NCBI GenBank assembly: GCA_030062745.1
Contig: CP099847.1
Location: forward strand, 24,352,923-24,416,922
Source of the DNA: Capitulum mitella
Taxonomy: Eukaryota; Arthropoda; Thecostraca; Pollicipedomorpha; Pollicipedidae
DNA: 64,000 nt
Direction: 5' to 3'
Below, in pieces: positions 1 through 64,000 of this stretch (within the stretch, counting starts at the first letter, position 1; the number at the start of each line of letters is the position of its first letter). The notes under the pieces were generated by a model. The model made no database searches, had not been told where the DNA came from, and saw nothing but the letters and a program-made list of their open reading frames with translations. Made by a program: the position numbers and the translations under genes.

Positions 1-41
1 CTGATGTCCACAGGAATCTTGACACCATTTACCTCACCAGG
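1..41 (-). CDS. Possible partial exon at the window edge
   Basis: On the minus strand a polypyrimidine-like acceptor (tgttttcag) is followed by an open frame reading PGEVNGVKIPVDI up to the window edge. It probably belongs to the same unrecognised gene as the exon at 300-480, although the phases do not match directly. Too short for a family call. Confidence 0.3.
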
Positions 42-299
42 CTGAAAACAAAACACAGAGATGCAACACAATCTTAGAAAATTGGGAAACAGCACCACAA
101 AGGGGTAATCACGTACACAGAAGCCTTCAACATTTCCAAAATCCTTTGAAGTTCCTTGACCTTTGAAATTCTCAGGCATGTGAAAAACTGGCCATAGTAA
201 ATGACATACATTATACCATTTCTCAGATGTACCAACCCTGCTGTGTTCCTCAAAACCACAGTAACACAGCCTCACAACCACATAACAATGTGTACTCAC

Positions 300-480
300 T
301 TTTTCTTGAATGCAGTCAACAATGACTGATGCATATTTCTTGGATAACCATCGAAAGAATGCTGGAACTCCCATGGCTCAGCATTCAGGTAATACTTGTC
401 AAAGACGAAAGTCCACTTGAACCTGGCTTCAAAACCTGGAATATGATAGATACATGCCATATTATAATGGGCCACCACAG
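300..480 (-). CDS. Probable internal exon of an unrecognised minus-strand gene
   Basis: An open stretch of 59 codons on the minus strand is bounded by an AG acceptor just above 480 and a strong GTGAGT donor just below 300. The peptide is rich in aromatic residues (for example PGFEARFKWTFVFDKYYLN and WEFQHSFDGYP) and reads like a folded protein, but I do not recognise the family. The exon starts and ends in phase 2. The nearest further exon candidate (1-41 minus, peptide PGEVNGVKIPVDI, acceptor tgttttcag) is open only in phase 0, so either another small exon lies between them or the two are not directly joined. The surroundings are CpG-poor, as in methylated gene bodies. The call as coding is moderate; function is unknown. 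Confidence 0.5.
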
Positions 481-544
481 CTAATTTAGACTAATCATAA
501 CTATTCAGACATTCCCAATTAACTTTCATGCAAAAGTAAATATC

Positions 545-835
545 AATGCGTGGTCTTTGTTGGTGAGCGGGGCCGCCCTGCCGTCGCCACGTGTGCCGAC
601 CCTGGATTCAGGCAGAGCCGCTCCCGCCATCATTTAGTTTTAGCCATCAGTGTTACCTTAACGTCGGGGCTGAGGAGCCGACCCCGGGCGCAGATCGGGT
701 TTCAGGCCAACATGTGCGGCGGCGTCGGGGGCAGTCGGCGTCGGCGGCAGTCGGAAATAAAGCGTGGAGATGTTGGGACGCGTGTGTGAGCCTGGCGGGC
801 AAAGGGTCGTCGAGACGCAGCCAGACTAGGCGGAT
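545..835. other. GC- and CpG-rich patch inside a CpG-poor block
   Basis: About 290 bases dense in CpG interrupt DNA that otherwise has hardly any CpG on both sides. No clear exon borders, terminal repeats or target duplication were seen. It could be a recent insertion not yet eroded by methylation, or an unmethylated regulatory patch. Reading frames exist on both strands but none resembles a known protein. Confidence 0.4.
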
Positions 836-959
836 GTCCAATCTTACCACAAAATGCCTCAAAACCTGCCAGCTGCAGCATGGTGTTTCTGACATTTCTT
901 TAATGGTAAAATGTATAAAAACAGCTGAACTTTCCTAGTATATTTCATTACAAACCAAT

Positions 960-1740
960 GCAATGTTTCATGTGTATTTTTGGGCATGGGCCAAGGCTAT
1001 TGGGCAGCAGCACTTACAATTGGTGGCATTCTAGGCACATGCCTCCCACTTCTCATAACTCCAGAAATCCACATAAATGCCAAACCATACTGGTACCAAA
1101 AGACATGCAACAAAGAAGAGTCCAATCAAAGGCATTTCGTGGACTTTTCAACCTTTCCAAAAGCAGCCTCCCGAAATGATCCAGCCATCCACAGCTTCCA
1201 CAACCAGGACGAGTTCGAGGCACGGAGCATCTCTGCGAGACAGATCAACACCAATTTTTGGGGTTCGACGTTAACAAAGGTGTCGTGAGATGATGACACT
1301 GAAAGATTTCCACTACAACAAAGCACTCTGGAAACTGGACATAAGTTGACCACATGCTGGAATGAAACAGGGAGGTGTACTGGGACTGAACAAGGACAGG
1401 CATGAGTGCCTGGGAGGGATGGAGATATAGAAGGAAAACTGAGACAGTACAGAGATATGGAGGAAGACCTGGATGAGGTAGGAAGAGAGATGAGGAGTGT
1501 AATGAGATGGTCATGGAGTGACCATCAATGGGACAGAATAGTGAAAAGAAACTGGGATGGGAAAGGGACAAGAAAAAGCATGAGGATGGGACATGGACAA
1601 GTAGAGATAGAAATGGGTCTGTGACAGAGGGCTGTGAAAGGGATAACAACATGGAACAGGAACAAGGACAAGGGACCTTAATGGGTCAGGGGCAAGGAAA
1701 TGATGGGGAGAGATACTGGAAAGATGAACAAGAATGAGGT
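960..1740 (-). repeat. Left arm of a degenerate inverted duplication
   Basis: Read on the minus strand, this segment matches 2483-3000 and then 3885-3990 read on the plus strand. Shared landmarks, in order, are a long run of tgtccc-type pyrimidine-rich DNA, a block around atctttcagtg followed by atctgtctc, and a block that could encode LLVPVWFGIYVDFW. The left arm keeps many CpGs near 1135-1290 where the right arm shows TG or CA, so the right arm has decayed more. The possible peptide on this arm runs MPLIGLFFVACLLVPVWFG and on to a stop, with a hydrophobic stretch. It may be an old exon or part of a repeat family. Confidence 0.55.
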
Positions 1741-2189
1741 AAAAGCAAAGAAAAGGGGTTTTGTGGAATGACTGAGATGAGGTGTTTTTATTATGGATGG
1801 AAATTTTTTTTCATGCTCTCATCCTTGTCCTGTGCATCATTATTTACACAATGTTTTGACTGACTGGTTCTCTGGTTGTCATTAGGTGTCAGTTTGACAA
1901 TTTGTCAATTTTGTGTTAATTGGTCCCAAGACACTGAAGTCTGGCACAGTAGAGCATGCATGATCAGAAGATCACTGACCAGTATGGAACAGAACAACCA
2001 TCATCAACAGAGAGCCACAATGGAAAGTAAGAGAGATAAAGGAAGCAGCACACATTGCACTGGCTGACATCCTATCACCAAACCAAGTGTAGACATCAGC
2101 CTAAGATGGCTCCTGATTGTCAAAAAATCCCCAAAAATACAGGGGATGAATAAGAGAGACTTCCAACCTCCCACAATACAACCTTCTTG

Positions 2190-2265
2190 ATAGTGCAGAT
2201 GTTAATGTACTGGGCTCAAAATCAGAAGGTCCCTGGTTCAAATCCCAAAAGTACTGTAAGTCTCT
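2190..2265 (+). repeat. tRNA-derived SINE head (RNA polymerase III boxes A and B)
   Basis: TAGTGCAGATG fits the box A consensus TRGYNNARNNG at every position, and GGTTCAAATCC, about 40 bases on, fits box B exactly. A weak anticodon-like stem (CTGG/TCAG) lies between them. The acceptor stem does not close, so this is a tRNA-like SINE head or dead tRNA copy and not a working tRNA gene. The SINE tail may run to about 2430 but its end cannot be set by eye. Confidence 0.5.
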
Positions 2266-2482
2266 CAAGGCTCTGCTGCATACATGGCTCACAGCCACCA
2301 CCCAGCCAGTCCTCAGGATGAAACACCTGGCATTTTGGCACTTTAACACCTGCTGACAGCCAGAGAATGAACTGGCTGAAATGTTGTGCAAATAACACAC
2401 AAGATGAGGATGGGATTCCAAAAACTTTTCCATCTGTAAAGAAAAGGGGTGTGACATACAGCCCCAAGGTACATCCCATCCC

Positions 2483-3000
2483 ATGTATAGCCCCTTCCTT
2501 TATTTAAACTCCATTCTTATTCCTCATTATCCCCCCCCCCCTCTCTCTCTCTGTCCCATCCACATCCCCTTCCTGTCCTTGTCCCATTACAATCCCTCTT
2601 CCTTATTCTTATTCCTTTTTATCTCCCTCCTTTTCACATCCTCATATGTCCTGTTACTGTCCCTTATTCCCTTACTTGTCCCTGTCCCATCCCTATACCT
2701 TTGCTTGTCCCTTTCCAATCCCAGTCTCTCTTCATCATTTTGTCCCATTGTCCATTTGGCCATCCCATTACTCTCATCTCTCTCCTTTTCCCATCCAGGT
2801 CTTCATCCATACATCTCCCTGCTCCATTCCCATGCAGCCAGTTTTTTGAGCTTTGAGACTGCAAAGGTCTTTCAGTGGCATCATATTTCACAACACATCT
2901 GTGGGCCACCAATCCTTCAAAGCTGGTAATGATCTGTCTCCAGATGATGTTCCATGCTGTAAATTCATAGTAGTTGTAGAGGTGGTGGGTGATTGGATCA
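2483..3000 (+). repeat. Right arm of the inverted duplication, with CT-rich tract
   Basis: This is the plus-strand counterpart of 960-1740. It starts with a pyrimidine-rich stretch including poly-C and (CT)n at 2531-2552, then the ctttcagtggcatcat block and gatctgtctcc block that align with the left arm. Homology breaks near 3005 and resumes at about 3885-3990, so roughly 870 bases have been inserted or are absent from the other arm. CpG sites of the left arm appear here as TG or CA. Confidence 0.55.
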
Positions 3001-3004
3001 CTTC

Positions 3005-3885
3005 AGGAATTATTTTGGGGAAGTTGTAAGGATAAAGATATCAAATGGGACACATAACACATTTGCATCTTTTCACAGACCACCTTTGCTATACAAATAT
3101 GCAGAAGAGCATATACACTTTCCTATGAAAGAAATAGGTGGTGACACTACTGGTATCACATCCAAAGGGAATGGAGTTGTATTTTACCTAAACAAATGCA
3201 ACCAGAAGAGTGGGATTATCTTCTTTACAATGCTTTTGCACCCAGGATGTCCTATGTACTACATACCATTTGATGACATCATCTGTCTAAGATACTAGAG
3301 GCCACAGGCCAATACAGAGGTATTCATGGAGTGTAATGTTAAGCCAGAGATGCAACCCAATGCCAAAAGCACAGTGTAGGATACCAGAGGCTGCATGCCC
3401 ATAAAAAGAGCAGTCAAACTGGGCTCTGTCCATGAGAGGTCAGGCTGCACATCTAAATAGGCTAGGCTGGGTTGCACTGGGTTGGGTCAGGTTTGGATAG
3501 GTTAGGTTGAGTTCAGTTAGACATCTGGTTAATCTTGTTTATTATACATGAAGTTAGGTTGACTGATGATTTAATAAGGCCCAAAATACCTCAACCTTGG
3601 AAATTGCTCTTTTAGAATTCCTTCCTGGAGTATTCCAGCTGAAACCAAACAGGTAAGGTGTGGCAAATAATGTCAAACAGAGTGACAATATTATTTCATA
3701 TTTTTCTGCATTCTCCATTTTAAAATGACATTATGCATCACTGTACTGCATGTATTTGGACAAAATGAGTCCTTAAAACCATCAGTTGTATGATCTTTAA
3801 ATGATTTCAACTAATTTTTGGCAAGAAAATCAGCATTTTGGTGGAAATGTGCAGCATGACTGCACAAAAAGCCTCCCATTAAACT
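3005..3885. other. CpG-poor DNA between matching parts of the right arm
   Basis: No gene was recognised. A 101-codon open frame at 2993-3298 (plus) has no family resemblance that I can name and no clear splice context. Near 3460-3520 there is a short degenerate run of ggttagg-like words, too imperfect to call telomeric. Confidence 0.3.
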
Positions 3886-3990
3886 ATTTTTGTACTACAC
3901 ATCTTTTGGTACCAATGTGGTTTGGAATCTATGTGGATTTCTGGCATTATGAGATGTCAGAGGCCTAAAATACCCAGCTGGTACAGCCAC
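3885..3990 (+). repeat. Outer part of the right inverted-duplication arm
   Basis: A block of about 55 bases here matches the minus strand near 1040-1120 at close to nine bases in ten. In the shared frame the peptides read LLVPMWFGIYVDFW here and LLVPVWFGIYVDFW there, with two of the base differences silent. A one-base indel lies just upstream of the conserved block. Confidence 0.5.
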
Positions 3991-4239
3991 ATCATATTCA
4001 GACATTGAAATGGGCATACAACCAGCATAAACTGTTAAGCCATGTCAATCACCTCCAGTCAGTCACTTGCATCAGTGGGCAATGCCACAAAATCTTATCT
4101 GCTACATGCTATGGCTACCTACTACACTGTAATGGCAGTTACTGATTGCAAAAACAAGGAAAGCTCAATAAAATGCATTATATTGACAGGAATGTGCTGC
4201 CAACTGAAGGTTTCATCATCTTTTGGATAAAGTCTACGT

Positions 4240-5700
4240 CTAGGTGGAAACGAAATCATACAATACATCGCATCCACCAACACGCATGGCAGGAGCGCGT
4301 CCAGACGAGCTGATGTGTCGTGAATGACGTACCTCACGTGGACCCCTGAGATAACAGGTCGTTAGAATCTGAAGCTAAGTGCATCAACGCGGGTATTTCA
4401 CAACGTCTTGGACTCAACGAAACCTACTTTGTGCCTTATATGCCGAGTAAAAAACCACACATTATTTGGCCTTGTGAGATTTTGGCCGACAGAATGCGCT
4501 GAGTTCGTCTACCTGCAACCACTGATGCCATGTAAACTAAAATGCTGCATTCATTTTCGTCGCTAAAATATAGTACGAGGGTTAAAAAGTAGGAAACACG
4601 ATAAAGCACGAATCAAAAACACCTTGCATGGAAGGGATGCTTATTTATTTCGCCCAAGGAACATAAGTTTTGGCCAGAGGTGTTCATTTGTCTTCTGTTG
4701 AGTGGACTCTGGCCTACCCAGTGTTGATTTGGGTCCCCAATATTGATTTTGCCCCCAATATTTTCCGCCGGCCGTAAAGGAAAATAAGTAATAATAACGA
4801 AAAGAACGGCCACAACAGATAAAAATTAGGCAGTAAGTAAAGAATAAAGTCTAAAGTGATGTATCTATCTATCTTTCTATCCTCTCTCTCCCTCTCTTTC
4901 TCTCTCTTTCCTTCTCCCTATACCTCTATATACATGGGGGCATATACAATTCTTTATTTGATAAATAGTAACAAAACAACTTATAAATTTCTGTTGGTCA
5001 ATATAAAGTGGGCTAAATTCATTTAAAAACCCACATTTGAGGGAGGCTAGGCTGCCATGCCCCCAGTCGTTTAAAGAAATCGAAACCCTTAGTTTTGACG
5101 CAAATCATCATTTTCATGCATCTTAAATATCTTGTTTTCATGATATTCCCTGCAGCTGTGATCTTTGTAAATAAACTGGGATCTCGTGTCCCTTCTACAA
5201 ATTTTTTTAAGGAGGTTAACTGAAATCCGGGTACTCTTGGCATGATGGAGCCACGCCAATACCATGCCATTTGAGATATTTCATGAGATATTGTACATGC
5301 ATCTTAAAGTAACATTCAGGCTGCTATGCTGCATACAAAAAATAATTCTTATTAGCATAATGTAAAGTGAACTTTTAAATGAGTTTTCTGGGGTGCTGCA
5401 TTGTGTAAGGTAGTTCTGTACTTTTTTGTCTCTCAATTTTTTCGCCACCTGGGATTACTTCAACATTAGCTGCAGAGATCTAAAAACACCGCTGGCGCGT
5501 ATCTTTCGATTATGGCGCGAAGCTATGCATTGTCTCCCGCTTCAGCTGCGTTACAACACAGCGGCGCGTACAAGTTTGGAACAAGCGCTGGAAAGCTTGT
5601 GCGTGGTTGTACTTCGTTTCTGTTCTCTTCGACGCCTCTGGACTTACGTAGTAGGAAGATAACTTACCACTTGTAGTAGATGGTATGGGGGAATTGGCGG
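4240..5700. promoter_or_regulatory. CpG-normal block between two CpG-depleted blocks; likely bidirectional promoter
   Basis: CpG becomes common at about 4240 and scarce again after about 5700. The depleted DNA to the left carries minus-strand exons and the depleted DNA to the right carries POLH exon 1 on the plus strand. In invertebrates with mosaic methylation, promoters stay unmethylated and keep CpG while adjoining gene bodies lose it, so this is the expected place for a shared divergent promoter. A TATC/CT-rich simple repeat lies at 4857-4935. No TATA box or transcription start could be fixed. The open frame at 5426-5662 resembles no family I know and may be 5' untranslated sequence. Confidence 0.4.
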
Positions 5701-6094
5701 TCAGTCCGTGTAGGTTGTAATTGGAGGGGGAACAAGTGTTGCTTGTCTAATTCAAATTGTATAATCTTTGTCATGGAATGAGGGAAAATATGTGTATGGT
5801 TGTATACGCATGTTAGATTCATAGATTTTTCATTAGAATATGTTACTTAAAAATTCATGGAGGTATTCAGCAAAAACTAGACATCTTTGGATTGCAACAT
5901 GCTCCATATGACCCTCAATGGTATTTAAATGTGTGGCCAACTTGCCTTGTTGTATTCCTTTTTTGTGCCCTTTTAGCCACAACTGAATCAGAATAGGAAT
6001 GGATGTGGTGACAGGCAACTAAGTAAGACTTCTGTTGTTGTTCCAAATTAGAAGATAACTAACAGGACATGTTCATTCCAGGTAGACCAGAAAA

Positions 6095-6222
6095 ATGGCT
6101 GACAGAGTTGTTCTTTTAATTGACATGGATTGTTTTTATGTGCAAGTGGAGCAGCAGCTTCATCCAGAAACACAGGGAAAGCCTGCTGTTGTGGTTCAGT
6201 ACAATACATGGAAGGGAGGAGG
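6095..6222 (+). CDS. POLH: DNA polymerase eta, exon 1 (palm start, first catalytic motif)
   Basis: Start of a Y-family translesion DNA polymerase, which copies past UV-induced pyrimidine dimers in the nucleus. The 42 complete codons begin MADRVVLLIDMDCFYVQVEQ and closely match vertebrate POLH. Asp10 and Met11 of DMD form the first metal-binding motif. Gln35, just before YNTWKGGG, corresponds to human Gln38, which contacts the templating lesion. This ATG was chosen because the peptide starts three residues inside the human N-terminus with no in-frame extension needed. The exon ends in phase 2 at a consensus GTAAGT donor, and the split glycine codon completes correctly with exon 2. Its base composition is AT-rich and CpG-poor, unlike exons 2 and 5-8. 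Confidence 0.95.
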
Positions 6223-7111
6223 GTAAGTGAAAGCACCGGCCCGTGCCACATACCATGTCACAAGGATCAGTGAGATCAGTGAGATACTTGGGGCAGCCTT
6301 GGTTCTTCCTCAATAGGACAGCAACCTGCTCCATTTGGGGAAGAATGTTTGAGCATAGCCTGCAGGCTGCCCCAGAAATGTAGTTTCTTCCCAGGTTTAG
6401 GTTGCTCTATTTTGTAATGCACAAGAAATTGGCTAGTGGTTTTAACCACAATTTCCAATTACAAGAAACATATGTTGCATTTAACACAGATCTGATACAG
6501 TGGTGGTATTGCTGCCTGCTTAACATTTTTTTAGGGAGATTATTACTGTGTTATGATGATCCAGCCTGCTGCTGCAAGCCATACTGAACTTCTCCAAACA
6601 TGCCTGGCTATTCCAGGGGATGGGGAGTCCAGACCCCCAGTATCAAGCAGTTGAAACATTAGGCCTACAGCATTGACTAGAAAGAAATAGTCTGAAATTG
6701 TAAGTGGGACTCCCAGTAATTTTTGGAAATCATCAGCTATGGCCCCTAGGTGGGACTGTGCTTCCCTGATTTTGATAGGTCTGCTGCCCAACTTTTGAGA
6801 GCTGCACATTTTGGCCCTAACAAGATTCTGTCAAAACCTGCCATGCTGATCAGAGTGAACATGGACATTGAAATAGTTTCCTCCATATGATTATAGCATG
6901 CCCTTATATATCTCCTAGCACTCAGTAATTTGTTCACTGATTTGAGCATTGCATTGCATTCCATTGCATACCCATTAATGGTAAGGTATATTGATGTGCT
7001 TATACATTCTTTATACACGACCACAACTACTGCAGACCCCATCACCATCTACAATGCCTCACAACTCGACAACCACCCATATTCAACTGCCTTTCCCACG
7101 GCTGGCGACAG
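6223..7111 (+). other. POLH intron 1
   Basis: 889 bases, CpG-poor up to about 7090 and then abruptly CpG-rich just before exon 2. No further gene or repeat was recognised in it. Confidence 0.85.
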
Positions 7112-7441
7112 GATCATCGCCGTCAACTACGAGGCGCGCGCGTGCGGCGTAACGCGGAACATGCGGGGCGACCAGGCACGCCGCCTGTGCCCCGACCTGC
7201 TGCTGTTCCGCGTGCCCGAGGTGCGCGGCAAGGCCGACATCAACCGGTACCGGGAGGCGGGCCGGCGCGTGATCACCGCCCTCCGGCCGTTCGCCGACCG
7301 CGTGGAGCGCGCCAGCGTCGACGAGGCGTACGTGGAGCTGACGGCCGAGGCGGCCGCCCGGACTCTCGCGCGGCCCGCCCACCGCCGGTCAGCTGGCCAA
7401 CACGTTCGTCGTCGGCTACGGCGGCGAGGAGAAGACGGAAG
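7112..7441 (+). CDS. POLH: DNA polymerase eta, exon 2 (fingers and catalytic palm)
   Basis: Continues the catalytic core: IIAVNYEARACGVTRNM matches the human fingers segment, with Tyr and Arg equivalent to human Tyr52 and Arg61, which handle the incoming nucleotide. RASVDEAYVEL carries the second metal-binding pair (Asp-Glu, about residues 113-114). After AAARTLA the true frame moves by one base, and the match resumes as GQLANTFVVGYGGEEKTE. The exon is one base too long for its flanking phases, so an extra base lies somewhere in about 7355-7382. The DNA there is very GC-rich, and assembly error is more likely than a dead gene because catalytic residues and all splice phases are otherwise intact. 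The donor is GTGCGT. Confidence 0.92.
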
Positions 7442-7777
7442 GTGCGTGGCGGTCGGGATGGCAGAGAGGGGAAGTGGTGGGGTTTTGGGAAGGAACGGCA
7501 GCATGCAGAGATGTGGAGGTTAGTCTGTGGTGTCGTTTTACGTCGTTTCGGGCGTTTTCGCCGCTGAATGTTTTTTTCCGGGTTGTCAGTGTGTGTAAAA
7601 CAGGACTGATGCCACCTGAGAATTTTTGCCATTCGAAGTGGCCATTGACGTCAACAGTCGTCACAGCACTCCCAGTTTTCACTGGGAATCATATGCTGTT
7701 CGTCCTTCCCTGGCCCAAATTGTGTTCCTTTTGTATCTAGTACTTCCGCAGCTTCGTGTACCGGTGTGTTGTTGCAG

Positions 7778-7944
7778 AATGTCGGAGCGCCGGAGTGGAG
7801 GCGTTTCTGGAGTCGGTCAACTCCGAGCTTGGATCGGAGGGTGATCGCCTGCTGGCCGCTGGTGCTGCCATCTGTGAACAGATGCGCAAAGCTGTCCTGG
7901 AGCAGACCGGTTATCGCTGCTCGGCTGGCATCGCGCATAATAAA
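7778..7944 (+). CDS. POLH: DNA polymerase eta, exon 3 (palm)
   Basis: Encodes CRSAGVEAFLESVNSELG through GYRCSAGIAHNK. The end is the well-known Y-family signature that matches human ETGFQCSAGISHNK. The acceptor is tgttgttgcag and the donor GTGAGC. The exon enters in phase 1, completing a Glu codon with the last base of exon 2, and leaves in phase 0. It includes the helix before the thumb that contacts the template-primer. Confidence 0.93.
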
Positions 7945-8489
7945 GTGAGCGTACACAGCTAAGACGTAACATTAATGTGACACTTTTATCAGTATGGTTT
8001 GCTGGCCAAATAGCGCTGTTCTCAAGAAGTGGGATGAAAGGTTTTACTGTCGTCATTTGAATAACGTTCGACATTGACAGTGAAACAGTTCTTATCATTA
8101 GAGTAGCTTTTCGTGTCAGTTTATTCGAGCGTTCAGTGGAACTCACGCCACCACATGAGTGGTGTTAGCCTGTTAAATAGTCGAGAGTATTCCGTTTGAA
8201 CTTTAAGACTGGCTTGTCACGTACGCGTGACAGCCACCTGCAGTACTGAAGAACGTAGCAGCAGGAATGCGTTATTATTACTCCCGCATTTTTGCGCTCA
8301 GCCTCTAGCTACACGTGGCCCCCCCCCCCGCTGTGAAAGGTGGTGCATGTTTAACGTTTTAGCGGTCTTGACTTTGCCATTACAGTCTCGAGGATATGAA
8401 AGAGGAATGCAGATCGTTAGCGATGAAAGAGTGACATTTCAGATGCGGTGTAGGGTATCAGCGACATTGACGTCATCTTGTGTTAACAG

Positions 8490-8591
8490 GTGTTAGCAAA
8501 ACTCTGTGCAGGAAAGAACAAGCCCAATAGACAGACAATTCTGCCTCATAGCTCCGTGCCGCATCTATACTCCACATTGCCGGTGAAAAAG
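8490..8591 (+). CDS. POLH: DNA polymerase eta, exon 4 (palm-thumb junction)
   Basis: 34 codons in phase 0 on both sides, reading VLAKLCAGKNKPNRQTILPH and on to LPVKK. This matches human VLAKLACGLNKPNRQTLVSH, the conserved loop leading into the thumb. Acceptor tgttaacag and donor GTCAGT. The exon is less GC-rich than its downstream neighbours and has no frame problem. Confidence 0.94.
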
Positions 8592-8839
8592 GTCAGTAGA
8601 TATGCGGATGAAAAATTGCTGTCTTAACCTTTGTGGTGCGTCACGTATAACTAGTGGCATATTTCGTCTTTAGTAGTTTCTGATTCAGCAATGTTTTCGT
8701 GTTTTTCGATAACGTATTGCTATAGCTAACCACGTCATACCAAAACGCGTTTGTTTTTATTTTTCCGATGTTCTGAAATCATGTTGGTGACAGCGGGTCA
8801 CCGGAATTCGCCACACTATGGCTGGCCCGACCCCCTAAC

Positions 8840-9062
8840 TTAGTTCGCTGAGTGCGGAGAGCTGCACCATGGCCTCCCCGGGTGCCTTATTTAGGTCGGT
8901 CAGTACAGAGAGCTACACCATGGCCTTCCCGGGTGCCTTATTTAGGTCGGTCAGTGCGGAAAGCTACACCATGGCCTTCCCGGGTGCCTTATTTAGGTCG
9001 GTCAGTGCGGAAAGCTACACCATGGCCTTCCCGGGTGCCTTATTTAGGTCGGTCAGTGCGCA
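8840..9062 (+). repeat. 51-bp minisatellite, about four copies, in POLH intron 4
   Basis: Units start at ggtgcc at 8881, 8932, 8983 and 9034, exactly 51 bases apart, with partial units at the ends. Each unit contains tttaggtcggtcag, which looks like a splice acceptor. The period is a multiple of three, so two plus frames stay open across it, but the array lies between exons 4 and 5 and matches no part of the polymerase. It is treated as intronic. Confidence 0.85.
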
Positions 9063-9235
9063 GACCTGCCTCCTCCACGGGACTGTCCCCCTTACTGCTT
9101 TCGTGCTCATATCTCCGCCCGTTCTGCTCTTGGCTGTGCCGTGGTGTTGCGGCGCTTTTGAAGCCTGGTCCGGTGAGCAGCCTGAAAAGCGGGCAGTCCT
9201 CTGCTTCCGTCTGATTCCGCAACTTCCAGCCTTGG

Positions 9236-9745
9236 CAACTGACCAGATGCGGATTGGCCTGACCTGATCTGACCTTGCGAGATCTGATTTGGCCTGGATG
9301 GATATCGCCTGTTGAGACTTGTTCTTTTTTGACCTGAGGTGATTAGACCGCTGCGATCCCCCGACCTGCCCTGATCTCCCCATACCTGATGTGACTTGAC
9401 CAAGTCAAGATCTGTCTTTGCTGGAGCTAGACTAGATCCGGTTTGGTCTAACTTGTTCTGCCTTGATCCGACCTGCCCTGTTTTGACATGATCTGACGGG
9501 ACTAACCTTATCTGCTCTGCCTTGACCTGTCGGGTGTGACATGCCTTCCTTGACCTCTTTTGCCCTTACCTGCCATGCCTTGACCTGATTTGACTTTCCT
9601 TGATCAGACCTGACCTGGTCTGTCTTGATCTCTCGTGCCCTGCCCTGTCCTGCCGTGCCCCCCGACCTGATCGGACCTGTACTGCCTTTGTCTTCCCTGT
9701 CCTGCCCTGCCCTGCCCTGCCCTGCCCTGACGTGACCTGACCCGA
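9236..9745 (+). repeat. Degenerate TGACC/CCTGA short-period satellite in POLH intron 4
   Basis: About 500 bases made of loosely repeated gacctg, tgatctg and cctgcc words, becoming pure cctgc near 9711-9730. It runs almost to the acceptor of exon 5. It gives long spurious minus-strand open frames rich in Arg, Ser, Gly and Gln. Confidence 0.8.
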
Positions 9746-9757
9746 CACGGCCGGCAG

Positions 9758-9879
9758 GTGCGACTCCTGGGCGGTAAGCTGGGGGACGCCGTGACCGAGC
9801 AGCTGGCCTGCGAGACCATGGCCGACCTGGGACGGCTGTCGCTGGCCCAGCTGCAGGCGGCCCTCGACGAAAAGACCGG
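9758..9879 (+). CDS. POLH: DNA polymerase eta, exon 5 (thumb)
   Basis: Reads VRLLGGKLGDAVTEQLACE through LQAALDEKTG, matching human IRSLGGKLGASVIEILGIE to SHFGEKNG. The GGKLG helix-hairpin-helix-like motif of the thumb contacts the primer-template backbone. The acceptor is ccggcag and the exon ends in phase 2 at a GTCAGT donor. The split Gly codon completes with the first C of exon 6, giving EKTG-LWLYQLARG in place of human EKNG-SWLYAMCRG. Confidence 0.93.
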
Positions 9880-10048
9880 GTCAGTCCGCGCCGAAGCACG
9901 GGGTGCGCCGCGGTGGGCGGCCAATTTGGACGACTGTGGTTACTGTTCTGGTTCTACGTGTGATATTCTCACTCCTCATCAATCGTGCCCGTACTGGTTG
10001 GCCCACGGTGTGATGTATCAGCGGGTCCTCACTGTGATGTTCTCCCTC

Positions 10049-10483
10049 TCTGTGTCGGTCTGTGGCTTTACCGGCGGGCCCGTGGTCTGATGTAAGAGCA
10101 GATTCAGGTTGTGATGTCTCGGTGTTAGTCTGTGGCTGTACCGGCTGGCCTGCAGTATGATGTAAGAGCAGGTTCAGACTGTGATGTCTCTGCGTCAGCC
10201 TGTGGTTGTACCGGCTGGCCTGCAGTGTGATGTAAGAGCAGGTTCAGACTGTGATGTCTCTGCGTCAGCCTGTGGTTGTACCGGCTGGCCTGCAGTGTGA
10301 TGTAAGAGCAGGTTCAGACTGTGGTTCCTCTCTGCGTCAGCCTGTGGTTGTACCGGCTGGCCTGCAGTGTGATGTGAGAGCAGGTTCAAACCGTGATGTC
10401 TCTCTGCGTCAGCCTGTGGTTGTCCGGCTGGCCCGCAGTGTGATGTAAGAGCAGGTTCAGACTGTGGTGCCTCTCTGCGTCAG
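10049..10483 (+). repeat. 70-72-bp array repeating the acceptor and start of POLH exon 6
   Basis: Six copies precede the real exon. The position equivalent to the first exon base lies at 10059, 10129, 10199, 10269, 10341 and 10413, and the true exon starts at 10484. Four copies carry ctgcgtcag followed by CCTGTGGTTGT, identical to the true junction, and the match reaches about 27 bases into the exon. Most copies also contain gatgtaagag, a plausible donor 32 bases after the copied acceptor, so they could act as cryptic 32-base exons. The first copy lacks the AG. Confidence 0.9.
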
Positions 10484-10673
10484 CCTGTGGTTGTACCAGC
10501 TGGCCCGCGGTTTCGACTCGGAGCCGGTCGCTGACCGGCACCTGGCGAAGTCGATCGGCTGCAGTAAGAATTTCCGCGGCCCGGAAGTGCTGCGCACGCG
10601 GGCCAAGGTCAAACACTGGCTCTCCCAGATGGCGTCAGAGGTCAGCGAGCGACTGAAGGGCGACAGAGAGGTG
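10484..10673 (+). CDS. POLH: DNA polymerase eta, exon 6 (thumb to little finger)
   Basis: Reads LWLYQLARGFDSEPVADRHL, then KSIGCSKNFRG, then VKHWLSQMASEVSERLKGDREV. Human POLH has KTIGCSKNFPG at the same place; this starts the little-finger (polymerase-associated) domain that holds the lesion-bearing duplex. The donor was placed at the strong GTGAGT at 10674, giving GDREV and the same spacing as human KDRNDNDR; a weaker GT three bases earlier would only drop the Val. The acceptor is the last of seven near-identical copies in tandem. Confidence 0.93.
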
Positions 10674-11169
10674 GTGAGTCTCCCGTCGGTCTGCTCTGCT
10701 CCAGGTTCGGAGGACCATCTGCCGATTTGTGTATTTGGGCTTTGTCTCTGCTCTTTCCTTGCTCTTCTCTTGTATTTTTATCTTCATTTATTATTCCCCG
10801 TATTTAACTCCTTTCCTTGTTCTGCTTTTTGTCGTCCTGGCCTTTTGTATTTGTGGATGCTGTTCACTATGCCGACACAGCACGGTTAGCTGTCCTGCTT
10901 TTGTCACATTCATTTACTTCTGCCAACAATATGAAATGTTCCCTAAGCCACTGGCTTCCTTTGTGGCAGCAGGTCTGAATACCCGTCTCATTGTTTTTGC
11001 CGTCGCCCCTGTTGGCCCGTGCCCTGCCCCGGCCCTCCCCGAGAACCGGAGTATCTCACCCCTGGCTCTGTTAGTCCTCCTCCCCTCAACCCCGGTCCTT
11101 CCCCAGACCCGGCACGCCTCACCGCTGCTGCGCCGGCGCTCCAGCCGTCTGCCGTTTGCCGTGCCGCAG

Positions 11170-11334
11170 AACCAGCGCACGGCCCGCTCTCTGACGGTGT
11201 ACGTCACCACCGGAGGAGGGCCGCCACGTCAGCCGGGCGTGCGCGCTCACCGGCTACGAGGTCGACACCATCGTCAGCGACGCGTTCACGGTGTTGGCGC
11301 GTCTCAACACGGCGCAGGACGGCCAGCAGGCCTG
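11170..11334 (+). CDS. POLH: DNA polymerase eta, exon 7 (little finger)
   Basis: Begins NQRTARSLTVYVTTG in one frame and continues CALTGYEVDTIVSDAFTVLARLNTAQDG in the next, matching human CALTRYDAHKMSHDAFTVIKNCNT. One base too many lies at about 11208-11222, in a G-rich run; without it the exon has the length its phases need. The end is GCC TG at a GTACGT donor, and the next exon's first G completes the conserved Trp (human TEWSPPLT). The frame problem resembles that in exon 2 and is most simply an assembly error. Confidence 0.88.
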
Positions 11335-13334
11335 GTACGTGAGGCGGCCGACGGTCATCGCCGCCGAGTCGATGGCTGTTACATTCATAGCGTCACGAGG
11401 GTTCAGGTTTTATGTGTCTTGGTGATGAGCGCCTCCGACATGTTTATTCTGCATTTTGTAGGAGTGTTTTGAAGATGTATTTGGATTGCATGAAATGCTG
11501 TGTCCTACGATCCGCTCCTGTGACATTCCGCAAACCTAATAGATTCCAGATGTGATGTTCTGTGCTTCGTGCGAATGCTTAAGATTTTGATACAGTTGTG
11601 TGGTCCAATATTCAGTAACTACTGGGCATCGCGCCCGTCGCCCGTTTTAGGGCTGTAATACGGCCGTAGGATTAGCGACTGTTAAAATGTACAGTGAGGT
11701 TGGAAGGTGCCGTTTTTGTGTCGAAAAATACCAGAAAATATATGCTCCAAAAGGCAACTTATACTCCGGAAGTTTGATCTTGTGCGTCCATCGATTTTGT
11801 TGTTATTGTTGTTCATTGGTGTTTTCGGGCGCGCCGACTACTGAGATCATTTTGCTCCCAAATGCGTCCATCGAAAAGCTACATGATAACCATGTTGATA
11901 AGTTTCTAACCTTGTGAGCAAATTACTTCGTCTCCATTCAGTGAAAAGCAGGCATGATATCATAATTGACTTACACCAAGAACATCAACCTAAATCAGTA
12001 TTACTCTTTGCCAAGTTTTGTACTCCAAAGCAAAAATTTATACTCCGACACTGAGAACAAAATCCAAATTTGCAACCCAGCTGTACAATCGTATTCCTCA
12101 ATGCTGTTAAATATTCCTGCTATTTCTGTTATTACAGATTATTTGTTTCAAACAAAAGTCTTTGAAAATTAGAAAACAATATGCTTTTGACTGCAAAATC
12201 TCCAGGTGAGCTCTTTGATGGGGTCAAGCGCCTCATGTTTGCAAAAATGGTAATAGTATGAAACATTTTTTTGTGGTGGGCTTCTCACCTGTGGGCGAAT
12301 CCTGGCTACTCTACTGTTTTTATGATATTCGCTATTTTTCATAAGAGTATTTTTTATTTGATACTGTGCGTTATGGTATAATTTAAAAATGCTTAAATAC
12401 TCGTGATAGATGCGAAGGCACTTCAAACAGACGGCCTTGCGATGGTCGCTGGACAAGTCTGTTTTCACTCAGGTGCGCACAATTATGTAACGTCGTCGCC
12501 AATGCTACGAGATAGTCATTCTCTTCGAGCTTCAGATGGACTAGACGGCCTCCTCTGAACCTCGACTGGTTTGGCATAGCGTTTCCTGGAATTGCGCGGC
12601 CTCCTGCATTATCCATGCTCGTAAAATACAGCTCTGACATCATCTCTATCAATATTTGCCAGCGATGCAATCTTGACTCGGCAGAAAACTAACTTGGGCT
12701 GACATTTTGTCGGAATATGTTCAGAAGCGCCGCAGATGTGTAGCCGGTGAGTTAAGATAGCCGTGTTGCATAATGAGAGGGGGATATCTGGATGACGAAT
12801 GATTGGGGAGATCTCCTGCGTATTGATGTCGAATTAGCGTCGGAGATGTGGCTTGCACAGTGTTACGTGCTCCCTGTTTCCTCAGTTTATGTCCGGTTAT
12901 CGTATGTGGTCACGAACGGCACCATGACTCACCACGTCACTCTGTCGCCGGCGACGAATTAAAAAGATAACTAATGGTAAACTCCGGAATCACAGATGTC
13001 CTGAATCAGGTTTTGGCTGTAAATGCTCGGCTGTGTTATAAACAGACGGATAATTCAAGACAAATTGCTGCGTGATGACATTGCTGAATACTGTGACTCA
13101 GTTTTCGGTTCGGATCGCATTAGATAATTATCCAAAACATGGCTGCCGGTGGTTGTAGCCTCTATGCTGGGATTGTTTTGATACTTCCACCGTATTAAAG
13201 GCCAGAGCTGCGTCTATGTGTCCAAAGAGTGAGTTCGATTCGTAGGCTGAATCCGGACGCCACGCGTCTGAGCCTGAGCGCGGCGGCCGGTACCGAGGAC
13301 ACCGATCTGAGCTGGCACCCCCGCTCCGTTGCAG
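11335..13334 (+). other. POLH intron 7
   Basis: About 2.0 kb of moderately AT-rich DNA. No exon matching the polymerase was needed or found here; exon 7 joins directly to the last exon in phase. No repeat or mobile element was recognised. Confidence 0.8.
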
Positions 13335-16059
13335 GGAGCCAGCGCTGGTGAACCTGGGCCTGTCGGCAGGCAAGTTCTCCGAGGCGCCGTCGCCGGGCTG
13401 CGGCAACATCGCCGCCATGTTCTCCCGGCTGCCGGCCGCGGCGCGCGCCTCACGGGCGGGACAGGCTGCCACGGCAGGCGCCTCACGGGCGGGACAGGCT
13501 GCCACGGCAGGCGCCTCACGGGCGGGACAGGCCGCCGTGGCAGGCGCCTCACGGGCGGGACAGGCTGCCACGGCAGGCGCCTCACGGGCGGGACAGGCCG
13601 CCACGGCAGGCGCCTCACGGGCGGGACAGGCTGCCACGGCAGGCGCCTCACAGGCGGGACAGGCTGCCACGGCAGGCGCCTCACGGGCGGGACAGGCCGC
13701 CACGGCAGGCGCCTCACGGGCGGGACAGGCTGCCACGGCAGGCGCCTCACAGGCGGGACAGGCTGCCACGGCAGGCGCCTCACGGGCGGGACAGGCTGCC
13801 ACGGCAGGCGCCTCACGGGCGGGACAGGCTGCCACGGCAGGCGCCTCACAGGCGGGACAGGCTGCCACGGCAGGCGCCTCACAGGCGGGACAGGCTGCCA
13901 CGGCAGGCGCCTCACAGGCGGGACAGGCCGCCACGGCAGGCGCCTCACGGGCGGGACAGGCTGCCACGGCAGGCGCCTCACGGGCGGGACAGGCTGCCAC
14001 GGCAGGCGCCTCACGGGCGGGACAGGCTGCCACGGCAGGCGCCTCACGGGCGGGACAGGCCGCCGTGGCAGGCGCCTCACGGGCGGGACAGGCCGCCGTG
14101 GCAGGCGCCTCACGGGCGGGACAGGCTGCCACGGCAGGCGCCTCACGGGCGGGACAGGCCGCCGTGGCAGGCGCCTCACAGGCGGGACAGGCCGCCGTGG
14201 CAGGCGCCTCACGGGCGGGACAGGCCGCCGTGGCAGGCGCCTCACGGGCGGGACAGGCTGCCACGGCAGGCGCCTCACGGGCGGGACAGGCCGCCGTGGC
14301 AGGCGCCTCACGGGCGGGACAGGCTGCCACGGCAGGCGCCTCACGGGCGGGACAGGCCGCCGTGGCAGGCGCCTCACAGGCGGGACAGGCCGCCGTGGCA
14401 GGCGCCTCACGGGCGGGACAGGCTGCCACGGCAGGCGCCTCACGGGCGGGACAGGCCGCCGTGGCAGGCGCCTCACGGGCGGGACAGGCTGCCACGGCAG
14501 GCGCCTCACGGGCGGGACAGGCCGCCGTGGCAGGCGCCTCACAGGCGGGACAGGCCGCCGTGGCAGGCGCCTCACAGGCGGGACAGGCTGCCGCGGCAGA
14601 TGCGGGACAGGCTGCGACGGGTTCGGTGGGGTCGCCAGAGGCCTGCCAGGGGGCTGATGTGGGGGCAGAGAAGGACGAGACGAATCGCACAGGAGCGTCA
14701 GAAGATAGCAGCGTGAGGACAGGTGATTCTGGAAAGATAGCACGAAATGCGAAAAAAGAGACCAGCGAAACGGAACATAATGAGATGGAGTTGGGAGACA
14801 ATGAGGTCCAAGCCGAAAAAGGCATAGAGGTTGTAGAAAATGTCTCGATATTCGGTGCAAACGCTGGTAAATGTGACGAGGAAACCACCGACGATACCAC
14901 GTGTCATGCGAGGTCCACGTCTTTGAGCCACAGTGGCGAACAGTGTCCCGGAAAGCGGTCATCAGACGACTCCGACATGAACGAACACACTTCTAAGGTC
15001 GCCAGAGCCCTGCCTGCGCATTCCTGCGCCCATGCTGACGACGCCGGCAGCGACCGGTCCACGCGCCTCCCGGAGCCGCCCACTGGTGGCACAACTGGAG
15101 CCTCCGGCGCTGTCCCCGCCGCCCGGGGCGGCTTCTTCGCGCGGAAGGAGCGAGAGATCAAAACCCGTCTGGCCGCCGCCGCCGCCGCCGCAGCCGCCGC
15201 TGAACCTGTCCCCGCCCCTCTTCCGGCGGCCGCCGAGCCGGCACCTCGGGTCACGGCCGGCCACAGAGGTGGCGGCAGCCCGGTCCGCCGCGGCCGCGGC
15301 CGCGGCCGGGTCGCCTCCAGCCCGCGGCGGCGGGGCCGCGGCCGGCCGGCGCTCGACGCCCGGCCGGCCGCCGGCTCACCGCCCGGGCCGTTCGCGCTGG
15401 AGCCGGAGGCGCTGGACCCGGAGGCGCTGGCCGCGCTGCCGCCGGAGCTGCGCGAGGAGATCGAGGCGCAGCTGGCGCGCCAGCAGCGCCGCCGCGAGCA
15501 GGGCCGGCGCTGGCGCGGCGGCATCCGGCGCTACCTGCGGGCCGCCGGCGAGGGAGCGGCCGCGGCCGCCGGCGCCGGCTCGGGGTCGGCCGCGGCGCGA
15601 GCCGGCGCGGAGCAGGCGGCGTCGAGCGCGCTCGAGTCGCTGCCGGGGCCCTCTGGTGTCGGAGCGGCGGCGGAGGAGGAAGAGGAGGCGCCTGCGGCCC
15701 TTGAATCTGTGGCCGGGCCGTCTGGAGTGACGCAGACGGCGACGAACGGGCCGGCCGCCGATCCCGGAGCGTCCGCCGCGGCCGCGGAGCCGCCGCTCGG
15801 CGACCGAGAGCCCGCCGCCGGCCAGCCTGCGCCCACTGACGCCTGCCCGCGCTGCGGCCAGCCAGTCTCGCCCTGGGAGCTGCCCGAGCACCTCGACTAC
15901 CACGTGGCGCTGGAGCTGTCGGAGCAGCCGACGCCGCCGCCGGCGCGGCCGCCGCCGGCGCGCGCGGCCCAGCCGGCGCGGCGCCGCGGCCGGCCCAGCA
16001 AGGCCGAGACGCTGCGCAGGGCGGGCGAGGTGCGCTCGATCGACGCCTTCTTCAGGTGA
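13335..16059 (+). CDS. POLH: DNA polymerase eta, last exon (end of little finger and regulatory tail)
   Basis: The first residues, EPALVNLGLSAGKFSEAP, match human SPPLTMLFLCATKFSASAP, closing the little finger. A tail of about 870 residues follows. It holds 35 copies of an 11-residue AGQAATAGASR-type repeat (13447-14601), an acidic Ser/Thr-rich stretch, GGFFARKEREIK (15124-15160), a run of ten Ala, and two AT-hook-like motifs (GRGRP near 15335, RRRGRPSK near 15980). Then come a UBM-like helix with the Leu-Pro core (DPEALAALPPELREEI, about 15412-15465), a UBZ zinc finger (CPRCG with EHLDYH, 15838-15918) and the terminal RSIDAFFR (16033-16056). The UBZ keeps the Asp that binds ubiquitin in human POLH. 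FF motifs of these kinds bind Rev1 and PCNA in known polymerases. The predicted protein is about 1,308 residues against 713 in human. The stop is TGA at 16057-16059. Confidence 0.92.
13447..14601 (+). repeat. 33-bp coding minisatellite, 35 copies, in the POLH tail
   Basis: Each 33-base unit encodes ASRAGQAATAG or a variant. Only two residues vary much: Arg or Gln at position 3 (CGG or CAG) and Thr or Val at position 9 (ACG or GTG). Higher-order order is visible: Gln-Thr units recur every third copy at units 7, 10 and 13, and units 25-29 are repeated in the same order as units 30-34. The last copy decays to AAADAGQ. At least four of the six frames stay open across the array, so only homology with the flanking polymerase sequence identifies the real frame. 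Confidence 0.95.
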
Positions 16060-17230
16060 CGCCGCGGCCAGGCGGGGCGCGTTTGAACGCCGAGGTCGGC
16101 GCGGCGCATGCCGTCCTCCGGATGCGTTAGTTAGGATATTGTTAAATCAGAACTTATACTTACCGAGGTCCTGGAAGTAGGATTTTGGACAATGTGATCT
16201 TTACGGTTGTTCCCGTGTGAAAGTATACCTCGGTCTGGGTTAGTAGGATTGTATTTGCATCCGCGGCGTCATAAGAGGGTTATGGACGTAATCCAATGAC
16301 GTGCCGAGGATGGGTTGCTGAGCAATCTCACATCAGGCGGAGCCGTGTATTCCGTCCTGCCGGCTTTACTGGTCTCGTCGTTATTGTTGTTCAATACCGA
16401 GCGTATTTCTGACGAATCTGTCTACTTCTTCGTCGATGGATGTCCTTGTTTTCACACCCGGTGTGCAACATTCGCAATATATTGGATAATCTGTGGGAAT
16501 GTTAATCTGTTTATGCTCAAAAGGCGCCGAGGGCGTCTTATGCACGGGCCGCTGGCCGCAGAGCCCATCCCAGGCAGCTTTATTTGCCTTTTTGTCGTCT
16601 GCAGTGCAGAGACTGTCCTAATGCCGTTGCCGTGCAGCGAAAGCTAAGCACATTCTGGAACGAATGCCGCGACGGCACGGTGACGGGACAGATTTCGTCA
16701 GACTGAGCAGCCGACGACCATGAGCAATACTCCTGTCTTCCTGGTAAACGTTCCATACGTTGAAGACTTTGATGCACTTCTTTTGATGTTCCATGTGTGT
16801 TGTTTCGCTTTCGTGGTGTGTGGTCCGGAGGTGGAAGAACATTGGGCTCTGTTGTGCATTCTGAGGACGCGCTGTTATTAATTATGACTGCATATCATGT
16901 TGATTGTTTATCCTGGCGACAAATGGTCCCTATGACGGTCCAGACGAAGGCCACTTGTTTGCCGCTCTGCGAAGAGGCCGTGCAGCGGCATTCATGACGC
17001 ATTGCGCAATTTAACAGGCTACTCTATTTTCGTTTGATGCTGCACGGGTTTCTAAGTACTGTCCGCGGGCCTGCGGAGGGCAGTGTCCTCCCACTCGTGC
17101 TCGGTTTCCAGCAAACTCCGTCACCAGCTAAAACCCGCCGTCCAAACCGCTTAATCAGCCTCTGCAGGTACATCCGCGGTCGCGGCTGGATCCAATCAGC
17201 CTGCAATTAACCGCACCAGCTGGGCGAACC
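16060..17230. other. Intergenic spacer between POLH and PTK7
   Basis: About 1.2 kb following the POLH stop. No gene was recognised. I noticed no canonical AATAAA signal in the first kilobase. Composition is mixed and CpG is present throughout. Confidence 0.6.
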
Positions 17231-17400
17231 TGCCGGCTGGCCGCGCATGCGCAGTGCGCCGCCGCCAGCAGAAGGCGGCCGTGCGTACAAGCCGGCCGGC
17301 CGCCAGTCGAGGGGCGTTGCTCCGCGTGGTACGACGTCGGGTCACGCTGCTCTGTCTCGGGCGTTGGCACGTGTGCTGTCGCCGCGCCGCCGCCGCCGGG
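17231..17400 (+). promoter_or_regulatory. CpG-rich proximal promoter or 5' untranslated region of PTK7, with NRF-1-like site
   Basis: CpG-dense DNA immediately before the PTK7 start codon. CGCGCATGCGCA at 17242-17253 fits the palindromic NRF-1 consensus YGCGCAYGCGCR at every position. The start codon sits in a good context (gccgccgggATGG). No TATA box was seen, as is usual for such promoters. The transcription start cannot be placed from the sequence. Confidence 0.45.
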
Positions 17401-17431
17401 ATGGACCGCGCGCCGCTCTGGCTCTGTCTAG
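17401..17431 (+). CDS. PTK7: PTK7/off-track, exon 1 (start of signal peptide)
   Basis: Ten codons plus one base, MDRAPLWLCL-G, ending at a GTGGGT donor. The last G joins the CC at the start of exon 2 to make Ala, giving MDRAPLWLCLAGLLLAASVA, a textbook signal peptide with cleavage likely after SVA. This tiny exon was found by looking for a phase-1 signal-peptide start upstream of the Ig1 exon; the exact join and the ideal hydrophobic core support it. It lies 10.9 kb upstream of exon 2, so intermediate untranslated or alternative exons cannot be excluded. Confidence 0.75.
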
Positions 17432-20400
17432 GTGGGTGTCTGCGTGGGCGGCGCCGGCTCGGAGGCTGCGATCGATTTTCGCATGGCGACAGGCCTACTG
17501 CCGTGCCGTGGCCCCCCTGGAGGCGCTGACTAAGGGGTGATCCCGTCCCTAGGGGATCGATATTGTAGTCGGTCGGCGCCCCCTTCCGGTGCTCGCGCAC
17601 AGACATGATACGCCGGCACGCAATCCGCGTGCTAGGAAGGGTGATGGTTGTTTCAGAATGCGACTGGGACCCATTAAATGCGCCGGTTTAATGTACCCAT
17701 CCAATGCACACATTGGGGCACATAAAGGTTGCAGACAGAGGGGGCACAATCTACGCACGTAAACGCGTGAAGTACGTTTGGCAACGCGTTTGTGCACGCC
17801 TTTTATTTCATTTATTGGCATGTTCTCTATATCATGTCTTTTTCGGTGGACTGGATATGCAGAAGTTGGGACATGCTTGGCAGCGCTTATGTTTGCACGC
17901 CTCGGGGTCTTACGAACTGCAGGGACTGGACAAGGTCACGACTTACATCGTACAAAGACGCGACTCTGTGTACACTCATTCGATGTGCTCGCCCAGTCCC
18001 TGCCAAATGTCGTCGAGTTGCAAGCAGCGCGAAAGTGACTTAATTTGTTCAAACACTGCAGGATTTTGGCCATTTAATGTTGCATGGACTCGTGAGGTCG
18101 CTTGACTGGACGTCATTTATTTGATGTTATCAATCTGGGGCGTATAAAGGTTGCCTCTGGTGTGCATCGAATCCAAGATATCTCGTGTCGGCTGGCCTAT
18201 GCTTTACAGCTCTACTGTTCCTGCTCGTGAAATAATACGGTGATTTCATTCCCTTCCCCCGTCTCTCACATGTTTCTCTGTTTCTGTTCCTCTGTTTCTC
18301 TGTTGATATGCCTCATACGTTTCTCTGAACTGATAACACTGCGTCGTTGAAATTTTGTGGAATTGGCGCCTCCGTGGCCTGCCTGTTCCCAGTGGCCCAT
18401 CTCACGAGTTTAATCCACCACCTTCTGGCGGGATCGTAGTTAAGGTCGCCTGCAGCACAGAGGCTCTGTCGCCGTTTCGTGGAATCGTTCGAACGATATC
18501 GCGAAGCAGCGAACTCGTGGTTAAGAAATTCCACAGCGATGGGTTGAATTACTGGGCCTGTTGGCAGCTGTTCCGGTCGTTTTTGGTGTGGTCAGTCCGT
18601 TCAAACGCCACAGTCAATCTGTGGCCCCGCCCGCCTCCACACAGGCAGGGCAATGCCCATTGCCCAACGCATTAATCCGATTTCTGCTGCTTTCCCACCC
18701 ATCTCAGCGTCCTGATCGGCTCTTAGACTTTGTCGTATGGGGACACCGATGTCGACTTTCACAACATGGCCATGTTTCAAGTGACAGAATGTCACCCCGA
18801 GATGGCGGTACGGGTGGCTGTGCCGCAGCTAGGCGGCCTCGGGTCACGCGCCGACTCGGCCTGTTGGAGGTGTTTGTCGACGCTGTTCCCTGCAGTGGCG
18901 GTCTCCAGTCGCAACGCTCGGCGTCAGTGGTCGCGGGCAGGGTAAAGCCGCACTGGCGATCACTCCACGGTCTGACTGTTACACCCCGCACCGAGGGCAG
19001 TCGTCAGTCGCGGGAAACAGTCGCCCGGGGCCAGCGGGCGGACCTCGCCGGACTGTCCGTTCCCTGGCGCGGGTCACGGGTCGTTTCGGGAACCGTGTTG
19101 GCCTGGTCTTGGGGCTAAAACAATGGCATGAGTGACGGCCAATGGATCTTTGACCAGATGTTTTCGGTTTTCCTCGAAAATAAAGCGTAACTCGCATTGG
19201 AGCTTTTTAGTGTTTGGGATTTCGGGGGAAATCCGTAACGCAGTACATTGTGTTTTCTGTCCAATGCGGTCAGTTTTGATGTATTATTTCGGTAACTAAA
19301 CAGTCGCGCAGGTTGAGTGCTGAACATGGACGGGTTCTGTCAACCGTGCTGTCTACCATCGAATTTTCATCGCGGTCTCCTCGAACGCGAGCCAAAAGGT
19401 CGCTTCCGCTTCGGACGTTCTCTCGCTTTGTGCAGCCGACGAAGCCAGACGCTCTGCAACGTTTTGCCAGTCTAAAGAGCGCGTTCTTTTTGACCGGTTG
19501 CAACGGGTTCAGGGAGTCCCCAGCACGCGACGTCCACTGCGGTCAGCCAGAGACTCACCCCTCGTCTCCCACCGGGATCTGAAAGCTCACGGTGGCTTCT
19601 GCGACGGCTTGTCGGCATCTATGCTCGGCCAGTGCGGAGTCAGTTGCCGTGTTACGCGAAAGCATGTGTGGAGGATCGCGCTGCGTTGCTTGGAACACGG
19701 GCAAATCATTCTGAAATGAATCATTCATTCATGTGTCATGAAATTAATGGACGCCCCAGCACATGCAGGTAGCACGAAGCCCCGAACAGTGATATAGGAG
19801 TATCGACGCCTCTGTGTGCACGGCAGTCATGACCATCGTCTTCTGACGTATGAGGTTTACGTGATTTCGTGTATTTAGGTCTCAGTCTTTTCACTTTTGG
19901 GGCTGGAGTTTAGCGGGCTGTTGTGGTGCGGTATCCTGTCTTCTCTCCTCACTATACTTGTTTCATCAAACATTCACGTCCGACGCTCAACGATCGTTCT
20001 GTGTGTCGCCACTTGACAGCGAAGGACCTTTATTCCATCGTATTCCACTGTTACATGTTTGCCGTCGTTGGTGCGGCGAAAGGTACCGAAACTTTCGCCA
20101 CATTTGAAACCGTACATTTCGACCGTTTCTGCGCCGGTCTGTGTGTGTTGTAGCGCGCGTCATGCGGCCTCCCGAGCCGCGGCCGTGAGGCCGTCACCAG
20201 ACGTGCTCCAGGAGCTGCAGTGGAGCGTGGTCCGGCTGTCTCTCCGCCCGTAATGGCTCCGTCCAGTGTTTAGGGGACCTGGCGACTTTACTGTGCCCCG
20301 TATCGCGCCGCCGGCCGGATGCTTTTCGACTGGTCGGGATCAGACGTGATTAATGGGCCATTACCGCGGTAAACAAGGAGATCCGCTCGTTTTGGTGGCG

Positions 20401-23400
20401 TTCGCCGTCCGGGCTCCCGTGCCTATTGGTCAGAGAGACATCAATCTTAAAACTTTTAGGCCGCGAGCGCCAGAGGCTCCCATTGCTCACAGCTGGTAAA
20501 CGAATGTCTGTAACCAGAAACGTTTTCAGTCTTCGAATGTTCATCGCAGGTCCTGCTAAACATTCATTTTCCATGAGTTATCTACAGACAAACGTAAACC
20601 AATGTCTGGAACGCCAGCACGTTCTCTTGCTATTTACTGCAGCATATGCCGAGGCCCTCTCATTTTGACGGCATGCTTGATCTCACACATGGCTCGTACA
20701 AACATGCTCCGAAAACTCGAGAAGACACCATCATGGAACGGGAAGGTCAGCAGGTCGCCGAGATGGAGATCGATCGCCTCACCCGTGTCGTTCTGCCGAG
20801 CAGTTTCTGCCGGACAATCGTCGCATTCTGGCCGGACGCGGCGCGCCGTGGCAGAGGACGACGGAAGCTGTCCAACAGCGGTGCGGGCCGGGCCGAACCA
20901 CGGCCGGCCGGCTCGCCGACTAATTGGCGCATAATGGACCCGCTTCGGACATAAATCACCGGCTCTGCGGTAATCCGATCACCGGGCGAGCGGCGGCCCG
21001 CGCTCATCCCGGTATCCGATTCTGCGTGCTGTCGACGAGCTGTTTGTTTTGACAGCGGAGCGCGGGGAGGGGTGCTGGGTCGCCGCCAACGGCAGCCCGA
21101 CCTCAAAGTCCCGACCTCAGACGGCATCAAACGAACGGACCGTGTCCAGGGCGCCCGGTCGACCTTGGCATTGAGGGTCGCGAGGTCAGTGACCCGCCGC
21201 CCGGGGCGCGGGAGGTCGCGCCGCTGCCGGCCCGGGTCAGGAGAGACTGCTGCTGGATGTCGTCGTCGAAAGCGACAGAAGCGTCGAGGGTGACGTGGTC
21301 GCTGGCCAGGGGAATCCGAGGTCGTTAATTGCCGTCGATTTTGGTCGTCGTTGGTTGGATGTGATTCGCGACGCGCTGGCCGTCTTTTTGGCTCGTGATT
21401 CTGAGGACCGGGACACGCCCGATCGTCCGTCCTCAGCTCACTATATCTCACGTCTCTGGACCGGATCAGCGGAGTTCGACATGCCGCGCTGAGCAGTGTC
21501 TCCTCCGGCTCGACTGGGGGCACGACCTCGCGGCGAGGCAGCCCTGCGGCTCGTCGCCTCCCGCCGCGGACTAGCTCAATACCGGGCCGTCGACCGGCGC
21601 CGCCGGGTCGACCTTGCAGGGTATTTGCGACGCCACGAGCCGCCGTCTGACTGCATCAGCGCCGCGGCCGGCCGAGGCCTGCACGCCGTATCACCGCCGG
21701 CCGCAGCCAACGCCGCGCGGCAAATGGGCCTGACGCCTGCCGCGGGCCGGCGGCTGATCCCCGGCCCGCCGCGGCCGGAAATGTGCCGCCCGAGCGTGCA
21801 CGGTGGTCGGCCGGCGTTACTCGCGCTCTGTGACTCGATGTGCTGCGGGTTTTTATCGGGGAGCGGATCGGCGTAGAGACCAGTTTCAGCGAACCCGGAG
21901 GGTCACCGGCGCCCCCTGGACGCGCGCGCGAAGGCCTGGACTGGCCGCCACGGGAAAGCAGTCGACGGTGACGCCGAATGCCACCGTCGACTCGGCGAAC
22001 AAGGGGATCGCGTGGTCTGGTAGCCAAATCACGAACGGTTTTGCCGAGCGCGGTTTACAGCCCGGTTGATGCTCAGACTTATTTGCTCGCGTGATTTATA
22101 CGCGCCTGTGAAGTTCAATAACCATTATTGTCGTGTCCGCTTGCAATGGGCCCCCGGCGCTTTAGAAGCAATTGGAGAATGACCCGTGGGGATGGCTCAG
22201 TTCCCCTAGCCATTCCGTGGTTGCGGAGCCCCGACTCTGCAGTCGTTCGGCCTCGCGCTGAAACACCGTCACGGCTGCACGTTCACCGTGACGCGCTAGC
22301 TTTTCGGCAAACGAGCGAGACGGCTCGGTTTGTATTTCAGGCAGCGGGGAGCGGGACGCTGCGCGTTTTGCCCGCTTGGTATACGGGGGACGTGCAGCGA
22401 GTGGGGGGTCGTCTGCACTGGGTCACCCACTGAGCTGGCGTGGGACATCGCTCGCGCGCAGTGCTCCAGAGGCCTTGGACGTGTCGCTGTTTGCCGCTTT
22501 TCAGTTACCGACTTGTGATGCCGAACAACAGTAGACTACATTTGCGACCACAAAAAATGATTTTTTTTTTAAATCGTGGTGTCTTAATATCAGTTCTTGT
22601 GGAATGTCGGATGCTATTGCCATTTCAAGTTGGCTACAAACGTTCCTCTTATCGTCCTTCACGTCGCCCCAGCGCGAGATCTGATTCACGGCCGCAGCCG
22701 ACATTAATGAAAACCTGGGAACACTACAGCATGTCCAGCATGTTTTTTTTTTATGTCCGGAATCACATCTTTCGCGCGAAACCCAGTTCAGGTCTCGGGC
22801 GGACGCGACGCCGTGAAGCTCCGCTCAGTGGTGCGTCGTTCTTGTCACGTCACGTGGCGGCCACGGATCCGGACTGCGGGAGACACGACGAACTGGCCCG
22901 CTGCGAGGTAGCTGTCACGTGACCGCCCGGCGGGGCCGCTGGGTCGGACGCGTCTGTTTTGCTCGCTTGATTATCCGTGGTCTGGAGTCGAATCGAAATC
23001 AGGATTCTGGCTGAGGCCTCACCACCCCGCAAACCGACAGGACCGCGAGCCCTTTTCTTGGTTATTTGTCTTAGACACTCTATCGGGTAACTCTTGGGTG
23101 CATATTTATGAGCAGTCCATGGGTCATGTTGTCCAGCGCTTAGGTGCTTATTGTCCGATCTGCAGCCGATCGGGAGGAAACCTAAGTGAACACTGCGCGA
23201 TGACTTGGACGGACCCGCGGCTGCACAGCCGACAGGCTCAAATGCGGCGGCGGCGAGGCCTCTCTGATAAATGGTCCGTGGAAATCAGTCTGATCACGTT
23301 TCTGATACACAGGCGGTAATTAAATATCCGTCTGCAGCCGATTAAAGTTATCTGCGCTGCCGACCTTGCAACGGACCAGCGCGATATTGCTGTCTTAATA

Positions 23401-26400
23401 AAAGGCATTAACAGTTAATTGTTCGCCAAGCAAGAACGATAACCAAATTTCTAGGTAGACCGTTGATTTGCTTGCGTTCGATTTCAGTTTTCATTTACGA
23501 AGTGCCCATGCAACTAGCATGGGTAGGTAGCAGAACTAATGCCTTCGTGCTTGATATGCATCTTTATTCCAGTAGTACTCATTTGCATATGGAACACAAT
23601 TTCAGCACCCCGCAGAGGAGCACTTAAATTAGTCATGCCAAATGTCGCTAGTCATGACAAACGCTTATTACACGGGCTTCGCAGCTATCACTCATTGCTG
23701 ATGCTCTGCCATACGGTCCATTGAAGCTACGGCATATTTGGCGCCGAACGATGTGCATGCTAACCAGATTCAGGAGTAAGTAGGTGCTAACATAATCCGG
23801 CGAAAACTTATCGTTTGGGTAAATGCTCGCTTCGTGCTGTCGTGATAGCCGCTGCGATTTTTTTTGCGGTCGTTCGATGCGATGCAGGCAATTTTTGACG
23901 GCGCCAGCACCAGCAGAAAAATCACAGCAAAAATTTTGGGAATTGGTCCATCTGAGTTGCGCGTGATGTTATACAACACTGCTGAACGACGAAAAAAGAA
24001 TCTGATGAGAAAATAGTCGAGGGCATGGCCGCTCCCGATATCCAATAACCGAATTGCCTATTGTTCTTTAAGGATGACGCTGCAGTGGTATCATGGATGA
24101 GTGAAACAATGACTTGCAAATGGAGTCGAGACCGGGAAGAGACTCGCCTAAAGAGCTGGAGTAAAAACGAACCTAGACCAGCGATCGGATGAGGAGGGAC
24201 GATTTGGACAGGCCCTGCTCCTGCCACTCGTGGCGGCCTTTTCCGGCGCCCCATCCGAGCGGCATGAGTACATGATGGCCGAATTATGCTCGCTGAGCGC
24301 CGTGAGTTATGACGCCATCTCCGCTGCAGCGGCGAAACGAGCCGCTCGGCGGGGGGTAGAAGGCGGCGTCGGCCGGCGACGGAGAACTGACGCCGGCACA
24401 GCACAGCCTCAGACTGGGGTCACACGGACTCAGGCACCGGCACAGCACAGCCGCAGACTGGGGGCACACGGACTCAGGCCCCGGCACAGCACAGCCACAG
24501 ACTGGGGTCACACTGACTCAGGCGCCGGCACAGCACAGCCGCAGACTGGGGTCACACTGATACAGGCGCCGGCACAGCACAGCCTCAGACTGGGGTCACA
24601 CTGACTCAGGCACCGGCATGGGCTGAGGCGCCTCCACAGGGACAGACAACAGGTTCAAACGCGGGCATGCACGCAAGCACGAGTGTTACACAGGCTCAGG
24701 GCGCTGGTACAAACGCAAAAACCTGGTCCACGGGCTCAGGCGCCGACACGGCAGTTTGTTCGCAATTCCTGTGCAACTGCCGGCCAGTAGAAGGACCTCC
24801 GCCGGCGCGGACGCGATTGGTTCTCGCATGACCGCGAGGGAGGAGATGACAGAAACGGACCCGGGCGCTTGTTTCCTGACGAGACACGTGCGTCAGAACG
24901 TCCCCCGGCGGGTGCATCGACCCACGGCATCTCCAGAGTGACGGCGGCCGGGTAGCTCCGTCCCAGGCCAGCAGTCCGCGCCCGGCGCACACACGTCCCT
25001 GACGGGAGCGACCGCCGCCGGCGCTGCGGCGCACGAGCGGACCTCTGTCACGATCTTCCAGCAGCGGCCGCCCCACCCGTCGCCTGAAACAGCGAGCCCA
25101 TCGTCCGGCGGGAGGCATCAGTTCGGCCCTCTCCGCCGCTGCGGACCGGGACGCCGCTGATTTTCGGCCGCGGAGCGAGACCGCTGGCGGCTTATTCTCC
25201 TCGGGCGGCGCTTCACGCCTTCATCCGGCGCCTTTGAATGAGCGGTGGCCTGGCTCGGCCCGGCTGCCGGTCCTTCGATGGCCGTTCATCAGACGGGTCG
25301 GCCGACGCCGCGGCCCAGCTGGCAGCCCCTGACGTCACAGGCCCGCCTGTCGGACGTCACTGACGTCATACGTCTGATCGCCGCGGCCAAACAGCAGCTG
25401 ATCTGGCAGCGCGTCTGGCATCGGCTTCACTGCCGCGGCGCCGGAGCCTGGCGTGACGTTTCTTCTGTCTGGAAAATGGGCGATGTTTTGCAGAGCCCGA
25501 TGGACTGTGAGTCTGCTTTTCCGCTTCTGAGTGGGTGGTTCAGGCTTTCCCGGCGGCGCAGAATGGAAGGTGGCCTGTTTATATCCAGCTTTACGCATCT
25601 GGGGACTCCTCGAAGAAGCTGTGGTAAGTGGAGGTTGGTTGACATCTTGCAAGATAAGTCCGCTATCTAGCTAAGACGGGCTTACCGGTGAGGTGATCTC
25701 ATCCGTAATTCGCTGAAGATGTGGCATCTCGGATATGTTTTGAGATCTGATTCCGTCCATAAGGAGAGCCCCACTCGCAACTGGGCAATTGCGAATTGTG
25801 CTGGGCCGTGACATCGTGTCAGGAGACAGGTGACGTCTTGCTGATTGCCAACTAACCGTACTCGCGGGGCCTTTTCCAAACTCCGCCTGCACATTGCCCA
25901 TTGTCCGCGTACAGAGCAGGAGCTCCTTCGACGCGTACGAGGGGCCGAGGTTCTTTACTCCTGCGTGCCATGCTCATGAATCGTTCACGATATGTGCAAT
26001 ATGCTTTTAACCGAAGGACGTTAGTGGTTGTAACTCGTTTAAAATTTGCTCTCCTCAATTTATAAATTCATGCCATTTCCGTTAAGCTGTCAATTGTTAG
26101 AACAACATTTGCAAGATGCATTGTCTTATACAAAATCTCCGTACATCGCGTTTCTGGCGTGCCTAAGGGGTTTTGCCTGCATTACGTAGCTGAAGTGGGC
26201 CCTGACCAGGACTTTACGCTAAAAGTCGAGGAATAGACACTGCGTGACAAAACTTTACAGAGAGAGGGGGTTGTAAAATCCCGGAAAATGCGTTGCGTAT
26301 TCTGTTGCAGACGTATTAAGAGATGGTGTTCGAAGAAAAAAGCCTTTCGATCCGCTCAGTCCTAGAGCTTAATAATGCTGCTTATTGTGCGTCTTTATCT

Positions 26401-28326
26401 GTTACGGTCCTCGGTAATTATCACTCACGGATGATGCCATCTGACGGAACGGTGCAGAGTGAGTGCACGACGATCATTGTTGGGCCCGAATTCTTCTGTT
26501 CACTACATCAGCACCTGAATCTCTCTTACGCCTGACTCGGAGATAATATTCGAATGCAAATGTTACAGCGGACAGGGCAGGAGGCCGGACAGGAAGTAGG
26601 CTTCGCGAGGGTCACTGCAGAGCCACGCTAACCGGAACCAGATCAAAGCCACTGGCCCCCGAGCTGGCACTGAGCTGGAGCTCTTCTCAGACAGCTTCTG
26701 GCGGAGTCTCAGCCACAGCTGAGGCAGACTTGAGATGAGGTCGTTACCGTTTCGGTTTTGTTGTTTACTTTCAAAGCGCCTCGTCTGTTGTGGGTGGTGA
26801 CGTCTAAATTTGTTCCTCACTTCCAAGCATGTAAGCGCGCTTGTGATTCTTTAATATGCTGTTTCTTCCCTGAAGTGTCATCTCAGTTTTCTTGGAGGCT
26901 TCCTCGGTCCTTGGAGAAATCTCGGCCATTCGCCAACGTCTGTTGCTGTTTTCTGACTCGCGTTATCCTTCGGAAAATCTCTTCCCAAACATCCGATCGT
27001 AAATGCATTACGCATTGTGCTTTAAATGGTTTGCTCTGTTTGCCTGTCGGACGAAATAAATAACGACGGAAAAATAACCGATGGATTCTGGCCCGTGAGA
27101 CCTTGTCGAATCTGATCGCGAAATTATTTGACGAATTGAATTTAGAAAGTCTGAGATGCTTCGTCAGACAGACAGAGCTTCTGAAAACTGACTTGGTTAG
27201 TATTGCGTCAGTAAAGCCATCGAAAGGGTTCCAGTTTCTGACGGAGGCCGCAGCTGAATATAAAGTTTCGGGCATCTTTATTGAGAGAACCACGTCAGGT
27301 AGAAATATTGAACTGAGTTTCCCCGGAATTGGACATGCACACGTCGAAGGCGCGGGGCTCAGACCGTCCGTCTGGCATCGCGTCTGAGGAGGAGGACGGC
27401 GGCAGGGGCGGCGGCATCTTCTGAACAGACGTCTCGACTTCCCTCTGCCCCATCGCCGACATCGACGCCCCCCCCCCCTCCGCCGCGTGACGGACATCCC
27501 CTCCCGGCCGCCCGACGCCGGCGACGCCCGGTACATTCTAATTACACGGGGCGACGCCGCAGCGTGGGCCGTCCCCGGGGTGCGGCGTCGAAGACGACCT
27601 CCGTCGGCGTCTGGCGCAGGACGTCGGTTGGTTCGGAGGTCGTGGCGCTGGGAAGTCTCGCAGCACGTCGCGTCGGTGGGAGACGGAAGAAAATGATGGA
27701 GCGGTTTTGAAGAGTGTTCGGGACGTTTGAACGGATCTCTCCTACGAGGCACAGAGTCCCCTCGGCCCACCCCCACGCACCGCCGGATCTCAAATGGCGC
27801 GAACCCTCGGCCTCTCCGCGAGGGATACGGCGGGGACCGCCCGGCGCGGTGACGCTGACGGCGATCGACACCGGACGGCGAGGCGTTCCGCCCTACCCCG
27901 GCCCCATCTCCAGTCTGGAGTCCCCGTCAGCGCCTGCAGCCATCTGCTGCCGCCAGCCCGCGCCGCCTTGTTGGCCGTACATTGAGACAATGAATGAATG
28001 AGCCGCGGCGCTTGTGGCACGTGGCCGCGGCGCCCACGGACGCGCGCCACGTGTGCCTCCGCGGCCCCGGCGGCCATCGACCGTCGGCGGGGCCGTTGCT
28101 GATGGTAGCGCCGTAATTTGGCTTTGCACGAGTGCTGCCGGCACATGTGAATGCTAAGGGGAGAGGGGTGATTGGAGCAGCGCACATTTCGTGCGCGCCG
28201 CTCCGCATTGCTCTGCTGTTCCTGCTCCGCAACCGCAGAAGGATGTCGAGCGTCCATGACGATGTTAAAAGAGTCGTGACGACACTTAAGCTGCCGGCAG
28301 CTGACCGTCGTTTTGCCGTGTTTCAG
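17432..28326 (+). other. PTK7 intron 1 (10.9 kb)
   Basis: Mixed GC-rich and AT-rich DNA. Apart from the 44-bp minisatellite at 24392-24620 I recognised no gene, exon or mobile element. Many open frames on both strands are products of high GC and lack family resemblance. Regulatory elements are likely in a first intron this size but cannot be pointed to. Confidence 0.7.
24392..24620 (+). repeat. 44-bp minisatellite, about five copies, in PTK7 intron 1
   Basis: Five units of the form cggcacagcacagcc followed by cagactggggtcac and actcaggc, each 44 bases. The array then degrades into loosely similar caggctcagg words to about 24760. It is not next to any exon. Confidence 0.85.
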
Positions 28327-28638
28327 CCGGCCTGCTGCTGGCGGCCAGCGTGGCGCTGGACGACTTCTACTTCTCCCGACACCCGCAGAACCTGGTGGTC
28401 CGCGAGGGCGCCAGCGTCGACCTCGAGTGCATGGTCTCCAACACCAGCTACATCCGCTTCTACTGGCAGCTGGACGGCGAGACGGTACTCAACTCGAGCC
28501 GCCGCTTCCAGCGCGGCAGCGACCTGCACATCACGCGCGTCGACCGCCGCCTGGACGCCGGCCACTTCACCTGCATCGCCATGAACGTGACCACCGGCTT
28601 CAGCCTCACCAGCCTGGCGGCCTCGCTCAACATCCAGT
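28327..28638 (+). CDS. PTK7: PTK7/off-track, exon 2 (end of signal peptide and Ig domain 1)
   Basis: Encodes the first Ig domain of a cell-surface receptor-like pseudokinase involved in planar polarity and Wnt or semaphorin signalling in animals. The domain runs DDFYFSRHPQNLVVREGASV, LECMVSN (first Cys), FYWQLDGE (core Trp), RRFQRGSDLHI and RLDAGHFTCIA (second Cys in DxGxFxC). Human PTK7 has VYWLLDG, RRFAQGSSL and RLQDSGTFQCVA in the same order. Three Asn-glycosylation sites (NTS, NSS, NVT) are visible. The exon ends NIQ plus one T at GTGAGT; T joins GG of exon 3 to make Trp, as in human NIKW. Confidence 0.93.
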
Positions 28639-31600
28639 GTGAGTACGAGCGCGCGGGCCGCCGCCGCCGCCGCGCCCTCCGCTCGTTTTCTCCCCGACCT
28701 GGGCTGGCTGGCGGACGGGCGCCGAGTCGTCAGCGGCGCGAGGTAGCCGCTCGTCGCGCGGCCGCCGCCGGCCTCAGGCGGCCTCCCGCTGGACGGTCGC
28801 CGGCGCGGCGGCTGGGCACGGCTGGGCGGCGCCGGCCAGCCCGGTCGGCCCGTGTTTAGCGGACGGTCACGGCCGTGGTTCCGTCGCCGAGGCGCCGGAC
28901 TGTGCCGCCCAGTTTGCACGCGACAGTGCCGTCGGTACGCGGCCGCGCTCCCCGCCGGCTGGGCGTCGGGCCGGCGGCTCGTCTGAAGGCGTCGTCGCCG
29001 CCGCCGATCCTGTCGACTCACCATTAGTTTATCACGGATTGTGGAGATGCAAAGTAAACGGCTGGCAGTGGCAAGAGCCCGTTTATATTTCCCGTGTCTA
29101 GGCGCCGACGACGCGGCCGTTGGCTGGCGTCGTTTTCTCCCTGAGGGGATGTACGCTCCCCTCGCCCGTTTGTCTCGAAGACGATCATCTAACGCCTCTC
29201 TCCCTCCCTTCCCCTTCATTGGCTGCGCGTAACGGCGCGTCTCCACCATTCCGCCGGCCATCTCCCGGCTCCTTCCCTCTCCCTCGTGCCGTTGCGGCGG
29301 TCCTCCCCCCTCGGCGCCCCCTCGGCGTCCCGTCGGCACCCCTCGGCCGCCAGTCGCACAGCTCGCCCGGGCGCCGAGCGGTTGGGCGGCGGTGGTGCGT
29401 GGCGGGCGGCGGCGCCCGTCTGTAAGCAGACCGCGGTGACTGGAGACGACTGCGGCGGCGGCACACATGTGGCCGCCAGCCCCCTCCCTCCCTCTCGACA
29501 CACCACCACTGCGTCCCGTCTCAACATCCGAGGTCCGGCGTGTAGCGGTCAGACACGGTCCATCCTTGGCTCTTACCTCCGTGGCCGGCGATGTTGACCA
29601 GGAAGAGTTTCGCGTCCTCCGACGCCGTTTTGCACGGTTGCCGGCAACTATCGGGCTGCAGGAATCCGAACTAGTGACATTTCCAGGATGAACTCCGGGA
29701 ACGGCACGGCGTGATGCGTCAGTCACGCCCCACTAGCCACGGTATCGAAACATCTGCTCGTAGTAACTCATCTTCTGGGATATATGCGCTCTCGATTTTG
29801 TTCTGAACATGGCGTAGAGTTGCGTTCAAGACATAAACATTTTTTAGATCAATGCGATGCACGCAATAACATGCGCCGTCTTTGAAGAGACTCTGGTCTG
29901 TCGTGTGTTGGCAAAGAACATGACAGTCTAAACACCATAAGAGAAATTAATATAATAATGACGAGACGTTACAAAAGCACCAAAACGTGTTCCCGATGAC
30001 ATTTCTGTCAGACCTCGGTCACTGTGACAACAAGCATGGCCGCCATATTTCCCATAGTGCCACTTGTTTACTATTCCTCTGTTATCCCTGCATAATATAT
30101 CGCCACATTTCTGCGGTTCTTTATGAGATATTTGCGTTGGCAGACGACGCTGTCGAGCGGGCTGCACATGGCGGCCGACGGCGCGCTGACGGGTCGGCCG
30201 GACGGCCGCGTGTCGGGCGGCGGGACGGAGGGTCCGGCGCGACCTGTACAGGGTCCGGAGCTGGCCTCCCGGCACCCGAGACCGCCGCCCGGCCGACGGC
30301 TGCCAATAACAACACCTCCGGCCTCAGTGGCGTCTAAAAGCGGCTGATTAATTCGGTCGTTACATCATCCGCGGCGCGCGACGGCGGCGTGACGCCGGGG
30401 TGTTCTCGGCCCGGGCTGACGTCGGCCGAGTGACGGGCGTGACTGAAGTGCGTCGCGCGTGACGCCCGGGTCGGCCGCTGTTGGCTCCTGCAGCTGGTTT
30501 GTGGGAACTAATGGCTTCGGGCGTCAGCAACTGACGAGTTTTGGTTGAATCCCGAGTGGTTGGAGATCACGTGTGTGCAGACTAAGTAGAGCGCAATAAA
30601 CAAAAAATCTGAATCACACTGAGCCGAGAGTGCAGACGGATGCCAGGCCGCCGGCGGCTCATGTTCCGACTGCGTCATTTCCGGAACAAACCATGCCAGA
30701 CTCGTGCAACCATTGCCGCATCGTCACCTTTGCTGGAACACGTCGTGTTAATATTTTCCACTCTTGCCCTCTGGAGAGATGCCCATCTTCTCAAGGATCC
30801 GAGATGCGGTATATATTGATGTGAGTCTTCTTTGATGGACGGGGGGGGAGGCTCAGAAAGACATTATCCCCACTTTTTTGACTTGTAAAATTAGTGTAAA
30901 GTTAGAGTTGTAAAATTAGACTTGTAAAACTACAGTTATCGCATTCCATGAAGGAAACTGCTTAAGATCTACAGGAGCCACTACTAAGTTTTCCGAATCT
31001 TCACCCCCTCGCTGCATATTTACTGGTCCGTTGACCCCATCAAAACAACTGCATACCCGTATCCCGACCTGCTAAACGATAGCGTAACGCACGGCTGCCA
31101 CCATTTTGCCCGTACTGCCAGTACTGTGAGCCGCGGTCCCCGGTACGGTGTGCCACAGTGCCGCCGCTGCTGGTGACGGAGGCGGGCGTGGCCGGCCGGC
31201 GCAGGCGGCGGCGGCGCCTCAGTTCCCGGCCGGTAAACAGGGCTCGCGCCGGCCGCCGGCCGTCTCCGGCGCGGTTATTTGTTCAGCCGGCGGCTTGTAA
31301 CAATTATGAGGCAGGCTGGCGTGTCTGATTACAAATACGCTGACGGGCGGCCGGCGCGTCTGGCGGCGAACGACGGCCGCCGCCGCCGCCGACGGCCGCG
31401 GTGACTCGGCGATCGAGCGACGTCGGAGACCGATGCGATCCGCCCGCCCGGCCGACGCGCCTGGCGACGGCGAAAGATGCGCCGGGCGTCTCCCGACTCT
31501 CCTGTACCTGCTCTCCGATATCCGGATACTCCGTCGTCGGTGCTGGCACAGGAACCCGGATACCCTGGTCGTGGACGCTGGCACAGTATCAGCACAGGCT

Positions 31601-34600
31601 ACAGCACAGCGGCGGTATCCGGACACCCGGCGCGGTATACGCCGTGAGGACGCAGGGACCGGTCCGCTGTCGCGCCGCGGGGCGCGTCTGTGCCGGGATC
31701 GGGCACGGTTTACCCGGACGCCCTGTGTGGCCCGCGCCGGCCCCAGTCTGGCGTCAGTTTACGGCCGGCTCCGGCGCGCGCAGGTATATGGCGCCGTAAA
31801 AGATCGAGGGGGTCGAAATCGACCCGATGAAGCAATCTGGTCCCAACGGTGCCCGACGGGCCTGTAAACCTCGGCCCCTGTTGATGATGGGACGGTTCGC
31901 GCCACGGCCGCGCGCGGGTGAGTCATCGCGTCGATGCGATAATCTGGTGCCGATCACCACAGGCCTCTTCCGCGCCTAATTCGAGACCTTTTGCCGACAT
32001 TTTCCTGGACAAGCAGAAGCCAGGACACCGGACAAAGGCCGGACAAAGTCTACTCTCGCGGGCCCAAGGGTCGGATGCCGCCAGCTGTTTACAGCGGAGT
32101 TCATGTGTGACGTCTGCTCAGCCGATGCGCATTTTCTCTGAATGAACAGTTCCGAGCAGCAACGTCCATCTTTGTCTCGGTAGTGGCGGACGAAACTCGC
32201 TTCCTGGTGTATCGACACTGACGCTGTACATCTTTTGTCTGTTTTATTATCCTGAGACTTAAGCGTACCGCCGACAAAGGGCATAATTTCTTTGCCTCTC
32301 ATGGCATGAACGACGTGCACTCGAAGGAACCAGCTCACATAGGTAATACATCTTTCACTTTAATCTTCTTCCCGGCAAGCAGTCCGTTTTTTGAATATGA
32401 CATGGACGTGTTTTATCCCCTTCAAGTGGCTGAAAAAACCATTCATTCATAGCCCCATCCGAATTTGAAACCCAGTTCAGTCCACAGCATGTATGATTAC
32501 GTAATCCGCAAGCTGGACAGTCACGAGTGCTCCTCAGACCGTTGGACGGGACGGGACCCGAGCTCCGGGGCCCTGGTCTGCGAGTCGTTCGGCCCGCCTG
32601 ACATTCCTGGCGTCACTGGCCGGCCTCGGCCGTCCTCGTGCCAGCGGCCGTCGTCTGTCCGCCGGCCGGCCGGGCGCGGGTCGGCACCTGTCTGCGGCCG
32701 GCCCGCGGTGACAGCTCCCGGCGCGATATGGCATCGGCCGCGTGTTACGCGGCGGCGCGGGACCGCCGACACCGCCGGCGCGGGGGGGGGGGGCGGCATC
32801 ACGGGACAAGTAGGGGAAGGGTCGTCTTCGACGGCCGACGGCGGGGACGGCGAGTTACGAGGGACGGGGGTCTGCGATGTTATGGGCGCAGCTGCGGGGG
32901 AACAACACGCGGCGAGCGACGGCGTATCGATTCCCGTCTGGAGTGTCGTGTACCGAGCAATAGTCGGCTTTGTTTTTGCGGCCGCCGCTCTCGTTTTTCC
33001 CGGACGCCTGAGCGGGTCCGGCCGCGTCACAAAGAGCCCCGTTCCTGCCGCGCGGACGTCTGCCCTGCGGCGATGCCGGCCGCGGGCCTGCCTCCGCCGA
33101 CTCCGGCCTCGGACCGCCGACGGCCGCCGCGGCGTTTTTGCCCGCAGGCGTTTGCGTTGAACGGCGGCCTGGTTCCGTCGGACGGCGCCCGGCCGACCGA
33201 AGTCAGCTGCGCGATCCGTCTGCAGACTCGCTCCTGCCACGCGCAGTCGCTCTTTTGCCTGTGTCGCTCTCCGTGCGCTACTGTAACTGCCAATCGCTTG
33301 TCTCCGTCTGGTCCTTCGCGTTCCGCCCAAAGGCTCTTCCACCGGCGGATGGCTGAACCGCATTGACGTTTGGATCGTTTATGCAGGACCAGTAATGCTA
33401 TGCGTTGCAACTTTGCAGCATTAGAACTCACCATTACAACATACGTGACGTGAAAACAGACTGAGTACACCTTCCCTGGTTCCCAGTTTCGGCGGAGCTC
33501 GCGCTCTCTGCGTTCTTCTTTCGCTTCTCCGCCGCTCTCTGTTCTCTCGTCAGTCAGTCGCTGATCGCTGGCCGATCGCTGGTGGCCCGTGTCTGCACGC
33601 CGGGCAGCCCCCCCCCCCCGATCTGATCTGCGGTCGGCCGGGCTGGGTCGACAAGGATCGCCGGAGACAAAAACTGGTCTCCGCCGCCGGCCGCCGACAG
33701 AGCGGGGCTCCTGTGGGCGGCCGCCGCGGTGTCGCGGCGGCGGCGGCGGCTCTGATGGCCGGCCGCCGGGGACCGGATAACATGCGTCCGCGGCGCAAAC
33801 CCGCCACAGGTTCCGTGCAGGGCCCGGCCGGTTTCTCTGCGGAGGCGGCGGCGTTTGCTTCAGGTCCGCGTCCCTTTGGTGTCCCGCCGCCGCCGCCGCC
33901 GCGGCAGGGGCCGCTCGCCGCGGTGGTTTGCACGCCGGCTGCGGCCCCGCCGGTGTGGGACGGACGGAGGGCGGCTAATGGCGCGGCCCATCAGCTGACA
34001 CCCTGACGAGCGCGGCCACATGTCGTCACGGAGCGGGCCACGGCGGGCTAGACAAACACTGCAGCGGGAAGAGGGCGGTGACGTTCTGACTGCGCCGTAG
34101 TTCGCGGCGAGGTGCCGAGTGTCGCGGCGCGTCCTTTTACTACCGCCCCTTGCCGCCGCACGTGTGGCGCGAAAGCTGGGCCGGCTTTGAGGCGGCACGG
34201 GCGGCGCGTTTGCACCAGATGCGGTGCGAACCCGCGGCGGTGAGGACGGCATAACGAGCCGACCGGATAAGTGCCGTCATGTCGTAACGTTTATCACGCC
34301 GGCTTGGCGCGAAGGCGGTGTGACGGCCAACTTCGCTCGGTGTGGCCATGGCCGTCCTGGCTGACGACGCGGCTTCCGACGACCGTCCCGGCTGACTCGG
34401 GTCGGACAATGTGGACAGAGGCGCAGTTCGACATCGGCTGGGACAAAGAGACAACAGGGGAGCGGTACCAGAGGACAAGGGGCCTTCGCGCCGATCGCAG
34501 CGAGCGCGATTTTAAAGAATCGCAGTTTCCGCTCCGGGCGAACTTTTCAGAATCCATCCGGGCTGGGATTTATGAAGCTCTAAAGCCGGCTGGGTACCTT

Positions 34601-35739
34601 GTTAGCCAGAGCAGCGAGGTCCGATGGCCGCTGGGAACACAGTAAAAGTGTCGGCCTTAAATTACTGCCAGTCGCCCCGAGATTGAACTGGATTGGCCCT
34701 CCCCGACATTGCCCTATCCCACGCACTGTTACACGTTTTCCCGCATCTGCCTGCTTCCCTCCCGGCACCGTGCACGATCTTTCTTTTCTCACCCTTGGTT
34801 GGTGGTTCGCTTGCCGAGCCATTTGTTCATCTGCTGCACTCGTTGTGAGCCTTTAACGACTATCTAATTTGCTGCACGGTATATTGCTCTATCCTCACTT
34901 GCCTGCTGGCCTCGAGATGGGCTCACATAAGAAAGTTACAGCCACACAATGGGCTTGATAAACCCATTTTGCGACAATCTTGTTTAACCACCTGGAAATA
35001 TGTCAGTCTAATCCAATTTGCAGTCAGCAGTTATCCCAGAAAAGTGTTTGATGTATATCAGTCTGAAGGACTAATTTGGCTGTGAGGGGTTAGCTCCGCT
35101 CTGGTATTCGGCCCTTTCAAGGTAACATGGCCGCCATAGACTGAATGCAATGTAACCGTCGCATGACAAAATGAAGTTACGCAGTTCATAATCTGATCGA
35201 CCATGTGCTTTTCGTGAACCTACAGCCAGAATGAGAAACAACGGACGCTTAGAAATGTCGAAGCCTGGGAGCGTTTGTGCTACCTGTCCCAGGCTCAGAC
35301 GGCCCGCATCATCGAAATCATGTGCTATCGTTATTCTTTTCATCACCCGCATTGTGTTCCGCCCGTGTCGATTTCCGTGCAAATTTAAACCAGCTGCATA
35401 GTCAGCATGTCGCACTCGAGCGGGCTGCTCAGCTTCATTGAATTACGCTCGTATTACGTACAAAATACGTAATGTTGAAGGGGAAGGAATCATGTTTTAC
35501 CTCGCTGTAGACGTGTTCCATTATTATTTTTATTATTATTATATGTGCGCGTTTTTGCACGATGCAAATATTAGTATCATCTGACCATGAAGCTAGGGGC
35601 TAGCAGCACAGTCTGTGCAATGATCCACTCCAGTTCACTGGTCCTGTCTCGGGTTTTTGACCGACTGCAGCCAATTTCGCGTTTTTGTGGCCGTCCGTCC
35701 TTCTGCGGTATTGCCGCCACCCAGACAGCGGCGCAGCCA

Positions 35740-36115
35740 GCCACTTTCTGTCCCGTCTCTGCCGCTGCTGCTGCAGGAAGCCGCTCCGTCTCGTCTATGC
35801 TGCTGCTACTGCAGACGGCCGCCCACTCTGTCCCGTCTCTGCCGCTGTTGCTGTAGAGAGCCGCCCATTCCGTCCCGTCTCTGCCACTGCCGCTGCAGAG
35901 AGCCTCCTACTCGGTCCCGTCTCCGCCGCCGCTGCTGCTGTAGAGGGCCGCCCGCTCGGTCCCGTCTGTGTCGCCCCGCTGCTGTAGAGAGCCGCCCGCT
36001 CGGTCCAGTCTGTGTCGCCGCTGCTGCTGTAGAGAGCCGGCCGCTCGGTCCCGTCTGTGTCGCCCCGCTGCTGTAGAGAGCCGGCCGCTCGGTCCCGTCT
36101 CCGCCGCCGCTGTTT
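35740..36115 (+). repeat. About 45-50-bp minisatellite in PTK7 intron 2
   Basis: Eight or nine units built on gctgctgtagagagccgcc followed by gctcggtcccgtctg. Unit length varies slightly through changes in the number of gctgct and gccgcc words. A (TTA)n-like tract lies nearby at 35521-35541. Confidence 0.8.
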
Positions 36116-38510
36116 GCTGAGACCGTCAGACAGAGCGGCTGTGTTTGACCGTCGCCGCCGTATCGGCGACATGGGCGCCGCTAATTTATCTCGAGCCGCG
36201 CCAAATCACGCTGGCCGACACAATGGTGACGCTGTCGGAACGCCTGGTGACAGGGAAATGGGTCACCCTGAAAGGGCTCGGGCTGGGCGGGGCGGCGGCG
36301 GGCGGCAGCGTGCGGCTGGGACGCTGCCAGTCGGTGAAACTGCTGCTGTTCTGCTGTGGAACGAGACACCAACCACCAGTGTGCCGGTGGCAGAGCATGG
36401 TCATTATGCTGCGGGGATTCGTCTGAAGAGTTCATGACATATTCCGGGAAGACATCGTCGTCTTCGAAAGGACTCAGTTTAGCGGCTGCTGTGAGCCGAG
36501 AGATGAACCAGGTTTAGAATGATGTCAGGAAACTGCCGCCTGCAGTGTTCTGTTTTTGAAAGTCATTGCGTTGAGACAAGGGCTTAAACTTTAGGAATAG
36601 TTCAATGGTTCTCGACTGGTTTAAAGTTTTCCTGAGCTACAACTTGATGTCCTTAACATTGGAGATGCATCTGTTTGCCATTATAGTGGGGAAGGTCTTT
36701 CAGTTACCTTTGTTGTTTGAGAAAGGTATAGGCGAAACTGAAGATAAGGTTCACGGCAGAGACCGTCCTGGAAGAGACTGCAATTTAAGGAAGCTAAATG
36801 CACTGTGCAAGTGTCAATCCAGGTCTCCGCTTTCGTTTTCCATTGGTTCAAATGATGCCATTCTTGTAACCTAACGTACCCCGAATGCTGATTTCGCCTC
36901 GGATTTCAGTCACTTTCCTCTTCGGCAGCATGCCTCGATTTGTTTGAAGAAAACGTTTTTTTCCGGTGAAACGTCACGGAATCCGAGCTGATCAGTGACA
37001 GCCAGATTACGCTCCTGCGACGGTCGATCACCGCCACCCGAAATCATCGCTCCAGATCGGCACAGACCGTCACTGGAGAGCAGCCGCGGCAGCGCCGCGT
37101 TCGGCTCATCGCGCTGGTAACGAGCCGACGCGGCTGCAGGCGTCAGCTGCCCGGCGGCGGCCAGCTGATAGCCGCCTGCCGGGCGTGACGCCGGGCGGCG
37201 AGACGTGACGTGACGTCAGCCCGTGACGCCGGCGGGCCGGCCAGGTGCGGTCAGCCGGGGGCGGCTGCCGCCGGCTGCGAGACGCCGCCGGCAGAGGGGG
37301 CGCCCGGCTCGCACCCCTGCGCTATAAATCACGCGCCCCGGGCCGGTCCCCTATCGACCTCGGCCGCGCCGCCGTCGGCCGGGCGGCCGAGGGGCGCCGG
37401 GGACGCCGCGCCGCCGGCTATTTCAGGAGCGTCCGGCCGGCCGGCCACTCGGCGTGCCGGGCCGTGTATACGACCGGGAGGGTACCACCGCGGGCGGCGT
37501 CAAACGGTGGCGGGCGACGGCCCGGCCGCGGCCGGCTGGCCGCGGCCACCGCGACCTGCCGCCGCAGCGTCCTGCGGGGATCCGACTGGGCCGTCCTTAC
37601 CGGGCTGGACGCGGCGGCGGGACGGCGCGCCAGCGCCCCCTCGGAGCGCGCCGGGGGGCCGACACTCGTCTGTCACCGCTGTCTGTCTGACACTCGGCCC
37701 ACACGTCGCCGGCCGTCTACGGCGCCCGACGGCGCGCCGCGAGCGTCGGGTCCAATTTCCGGCGCGGACGCTCGTGTGTCGGCTCACATTGCGGCTAATT
37801 TGCCGGCCGTGGGCGCGGCGCCTGCGGTCGGCGCCCGGCGCCCGCTCGCCACCTCGGTCGGCACCCATCCGTCAATTGCGGTGACGCGTCGACAGCCGGG
37901 GCGCGCCGGCGCCGGCCGCGTCACTTTCGCCTCCCCACCGGGCATCACCGGGCCCGGCCCCCGCCGGGACCTTACCCGGGCCCCTACGGTACGCCTCGAG
38001 CCCGACACGGCCGCAGTTTCCCTGCTCACGATCCCGCGTGGCCCCTGGCGGTCTTGTATACCTTTGCACGGTCTCCCACCCTGTCCCGAACGTGACTTCC
38101 GCTGTCGCCTGGTACTGACTGTAGTCTGTTCACGTCATCGCTGCAAAACACACCTGTCGTTCGCCCCGGCGGCGTTGTGCGACGGGGCTCCATCGCCAGC
38201 CGCCTCGCGCCAGTTCCCCCACGATCCCACCCTTCGAGGCGAGACGGCGAGCCGGTCTCGGCGGTTCCCGGGCTCGACGCGTCGGAGCCGGACCGCCTCT
38301 CCGCCGGAGGGACGGCTGCCGGCGATCAGCTGACGGCGGGCGGCGAGTGACGTCGGCCGCCGCCGGAATCCGGTCCGGTCCGGCCGGCCGGCGGCGCGGC
38401 GTCCTCTGCCGCCTGAGAGGCTGCGCGCGCTAACCGCCCCTGACGGACGGCGCCGGTGCCCGCCGACTGAACGCTCAGCTGCACCCGGCCGCCGCCTTAT
38501 CCGTCCGCGG

Positions 38511-38740
38511 TGTCGCGTCACGGCGTCACGGCGACGCGCCGCGGCGTCACGGCGTCACGGCGCGGCATCACGGCGCCTCACGGTACCGCGGCGTCACGTC
38601 ACATCACGACGACGCGTCACGGCACGTCACGGCGACACCTCATGGCGATGGGCCACGGCGTGACAAGACATCATCACATCACAACGTCGTGGCGCGGCGT
38701 CCCGTCGCGGCGTCACACGGCAGCGCCACATCATGTTACT
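38511..38740 (+). repeat. Degenerate GTCACGGC short-period repeat
   Basis: About 230 bases of loosely repeated ggcgtcacggc words with tcac and gacg variants, in PTK7 intron 2. Nothing coding is seen. Confidence 0.7.
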
Positions 38741-39084
38741 GGCGGGCTGCTGGACCGTGGTCGGCAGCCGGGTTCTGCCTGTGACGTCCAGCCGTCTCGC
38801 CGCGAGCGGGCTTTCTGCCGCCGAGTCGGCGAAGGTCGAGAGCGGAGGGAACAGGACGGCATCCGGTAGCGTCTCTCAGCCTGCGGTCGCTGATGCTAGC
38901 AATGTGCGGTCATGGGCTTTTCGTTTTGACGTCGGACGGAACACCAAGGACAGATGGGGTGCCGAGCGCCGTCACAAACTGACGCGTGATTCATAAACCC
39001 CTCTGCAATTTGGCTTCCATTGCTGCCGCCAGCCCCAGCCGATTAACGTGACTGCCCGGCCCACGTGACCGAGCAACATCAGTG

Positions 39085-39395
39085 ACATACCCGGTTAACC
39101 ATCGGTGAGCTCTCTCAATGGCAGCCCGTTCCTCAGCAGTGTCCTCTCTCGGTCACCGCTCGGCCCGCAGCAATGACCTCTTCCGGTCATGCCAGGCTCA
39201 CAGCAATGACCCCTAGTCACGGTCGCCAGCAGTGACCTTCCACGTTTACCGCCCCTTCCACGGCAGTGACCTCCCACCCTCACCGCCTGGTTCACAGCAG
39301 CGACCTCCCTTGGTCACCGCCCTGCCCACGGCAGTGACCTCCGTCGGTCACGACCCGGCCCACATAGCTGACCTCCGGTCGTCACTAGGGAGGCG
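39085..39395 (+). repeat. Degenerate ~33-bp repeat (cagtgacct...ggtcaccg)
   Basis: Eight or nine diverged units carrying gcagtgacctc and ggtcaccgcccgg, in PTK7 intron 2. The two words are nearly reverse complements around gtgac/gtcac, so the array could fold into small stems. Confidence 0.7.
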
Positions 39396-41234
39396 GCGCC
39401 GGCTCTCGTTCTTGTGACCGCCCTCTGATTGTAATCCCAGGTGGCCGGCGCCGTGATTGAGAAGCTCATTATCTCGGAGCGGCGCCCGGTCGCGGCCGCC
39501 CGCCGCGCCGGCCGGCCGCGCGCCGCGCCGCTCTCGTCGCTGGCCGCCGCGGCGACAGATGGTGCGCGCCCGTGTGACGAATGGTGGCGCGGCGGCGTTC
39601 GGCGGCGCGCGCCATTCGTCTCGGTCTCCAGGACGGCTCGGACGTCTGCTCCCAGGCGCCGGCGCTTCCTGGTTCCTGAGACTGCGTGCTCGGCCTCACT
39701 TACTTCCTCCGGGTGGCTTCGTGTTCCAGAGGGAGCCTCCCGTTGGTCAGAATTGTTCCATCGACGGAAACGGCGTTGGAAATGACAAGCATTGCATGTT
39801 TGTTTTTGGTGCGATTAGCTCCGATGTAGGCAGATGCCGGCTCGGAAATGTTTCCCTGTCATGTTTCCAAACAGGTTTGAGTGGCCGATAGTTGAGTTGC
39901 TTCTAAGCGCCAGTCGTGCATTCCGACGTGCTTTAGTGCCGCCAACAAATAGCCCAGGTCACAGTCAAAGCCGCCGCCGCGAGCATCGCCATTATGTAGC
40001 GATGAGTTTTTGCCCTCTGGCCTGTCGTATGCTTGTTTCAAAGTATATTTCTTGCCGTCCGACGATTGGGAGCGAGAACATTCAGCCCTCGCCACTTTAG
40101 GGGACACAAAGACGGACCTTCGGGCGTTGGCCCTGTCGGTAGTTGACCGCCACGATTCTGCCGCTGCCCGCAGCGTGCCGGCGCGGCGCCGGCGGTAGGC
40201 GGCGGTTTTGCCGACTCGGCGCGCGGCGCTGAGCCCGGCGGGGCGCCTCTCGGCCGGGCGGCGCCGCTGACGGACCGGCCGCGACAGGCGGCCGTCTCGG
40301 TCCGGCTCAGAGCCGCCTCTGATCCGCCGGCCGGCCGCCGTCCGCCAGGCCTGTTTTTGCCGCCGCCGGCCGGCCGCCGTTTTTGCGACGCGCGACGGCA
40401 GCCGCCCGCGCCGCGACCGCCGCCCGCGCCGCGACCGCCGCGACCGCCGCGGCCGCCGCGCGCCGCCGGACGACCGGCGGTCGCGACCCGCCGGACCGCG
40501 CCTGACTGATGAACGCCGGCCGCCGGCTGGGCGTGGCTGGCCAGTTCGGCGAACGGAGCAACTTGGCCCGGCCGGGAACTTTGACCCGCGCTGACAGCCG
40601 TTTCCATAATCAATAGCCCCCGTTCTGCTGTGTCAAGTTTCGGCTCCGGGTTAGGGCTGTTTCGGCGTGTAGCTCCACTGCGATGAGTATCGGGCTGTTC
40701 GGAGTCGCGGTCACGTGCCACGAGACGGCCTTGCCGCGGGCGGCAGCTACATACCGGTCCCAGCTCGTTCCCATGGCGTCGAACCGGAGTGGGAGGGAGG
40801 CGGCGGTTCCTACCGCTCGTAAAGTCCCGATACAGAATGAACGATAAATTATCTCCGCCTGTTAATTGGTACGAGGGGCGTTCCCGCATCGCGGCAGCGT
40901 CAATTACGAAAACCCACGGAGCGGGTGAGCGCCGCGGCGCCGCCCCCTCCGCGGCACTTCCGGCGGGCGGCTTGTCCCGGCGGCCGGTCTTTGGCTGCGG
41001 CAGCTGGCCCGTGCCCGGCGAGAACCGTGCGCTGCGTTGTCGGTAGCCGCAGGTGGTTTATGGCGGCGGCGGAGGCGGCCGGCCGCGCTATCTGGCCGGC
41101 CGGCCGGCTCGCGCACGCCTGTCGTGTTTGTGCTCCGGTCGTAAAGCCGGCCATATAGCGCCGGCGGCCGCCCGCCGTGCCCTGTGACGGCCCCCTATCG
41201 CAGACGCTGACGTCACGGTCGGTCGGAGCGACGA

Positions 41235-42435
41235 CGCTGCACTCTTGTGACCAGACCTCGGGCCAGAGAACACTCCTGTGACCAGACCTCGGGCCAGAGT
41301 AACACTCCTGTGACCAGACCACCCCGGCCAGAGAACACTCCTGTGACCAGACCTCGGGCCAGAGTAACACTCCTGTGACCAGACCCCGGGCCAGGGTAAC
41401 ACTCCTGTGACCAGACCCCGGGCCAGGGTAACACTCCTGTGACCAGACCCCGGGCCAGGGTAACACTCCTGTGACCGGGCCCCGGGCCAGAGTAACACTC
41501 CTGTGACCAGACCCCGGGCCAGGGTAACACTCCTGTGACCGGACCACCCCGGACCAGAGTAACACTCCTGTGACCAGACCCCGGGCCAGGGTAACACTCC
41601 TGTGACCGGACCACCCCGGCCAGAGAACACTCCTGTGACCAGACCCCGGACCAGAGTAACACTCCTGTGACCAGACCCCGGGCCAGGGTAACACTCCTGT
41701 GACCGGACCACCCCGGCCAGAGAACACTCCTGTGACCAGACCTCGGGCCAGAGTAACATTCCTGTGATCGGGCCCCGGACCAGAGTAACATTCCTGTGAC
41801 CAGACTCCGGCCAGAGTAACACTCTTGTGACCAGACCCCGGGCCAGAGTAACACTCCTGTAACCAGACCCCGGGCCAGAGTAACACTCCTGTGACCAGAC
41901 TCCGGCCAGAGTAACACTCATGTGACGAGACCCCGGACCAGAGTAACACTTCTGTGACCAGACCCGGACCAGAGTAACACTCCTGTGACTAGACCCCGGC
42001 CAGAGAACACTCCTGTGACGAGACCGGGGCCAGAGTAACACTCCTGTGACCAGACCCCGGCCAGAGAAACACTCCTATGACCAGAACCGGACCAGAATGA
42101 CACTCCTGTGACCGGACCCCGGACCAGAGAAACACTCCTATGACCAGAGCTGGGCCTGAATGACACTCCTGTGACGAGCCTCCGGCCAGAGTAACACTCC
42201 TGTGACCAGACCCGGACCAGAGTGACACTCCTATGACCAGACCCGGACCAGAATGACACTCCTGTGACCAGACTCAGGCCAGAGCGGCACTCCTGTTATT
42301 AGGCCCGGATTGGTGCAACACTTCTGTGACCAGACTCAGGCCATAGTATTACTCCTGTGGCCAGACCCGGACCAGAGAAACACTCCTATGACCAGAGCCG
42401 GGCCATAGTAACACTCCTGTTATTAGAGCCGTACT
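41235..42435 (+). repeat. 1.2-kb array of a ~32-bp minisatellite in PTK7 intron 2
   Basis: Roughly 35 units of gtaacactcctgtgaccag followed by accccgggccagg. Copies are most alike at 41380-41900 and drift toward the right end, where cctatgaccag and gtgacgag variants appear. Three minus-strand frames of 230-350 codons run through it (VTLARG, QECYSGPG), but their repetition and different frames show they are not proteins. Confidence 0.92.
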
Positions 42436-42949
42436 GCAGCGGCGCCCGGCTGGCTCGTGCGGTCATTTCGCGCCTCCCGCCGCGCTCGTTATTACCTCAG
42501 CCGCCCGGCCGCTGATTGGCGTAATGGTTTGAAGCAGACAGGGGTGGGGACGGGGGGCTGGCAGGGAGGCAGCTGCATAACCGTTGGCAGTCAGCGCTAG
42601 GTCCATTCTGTTCATATGTTGACTTTTAATTCTCCAAGATTCCAGGAAGCGATTGCGTTCCAGCTGAATGAATGTTCGGTATCGTGTCTGTTTCACGTTC
42701 CAGCCACAACAGACACCGATACGCCAACCGTTATCCTGCTGCTGAGCTGCGAAAAGTCTTGCGCCGGAGGATCCAGCACACTTGTGAAAGTCTCGTGACT
42801 GATTATTGCGGCTCTGGACTCGCGCCCGAGCTCTCCGGCCTTACCAGCGAACCCTCCGTCTCGCCGATTCCTCCCCCCTCGGCGCCGCCGCCGACGCTGT
42901 CTCGACGGCGGGGCGACGGGCGAGCGGCGCGCCGACCGCGGCCGGGCCG

Positions 42950-43063
42950 CCGGCGAACTGGCTGAACAGAACAAGAGCCATCCGGGCCGCCGGCGAACGG
43001 GCTTAACAGGAGAACAGGAGCCGTCCGGGCCGCCGGCGAGCAGGCGACCACCGGAACAGGAGC
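42950..43063 (+). repeat. Short minisatellite (aacaggagcc-tccgggccgccggcga) interrupted by a MITE
   Basis: Three units of about 45-50 bases, each with aacaggagcc, tccgggcc and gccggcga. The last unit was split by the insertion at 43072-43343 and resumes after it as ccggcggcgaacaggctg. Confidence 0.7.
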
Positions 43064-43071
43064 CCTCCGGG

Positions 43072-43343
43072 CTGGCACGTAGCCAGGGTTTTCTTCGGGG
43101 GGGAGGGCAAATGTCAGTTTTCGTCATATGCCAGAGGCATATGACGAAATTTACAAGAAAAGGCAGTAATTCTAGGCAATTTATCTCATATTTAATGCAC
43201 AGGAAGACATATAATGTTTGATTTTCCAACATATATATAAGTACTATTACGTATTCATGCGAAATCGCCATGTATCTAGGGTAGACCGCTTGGCCCAGAG
43301 GGGGCCATGGCCCCCATGCCCCCTCCCCTTTACTACGTCTCTG
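43072..43343. mobile_element. 272-bp hAT-type MITE with 8-bp target duplication
   Basis: The ends are CTGGCACGTAGCCAGGG and, read inward from the right, CAGAGACGTAGTAAAGGGG. They share ACGTAG at the same distance from the tip, and the right tip fits the CAGNG start of hAT elements. The flanks repeat CCTCCGGG (43064-43071 and 43344-43351), the 8-bp duplication expected of hAT transposases. Removing element and one duplication restores a unit of the host minisatellite, which confirms the borders. It has no coding capacity. An internal palindrome lies at 43119-43149. Confidence 0.8.
43119..43149. repeat. 14-bp perfect palindrome with 3-base loop inside the MITE
   Basis: TTTCGTCATATGCC, loop AGA, GGCATATGACGAAA. 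All 14 pairs match. It is part of the internal hairpin of the hAT-type MITE. Confidence 0.9.
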
Positions 43344-46300
43344 CCTCCGGGCCGGCGGCGAACAGGCTGCGTTCCGAACAGGAGCCGCGTCACGTCTCCC
43401 CGAGCTGTGGAGCTGCGAGCCGGCGGGTCGGAACAGTCTGCTGTGCGGGGTGCGGTGACGTCGAGATGGCCGCGGATGACGAGTTGATGAACACTCTGTG
43501 TTTTTGGATAGCTACTTACGCACACCCCCTCGAACAAGATTTAGGCGTCAATGCTGACCTTGTTTAAGGTTTCAAGCATTTGCGGAGCCTCACACTGACT
43601 GTAAAACGTGAGAAGTTTCCTGAAGAATGTCCAGTAGTTACAATAACCTCTCTCAGACATGTTCCTGCAATGATTGTCCTTGCGTTTTGCGGTGTGCGTG
43701 ATTGCTTGCATGATGCGTGACTTAGCCATACACTTCACAATGGGCGCGGTCATGTACTGTCCCCCAGTTACGTGACCGTTCGCCTGATGCATGACGTTGT
43801 CATACACTTCACATTGAGAACATCTTTCGCTGTCGTCGGAGATGCCCCAGCGATTTGTCAGTTTTAGGAGCCCGCTGCTCTGCTGTGCGCCGCTCGCGCT
43901 CTCTCCGTGCGTCCGTGTACGCAGGCGGACCTCACTAACGGTCGTAATGCGCGACAGGCCGTTTCCCGGTCGGTCCGTGTCGGCGGCGTGTCCTGCTGAT
44001 CGCGGCCGGCAGGACGGGCGGCGCTCGCCGGCCGGCCTCCGGTGCCGCCGGACTCCCGGCCATCTGATACCGGGCCAAATGGTCGATCTGTGTTCGATAG
44101 GCGGGCGCGCGCGGCCGGCCGGGCCGTATTCTAATGCCGCCGCCGGGCGGCGTGCAGTCGCCGGACGTGCGCGAAATGCGAGACCGCGATTCGGCGGAGT
44201 CCGGAACGGGGAGGGCGGGCAGGTGGCGGTCGCCCGGCGGGCCGGGTGATTGACAAACACGCCTGCACTCGAGTCGTCGTGCTACCGGACAACAGATACA
44301 AGCAGGTGTTTTGCTTACGGCGTGCGCTCGCGACCAAACACAGGGCCACCGCAGCGGGCTGTTGTTGCGCCAGTACCGGTCATCTGTCAAACTTGAAAAC
44401 AATGTTTTCGTTGTAAGGATACTCACGTGCTTGCAACGTGACTGGATTAGGCTTCCGTATAACTCGCGCGCGACTCCTGCCACCGCTCAGACGCACATTC
44501 CGTGCGTACGCCGTGTGCGTGCGGGCTTTGAAAACAGACGGCCCATTCAGTTCAGCCGTCCGTTTCGCCGATTTGCGCGTCATTTCTGACGGGCTCACGT
44601 CGCGTGATCGGTCGCGTGCACGTAGAGCCCAGCCGGGCTTGGAGACCGCGTCGAACGCAGCCTGCGACTGGCGGCGACTTCCGCCGCTGGTAATGAGGGG
44701 ATTCGATTCGCCCGAACCTGGCATGCGCGTTGCCCGCTGTGTCGAGCCAGTCCAGCTCAGCTTCCGGGCAGGAGTATCGGTCCACGAAGTCACGGTGGAG
44801 TCCTCTGCTATTTTTGATTGGATGCCAAGGTTTAGGAGCTCGGTCACGGAAACTTAACCGCGCTAAGCGGAGCTTCGTGGTCAGCGACGAGTTGCTTGCA
44901 TCTTGTTTTTGTGCAGATCCTTAATCCGTCGTCAGCGAAGGCAGCACGCTGTACCTTCAGAGTTCGGCTGCACCGAATGTCGCTGCTCCTCTCCTCCGTG
45001 AACGCAGCACCGCGCCTCGTGCCATCACGTACTCCGTCCAGACGCCGGCGCGTGCCGCCGTGGCAGGTACGACACGCCCCGTGCTGTGTTACGCCGCGTC
45101 AGGCAGTCGTAACGGGTCTGACCGGCGCCGGGACGCCGGCCCAGCCGGCGTCCCGGCGCCGCCGCGCGGCCGGGGGGCGGCGTTTACGACCTGGGGCGGC
45201 CCAGGTCATCGCAGGTGCGCCCCGTGTGCCGCGTGCACCAGCCGTGGACGTTGTTCAGCAGCTGGTCGGTGCTGCTGGCGCGCTCGGCAGATGCACGGTG
45301 AGGAGCATCGAACGCCTCGAAGCTGGTTCGAGACCGATCTGGCGAGCGTATGACCGCGATTTTAGCATCGCAAGTTTTAGTCGGCGTCTCTCCCAGACCA
45401 GCGCTGAAAGATTTGTCGTCTGGGATTTTGTGGCCAGAGGTCGCCTCTGGACCCAAGGAAAGTTCCTTTATTTAGGTTGATAATTTGAAACCGCAGCCGT
45501 CGCAAGTTTACTACGCGGAACGAAAAGCGGCATTGGAGGCAGTTGAAATATCAGACTGATTCCTCTGATCGTTTTCCGATTGTGGGTCATTCACTAAATA
45601 TATACAGATTGGGGACCGTCTGAGTGCTGTGCCACTACGACCCTGTCCACGACTTTTGGGTTCGGTTTTCGCTTCGGACCCCTCGAATTCCAAAGCTCAT
45701 CTCCGTGGAGTCCCTGGACGCCTCCACATTGTCTCTGTTTGGCCCGGGCACGGCCAGCTTTGCACGACGTCGCGCCGCGCCGCGCCGCCGCCGGCCGTGG
45801 CGTGACCCGGCAGGCGTTACGTGACGCCGCGGCCGTCCGTGGCGTGACCCGGCGGACGTCACGTGACGCCGCGGCCGTCCGTGACGTGAGCCGGCAGGCG
45901 TCACGTACCGCCGCCGCCGGCTGAGACCTTGGCCCGATGAGCGTCGACGCGTGCGACGCCGCCTGCCGACGCGGCGGTGCCGGCGCCTGCCGTGCCGAGC
46001 GTTTCACTAAGCGCGGCTGAACGTCAAGTTCCCGCGGGCGGCTCGAGCGTGAGCCGGGCTGGCGCAGCAGCCGGTTACGTCAGCCGGCGGCGTGGAAGGT
46101 CGGCGCCGCAGGAAGGTCGGACGGCGGAGCCCCAGGCGGCCCGTCCGTTTCCATCTGACGGCGGCCGTGTTGCGTCCCGGCCGGCCCGGCTCGATAGGGC
46201 CGCCCTCAGGCGACTCAGTCGTCATGGCGACGGAGGCGACAAGCGTCGGCGACGGCGGGGGCGGCGGAGGCGCCGGACCCTCGGCGGTGGCCCCGCGGCC

Positions 46301-47422
46301 GGACCGGCAGCGATGTCCGGTCAGGGCCGGCGGGGGTGTCCATTCAGGGACGGCTGGGCGGCGGTGTCCGGTCGGTCAGGTACGGACGCCCTGGCCCTCG
46401 GGAAGATCGTCATGGAGACGCTGAGGACGCGGTCGGCGCCGGCGGGGAAGATGCTCGGTCGGGTTAGTAATTAGTCGTTAGTTAGTATTAGTCGGTTAGT
46501 CGGGTTGCTAGTTAGTCAGTAGCTCGAGTTAGCCGGTCGAGTTCTGGGACGGGGAGGAGGGGGGAGGGGGGTCGTGGACTGGTTTTCTGACCCGGCCAGG
46601 CCGGCAGCTGCTGAAGCTCGTCACTATCAAGAACTGTAGAAGTTCAGTGATCCAGTTTGTCAGAGGTGTGCGATTCCGCTGTTATGGACGGGGATTTTTG
46701 TTTTAAGATCAGTCGCTTGTTGTAAGGGCTGAACCAAGGGTCGGCTCATTTTCGAAATGTTTGCCATTTCGTCTCAGTCCAATTTTGAGCTTCATTGTTA
46801 TTTCAGTTCCATTGTTGTGAGCAATACTACTCGCATGGAAGACAGACTAACCCGTCAGATGACCATCACCTTTGTGGTCTTATTGGAACACAGGTTGAAT
46901 GTTTTTACTGCTCAAGTAGGTATGCTATCAACAATCACTTGAAACGGCACTGGAATTAAAATGGCGTTGTTTCTGCCGGGAACAAGTCTCTCCTGCACGT
47001 TGCATGAACAGATTTGTCGTACGCCTTTTGTTGTAAACATCAGCCCTGCCATTGTTCCGACGCTCCACAAGACGGTGCGTACCTAGCTCATGCGCTCCAC
47101 CTGAAGCAGTGCTGTACAGTATTTAGGTCTGAGTGGCCCGCGGGTCCCCATGTAACGAGTCGGCCGAGGCCGGGCGCCTCCCTCTGCTTACGCGCCGGGC
47201 TCGTTATCCTCTGTTCGCCCCAATTAGCCAGACGCCCGGGCGCCAGACGTAAGCCAGACCCGCACCCTCTGCCTCCCCCCGCCGACGCCCCCCCCCCCCG
47301 CTCCGACGGTTCCGTCGACCCAGCCTGCCGCGCCGGCGCCGACGGGGGCGGTGGACGGGGTGCGCGGCGCGGCATTTTAATTGTGGCGCTCTCCGCTCCG
47401 CCGCGTTCGTTAGCGCGTCTCT

Positions 47423-47456
47423 GGGCGGGGGCGGGGGCGGGGGCGGGGGCGGGTGG
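47423..47456 (+). repeat. (GGGGGC)n tract, G-quadruplex candidate
   Basis: Runs of five G separated by single C occur four times in a row, with flanking GGG runs. This meets the simple G-quadruplex pattern (four G-runs of at least three with loops of 1-7). It lies in PTK7 intron 2. Confidence 0.75.
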
Positions 47457-48249
47457 TGGAGCGCTGGGCTAGCGCTGGGCCGCTGACGCTCAGCTACGGT
47501 CGGTCTCGTATTCCCAATGAAACTCATGCTTAGCGCGCACCTGCGCTTCTGCTGGCGATTTGGCCTTTCCAGACGCGGCCAGACACCAGCGTGTAATCGG
47601 AGCTGCGTTGGCAGCGGTGCCCCAGGTGTCTAGTCGTCTTCGTTGGGTGCGGTCTAGGCTCACCTCCTGGGCGTCAGCTTTATTTGCCAGGGAAACACGA
47701 TTGGGTCGGCAAGCTCTTGGTCATATGTACGTGCCCATATGACTCAATCGCGGTATTGAGGAGATTAACTCGAAACCGGCCCGCGCGCGTGATATTAAGG
47801 AGGGGTCGATGGGCTTTGTTAACAGATAAAGACCTCATTGTGTTGTCAAAACGAACGTAACCACCCATGCACCGCAATCAGTTTTTTACCGAGGTGCCGT
47901 GCTGACGCGGTTCTCGCAGCGGGTCGCCGCCAGCGTGGCGCCACGCGCGTCCTCCGCCCGTCGCTCTCGCGCGGTGTGGAGCCGCGAAGGCTCGGGCCGC
48001 GCCGCAGAAGCCGGCCGGTCGGCACGCGGCGGCCCGGCGCGGCGGCGCGGCGGCGGCCCGTTTGAAGCGGTGGCGGCCGCCGGCCGGCCCTGTTTGGCTT
48101 GGCTTGGCTTGGCGGCGGCGGCGCGGACTCTGGTCCGGGCCCGGCCGCCGGCTGAGCTGCTGTTTATCGCCGGATCGTCTCGGTCGGCCGGCTCTCGGCC
48201 GGCCGGTGTCCACCGGGGCCGGGCGGCGGCCGTACCCCCGTCCGTTCAG

Positions 48250-48745
48250 CACCCGTCCGGCATCCGCCCGGCTCCACTCAGCGCCGCCCGGCACTGCTCA
48301 GCGCCCGCCCGGCACTGCTCAGCGCCCGCCCGGCACTGCTCAGCGCCCGCCCGGCGCTACTCAGCGCCGCCCGGCACTGCTCAGCGCCCGCACGGCACCA
48401 CTCAGCGCCGCCCGGCACTGCTCAGCGCCCGCACGGCACCACTCAGCGCCGCCCGGCACTGCTCAGCGCCCGCCCGGCTCCACTCAGCGCCGCCCGGCAC
48501 TGCTCAGCGCCCGCCCGGCTCCACTCAGCGCCGCCCGGCACTGCTCAGCGCGCACCACTCAGCACCCGCACGGCACCACTCAGCGCCCGCACGGCGCTAC
48601 TCAGCGCCCGCCCTCCAGCGCCGCCCGGCACTGCTCAGCGCCCGCCCGGCGCTACTCAGCGCCGCCCGGCACTGCTCAGCGCCCGCCCGGCACCACTCAG
48701 CACCCGCACGGCACCACTCAGCGCCCGCTCAACTCGCTCAGCACT
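48250..48745 (+). repeat. ~21-bp minisatellite (ctcagcgcccgcccggcact), over 20 copies
   Basis: About 500 bases of units 20-21 bases long with variants cccgcacggcacca and gccgcccggctcca. Two plus frames stay open (RPALLSA, PPGTAQRPPG). The array lies in PTK7 intron 2 and is not taken as coding. Confidence 0.88.
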
Positions 48746-50137
48746 CTGACGGAGAGGTGGAGGGAAGAGTGCAGCCATCGTATGTTTCGTTAATCTTGTA
48801 CGCGGTGAGGCGCAGGAACAGTCTTGACTGTGAGTTATGTCCTGCTGAAAGAGCCGCTTTCTGTCCAAGAAAGAAACTAGAACAGCTCGACTGCAGTGCA
48901 TATCAGCTCTAAATAATTTTCAGGAACAGTAATTCGATGCTCTTTTTTAGCACACTTGATACCAGTATTTTAAGAATTTCCATAGAAGCGAAAACTGAAG
49001 AAAAATACTCATTGAGGCAGTCATGGACATGCATGTTGCATGCCACAACACCGGCACAAGTATGCTAAACTTAATGTTTGACGTGTTTACCACTAATTTG
49101 TGATCGTGCCATTTTTATGCCTGCATTAAACGAGAGTACTGCCACCTAATTTATTGTCCTGCGCAGCGCAGTAAAACAATGAAATCCGTCCTCTCATGTC
49201 TCGAAAACATGGCCGTAATTCAAGTTGCTCCGGTGCAGGGATGCCAGCTATTTGCATGGATCAAGATTTGCACACATTCGCAGCCTTGGGGCTCCAAATC
49301 ATTTCGGCGCCCACTGTCCGCCTCATAGCGTCCCGTATGGAATTCACAAATGGGGCATTCAGTTAACATGGGGCATTTGGAGCGTTCCAAAAGAGCAGAG
49401 AACTGCACCCATGCACGAGGCTGTAACGCGCTACACAAGGCCTGTATTGGGTTGGAAAACGGTTCATGCCTTGATGGCAGGAGACCACAAGAAATGTATC
49501 CTGTTGTAGGGGCATTTGTGCTAATAAAGGCGGTAACTTGTTTGCATTAAAGTGCTGTATTACGCTTAAAAGCTTAATCTTTCCTCTTTGTCGTTTGATA
49601 GATACAACTGGTACTGCTGGATGCGCAGGACTTTATGCTCCGCTGAGCGATTTATGCTCCTGCACCAAAGAACAAAAAACACATTTCAACGCATTTCCAG
49701 CCCGGGGTCGGTGTCGTCGTCCGCGCCTGCAGCCGATTACCCGCCGCGGGGGCGGGCGGCGCGGCGCGGCGCGGCGCGGCGCGGGCGTGACATCCGGCAG
49801 CCGGCGGGGCGAGGCGAACGTGGCGGCCGGCGCGATGATATCGGCGCCGCCCTGCAGCCGGCCGACGGTCGAACGCGGCGCACCGCCGCTGCGGCCGCGA
49901 CGCCGGTCGTCTGTGTGCCCGGTGTCCGGGGCCGGGCGGTTTTTGTGTCCGGGCGCCGCCGAGTTCTGAGGCGCCGCCCGCCGGCGCCGTCAGGCTCGGA
50001 GGGCCGAGCAGGCCTGGTCCGGGTGAGGAGTTCCGACTGCGACAGGCGCCGAGGTGTGGTCACCTGTGGGAAACGACCTACCAGACTTGGCGGTGTTCAT
50101 GGCGTTCTGTTGTTCTCTGCGACGTTCCTTTTGAACC

Positions 50138-50320
50138 TTGTTTTTTCTATTCTTGTTTTCGTCTGTAATTTTGAGTTTTGTTTCTCTCTTTCTCCCTGTC
50201 CCCATCTCCCCTTCTCTCCCTTCCTCCCCTGTATTTTTTCTTCCCTCCCTTCTTCTTCTCATCGTCATCATTTTGTTCCTGTCTCCTTTCTCTTTCTCAG
50301 TTTCTGTTTCTCCCGTTCCA
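50138..50320 (+). repeat. Polypyrimidine tract in PTK7 intron 2
   Basis: About 180 bases nearly all C and T (tctccctgtccccatctcccc type). The opposite strand gives a charged Glu/Arg/Lys open frame that is an artefact of composition. Confidence 0.75.
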
Positions 50321-52240
50321 CCCAAAGAAACATTCCTGCACGAGCCACTTGACGTGATGATTGGTTCTAATCCGCTTCTGAGACATAGTATCGAACCATT
50401 CCATTTTCATTACGGTTTCATCTCCACCCAGCCTATACAGTTATGGGCAAGTAGGTCTATCGATGATCAATGCACTGTGCACAGTGACGCTATCCCAAGT
50501 TTCGCGACAGTATTTCAGTATGACAGCATTCCGCCAGTTCCACCGAATATATCAATTTGTCCCCCCGTTATTGCCAGGAACTAGACATGTGAGTTATGGA
50601 TGAACGTATACCAGAACGGGTTGTAATCGCCAGATTGCAGGCGCCTGTATAATGAAATCCTAATATGAACAACTTCTTATGCTTGCAAAGCCTCGTGACT
50701 TCTTGTTTGCTTTATGAATATTTCGTATGCCATGCACCACTTATGAAGCCAGCCATGGGACATGAAACCGTTTTCAGTGCTAATTTCGATTTCCTTTGAT
50801 CCTCCGGGCTGTTGCGATAAGATAGCATGTTGGAATTTTAATAAACGCCATTTTAGTCTCCAAGTTATGTGGAGACTTACTGCAGCGTCTTAAACATAAT
50901 TCGGCGAATTTTTGCGCCGAATTTGGGCCATTTGTGAATTTTTCGTCAGTCTGCCTTCGAAACAGATATCCAAAAACCTAAAACCGTTCTGCTCCAAACA
51001 CCGGTCGTACCGGCACTGTTACCTCGTTTGCGCATCAACTCGGGTTGTCGTCCGCACCAGCGGCTCTCCGTTCCACTGCGACTTACCAATCAGAGCAGGC
51101 ATCATTTCCAGGCCTCAGCTCCACCCGCTTCAGCAGGGCTGAGACCGTGCGATCGCTCCTTGAAGGTCGCGTCCTGCTCTGCCTCCTCTCGTGACCCTTT
51201 GTCTCACGGGCCGGCCGTCTGTCCCTCGGCCGGACCCAGCAGAGGGTGGCACCACGCTGCTCGGCATCCCTGGCCGGATATTAGGCATTCAGCGATGTGG
51301 TGCGGCTGTCCGCGGGCCCTGGCCCCCCGCGATCACCCCCTGTCCGCGCCCCCTCCCCCCCGCGGCGCTGGCAGCCGGGTCAGCCGCTCGCCCTTGGGGT
51401 CGGCGGGGGTTCGCGTTCAGCGCTCGTGGGTGGTATAAGTCGATGACCGCTGGCGGGAAATTCGATCTGTCTCGGACTACACTCAAAGAGTGATTAATTC
51501 CAGTGAATTGCTGCCAGCTAGTGTAACAGACACTTCATTATCACAGTCACTGAACGCGAACGGAGACCCAGAAACCAGTCCGCTCCTGTTGTGCAGAACT
51601 CATTAGCGGCAAAAATTAATGTCGGAAGCAGACAGGGTACTGTAGATAGCTACCAAAAGATTCGAGCCAAGTCCTCGTAAAACTCTGCGTTTGCGCACCA
51701 ACGCGGACGGCTTGCGTTCATGCGTTGCTAGCTTTTGATTGCCACCAGGAGACAATGGAACCCGACTCAGAGGCAATGTAGTTCTCATTACCTCTGCGGC
51801 GAGGAGCATCTTTAAAACTAGGCTCGTTCCCCGCCGGCTTAGGGCCGTTGGGTACAGTATTCATGACCCTCGCCGCTCTTCATCCAGCTGATTAAGTTCC
51901 CGTTCGGTCTGATAATTAAAATTCCCGGCTCAATTTGCTCTGGGAATCAACCGCACGGGACGCACGCTCCTAACTAGATGCAATTTATTCGTCGGCCAGC
52001 TGGAGAGTATGGCACGTGCACAAAAACGCGGTCGGCCGGGGCTTTTTTGTGGGTCGCGCCGTTGGTTTGAGCGGCGGCCGGCGGCGCCGGCGGGGGGCGG
52101 GGCTGATCGGCAATGATATACGCCCACTGTTTCATTACCTGTCGGCGGGCCGTGGAAATTAGCGGCCGCGGCGGGGCGCCGGCGGCCGGCGGGCGTCCCG
52201 CCGTGCCGGCCGCCCGGAGCCGCCGCGCCGTGGGACTGCT

Positions 52241-52290
52241 GGACCGGACCGGACCGGACCGGACCGGACCGGACCGGACCGGAGAGGACC
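52241..52290 (+). repeat. (GGACC)n microsatellite
   Basis: Eight uninterrupted GGACC units followed by a degenerate GGAGAGGACC. The tract is bracketed by ctgctgg on the left and ccagcag on the right, which are inverted copies of each other. Confidence 0.9.
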
Positions 52291-54369
52291 AGCAGCATCT
52301 GGTCCGAGAGTCCCCGGCCGAAAGTACCAGGCCGCAGAGCCGGGCGTGGCGACTCCTGAGAAGCCCCGTCTCAGGCCTGTCGGTGCCGCAGCTCGTGGTC
52401 GTTTGGGTCGCGGCTGAGCGGCAGGGCCTGGCTGCGCACCGCGCGCTGCCCAGCTGGCTGGCCGATCTCGGCTCAGTCCTTTTCACGGCCGCCGCGGCCG
52501 CGTCACGGTTAGCGCGCCCGCCGGCCGGGCGGCGCGGCGCGATGATCGCCTCTCTCCACCGCGTGACGCCCTCCTCTGTTGTTTACCGTGGCCAGCCGCG
52601 GTGGCGACGGCCGTGAATAATCGCCCGGCAGCCGGGCGGGTCGAGCTGGCCAGCCCGTGCGACGCGCCGGCGGTAGAGGCGTCCTCTGCACGCGGACGCT
52701 GCACAGATCTGTCACCGGCGCTCAGCGGAGGGTATTGACTAGTAGACTCTAATTGGCGCCACTCGTTTTTTCTGTAAACAGATTGCAGATAAATCTGACG
52801 CAAGATCGCAGATGACGGGCTCCGGTGGTTGTTTGGGCGCCGCTGTAGACCTGTGACGAACGCGCGGTTTTGTTTGTGTTGGATGCGGGCGAAACACGTT
52901 CCAGGTGTAGATCGGGCACGGCGAAGAAAGAGCGGCGCCGTGCTCAGCGCAACCAATTGTCTCCTTTGCTTTCGTCGGTACCTGAATGCAGCAATGCAAA
53001 AAAGACCGACATGATCTCTGGCGACTATTGCTGTGTTGCGCTGGCGGCACTGTGGCGTGATGCCTGCAGTGCCCCAGGGCTTTTTAGCGTGACCACTGTA
53101 CGTCCAGCATCGGCAAATCAAATGAGTCCTGTGGCGAATGCTGATGCATTTCGTCTTGTTTCAGATGGGAAGCAGTTTACGTGTTTTGACTTGTTAAGTG
53201 TGAGTTAGTTTTATCAGTTGAATGGGATTTACAAAACGAGTAGAGTGCAACCATGGATAAGGAGTCCTTATGGTAGATAATGCGGCGGCTCTACCAACCT
53301 TGGAAAATTTTAACCATGTAGTGTTGTAGCTGTATAGCGTTGTAGGAAACAACTTCAAAATGGCCCGGATTTTATCAGTTTTAAAAACGCAGCTGCGCAC
53401 ATGATCGTTACATGCTACTGTTTAGGAACGGACATATATGACGCATTATTGGATATTCAGAATCAGATTGGTTCCTTTTCTACATGGTCCTGCGTCGTTA
53501 CCATGACTTTGCTCCAAACATCTTAGGACACCCTCCTCGCAAACCGCTGATTCACAACATGGTCCGACCTGGCACTTCAGCTTTCTCAGATGTCGCGGGT
53601 TCGTCGCGGTTTCTCTCCTTTTTATTTCCGTCGAGAAACACGCGTTCACACGGCACCGCTGTCCGGTCCGCACGTGGATCCTGCGGCCTCGGCAAAACCT
53701 CACGCCGGCGTCGCTCGCCGCCTGTCCCGCCGTCGTCTCCTCTCCCGACCCTGCAGCGGTCGCTCCCAGCGTCCGAGCGACAGGCCAAGCCTTAATTCCG
53801 TGCGCGCTGAGCCACACGGTTCCGGGAGCCGGCGAACGCCGCCCGGCCGGGCGGCCATTGTCTGCCGTCCCTGGGGGCGTCAGAGTCGCGAGACGCAGCC
53901 GGCCTGGCTCCGGCCGACCGGCATTAGGGGCTCGGCGCCCGGTGCCGTCACGCGAGGACGGTCGTGCCGTCTGCTCAGCCCCGGCCAGGTGGGCCGTAAT
54001 GCTGGGCCCAGTTTGGTCAGGGATGACGGCCCGTGTGAGGCGCACTGCCGTCTGCAGCACGCGTGCCGCCACCGTTGTACGTTGCCTGTGCTGCCGTGTC
54101 GAGGTTTGTCGTTTGTTTGTGATTTGATCTTCAGCTTCTGGAGTGATCGAAAGGCAATCTTAGCACATTCCGTTCTTCGCCCTGATGACAAACGATGAAG
54201 CGCTGCTATGTCTGTACCAAGATTTAAAGGAGCAGGCCAGCTGCATCGTCATCGGCTTATGCACCATGAATGCTGGATGTGTTTTGTGGAAAGTTGTCTG
54301 TTTCTATTTTTGAACAACACCGGCAAGCTGCAGTCGACAGCTTAGGTACAGGTGCAGTTCACTGACCCC

Positions 54370-54649
54370 CTTTGTCCCCCTCTCGGCACGGCTGGAGCCG
54401 ACAGCGCGGGTTGTCCCTGACCCCTGTCTCCCTCTCGGCACGGCTGGAGCCGACAGCGCGGGTTGTCCCTGACCCCTGCCCCGCTCTCGGCAGGGCTGGA
54501 GCCGACAGCGCGGGTTGTCCCTGACCCCTGTCCCCCTCTCGGCAGGGCTGGAGCCGACGACGCGGGTTGTCCCTGACCCCTGTCCCCCTCTCGACAGGGC
54601 TGAAGCCGACAGCTCGGGTTGTCCCTGACCCCTGTCCCCCTCTTGGCAG
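54370..54649 (+). repeat. 52-bp array repeating the acceptor of PTK7 exon 3
   Basis: The position equivalent to the first exon base occurs at 54390, 54442, 54494, 54546, 54598 and 54650 (the real one), exactly 52 bases apart. Each unit carries GGCTGGAGCCGAC and GCGCGGGT, matching the start of the exon (GGCTGGAGCCGATGGCGCGGGT), with a ccctctcggca-type tract before it. The three copies nearest the exon have an intact CAG acceptor; the two farthest read CAC. Confidence 0.93.
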
Positions 54650-54939
54650 GGCTGGAGCCGATGGCGCGGGTGCAGCTGCAGACGCCGCAGGAGCCGGACG
54701 CCGTCCGGCCCGGCTCGGACGTCGTGCTCCGCTGCCGGGCGGACGGCTCCTGGGGAGATCGGCCTACCAGTGGCTCCGCAACGGCGAGCGGCTGACGCGC
54801 GGGCCGCGGCTGGCGCTGCGCAACAAACGCCTCCAGCTGAGCGCCGTCGAGCCCGGCGACGGCGGCGCCTACTCGTGCCGCGCCACGAACGCCGCCGGCA
54901 CCGCGCGCAGCAACGGCTCCCTGCCGCTGGTCGTCCCCA
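54650..54939 (+). CDS. PTK7: PTK7/off-track, exon 3 (Ig domain 2)
   Basis: Starts W-LEPMARVQLQTPQEPDAVRP, GSDVVLRCRADGS (first Cys), then in another frame SAYQWLRNGERL (core Trp), RLQLSAVEPGDGGAYSCRATN (second Cys) and SLPLVVP-S. Human PTK7 has VTLRCHIDG, TYQWFRDG and HSGLYSCCAH in the same order. The exon is two bases too long or one short for its phases, and the change lies at about 54748-54760 (tcctggggag). With two bases fewer, the gap to YQW has the human length. Assembly error is the simplest cause. The exon is bracketed by tandem copies of both its acceptor and donor. Confidence 0.88.
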
Positions 54940-55380
54940 GTGAGTCTGACCGGGAAGCGGGGAACTCTGGTCGTCCCCAGTGAGTCTGACCGAGGGGCGG
55001 GGAACTCTGGTCGTCCCCAGTGAGTCTGACCGAGGGGCGGGGAACTCTGGTCGTCCCCAGTGAGTCTGACCGAGGGGCGGGGAACTCTGGTCGTCCCCAG
55101 TGAGTCTGACCGAGGGGCGGGGAACTCTGGTCGTCCCCAGTGAGTCTGACCGAGGGGCGGGGAACTCTGGTCGTCCCCAGTGAGTCTGACCGAGGGGCGG
55201 GGAACTCTGGTCGTCCCCAGTGAGTCTGACCGAGGGGCGGGGAACTCTGGTCGTCCCCAGTGAGTCTGACCGGGGCGCACGGAACTCTGGTCGTCCCCAG
55301 TGAGTCTGACTGGGAAGCGGGGAACTCTGGTCGTCCCCAGTGAGTCTGACCGGGGTGCACGGAACTCTGGTCGTCCGCCA
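54929..55380 (+). repeat. 40-bp array repeating the donor of PTK7 exon 3
   Basis: The GTGAGT donor at 54940 recurs every 40 bases to 55340, eleven sites in all, each in the same context GGTCGTCCCCA-GTGAGTCTGACC. The last twelve or so exon bases are part of the unit, so the array starts inside the exon. Most middle units are identical, which points to recent expansion. Reading on past the first donor meets TGA in the second unit. Confidence 0.95.
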
Positions 55381-55687
55381 GGCTGTTGCGCTGGTGGCGC
55401 TGATGAGACGGGGGCTGGAAACGAAATTTGCCCCGCAAGTGGAAACGCGTTGAAGTTCCTCTTCATGCGTTCGAGATGTACGGGTGAAATATCGAAGTGG
55501 TGTGTAGTGTCTTGGACTGGTACGTGTGTACTGTTGTCTTCTATCGGTATTATTGTTCTCTTTAATCGCAGTTCGCACCGTGGACCATACAAGCTCGGCA
55601 GGTGTGACGCACCGAACGTTGCAAAGAACAGCTTACGATGTGCACCGCATATTTCCGCCGGGGCTGATGTCCAGTTTCTGACTCAGT

Positions 55688-55824
55688 TCTGTGACTCAGT
55701 TTACTCCATGTTTATGGCTGCGCTCTGTTCGCGGCAGGCCCCGACTCGGCTCGGAGTTCTGTGACTCAGTTTACTCCATGTTTATGGCTGCGCTCTGTTC
55801 GCGGCAGGCCCCGACTCGGCTCGG
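55688..55824 (+). repeat. 70-bp direct duplication spanning the acceptor of PTK7 exon 4
   Basis: Two copies of a unit from gttctgtgactcagtt through gcggcag and GCCCCGACTCGGCTCGG. The second holds the true acceptor (exon starts 55808); the first has an identical acceptor at 55738. The copied part covers the first 17 exon bases. The copies look identical over their whole shared length. Confidence 0.93.
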
Positions 55825-55949
55825 CTGGTGCTGGCGCCCCGGGACCAGCTGGTGCGCCGCGGGGACACGGCCCGGTTCGACTGCCGCTACCAGGGCGCCG
55901 ACTCGGTCAGCTGGCACTTCGGCGAGCTCGGCCCACTCGCCAACCACGG
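55808..55949 (+). CDS. PTK7: PTK7/off-track, exon 4 (first half of Ig domain 3)
   Basis: Reads PDSARLVLAPRDQLVRRGDT, ARFDCRYQGADSVSWHFGEL and GPLANHG. Human PTK7 has ESFARVVLAPQDVVVARYEE and AMFHCQFSAQPPPSLQWLFED here, so the first Cys and the core Trp are kept. It enters with GC completing a Ser codon begun by the A of exon 3 and leaves in phase 2 at GTGAGC. Splitting an Ig domain near its middle is usual in this gene family. The reading frame is intact. Confidence 0.93.
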
Positions 55950-56179
55950 GTGAGCGACGGCCGGCGCGGCCGGAGGCGACGAACCGGGCGAGAACCAACG
56001 GGAACCCGGCCGTGGCTAAAGAGTTAAGAAGCATATTCTGGCTTGGTTTATCATGAATTGGTGCTCAACCGAAAGAAGATCGCCTTTTTTAAAATATCGG
56101 CTGTGTTCGGCAAATTTAAGGGAAGTCTGAAGCAAAACCTACTCCCTGCTCACTTAAACCTCAAGCAAAACCTACTCCT

Positions 56180-56223
56180 GTTGCACCCTACTCCGCGTCG
56201 GGGCGCGCGGAGTAGGGTGCAAC
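56180..56223. repeat. 18-bp perfect inverted repeat with 8-base loop
   Basis: GTTGCACCCTACTCCGCG at 56180-56197 pairs fully with CGCGGAGTAGGGTGCAAC at 56206-56223, around the loop TCGGGGCG. Just upstream aagcaaaacctactcc occurs twice about 40 bases apart. It may be the tip-to-tip remnant of a foldback element or a structured RNA segment; no further evidence separates these. Confidence 0.9.
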
Positions 56224-59210
56224 AAAATCCCCATCAGCGAGAATTTCGCCGGCAAGTTCGCGCGAACGCAATTTAAAACGACCCTGCGAATCGCGAGCGA
56301 TCTTCTCCCCGGGCCGTCATCCCAGTTCTGCGTCACTTCCCCCGGAGAACGCGGTCCATCAAACACGAAGCGCCGCCGCCCGCTCCCGTTTCCGTCGGGC
56401 CGGGCAATTCGGCTAATGGCGCCGGGCGGCCCGGCCGGCCGCCGACGTCGTCCGTCGCTGCCGACGGAGACCGCGGACGCCAGAGGACAGCCCACGGACG
56501 GACCAGGGCTGACGGCGACGGCGGCTGGCGTCTTGACGAATCGGACTCATTGCCAGCGGCGCCGCCCGCGCCGCTGGGTAGATGCCTGTCTTGTGTCCAA
56601 TGTTTTTCGGAAACAGTTTCTCGGTACACACCAACGTGACCGTTTTTCTCAGTTCTCATCTCTGCTAAAATTACGGTACATGAGTATTGCCAATGACACA
56701 AAAATCTTACCTGTGCTCTGTGACCAAGCTTTCTCGTGGTGTGCGATGCAGAACAAACCGCAATTCGTAAATCATAGGCACGATATGTCACCGCTTCGTC
56801 ATGGCATGCCCCGCCCTTGTAAGCTAACCTAAAGCAAACAGAACCGACGCGCAGGTTCGCTTTCATCACCGCCAAACCACACCCCAAAAGTTCCGCAAAA
56901 TTTCCAGCTCGACCGCCACCGGGACCGCAGCCGCGCCGCGGCCGCCGGCCCGTCACGGCCGGCCTGATTCACGGCGACTGCGTGACGCGCGGCCCGTCAC
57001 GCCGACCGCCGGCCGTCACCGGGAGTCGACGCCGCTAAATCACGGCGGCCGTCCGCGCCGCGCCTCATGGGCCGTGCCCGGCGGCGTTCCGGGAAGCGGC
57101 CAGGCGCGCGCTGCCCACTGGCGACCGCACCGTGGCGACGCGAACCGGCCGCTCGTTTGCCGTCCAGGCGGCCCGCCTGACGGCCGGCGGCGCTATTTCG
57201 GCCCGCGCTCTCATGGCGTCGAGGAGACTCCGGCGAGACGGCCCCGTGCGGACGAGACGCTCCCACTCGAGCGGCGATGAGCTCCGAGGGTCTTCAGCGT
57301 CCGCGGGACCGAGTAATGCCGGCGTGCTGTGCCAAGACGGCCGCCGTTATGTAAGCAGAACGAGTAGGAGCCCGCTGTCGGTCCGAGCATAAAATCTACG
57401 TGGTCCTCCTTTGGATTTATCGTCGTCTTTCTACCAGCATGCCAGGGCGATTACCGGACGTCCAACGGATATGGACGCATCAGTCATTCGTGGTCTCTTA
57501 TAAGAGTTTCTACGTATTGCATTAGCCCCAGATCATCTCCAGTTCCCCGTAAGGATTTCGGATCCCTGCGCGGGCATTATGTATTCTCCAAGGTCGTCAG
57601 CATCGCCAAACATGAACAGTTCCACTTATGATTTGATGATCCCTGTACAAGCACTACGCGTCACCATGTTGTGCGTGGGACGGGTGCCTCTGAACTTTTT
57701 ATGCGGAAAACAGTATCTTCCCAGCCATGACAGGAAATTCGTTGCATACCATGTGAGTATTGGGGCCGTATGCAATTCTGTTCAAATTGGCGAAAAATTT
57801 CCGAAACCAGCGATAATGCTGCATTGCCGAGGAGGTTAGTTTATTTGCGTTTCTGCCTGCCATCCCCCAGCTGAACATCACTTCCCTTACTACCTCTTCA
57901 GATGAAGACGAACACGGAAATTAGCCCGAACACCCGCGACCGGCGCCGCCTCGCCGTCGACGTGGAAATACGGCCGGTCTCGCCAACTTATTTTGACGTG
58001 CGTCCCGCCGGCAAATTGCAGGCGTGCAGAGCGGAGACGAGACGGCAGAGTGCACTCACCACCCCCCATCTGTTTACCAGCCCGATCGAAGCCGTCCGGC
58101 CTCGGGCGAACGGCAGCAGCGCTCGGCAATAGTCGCCGGCTAAACGCTGTTATGATGGCCCGCCGACGCCGGCGACTCCCGTCGGCCGGATCTGAGGCGC
58201 CGCTCGTCCGGCCGTCGGCGCGGCGGCGGCGTCGGCGTGTAATGGCGCGTCCGACGGGCGGCCGCGCCGCAGAAGTTGCGTAAAGTGCGGCGGCCGTCCG
58301 CCGGCGGGCCGGGGGAATCATTCGACCGGCGGACGGGCGCGGCTGCCTCGGTCGGCCGCTGCCGAGCGCGGGGGCCGTCAGCGGCGCCGATACCGGCCCG
58401 GAACGGCGCCGGGAGATGGCCGGAGGCGGTGGCGCCCGCCCCGTAACGGCCGAGGGTCGTCTGCCGGGCGGCTCGTCCGAAATGGAGTACCGCCGCTGCT
58501 TCTCCGGCTATAGATGGGACGAGCGGGTTCCCGTTGCCCAGATACCGCGTTCAGAGACCGAATGGTGATTGGAAAGTGGGGCGCGAAAACTTTTGGGTGC
58601 TCATCGAGCTCCGATGCATCGGAGCTCTTTCCTCGCATATCGTTAACTGAGGGCTTAACACGCGTTCGTACCGCATTGGAGAATGGAAGACAGCGTTTGC
58701 TCGGATTTTCTCGCAGAGTGTAGAAGGGTTTTCTGCTTGGCGTGATAGTTTGACTAATGGCGACCTCGTTTGTGTCAAATTTCTCTCTTCTTCAGTACGT
58801 CTGTTTTCACAAGTTCTTCCCGATTTTTCCTTAATTCGTCATACACACAGAGCTTCCACTTTCAACACCTATATTCTTGACGTCAAACACTGACCACTCA
58901 CAGCACTAGCACTTCACTACATCACGAGCGTTACGTGGCCCACCACATGTTGAGTCGGTAGATACACCGAGAACTACTGAACGAAAACCGGTCCTGCTTA
59001 TATATATACTACCTACGAACGGAAATGATGAAAGGAGATGGTGCAGTTATGATATCATATACAACCAATCAGAAGGCGTTGTGCAATCCGAATATACTGG
59101 AAAGAGTAGGTTTGAACCAGTGAACCAACGTGAGAACGTACGAAATTCAGAGAACTGCCTGATGTAAGGCGGATACAAGAGTTCTGAAGTTTCCGCGGGT
59201 GTAAGCTATT

Positions 59211-61654
59211 TTAACCCGCCCCAGACTGGGGGGGGGCAGTTGACTGCCCCCCTGAGGTTTTTTCTGGGATTGCGAGAGAACGAACAAACACAGAGTCACG
59301 AAACTTTGTGTACCTTTTGCTTCATCATTTTTACACCTTGTTCCAAAATTTTGACCTCAGGTCAGGTCAGGTGCTTGACCTAGGCTAGGTCAAACAGACC
59401 TATGTCCAAAAACATTTAGCGCCCTGTAACTTTTTCGCAAAACAAGATATCACAATAATAATTTCAGGAATTCGTGATCTTGATAGATGCAACAAATCTG
59501 ATATCTCGGATTTTTCGGAATTTTCCGGGTCATTGAGCTAAGGTCAAGCCCATTTTTAACCCGTCCCCGACTGGGGGGGCAGTTGACTGCCCCCCCCTGA
59601 GGTTTTTCTGGGATTGCGGGAGAACCAACAGACAGAGTCACGAAACTTTGTGTACCTTTTGCTCTATCAATTTTACGTCTCGTGTCAAAATTTTGACCTC
59701 AGGTCAGGTCAGATGCCTGACCTAGGTCAGGTCAAACAGACCTATGTCAAAAAAAGTTTAGCGCCCTCTGATTTTTTTCGCAAAACAAGATATCTCAATA
59801 ATACTTTCAGGGATTAGTGATCGTGAGGGATGCAACAAATCTGCTATTTCGGATTTTTCGGAATTTTCCGGGTCATTGACCTAAGGTCAAGCCCATTTTG
59901 TAACACATGTCGCCGTTTTTTTCGGAAATTGACGGAATATTCCATAACGTTTTTAGTGTGGAGTGAAGCAGACATCTAGTTACCGTCATTGGGCAAAGTA
60001 TCAGTGACTTCCAGCCATTGACCTGAGGTCAGGTCACCAGTAACTGTAGTGGGCCAAAATGTACCACCGTGAAAATCGACGATGAATTACGCAGAATGGG
60101 TAGAAAGTAGCCGAACTAACTTGCACAGACGTAATTAATACCAGGAACCTCAAAAAGTTTGAAAAAGTAGCATATTTTGGAAATAAACAAGCTCTCGCGA
60201 ATAAAGCTCCGCCAACTTTGTAGATTGGCAACTAATCAATTTTTCCAAAATTTAAGCATGAGAAACCATCACAAGAACCACAAAGATCAATCAAATTTGC
60301 ATAGATCGTCTTTTTTCGCGAAAATAAAGGAACGCTAAAATTAGTTCCCGTCAATTTGGTACCGCATACGGCAGCGGCGCACAGTGACGGCTGACGGGAG
60401 AATGACGGTGTCTTTAACTCAACGTTTCGGCGTATATATTGAACAAATCTGAGGAAATTAGACGTGTATCGGCATCTGCGGACATTTACTGGTGCGCTGG
60501 TGCCTTTACCTATGTGTTATTAGTCACAGCCCTTGAGATTCAGGCCATTTCTCGGTCTCATGCAGTCGGCTATGAGAAAACATATATAAGGCGTAAATTG
60601 GCTTACATATTATCTAAAACTAAAAATGAGACCAGTTTCGAGCTCTACTCGTGACAGGCTTTCCAACGGTATGCTTATTTTTATCGTGCGACCAACCGTT
60701 CGTGAGTTAGAGGGGGGCAGTCAACTGCCCCCCCCCAGTCGCCGGTGTTCGGGACGGACCGACGGTCGTGCGCGGGTTAAGACATGTCGTCCTTTTTCGC
60801 AAATTGACGGAATATTTCATAACATTTTTAGTGTGGAGTCAAGCAGACATCTAGTTACCGTAATTGGGTAAAGTATCAATGACTTCCAGCCATTGACCTG
60901 AGGTCAAGTCACGAATAACTGTAGTGAGCCAAAATGTACCACCGTCAAAACCAGCGATGAATTACTCATAATGGGTAGAAATTGGCCGAACTGGCTTGCA
61001 CAGACCTAAGTAATACCAGGAACCTCAAAAAGTTTTAAAAAACCGCATATTTTGGGAATAAACAGGCTCTCGCGATTAAAGCTCCGCCAGTTGTGTAGAT
61101 TGGTAACTGATGCATTTTTCCAAAATTTAAGCATGGAAAATCATCACAAGAACCACTAAGATAAATACAGTTTATATGGATTGGCTTTTCTCGCGAAAAT
61201 AAACGAACGCTAAAATTAATTCCCGTCAATTTCCTACTGCATACGACTGCACCGCACGCCGACAGCGGGCGCGAAAATTGATGTGTCTTTAACTCAACGT
61301 TTCGGCGTATATATTGAACAAATTCGAGAAATTAGATTGTATCGGCATTTGCGGACCTTTACTTGTGCCCTGGTGCCTTCAACGATGCGTTATTAGTCAC
61401 AGCCCTTGAGATTCAGGCCGTTTCTCGGTCTCATGCAGTCGGTTGTGAGAAAACATATATAGGACGTAAATTACTTACACATTATCTAAAACTGAAACTG
61501 AGGCCACTTTCGAGCTCTACTTGTCACAGGCTTTCCGACGGTGTGCTTATTTTTATCGTGCGACCAACCGTTCGCGAGTGGAGGGGGGCGGCCAACTGCC
61601 CCCCCCCCCCAGTCGCGCATGATCGTAACTGACCGGCGGTCGTGCGCGGGTTAA
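59211..61654. mobile_element. TTAA-ended non-autonomous DNA transposon (piggyBac-like), internally duplicated A-A-B-B
   Basis: The left tip is TTAACCCGCCCC and the right tip, read inward, is TTAACCCGCGCAC; both sit on TTAA, the piggyBac target. Further in, each end has GACTGGGGGGGG with CAGTTGACTG, so the inverted termini are longer than the tips but differ by about 30 bases. Between them lie two copies of a ~345-base unit A (59211-59555, 59556-59903) and two of a ~875-base unit B (59904-60780, 60781-61654). Internal TTAA motifs mark the A1/A2 and B1/B2 joins. No transposase frame is present. B1 and B2 are alike but clearly diverged. Confidence 0.7.
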
Positions 61655-62434
61655 GATCAGAAAAAGAAAGTATCGTTTAACATGACGGATATGATTCACC
61701 TCGCGGCACTGCGGCACGATTGATATACTTGAGGCGTTAATGCGTTCTCAGATGTCTTTGTCTGATTCCCTTCGGTGTTGACTCTGGGAACTAGAATTGA
61801 AGGCATATGGTAGCCTTAGACCGGTTTCCAAACCAAATGCCTTTGAAGGGAAACCTCTAAGATTTGGAAAAATTTAGCAAACATTGAAATTTGAAGGTTT
61901 TCTGATACAGGAACTTTAAAGCCATGATGTGAACTTTAGCACACAGAGTACGTGCTCACGATAAAACGGGCGACATTCGCAGAACCTTGCGGCTTGTGAT
62001 AATGCTTATCGTCGTAAAAGCAATCAAACCTTGCAAAATTGCATCATGGGGTGCTCACATGTCATCCTTGCAAATGGCGTCTTCCTTCCATAAAAAAACT
62101 TCTCGATTTGCTACTGCTAAGGAAGAAGTACATTGGAATTTAGTTGTACAGTGGGGCATTTGGGAACAATTACAGCCGAGAAATATTGAAACGGAACCGA
62201 CTAACGAAAGAACCGTGCCGTTCTGTGCTCTGAAGGCCAACGGAAACTTTGAGATGGCCACCAATCTTATCTTGAGTAAGCCATCGTCGTGGCGTGTGCA
62301 AGGCATGCCAGCAGACGTAACCACGGACAACAAAATGCAATGACTGGGCCAACTAACCATTGTTTTTAAACAACTGCAGTACGATCCGTGCGCTGTCGGA
62401 GACACATCCTGAGGTGACCGCCCCGTGCCTGCAG

Positions 62435-62574
62435 GCGTTACTCGGTGCTGGAGAACGGCAGCCTGCTGGTGGTGGCCGCCGACGACGACGATCAGGGCTG
62501 GTACCACTGCCTGGGCCGGCGGGGCGGAGACGACCCGGCGCCGCAGCAGTACAGCGCGCGGCTTCAGCTGGCCT
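62435..62574 (+). CDS. PTK7: PTK7/off-track, exon 5 (second half of Ig domain 3)
   Basis: Reads RYSVLENGSLLVVAADDDDQ, GWYHCLGRRGGDD and QQYSARLQLA. Human PTK7 has ATVFANGSLLLTQVRPRNAG, IYRCIGQGQRG and LEATLHLA, so the DxGxYxC motif with the second Cys is in place. The acceptor is cgtgcctgcag. The first G completes a Gly codon from exon 4, and the exon leaves in phase 1 at GTGAGT. Frame intact. Confidence 0.93.
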
Positions 62575-63515
62575 GTGAGTCCCGTCTCCGCCACGCCGGC
62601 GTGTCGCCTCGCCGAGCTGCGACGGGAGGACCTGTTCAAGAGCGACTCCTCCGCTTCTTCTTCCTCGTTTCTTTTTTCTGCTTCTATTCGTCTTTTCCGT
62701 TTCTACGCTTCGGCCTCTAAGACGTCAGCTTCGACGCGTGTTTTCTCGACTCGGGGAGTGCCCACCGTTCTGCGGCGGGCGGGCTCCTCGTCGGGCCGCG
62801 TTCGGGGAAAAGTTGGGCACATCGATTCGGCCGCGTCCCGGTATAGACGGGCGCGGACAGTGGCGAACGGGCGGAGTTTCGCTCCCCGGCCGAAGGCCCG
62901 ATTTGGAGCTCGGCTGTCGCGAGCCTCGGCCTGCTCTTCTGCAGGCCGGCCGAGATGTTTACCGGCGTCGCGTGCGCGCCTTGGTCGGATCAGGCAGATC
63001 AGCGCTCAGCTCTCGGTGGGGTCGCACAGTAATCCATTGGCCAACTCATATGTCTTGTGTTGACCTGGAAAATCCTCCATTCTTGCGGCGGTAGAGCAGG
63101 GGATCGGTCATAGCTATGACAGACTAAGCTAATGAAAATCGCGATTATTATTTTTAATAATCTAACCGCTTGGGAGAAGTTGCCTGTCTCTGCTGAACGA
63201 CCATCGGCATAACGCACTGTCATTGGTGCGACGATATTCACCACTGTCGCGTGTGATTGTGTGTGTGTGACCAATCAAGGTCTTCACTGACTGCAGCTGT
63301 TAATATTTGCTACGAGACCGTTGACCTTCGTGACCACGCTGTCTGCCCTGTTGTGACAGTACTTTCCGAACTGTCGTGAGCTTTGATCTTCGCTGACCAT
63401 TGCCCTGTCGTGATGGCGACTGACCGCCTACCTATGTTGATCATGGCCTCCTCCGCCGTGACCGTAACCTCTGACCCACCGTGACCGTTGACCGGCGACC
63501 TGCCGTGACGGCCAG
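62575..63515 (+). other. PTK7 intron 5
   Basis: About 940 bases. The final 190 bases before exon 6 are a degenerate run of ccgtgacc and ttgacc words, leaving a poor polypyrimidine tract in front of the acceptor (gacggccag). Confidence 0.8.
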
Positions 63516-63688
63516 ACCTGGAGCCGCTGACGGACCGCTCCGTGGAGCCGGCGCCGTCCCTGCAGGGCGTGCACGTTGTGCCTGAGGGCAGGCCGTGCCG
63601 GTTGACCTGCCTGGCGCCGGAGGGGCTGCCGCCACCGACCGTCCGCTGGCAGGAGCCCGGAGGACGTGACGTCACCGACCGCAGCCAG
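63516..63688 (+). CDS. PTK7: PTK7/off-track, exon 6 (start of Ig domain 4)
   Basis: Reads LEPLTDRSVEPAPSLQGVHV, PEGRPCRLTCLAPEGLPPPT, VRWQEPGGRDVTDRSQ. Human PTK7 has EDMPLFEPRVFTAGSEERVTCLPPKGLPEPSVWWEHAG in this place, so the first Cys and core Trp are kept. It enters completing a Tyr codon (T plus AC) and leaves in phase 0 at GTGGGC. The second half of Ig4, the later Ig domains, the membrane segment and the pseudokinase domain lie beyond the window. Confidence 0.9.
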
Positions 63689-64000
63689 GTGGGCCGCCGG
63701 CCGCAGGCGCCCGGGGAGGGGGAGGTGGCATTTGCGTGGAGAAGTGTACGAGGCAAGCTTAGCGTTGTTGAGCTGGCTCGATCCGGTGTCTCAGCCGGTC
63801 GGAGAAACTTCCTTGTTATGAAATTTCTGATGGTTGGAAAGGTACGCTTGCCATCTTGGGATGCTCAGAATGCGTTTATAATGTCATGTTTACGTACTTG
63901 TTGCACTTGCCTGATATTTTTGTACATGTGTTTGCCGATTCATATTTTCATCTTTTCATATCTGCAAGACTAACGCAGCTGCATCGTTTTGCATCTTTCT
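63689..64000 (+). other. Start of PTK7 intron 6, cut by the window edge
   Basis: No exon was recognised in the last 312 bases. An open frame continues from exon 6 to about 63973 but loses all resemblance to Ig domains after the GTGGGC donor. Confidence 0.7.

What the first reader, a model, noticed from the sequence alone, without database searches (positions are those of the whole stretch)
54929..55380. Eleven tandem copies of one exon's 5' splice site
The donor of PTK7 exon 3 is repeated every 40 bp with its last ~12 exon bases and first ~10 intron bases unchanged, so the spliceosome meets eleven equivalent donors in a row. Since 40 is not a multiple of three and TGA appears in the second unit, only the first site (or rare spacings) gives a normal protein. 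Either strong position preference operates or a share of transcripts is lost, and copy number could set expression level.
Basis: partly seen in the sequence, partly recalled or inferred. Interest (0 to 1): 0.82.

Follow-up and report, generated by a model that had tools for sequence, protein, structure and literature searches.

The report
Minisatellite repeating a PTK7 splice donor
In an invertebrate (probably barnacle) PTK7 gene, a short stretch spanning the end of an exon and the start of the intron is repeated eleven times in a row, so eleven equal splice donors follow each other; this is a known kind of DNA repeat, described in lancelets and in the human ABCA7 gene, seen here in another animal.

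Summary
In detail: eleven copies of CTGGTCGTCCCCA|GTGAGTCTGAC, 40 bp apart, with introns starting at 54940-55340. The gene is a PTK7 ortholog (best PDB match 'Inactive tyrosine-protein kinase 7', 5.3e-76). The pattern is broader than reported. The same exon's acceptor lies in a 52-bp array (six copies, four with AG), and the next exon's acceptor is doubled. A PTK7 paralog on contig C7 has a single donor at this exon but arrays over other splice sites: exon 4 donor, exon 6 acceptor, exon 14 donor. Splice sites are not special targets: 6 of 56 PTK7 sites lie in arrays, against 12% of intron bases and 0-0.1% of exon-core bases; in eight kinesin genes 0 of 58. So this is an intron-type minisatellite that runs over an exon edge. 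Precedents: lancelet 'mirages', reported not to disturb splicing (PMC3087553, PMC3902484), and the human ABCA7 VNTR, where canonical splicing exists beside a form retaining one unit, and length goes with lower expression (PMC5954066). Most likely the exon-proximal donor is used here; dosage control by copy number is possible but untested. New member of a known kind.

The parts
54927..55381 (+). 40-bp minisatellite spanning the 3' end of PTK7 exon 3 and its 5' splice site; 11 full donor copies (intron starts 54940+40k, k=0..10) and a partial 12th unit without donor
54650..54939 (+). PTK7 exon 3 (second Ig domain) if the last acceptor and the first donor are used; the assembled exon has 2 nt more than the paralog near 54755, so its frame is broken in this assembly
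   Evidence: the paralog's exon 3 matches Pfam Ig families, the second half of this exon alone (60 aa) matches none
54373..54671 (+). 52-bp array over the 3' splice site of the same exon; six junction copies (exon starts 54390, 54442, 54494, 54546, 54598, 54650), of which the two most upstream read CAC instead of CAG
55685..55824 (+). 70-bp perfect duplication over the 3' splice site of exon 4 (exon starts 55738 and 55808)
55808..55949 (+). PTK7 exon 4 (start of the third Ig domain)
28327..28638 (+). PTK7 exon 2 (first Ig domain); donor CATCCAGT|GTGAGTACG
62435..62574 (+). PTK7 exon 5, single acceptor and donor
63516..63688 (+). PTK7 exon 6, single acceptor and donor (exons 7-16 continue beyond the window, in L006)

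Best explanation
The array is an intron-type minisatellite whose repeat unit happens to straddle an exon-intron boundary (a 'mirage' in the lancelet literature). Tandem duplication of a 40-bp piece, 13 exon bases plus 27 intron bases, followed by slippage or unequal exchange, made eleven identical donors. Shown: the anatomy, the gene, that the paralog has one donor at this exon, and that arrays cover splice sites of these two genes about as often as introns and almost never exon cores. Inferred: the array arose after the gene duplication; such arrays are tolerated because each duplication leaves an intact splice site beside the exon; and the spliceosome mostly uses the exon-proximal donor. Use of later donors would give a frameshift or the TGA at 54981-54983, hence probably nonsense-mediated decay, so the array costs little unless leakage is large.
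For: Eleven identical donors. In the two PTK7 copies 6 of 56 splice sites lie in arrays of period 20 or more, against 12.2% and 12.4% of intron bases and 0% and 0.1% of exon-core bases (cores leave out 25 bases at each exon end); with period 10 or more it is 7 of 56 against 12.9% and 14.7%. By a junction-copy measure it is 7 of 56 against 11.3% and 15.6% of background positions. Arrays sit on different splice sites in the two paralogs, with a shared neighbourhood only at the exon 3 acceptor. Of the six periods at splice sites, four (40, 52, 70, 38) are not multiples of three and two (24, 33) are, as expected without selection for frame. The proteins are constrained (dN 0.18, dS 0.46 over 667 codons of exons 5-12 and 14-16). 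Of 132 combinations of the acceptors and donors of exon 3 and the acceptors of exon 4, the only one open through exon 6 uses donor 1. Precedents for regular splicing: lancelet globins (passages of PMC3087553) and Adh, TnC, PGBD5 (passage of PMC3902484). Human ABCA7: the 25-bp VNTR includes the exon 18 donor; canonical splicing exists beside retention of one unit (passages of PMC5954066).
Against: No RNA data here. Recalled splicing literature (no call): when identical donors compete, the intron-proximal one often wins, which would predict use of donor 11 and loss of protein. In kinesin genes no splice site is in an array (0 of 58, about 3 expected), a hint that such arrays may often be removed by selection and so may not be neutral. 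In ABCA7 the alternative transcripts together exceeded the canonical one in 90% of BA10 brain samples. In the assembled sequence the canonical reading stops at codon 151, inside exon 3, because of the 2-nt discrepancy, so this copy might be broken.
Confidence: 0.75

Rival explanations
1. The array is a dosage tuner: each extra donor diverts a share of transcripts into frameshifted, NMD-sensitive mRNA, so copy number sets PTK7 level and varies among individuals.
For: Donors are equal in sequence and only the first gives the normal protein. In human ABCA7, VNTR length correlates with lower expression and more exon 19 skipping.
Against: In ABCA7 the retention of one unit did not depend on VNTR length, and no effect of length on NMD was seen. 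Lancelet mirages are reported not to generate aberrant mRNAs. No RNA or population data here.
Confidence: 0.12
2. The extra donors and G-rich spacers act as an intronic splicing enhancer: several U1 snRNPs and G-run-binding proteins strengthen definition of the exon, and the array is kept for that.
For: Each unit holds GTGAGT, and units 2-8 hold the G-runs GAGGGGCGGGG; the donor lacks G at -1 and scores tied 8th to 10th of 27 PTK7 donors, so it might profit. The role of G-runs is recalled, from no call.
Against: The paralog has the same donor core (CCA|GTGAGT) in a single copy without an array. Arrays are no more frequent at splice sites than in introns.
Confidence: 0.05
3. The array is an assembly artefact, or its length is wrong by collapse or expansion.
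For: The exon between the two arrays has a 2-nt discrepancy against the paralog, as noisy-read assemblies can show. Units 2-8 are identical.
Against: The outer units differ from the inner ones, and arrays with diverged units occur elsewhere in the window and in the paralog. An artefact would not be expected to spare exon cores.
Confidence: 0.08

Closest known systems
Mirage minisatellites of lancelets (Adh3, globins BflGb6 and BflGb9, TnC, PGBD5)
   Same: Tandem repeats that span an exon-intron boundary and duplicate 5' or 3' splice sites; unit sizes overlap (Adh3 10-72 bp); both ends of exons affected (passages of PMC3087553, and PMC3902484)
   Different: Other animal; here two arrays bracket one exon and eleven units are identical at the splice site; splicing and instability were not tested here
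Human ABCA7 intron 18 VNTR
   Same: VNTR unit includes the donor of the exon beside it; use of the second donor gives a frameshift and a premature stop (passages of PMC5954066)
   Different: 25-bp unit, about 12 to 427 copies; that VNTR begins at the GT, whereas here 13 exon bases belong to the unit; expression and splicing were measured there, not here
Subtle tandem splice sites (TassDB2, PMC2878309, search listing only)
   Same: Alternative splice sites close together
   Different: 2-12 nt apart there, 40 nt here; not minisatellites

Membership tests
Mirage minisatellite | Tandem repeat whose units span an exon-intron boundary | tested here: met
   54927-55381 spans the exon 3 end; 54373-54671 and 55685-55824 span exon starts; boundaries predicted from homology, not from RNA
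Mirage minisatellite | Units carry copies of the splice signal | tested here: met
   11 of 11 full units have the donor; 4 of 6 copies of the exon 3 acceptor have AG
Mirage minisatellite | Regular splicing in spite of the copies | not testable with these tools
   needs RNA; only frame consequences were computed
Mirage minisatellite | Length instability between alleles or in the soma | not testable with these tools
   one assembly only
ABCA7-type donor VNTR with dosage effect | Repeat length correlates with mRNA level | not testable with these tools
   no population or RNA data
PTK7 receptor pseudokinase | Kinase-like domain closest to PTK7 | tested here: met
   6vg3 at 5.3e-76, next best 9.9e-50; PF07714 at 6.5e-61; query joined from exons 14-16
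PTK7 receptor pseudokinase | Seven Ig domains and a transmembrane segment before the pseudokinase | tested here: inconclusive
   exons aligned along a human sequence recalled from memory, including a transmembrane stretch; three Ig segments passed Pfam (exon 2, exon 10, and exon 3 as its paralog copy), the second half of exon 3 itself matched nothing, the rest were not scanned

The most novel reading that the evidence does not exclude
The PTK7 array works as a length-variable rheostat: in some tissues or alleles later donors are used, and array length sets the share of productive PTK7 mRNA, while the paralog keeps a single donor at this exon as an unregulated backup.
Probability: 0.1. Interest if true: 0.7.

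Novelty: new member of a known kind. Interest (0 to 1): 0.4.

Why it matters
It carries a phenomenon described in lancelets, with one well-studied human case, into what is probably a crustacean. It offers a natural experiment: eleven identical donors in one gene and one donor at the same exon of its paralog, so the effect of position alone on splice-site choice can be read from ordinary RNA-seq. It also suggests that such arrays need no special mechanism beyond the density of minisatellites in introns.

Tried and rejected
Special targeting of splice sites: not supported in these genes (6 of 56 sites against 12% of intron bases; 0 of 58 kinesin sites against 5.3% of intron positions). In one search, 29 of 32 possible joins were placed, three were not, and several of the 29 are weak. 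Arrays in general carrying donors: donor-like 9-mers number 21 in 29,558 strand positions inside arrays and 247 in 558,046 outside, in 22 pieces of 294 kb; 11 of the 21 are this array and 2 the paralog's exon 4 array, so there is no general excess. Selection on the splice core from the pattern of variation: the variable columns of the array lie away from the splice site, but few events seem to lie behind them, so I draw nothing from it. Frame rescue by combining splice sites: of 132 combinations 44 are neutral in size, and one is open through exon 6 with exon 5 in frame, namely the exon 3 acceptor one unit upstream (54598) with donor 1 and the last exon 4 acceptor. It depends on the 2-nt discrepancy in the exon and replaces the first half of the Ig domain with unrelated residues, so I take it as chance. 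A first run of this test ended exon 2 one base short; its combination result is withdrawn, and the separate donor and acceptor readings are not affected. Organism: 16 contigs, longest 45.52 Mb, 477 Mb in all fit the stalked barnacle Capitulum mitella (16 chromosomes, longest 45.43 Mb, 483 Mb; passages of PMC8416341; another assembly of 512 Mb, passages of PMC11331182), but this is inference; an rRNA search gave no answer twice. Published cases in barnacles: none among the titles shown (10 of 389 papers, 10 of 293); one search found no paper with the phrase 'mirage minisatellite'. Papers were seen as listings or passages only, none in full.

Full report
Observation. The window holds a 40-bp tandem array at 54927-55381. 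Eleven units carry CTGGTCGTCCCCA|GTGAGTCTGAC, with introns that would start at 54940, 54980 and so on to 55340. The 13 exon bases and the first 11 intron bases are identical in all eleven; units 2-8 are identical throughout; the first and the last three full units differ in the spacer.

Gene. The assembled genome is 477 Mb in 16 contigs and the window is C9:24352923-24416922. The kinase-like domain, joined from exons 14-16, matches the PDB entry for inactive tyrosine-protein kinase 7 at 5.3e-76, next best 9.9e-50, and Pfam PF07714. Exons 2 and 10 match Pfam Ig families, as does exon 3 of the paralog; the second half of exon 3 itself, 60 residues, matches none. I numbered 15 exons, e2 to e16, from homology. 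A first exon was not located, and all junctions are predicted; none is supported by RNA.

More arrays in the same gene. The acceptor of the same exon lies in a 52-bp array with six copies of the junction; four have AG and the two most upstream have AC. The acceptor of exon 4 is present twice, 70 bp apart. An 18-bp array of 2.1 copies lies over the exon 11 acceptor without copying the junction. Two further arrays lie near but not on splice sites: 15 bp after the exon 8 donor and about 42 bp before the exon 16 acceptor.

The paralog. A second PTK7 lies on C7, in keeping with the ancient genome duplication reported for barnacles (abstract start, passages). Its exon 3 ends in the same donor core, CCA|GTGAGT, in a single copy. 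It carries arrays at other sites: exon 4 donor (38 bp, 3 junction copies by the measure used), exon 6 acceptor (24 bp, 6 copies), exon 14 donor (33 bp, 13 copies), and a 62-bp array just upstream of the exon 3 acceptor, with a 60-bp repeat beside it that resembles that acceptor. The donor array of the window therefore probably arose after the duplication; loss in the paralog is not excluded.

Are splice sites special? Not in these data. In the two genes 6 of 56 splice sites lie in arrays of period 20 or more, against 12.2% and 12.4% of intron bases, and 0% and 0.1% of bases in exon cores, which leave out 25 bases at each exon end. With period 10 or more it is 7 of 56 against 12.9% and 14.7%, cores 0.2% and 0.1%. 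By another measure, 18-mers around the junction that recur within 800 bp, it is 7 of 56 against 11.3% and 15.6% of background positions; one of the seven, the exon 3 acceptor of the paralog, rests on one distant copy. In eight kinesin genes it is 0 of 58 sites against 5.3% of intron positions, about 3 expected; 29 of 32 joins were placed, and some of them are weak. Thirteen 10-kb stretches at one arbitrary coordinate have 3.2% of bases in arrays of period 20 or more, the window 10.4% and the paralog region 8.6%. So this gene pair is rich in minisatellites, and its splice sites are hit about as often as its introns.

Consequences. Only donor 1 gives the normal reading: donor 2 adds 40 nt and shifts the frame, donors 3-11 include the TGA at 54981-54983. 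From the phase set by exon 2, the exon 3 acceptor one unit upstream shifts the frame, and those two to five units upstream run into a stop. In the paralog, four upstream acceptors of exon 6 read open and in frame and two do not, and exon 14 reads open for 85 residues past its first donor. The assembled exon 3 has 2 nt more than its paralog near 54755, and the canonical reading stops at codon 151, inside exon 3. Of 132 splice combinations one is open through exon 6: the acceptor one unit upstream with donor 1, which would skip round the discrepancy at the price of the first half of the Ig domain. As other exons are constrained (dN 0.18, dS 0.46 over 667 codons of exons 5-12 and 14-16), I take the 2 nt as a likely assembly error, but a real broken allele is possible.

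Mechanism. Shown: the anatomy and the comparison with the paralog. Inferred: slippage or unequal exchange made the array; each duplication leaves a good splice site next to the exon, so it is tolerated; the exon-proximal donor is mostly used. Recalled work on competing donors (no call) would rather predict the intron-proximal donor in simple substrates, and this is the strongest point against my reading. The published cases favour it: lancelet mirages are reported not to disturb splicing (passages). In human ABCA7 canonical splicing exists beside retention of one unit; that retention did not depend on length, while length went with lower expression and more exon 19 skipping, and alternative forms together could exceed the canonical one in brain (passages).

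Known or new. The kind is known: mirages and the ABCA7 VNTR. New here, as far as my searches show, are the animal, the bracketing of one exon by an acceptor array and a donor array, and the contrast between paralogs. The two searches with the word barnacle that could have shown a case listed none among the ten titles each showed. The organism is inferred to be Capitulum mitella or a relative from chromosome number and lengths.

Noticed in passing
L032-L034 (paralog, C7:6529001-6559000), reverse-complement coordinates 25413-26103: Exon 14 donor array of the paralog: 33-bp units reading in frame as VRLMVLQYSDW; the frame stays open for 85 residues past the first donor, so later donors could insert peptide repeats into the pseudokinase domain.
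   Followed up: partly
L032-L034, reverse-complement coordinates 19942-20110: Exon 6 acceptor array of the paralog, 24-bp units; four upstream acceptors read open and in frame, adding 8 residues each, two further ones meet stops.
   Followed up: partly
54740-54770: Exon 3 body has 2 nt more than the paralog; the only open splice combination uses the acceptor copy at 54598. Assembly error, broken allele, or a real compensation.
   Followed up: partly
8840-9060: 51-bp x 4.3 array with four donor-like 9-mers on the + strand, upstream of exon 2; could belong to an unfound first exon or be chance.
   Followed up: no
13445-14599 and 41240-42420: Long minisatellites (33 bp x 35 and 32 bp x 37) on either side of exon 2.
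   Followed up: no
1-4000: CpG observed/expected 0.23 and GC 0.44, against 1.0-1.26 from 12001 on.
   Followed up: no
L006:6310-6654: 39-bp x 8.8 array ending about 42 bp before the acceptor of kinase exon 16, with CTGAC motifs that could serve as branch points (motif recalled).
   Followed up: no
G000:C16:5450234-5453643: Four matches to the same part of the myosin head in a row, as mutually exclusive exons of a muscle myosin gene would give (recalled).
   Followed up: no
59209-59904: A 343-bp unit present twice in tandem.
   Followed up: no
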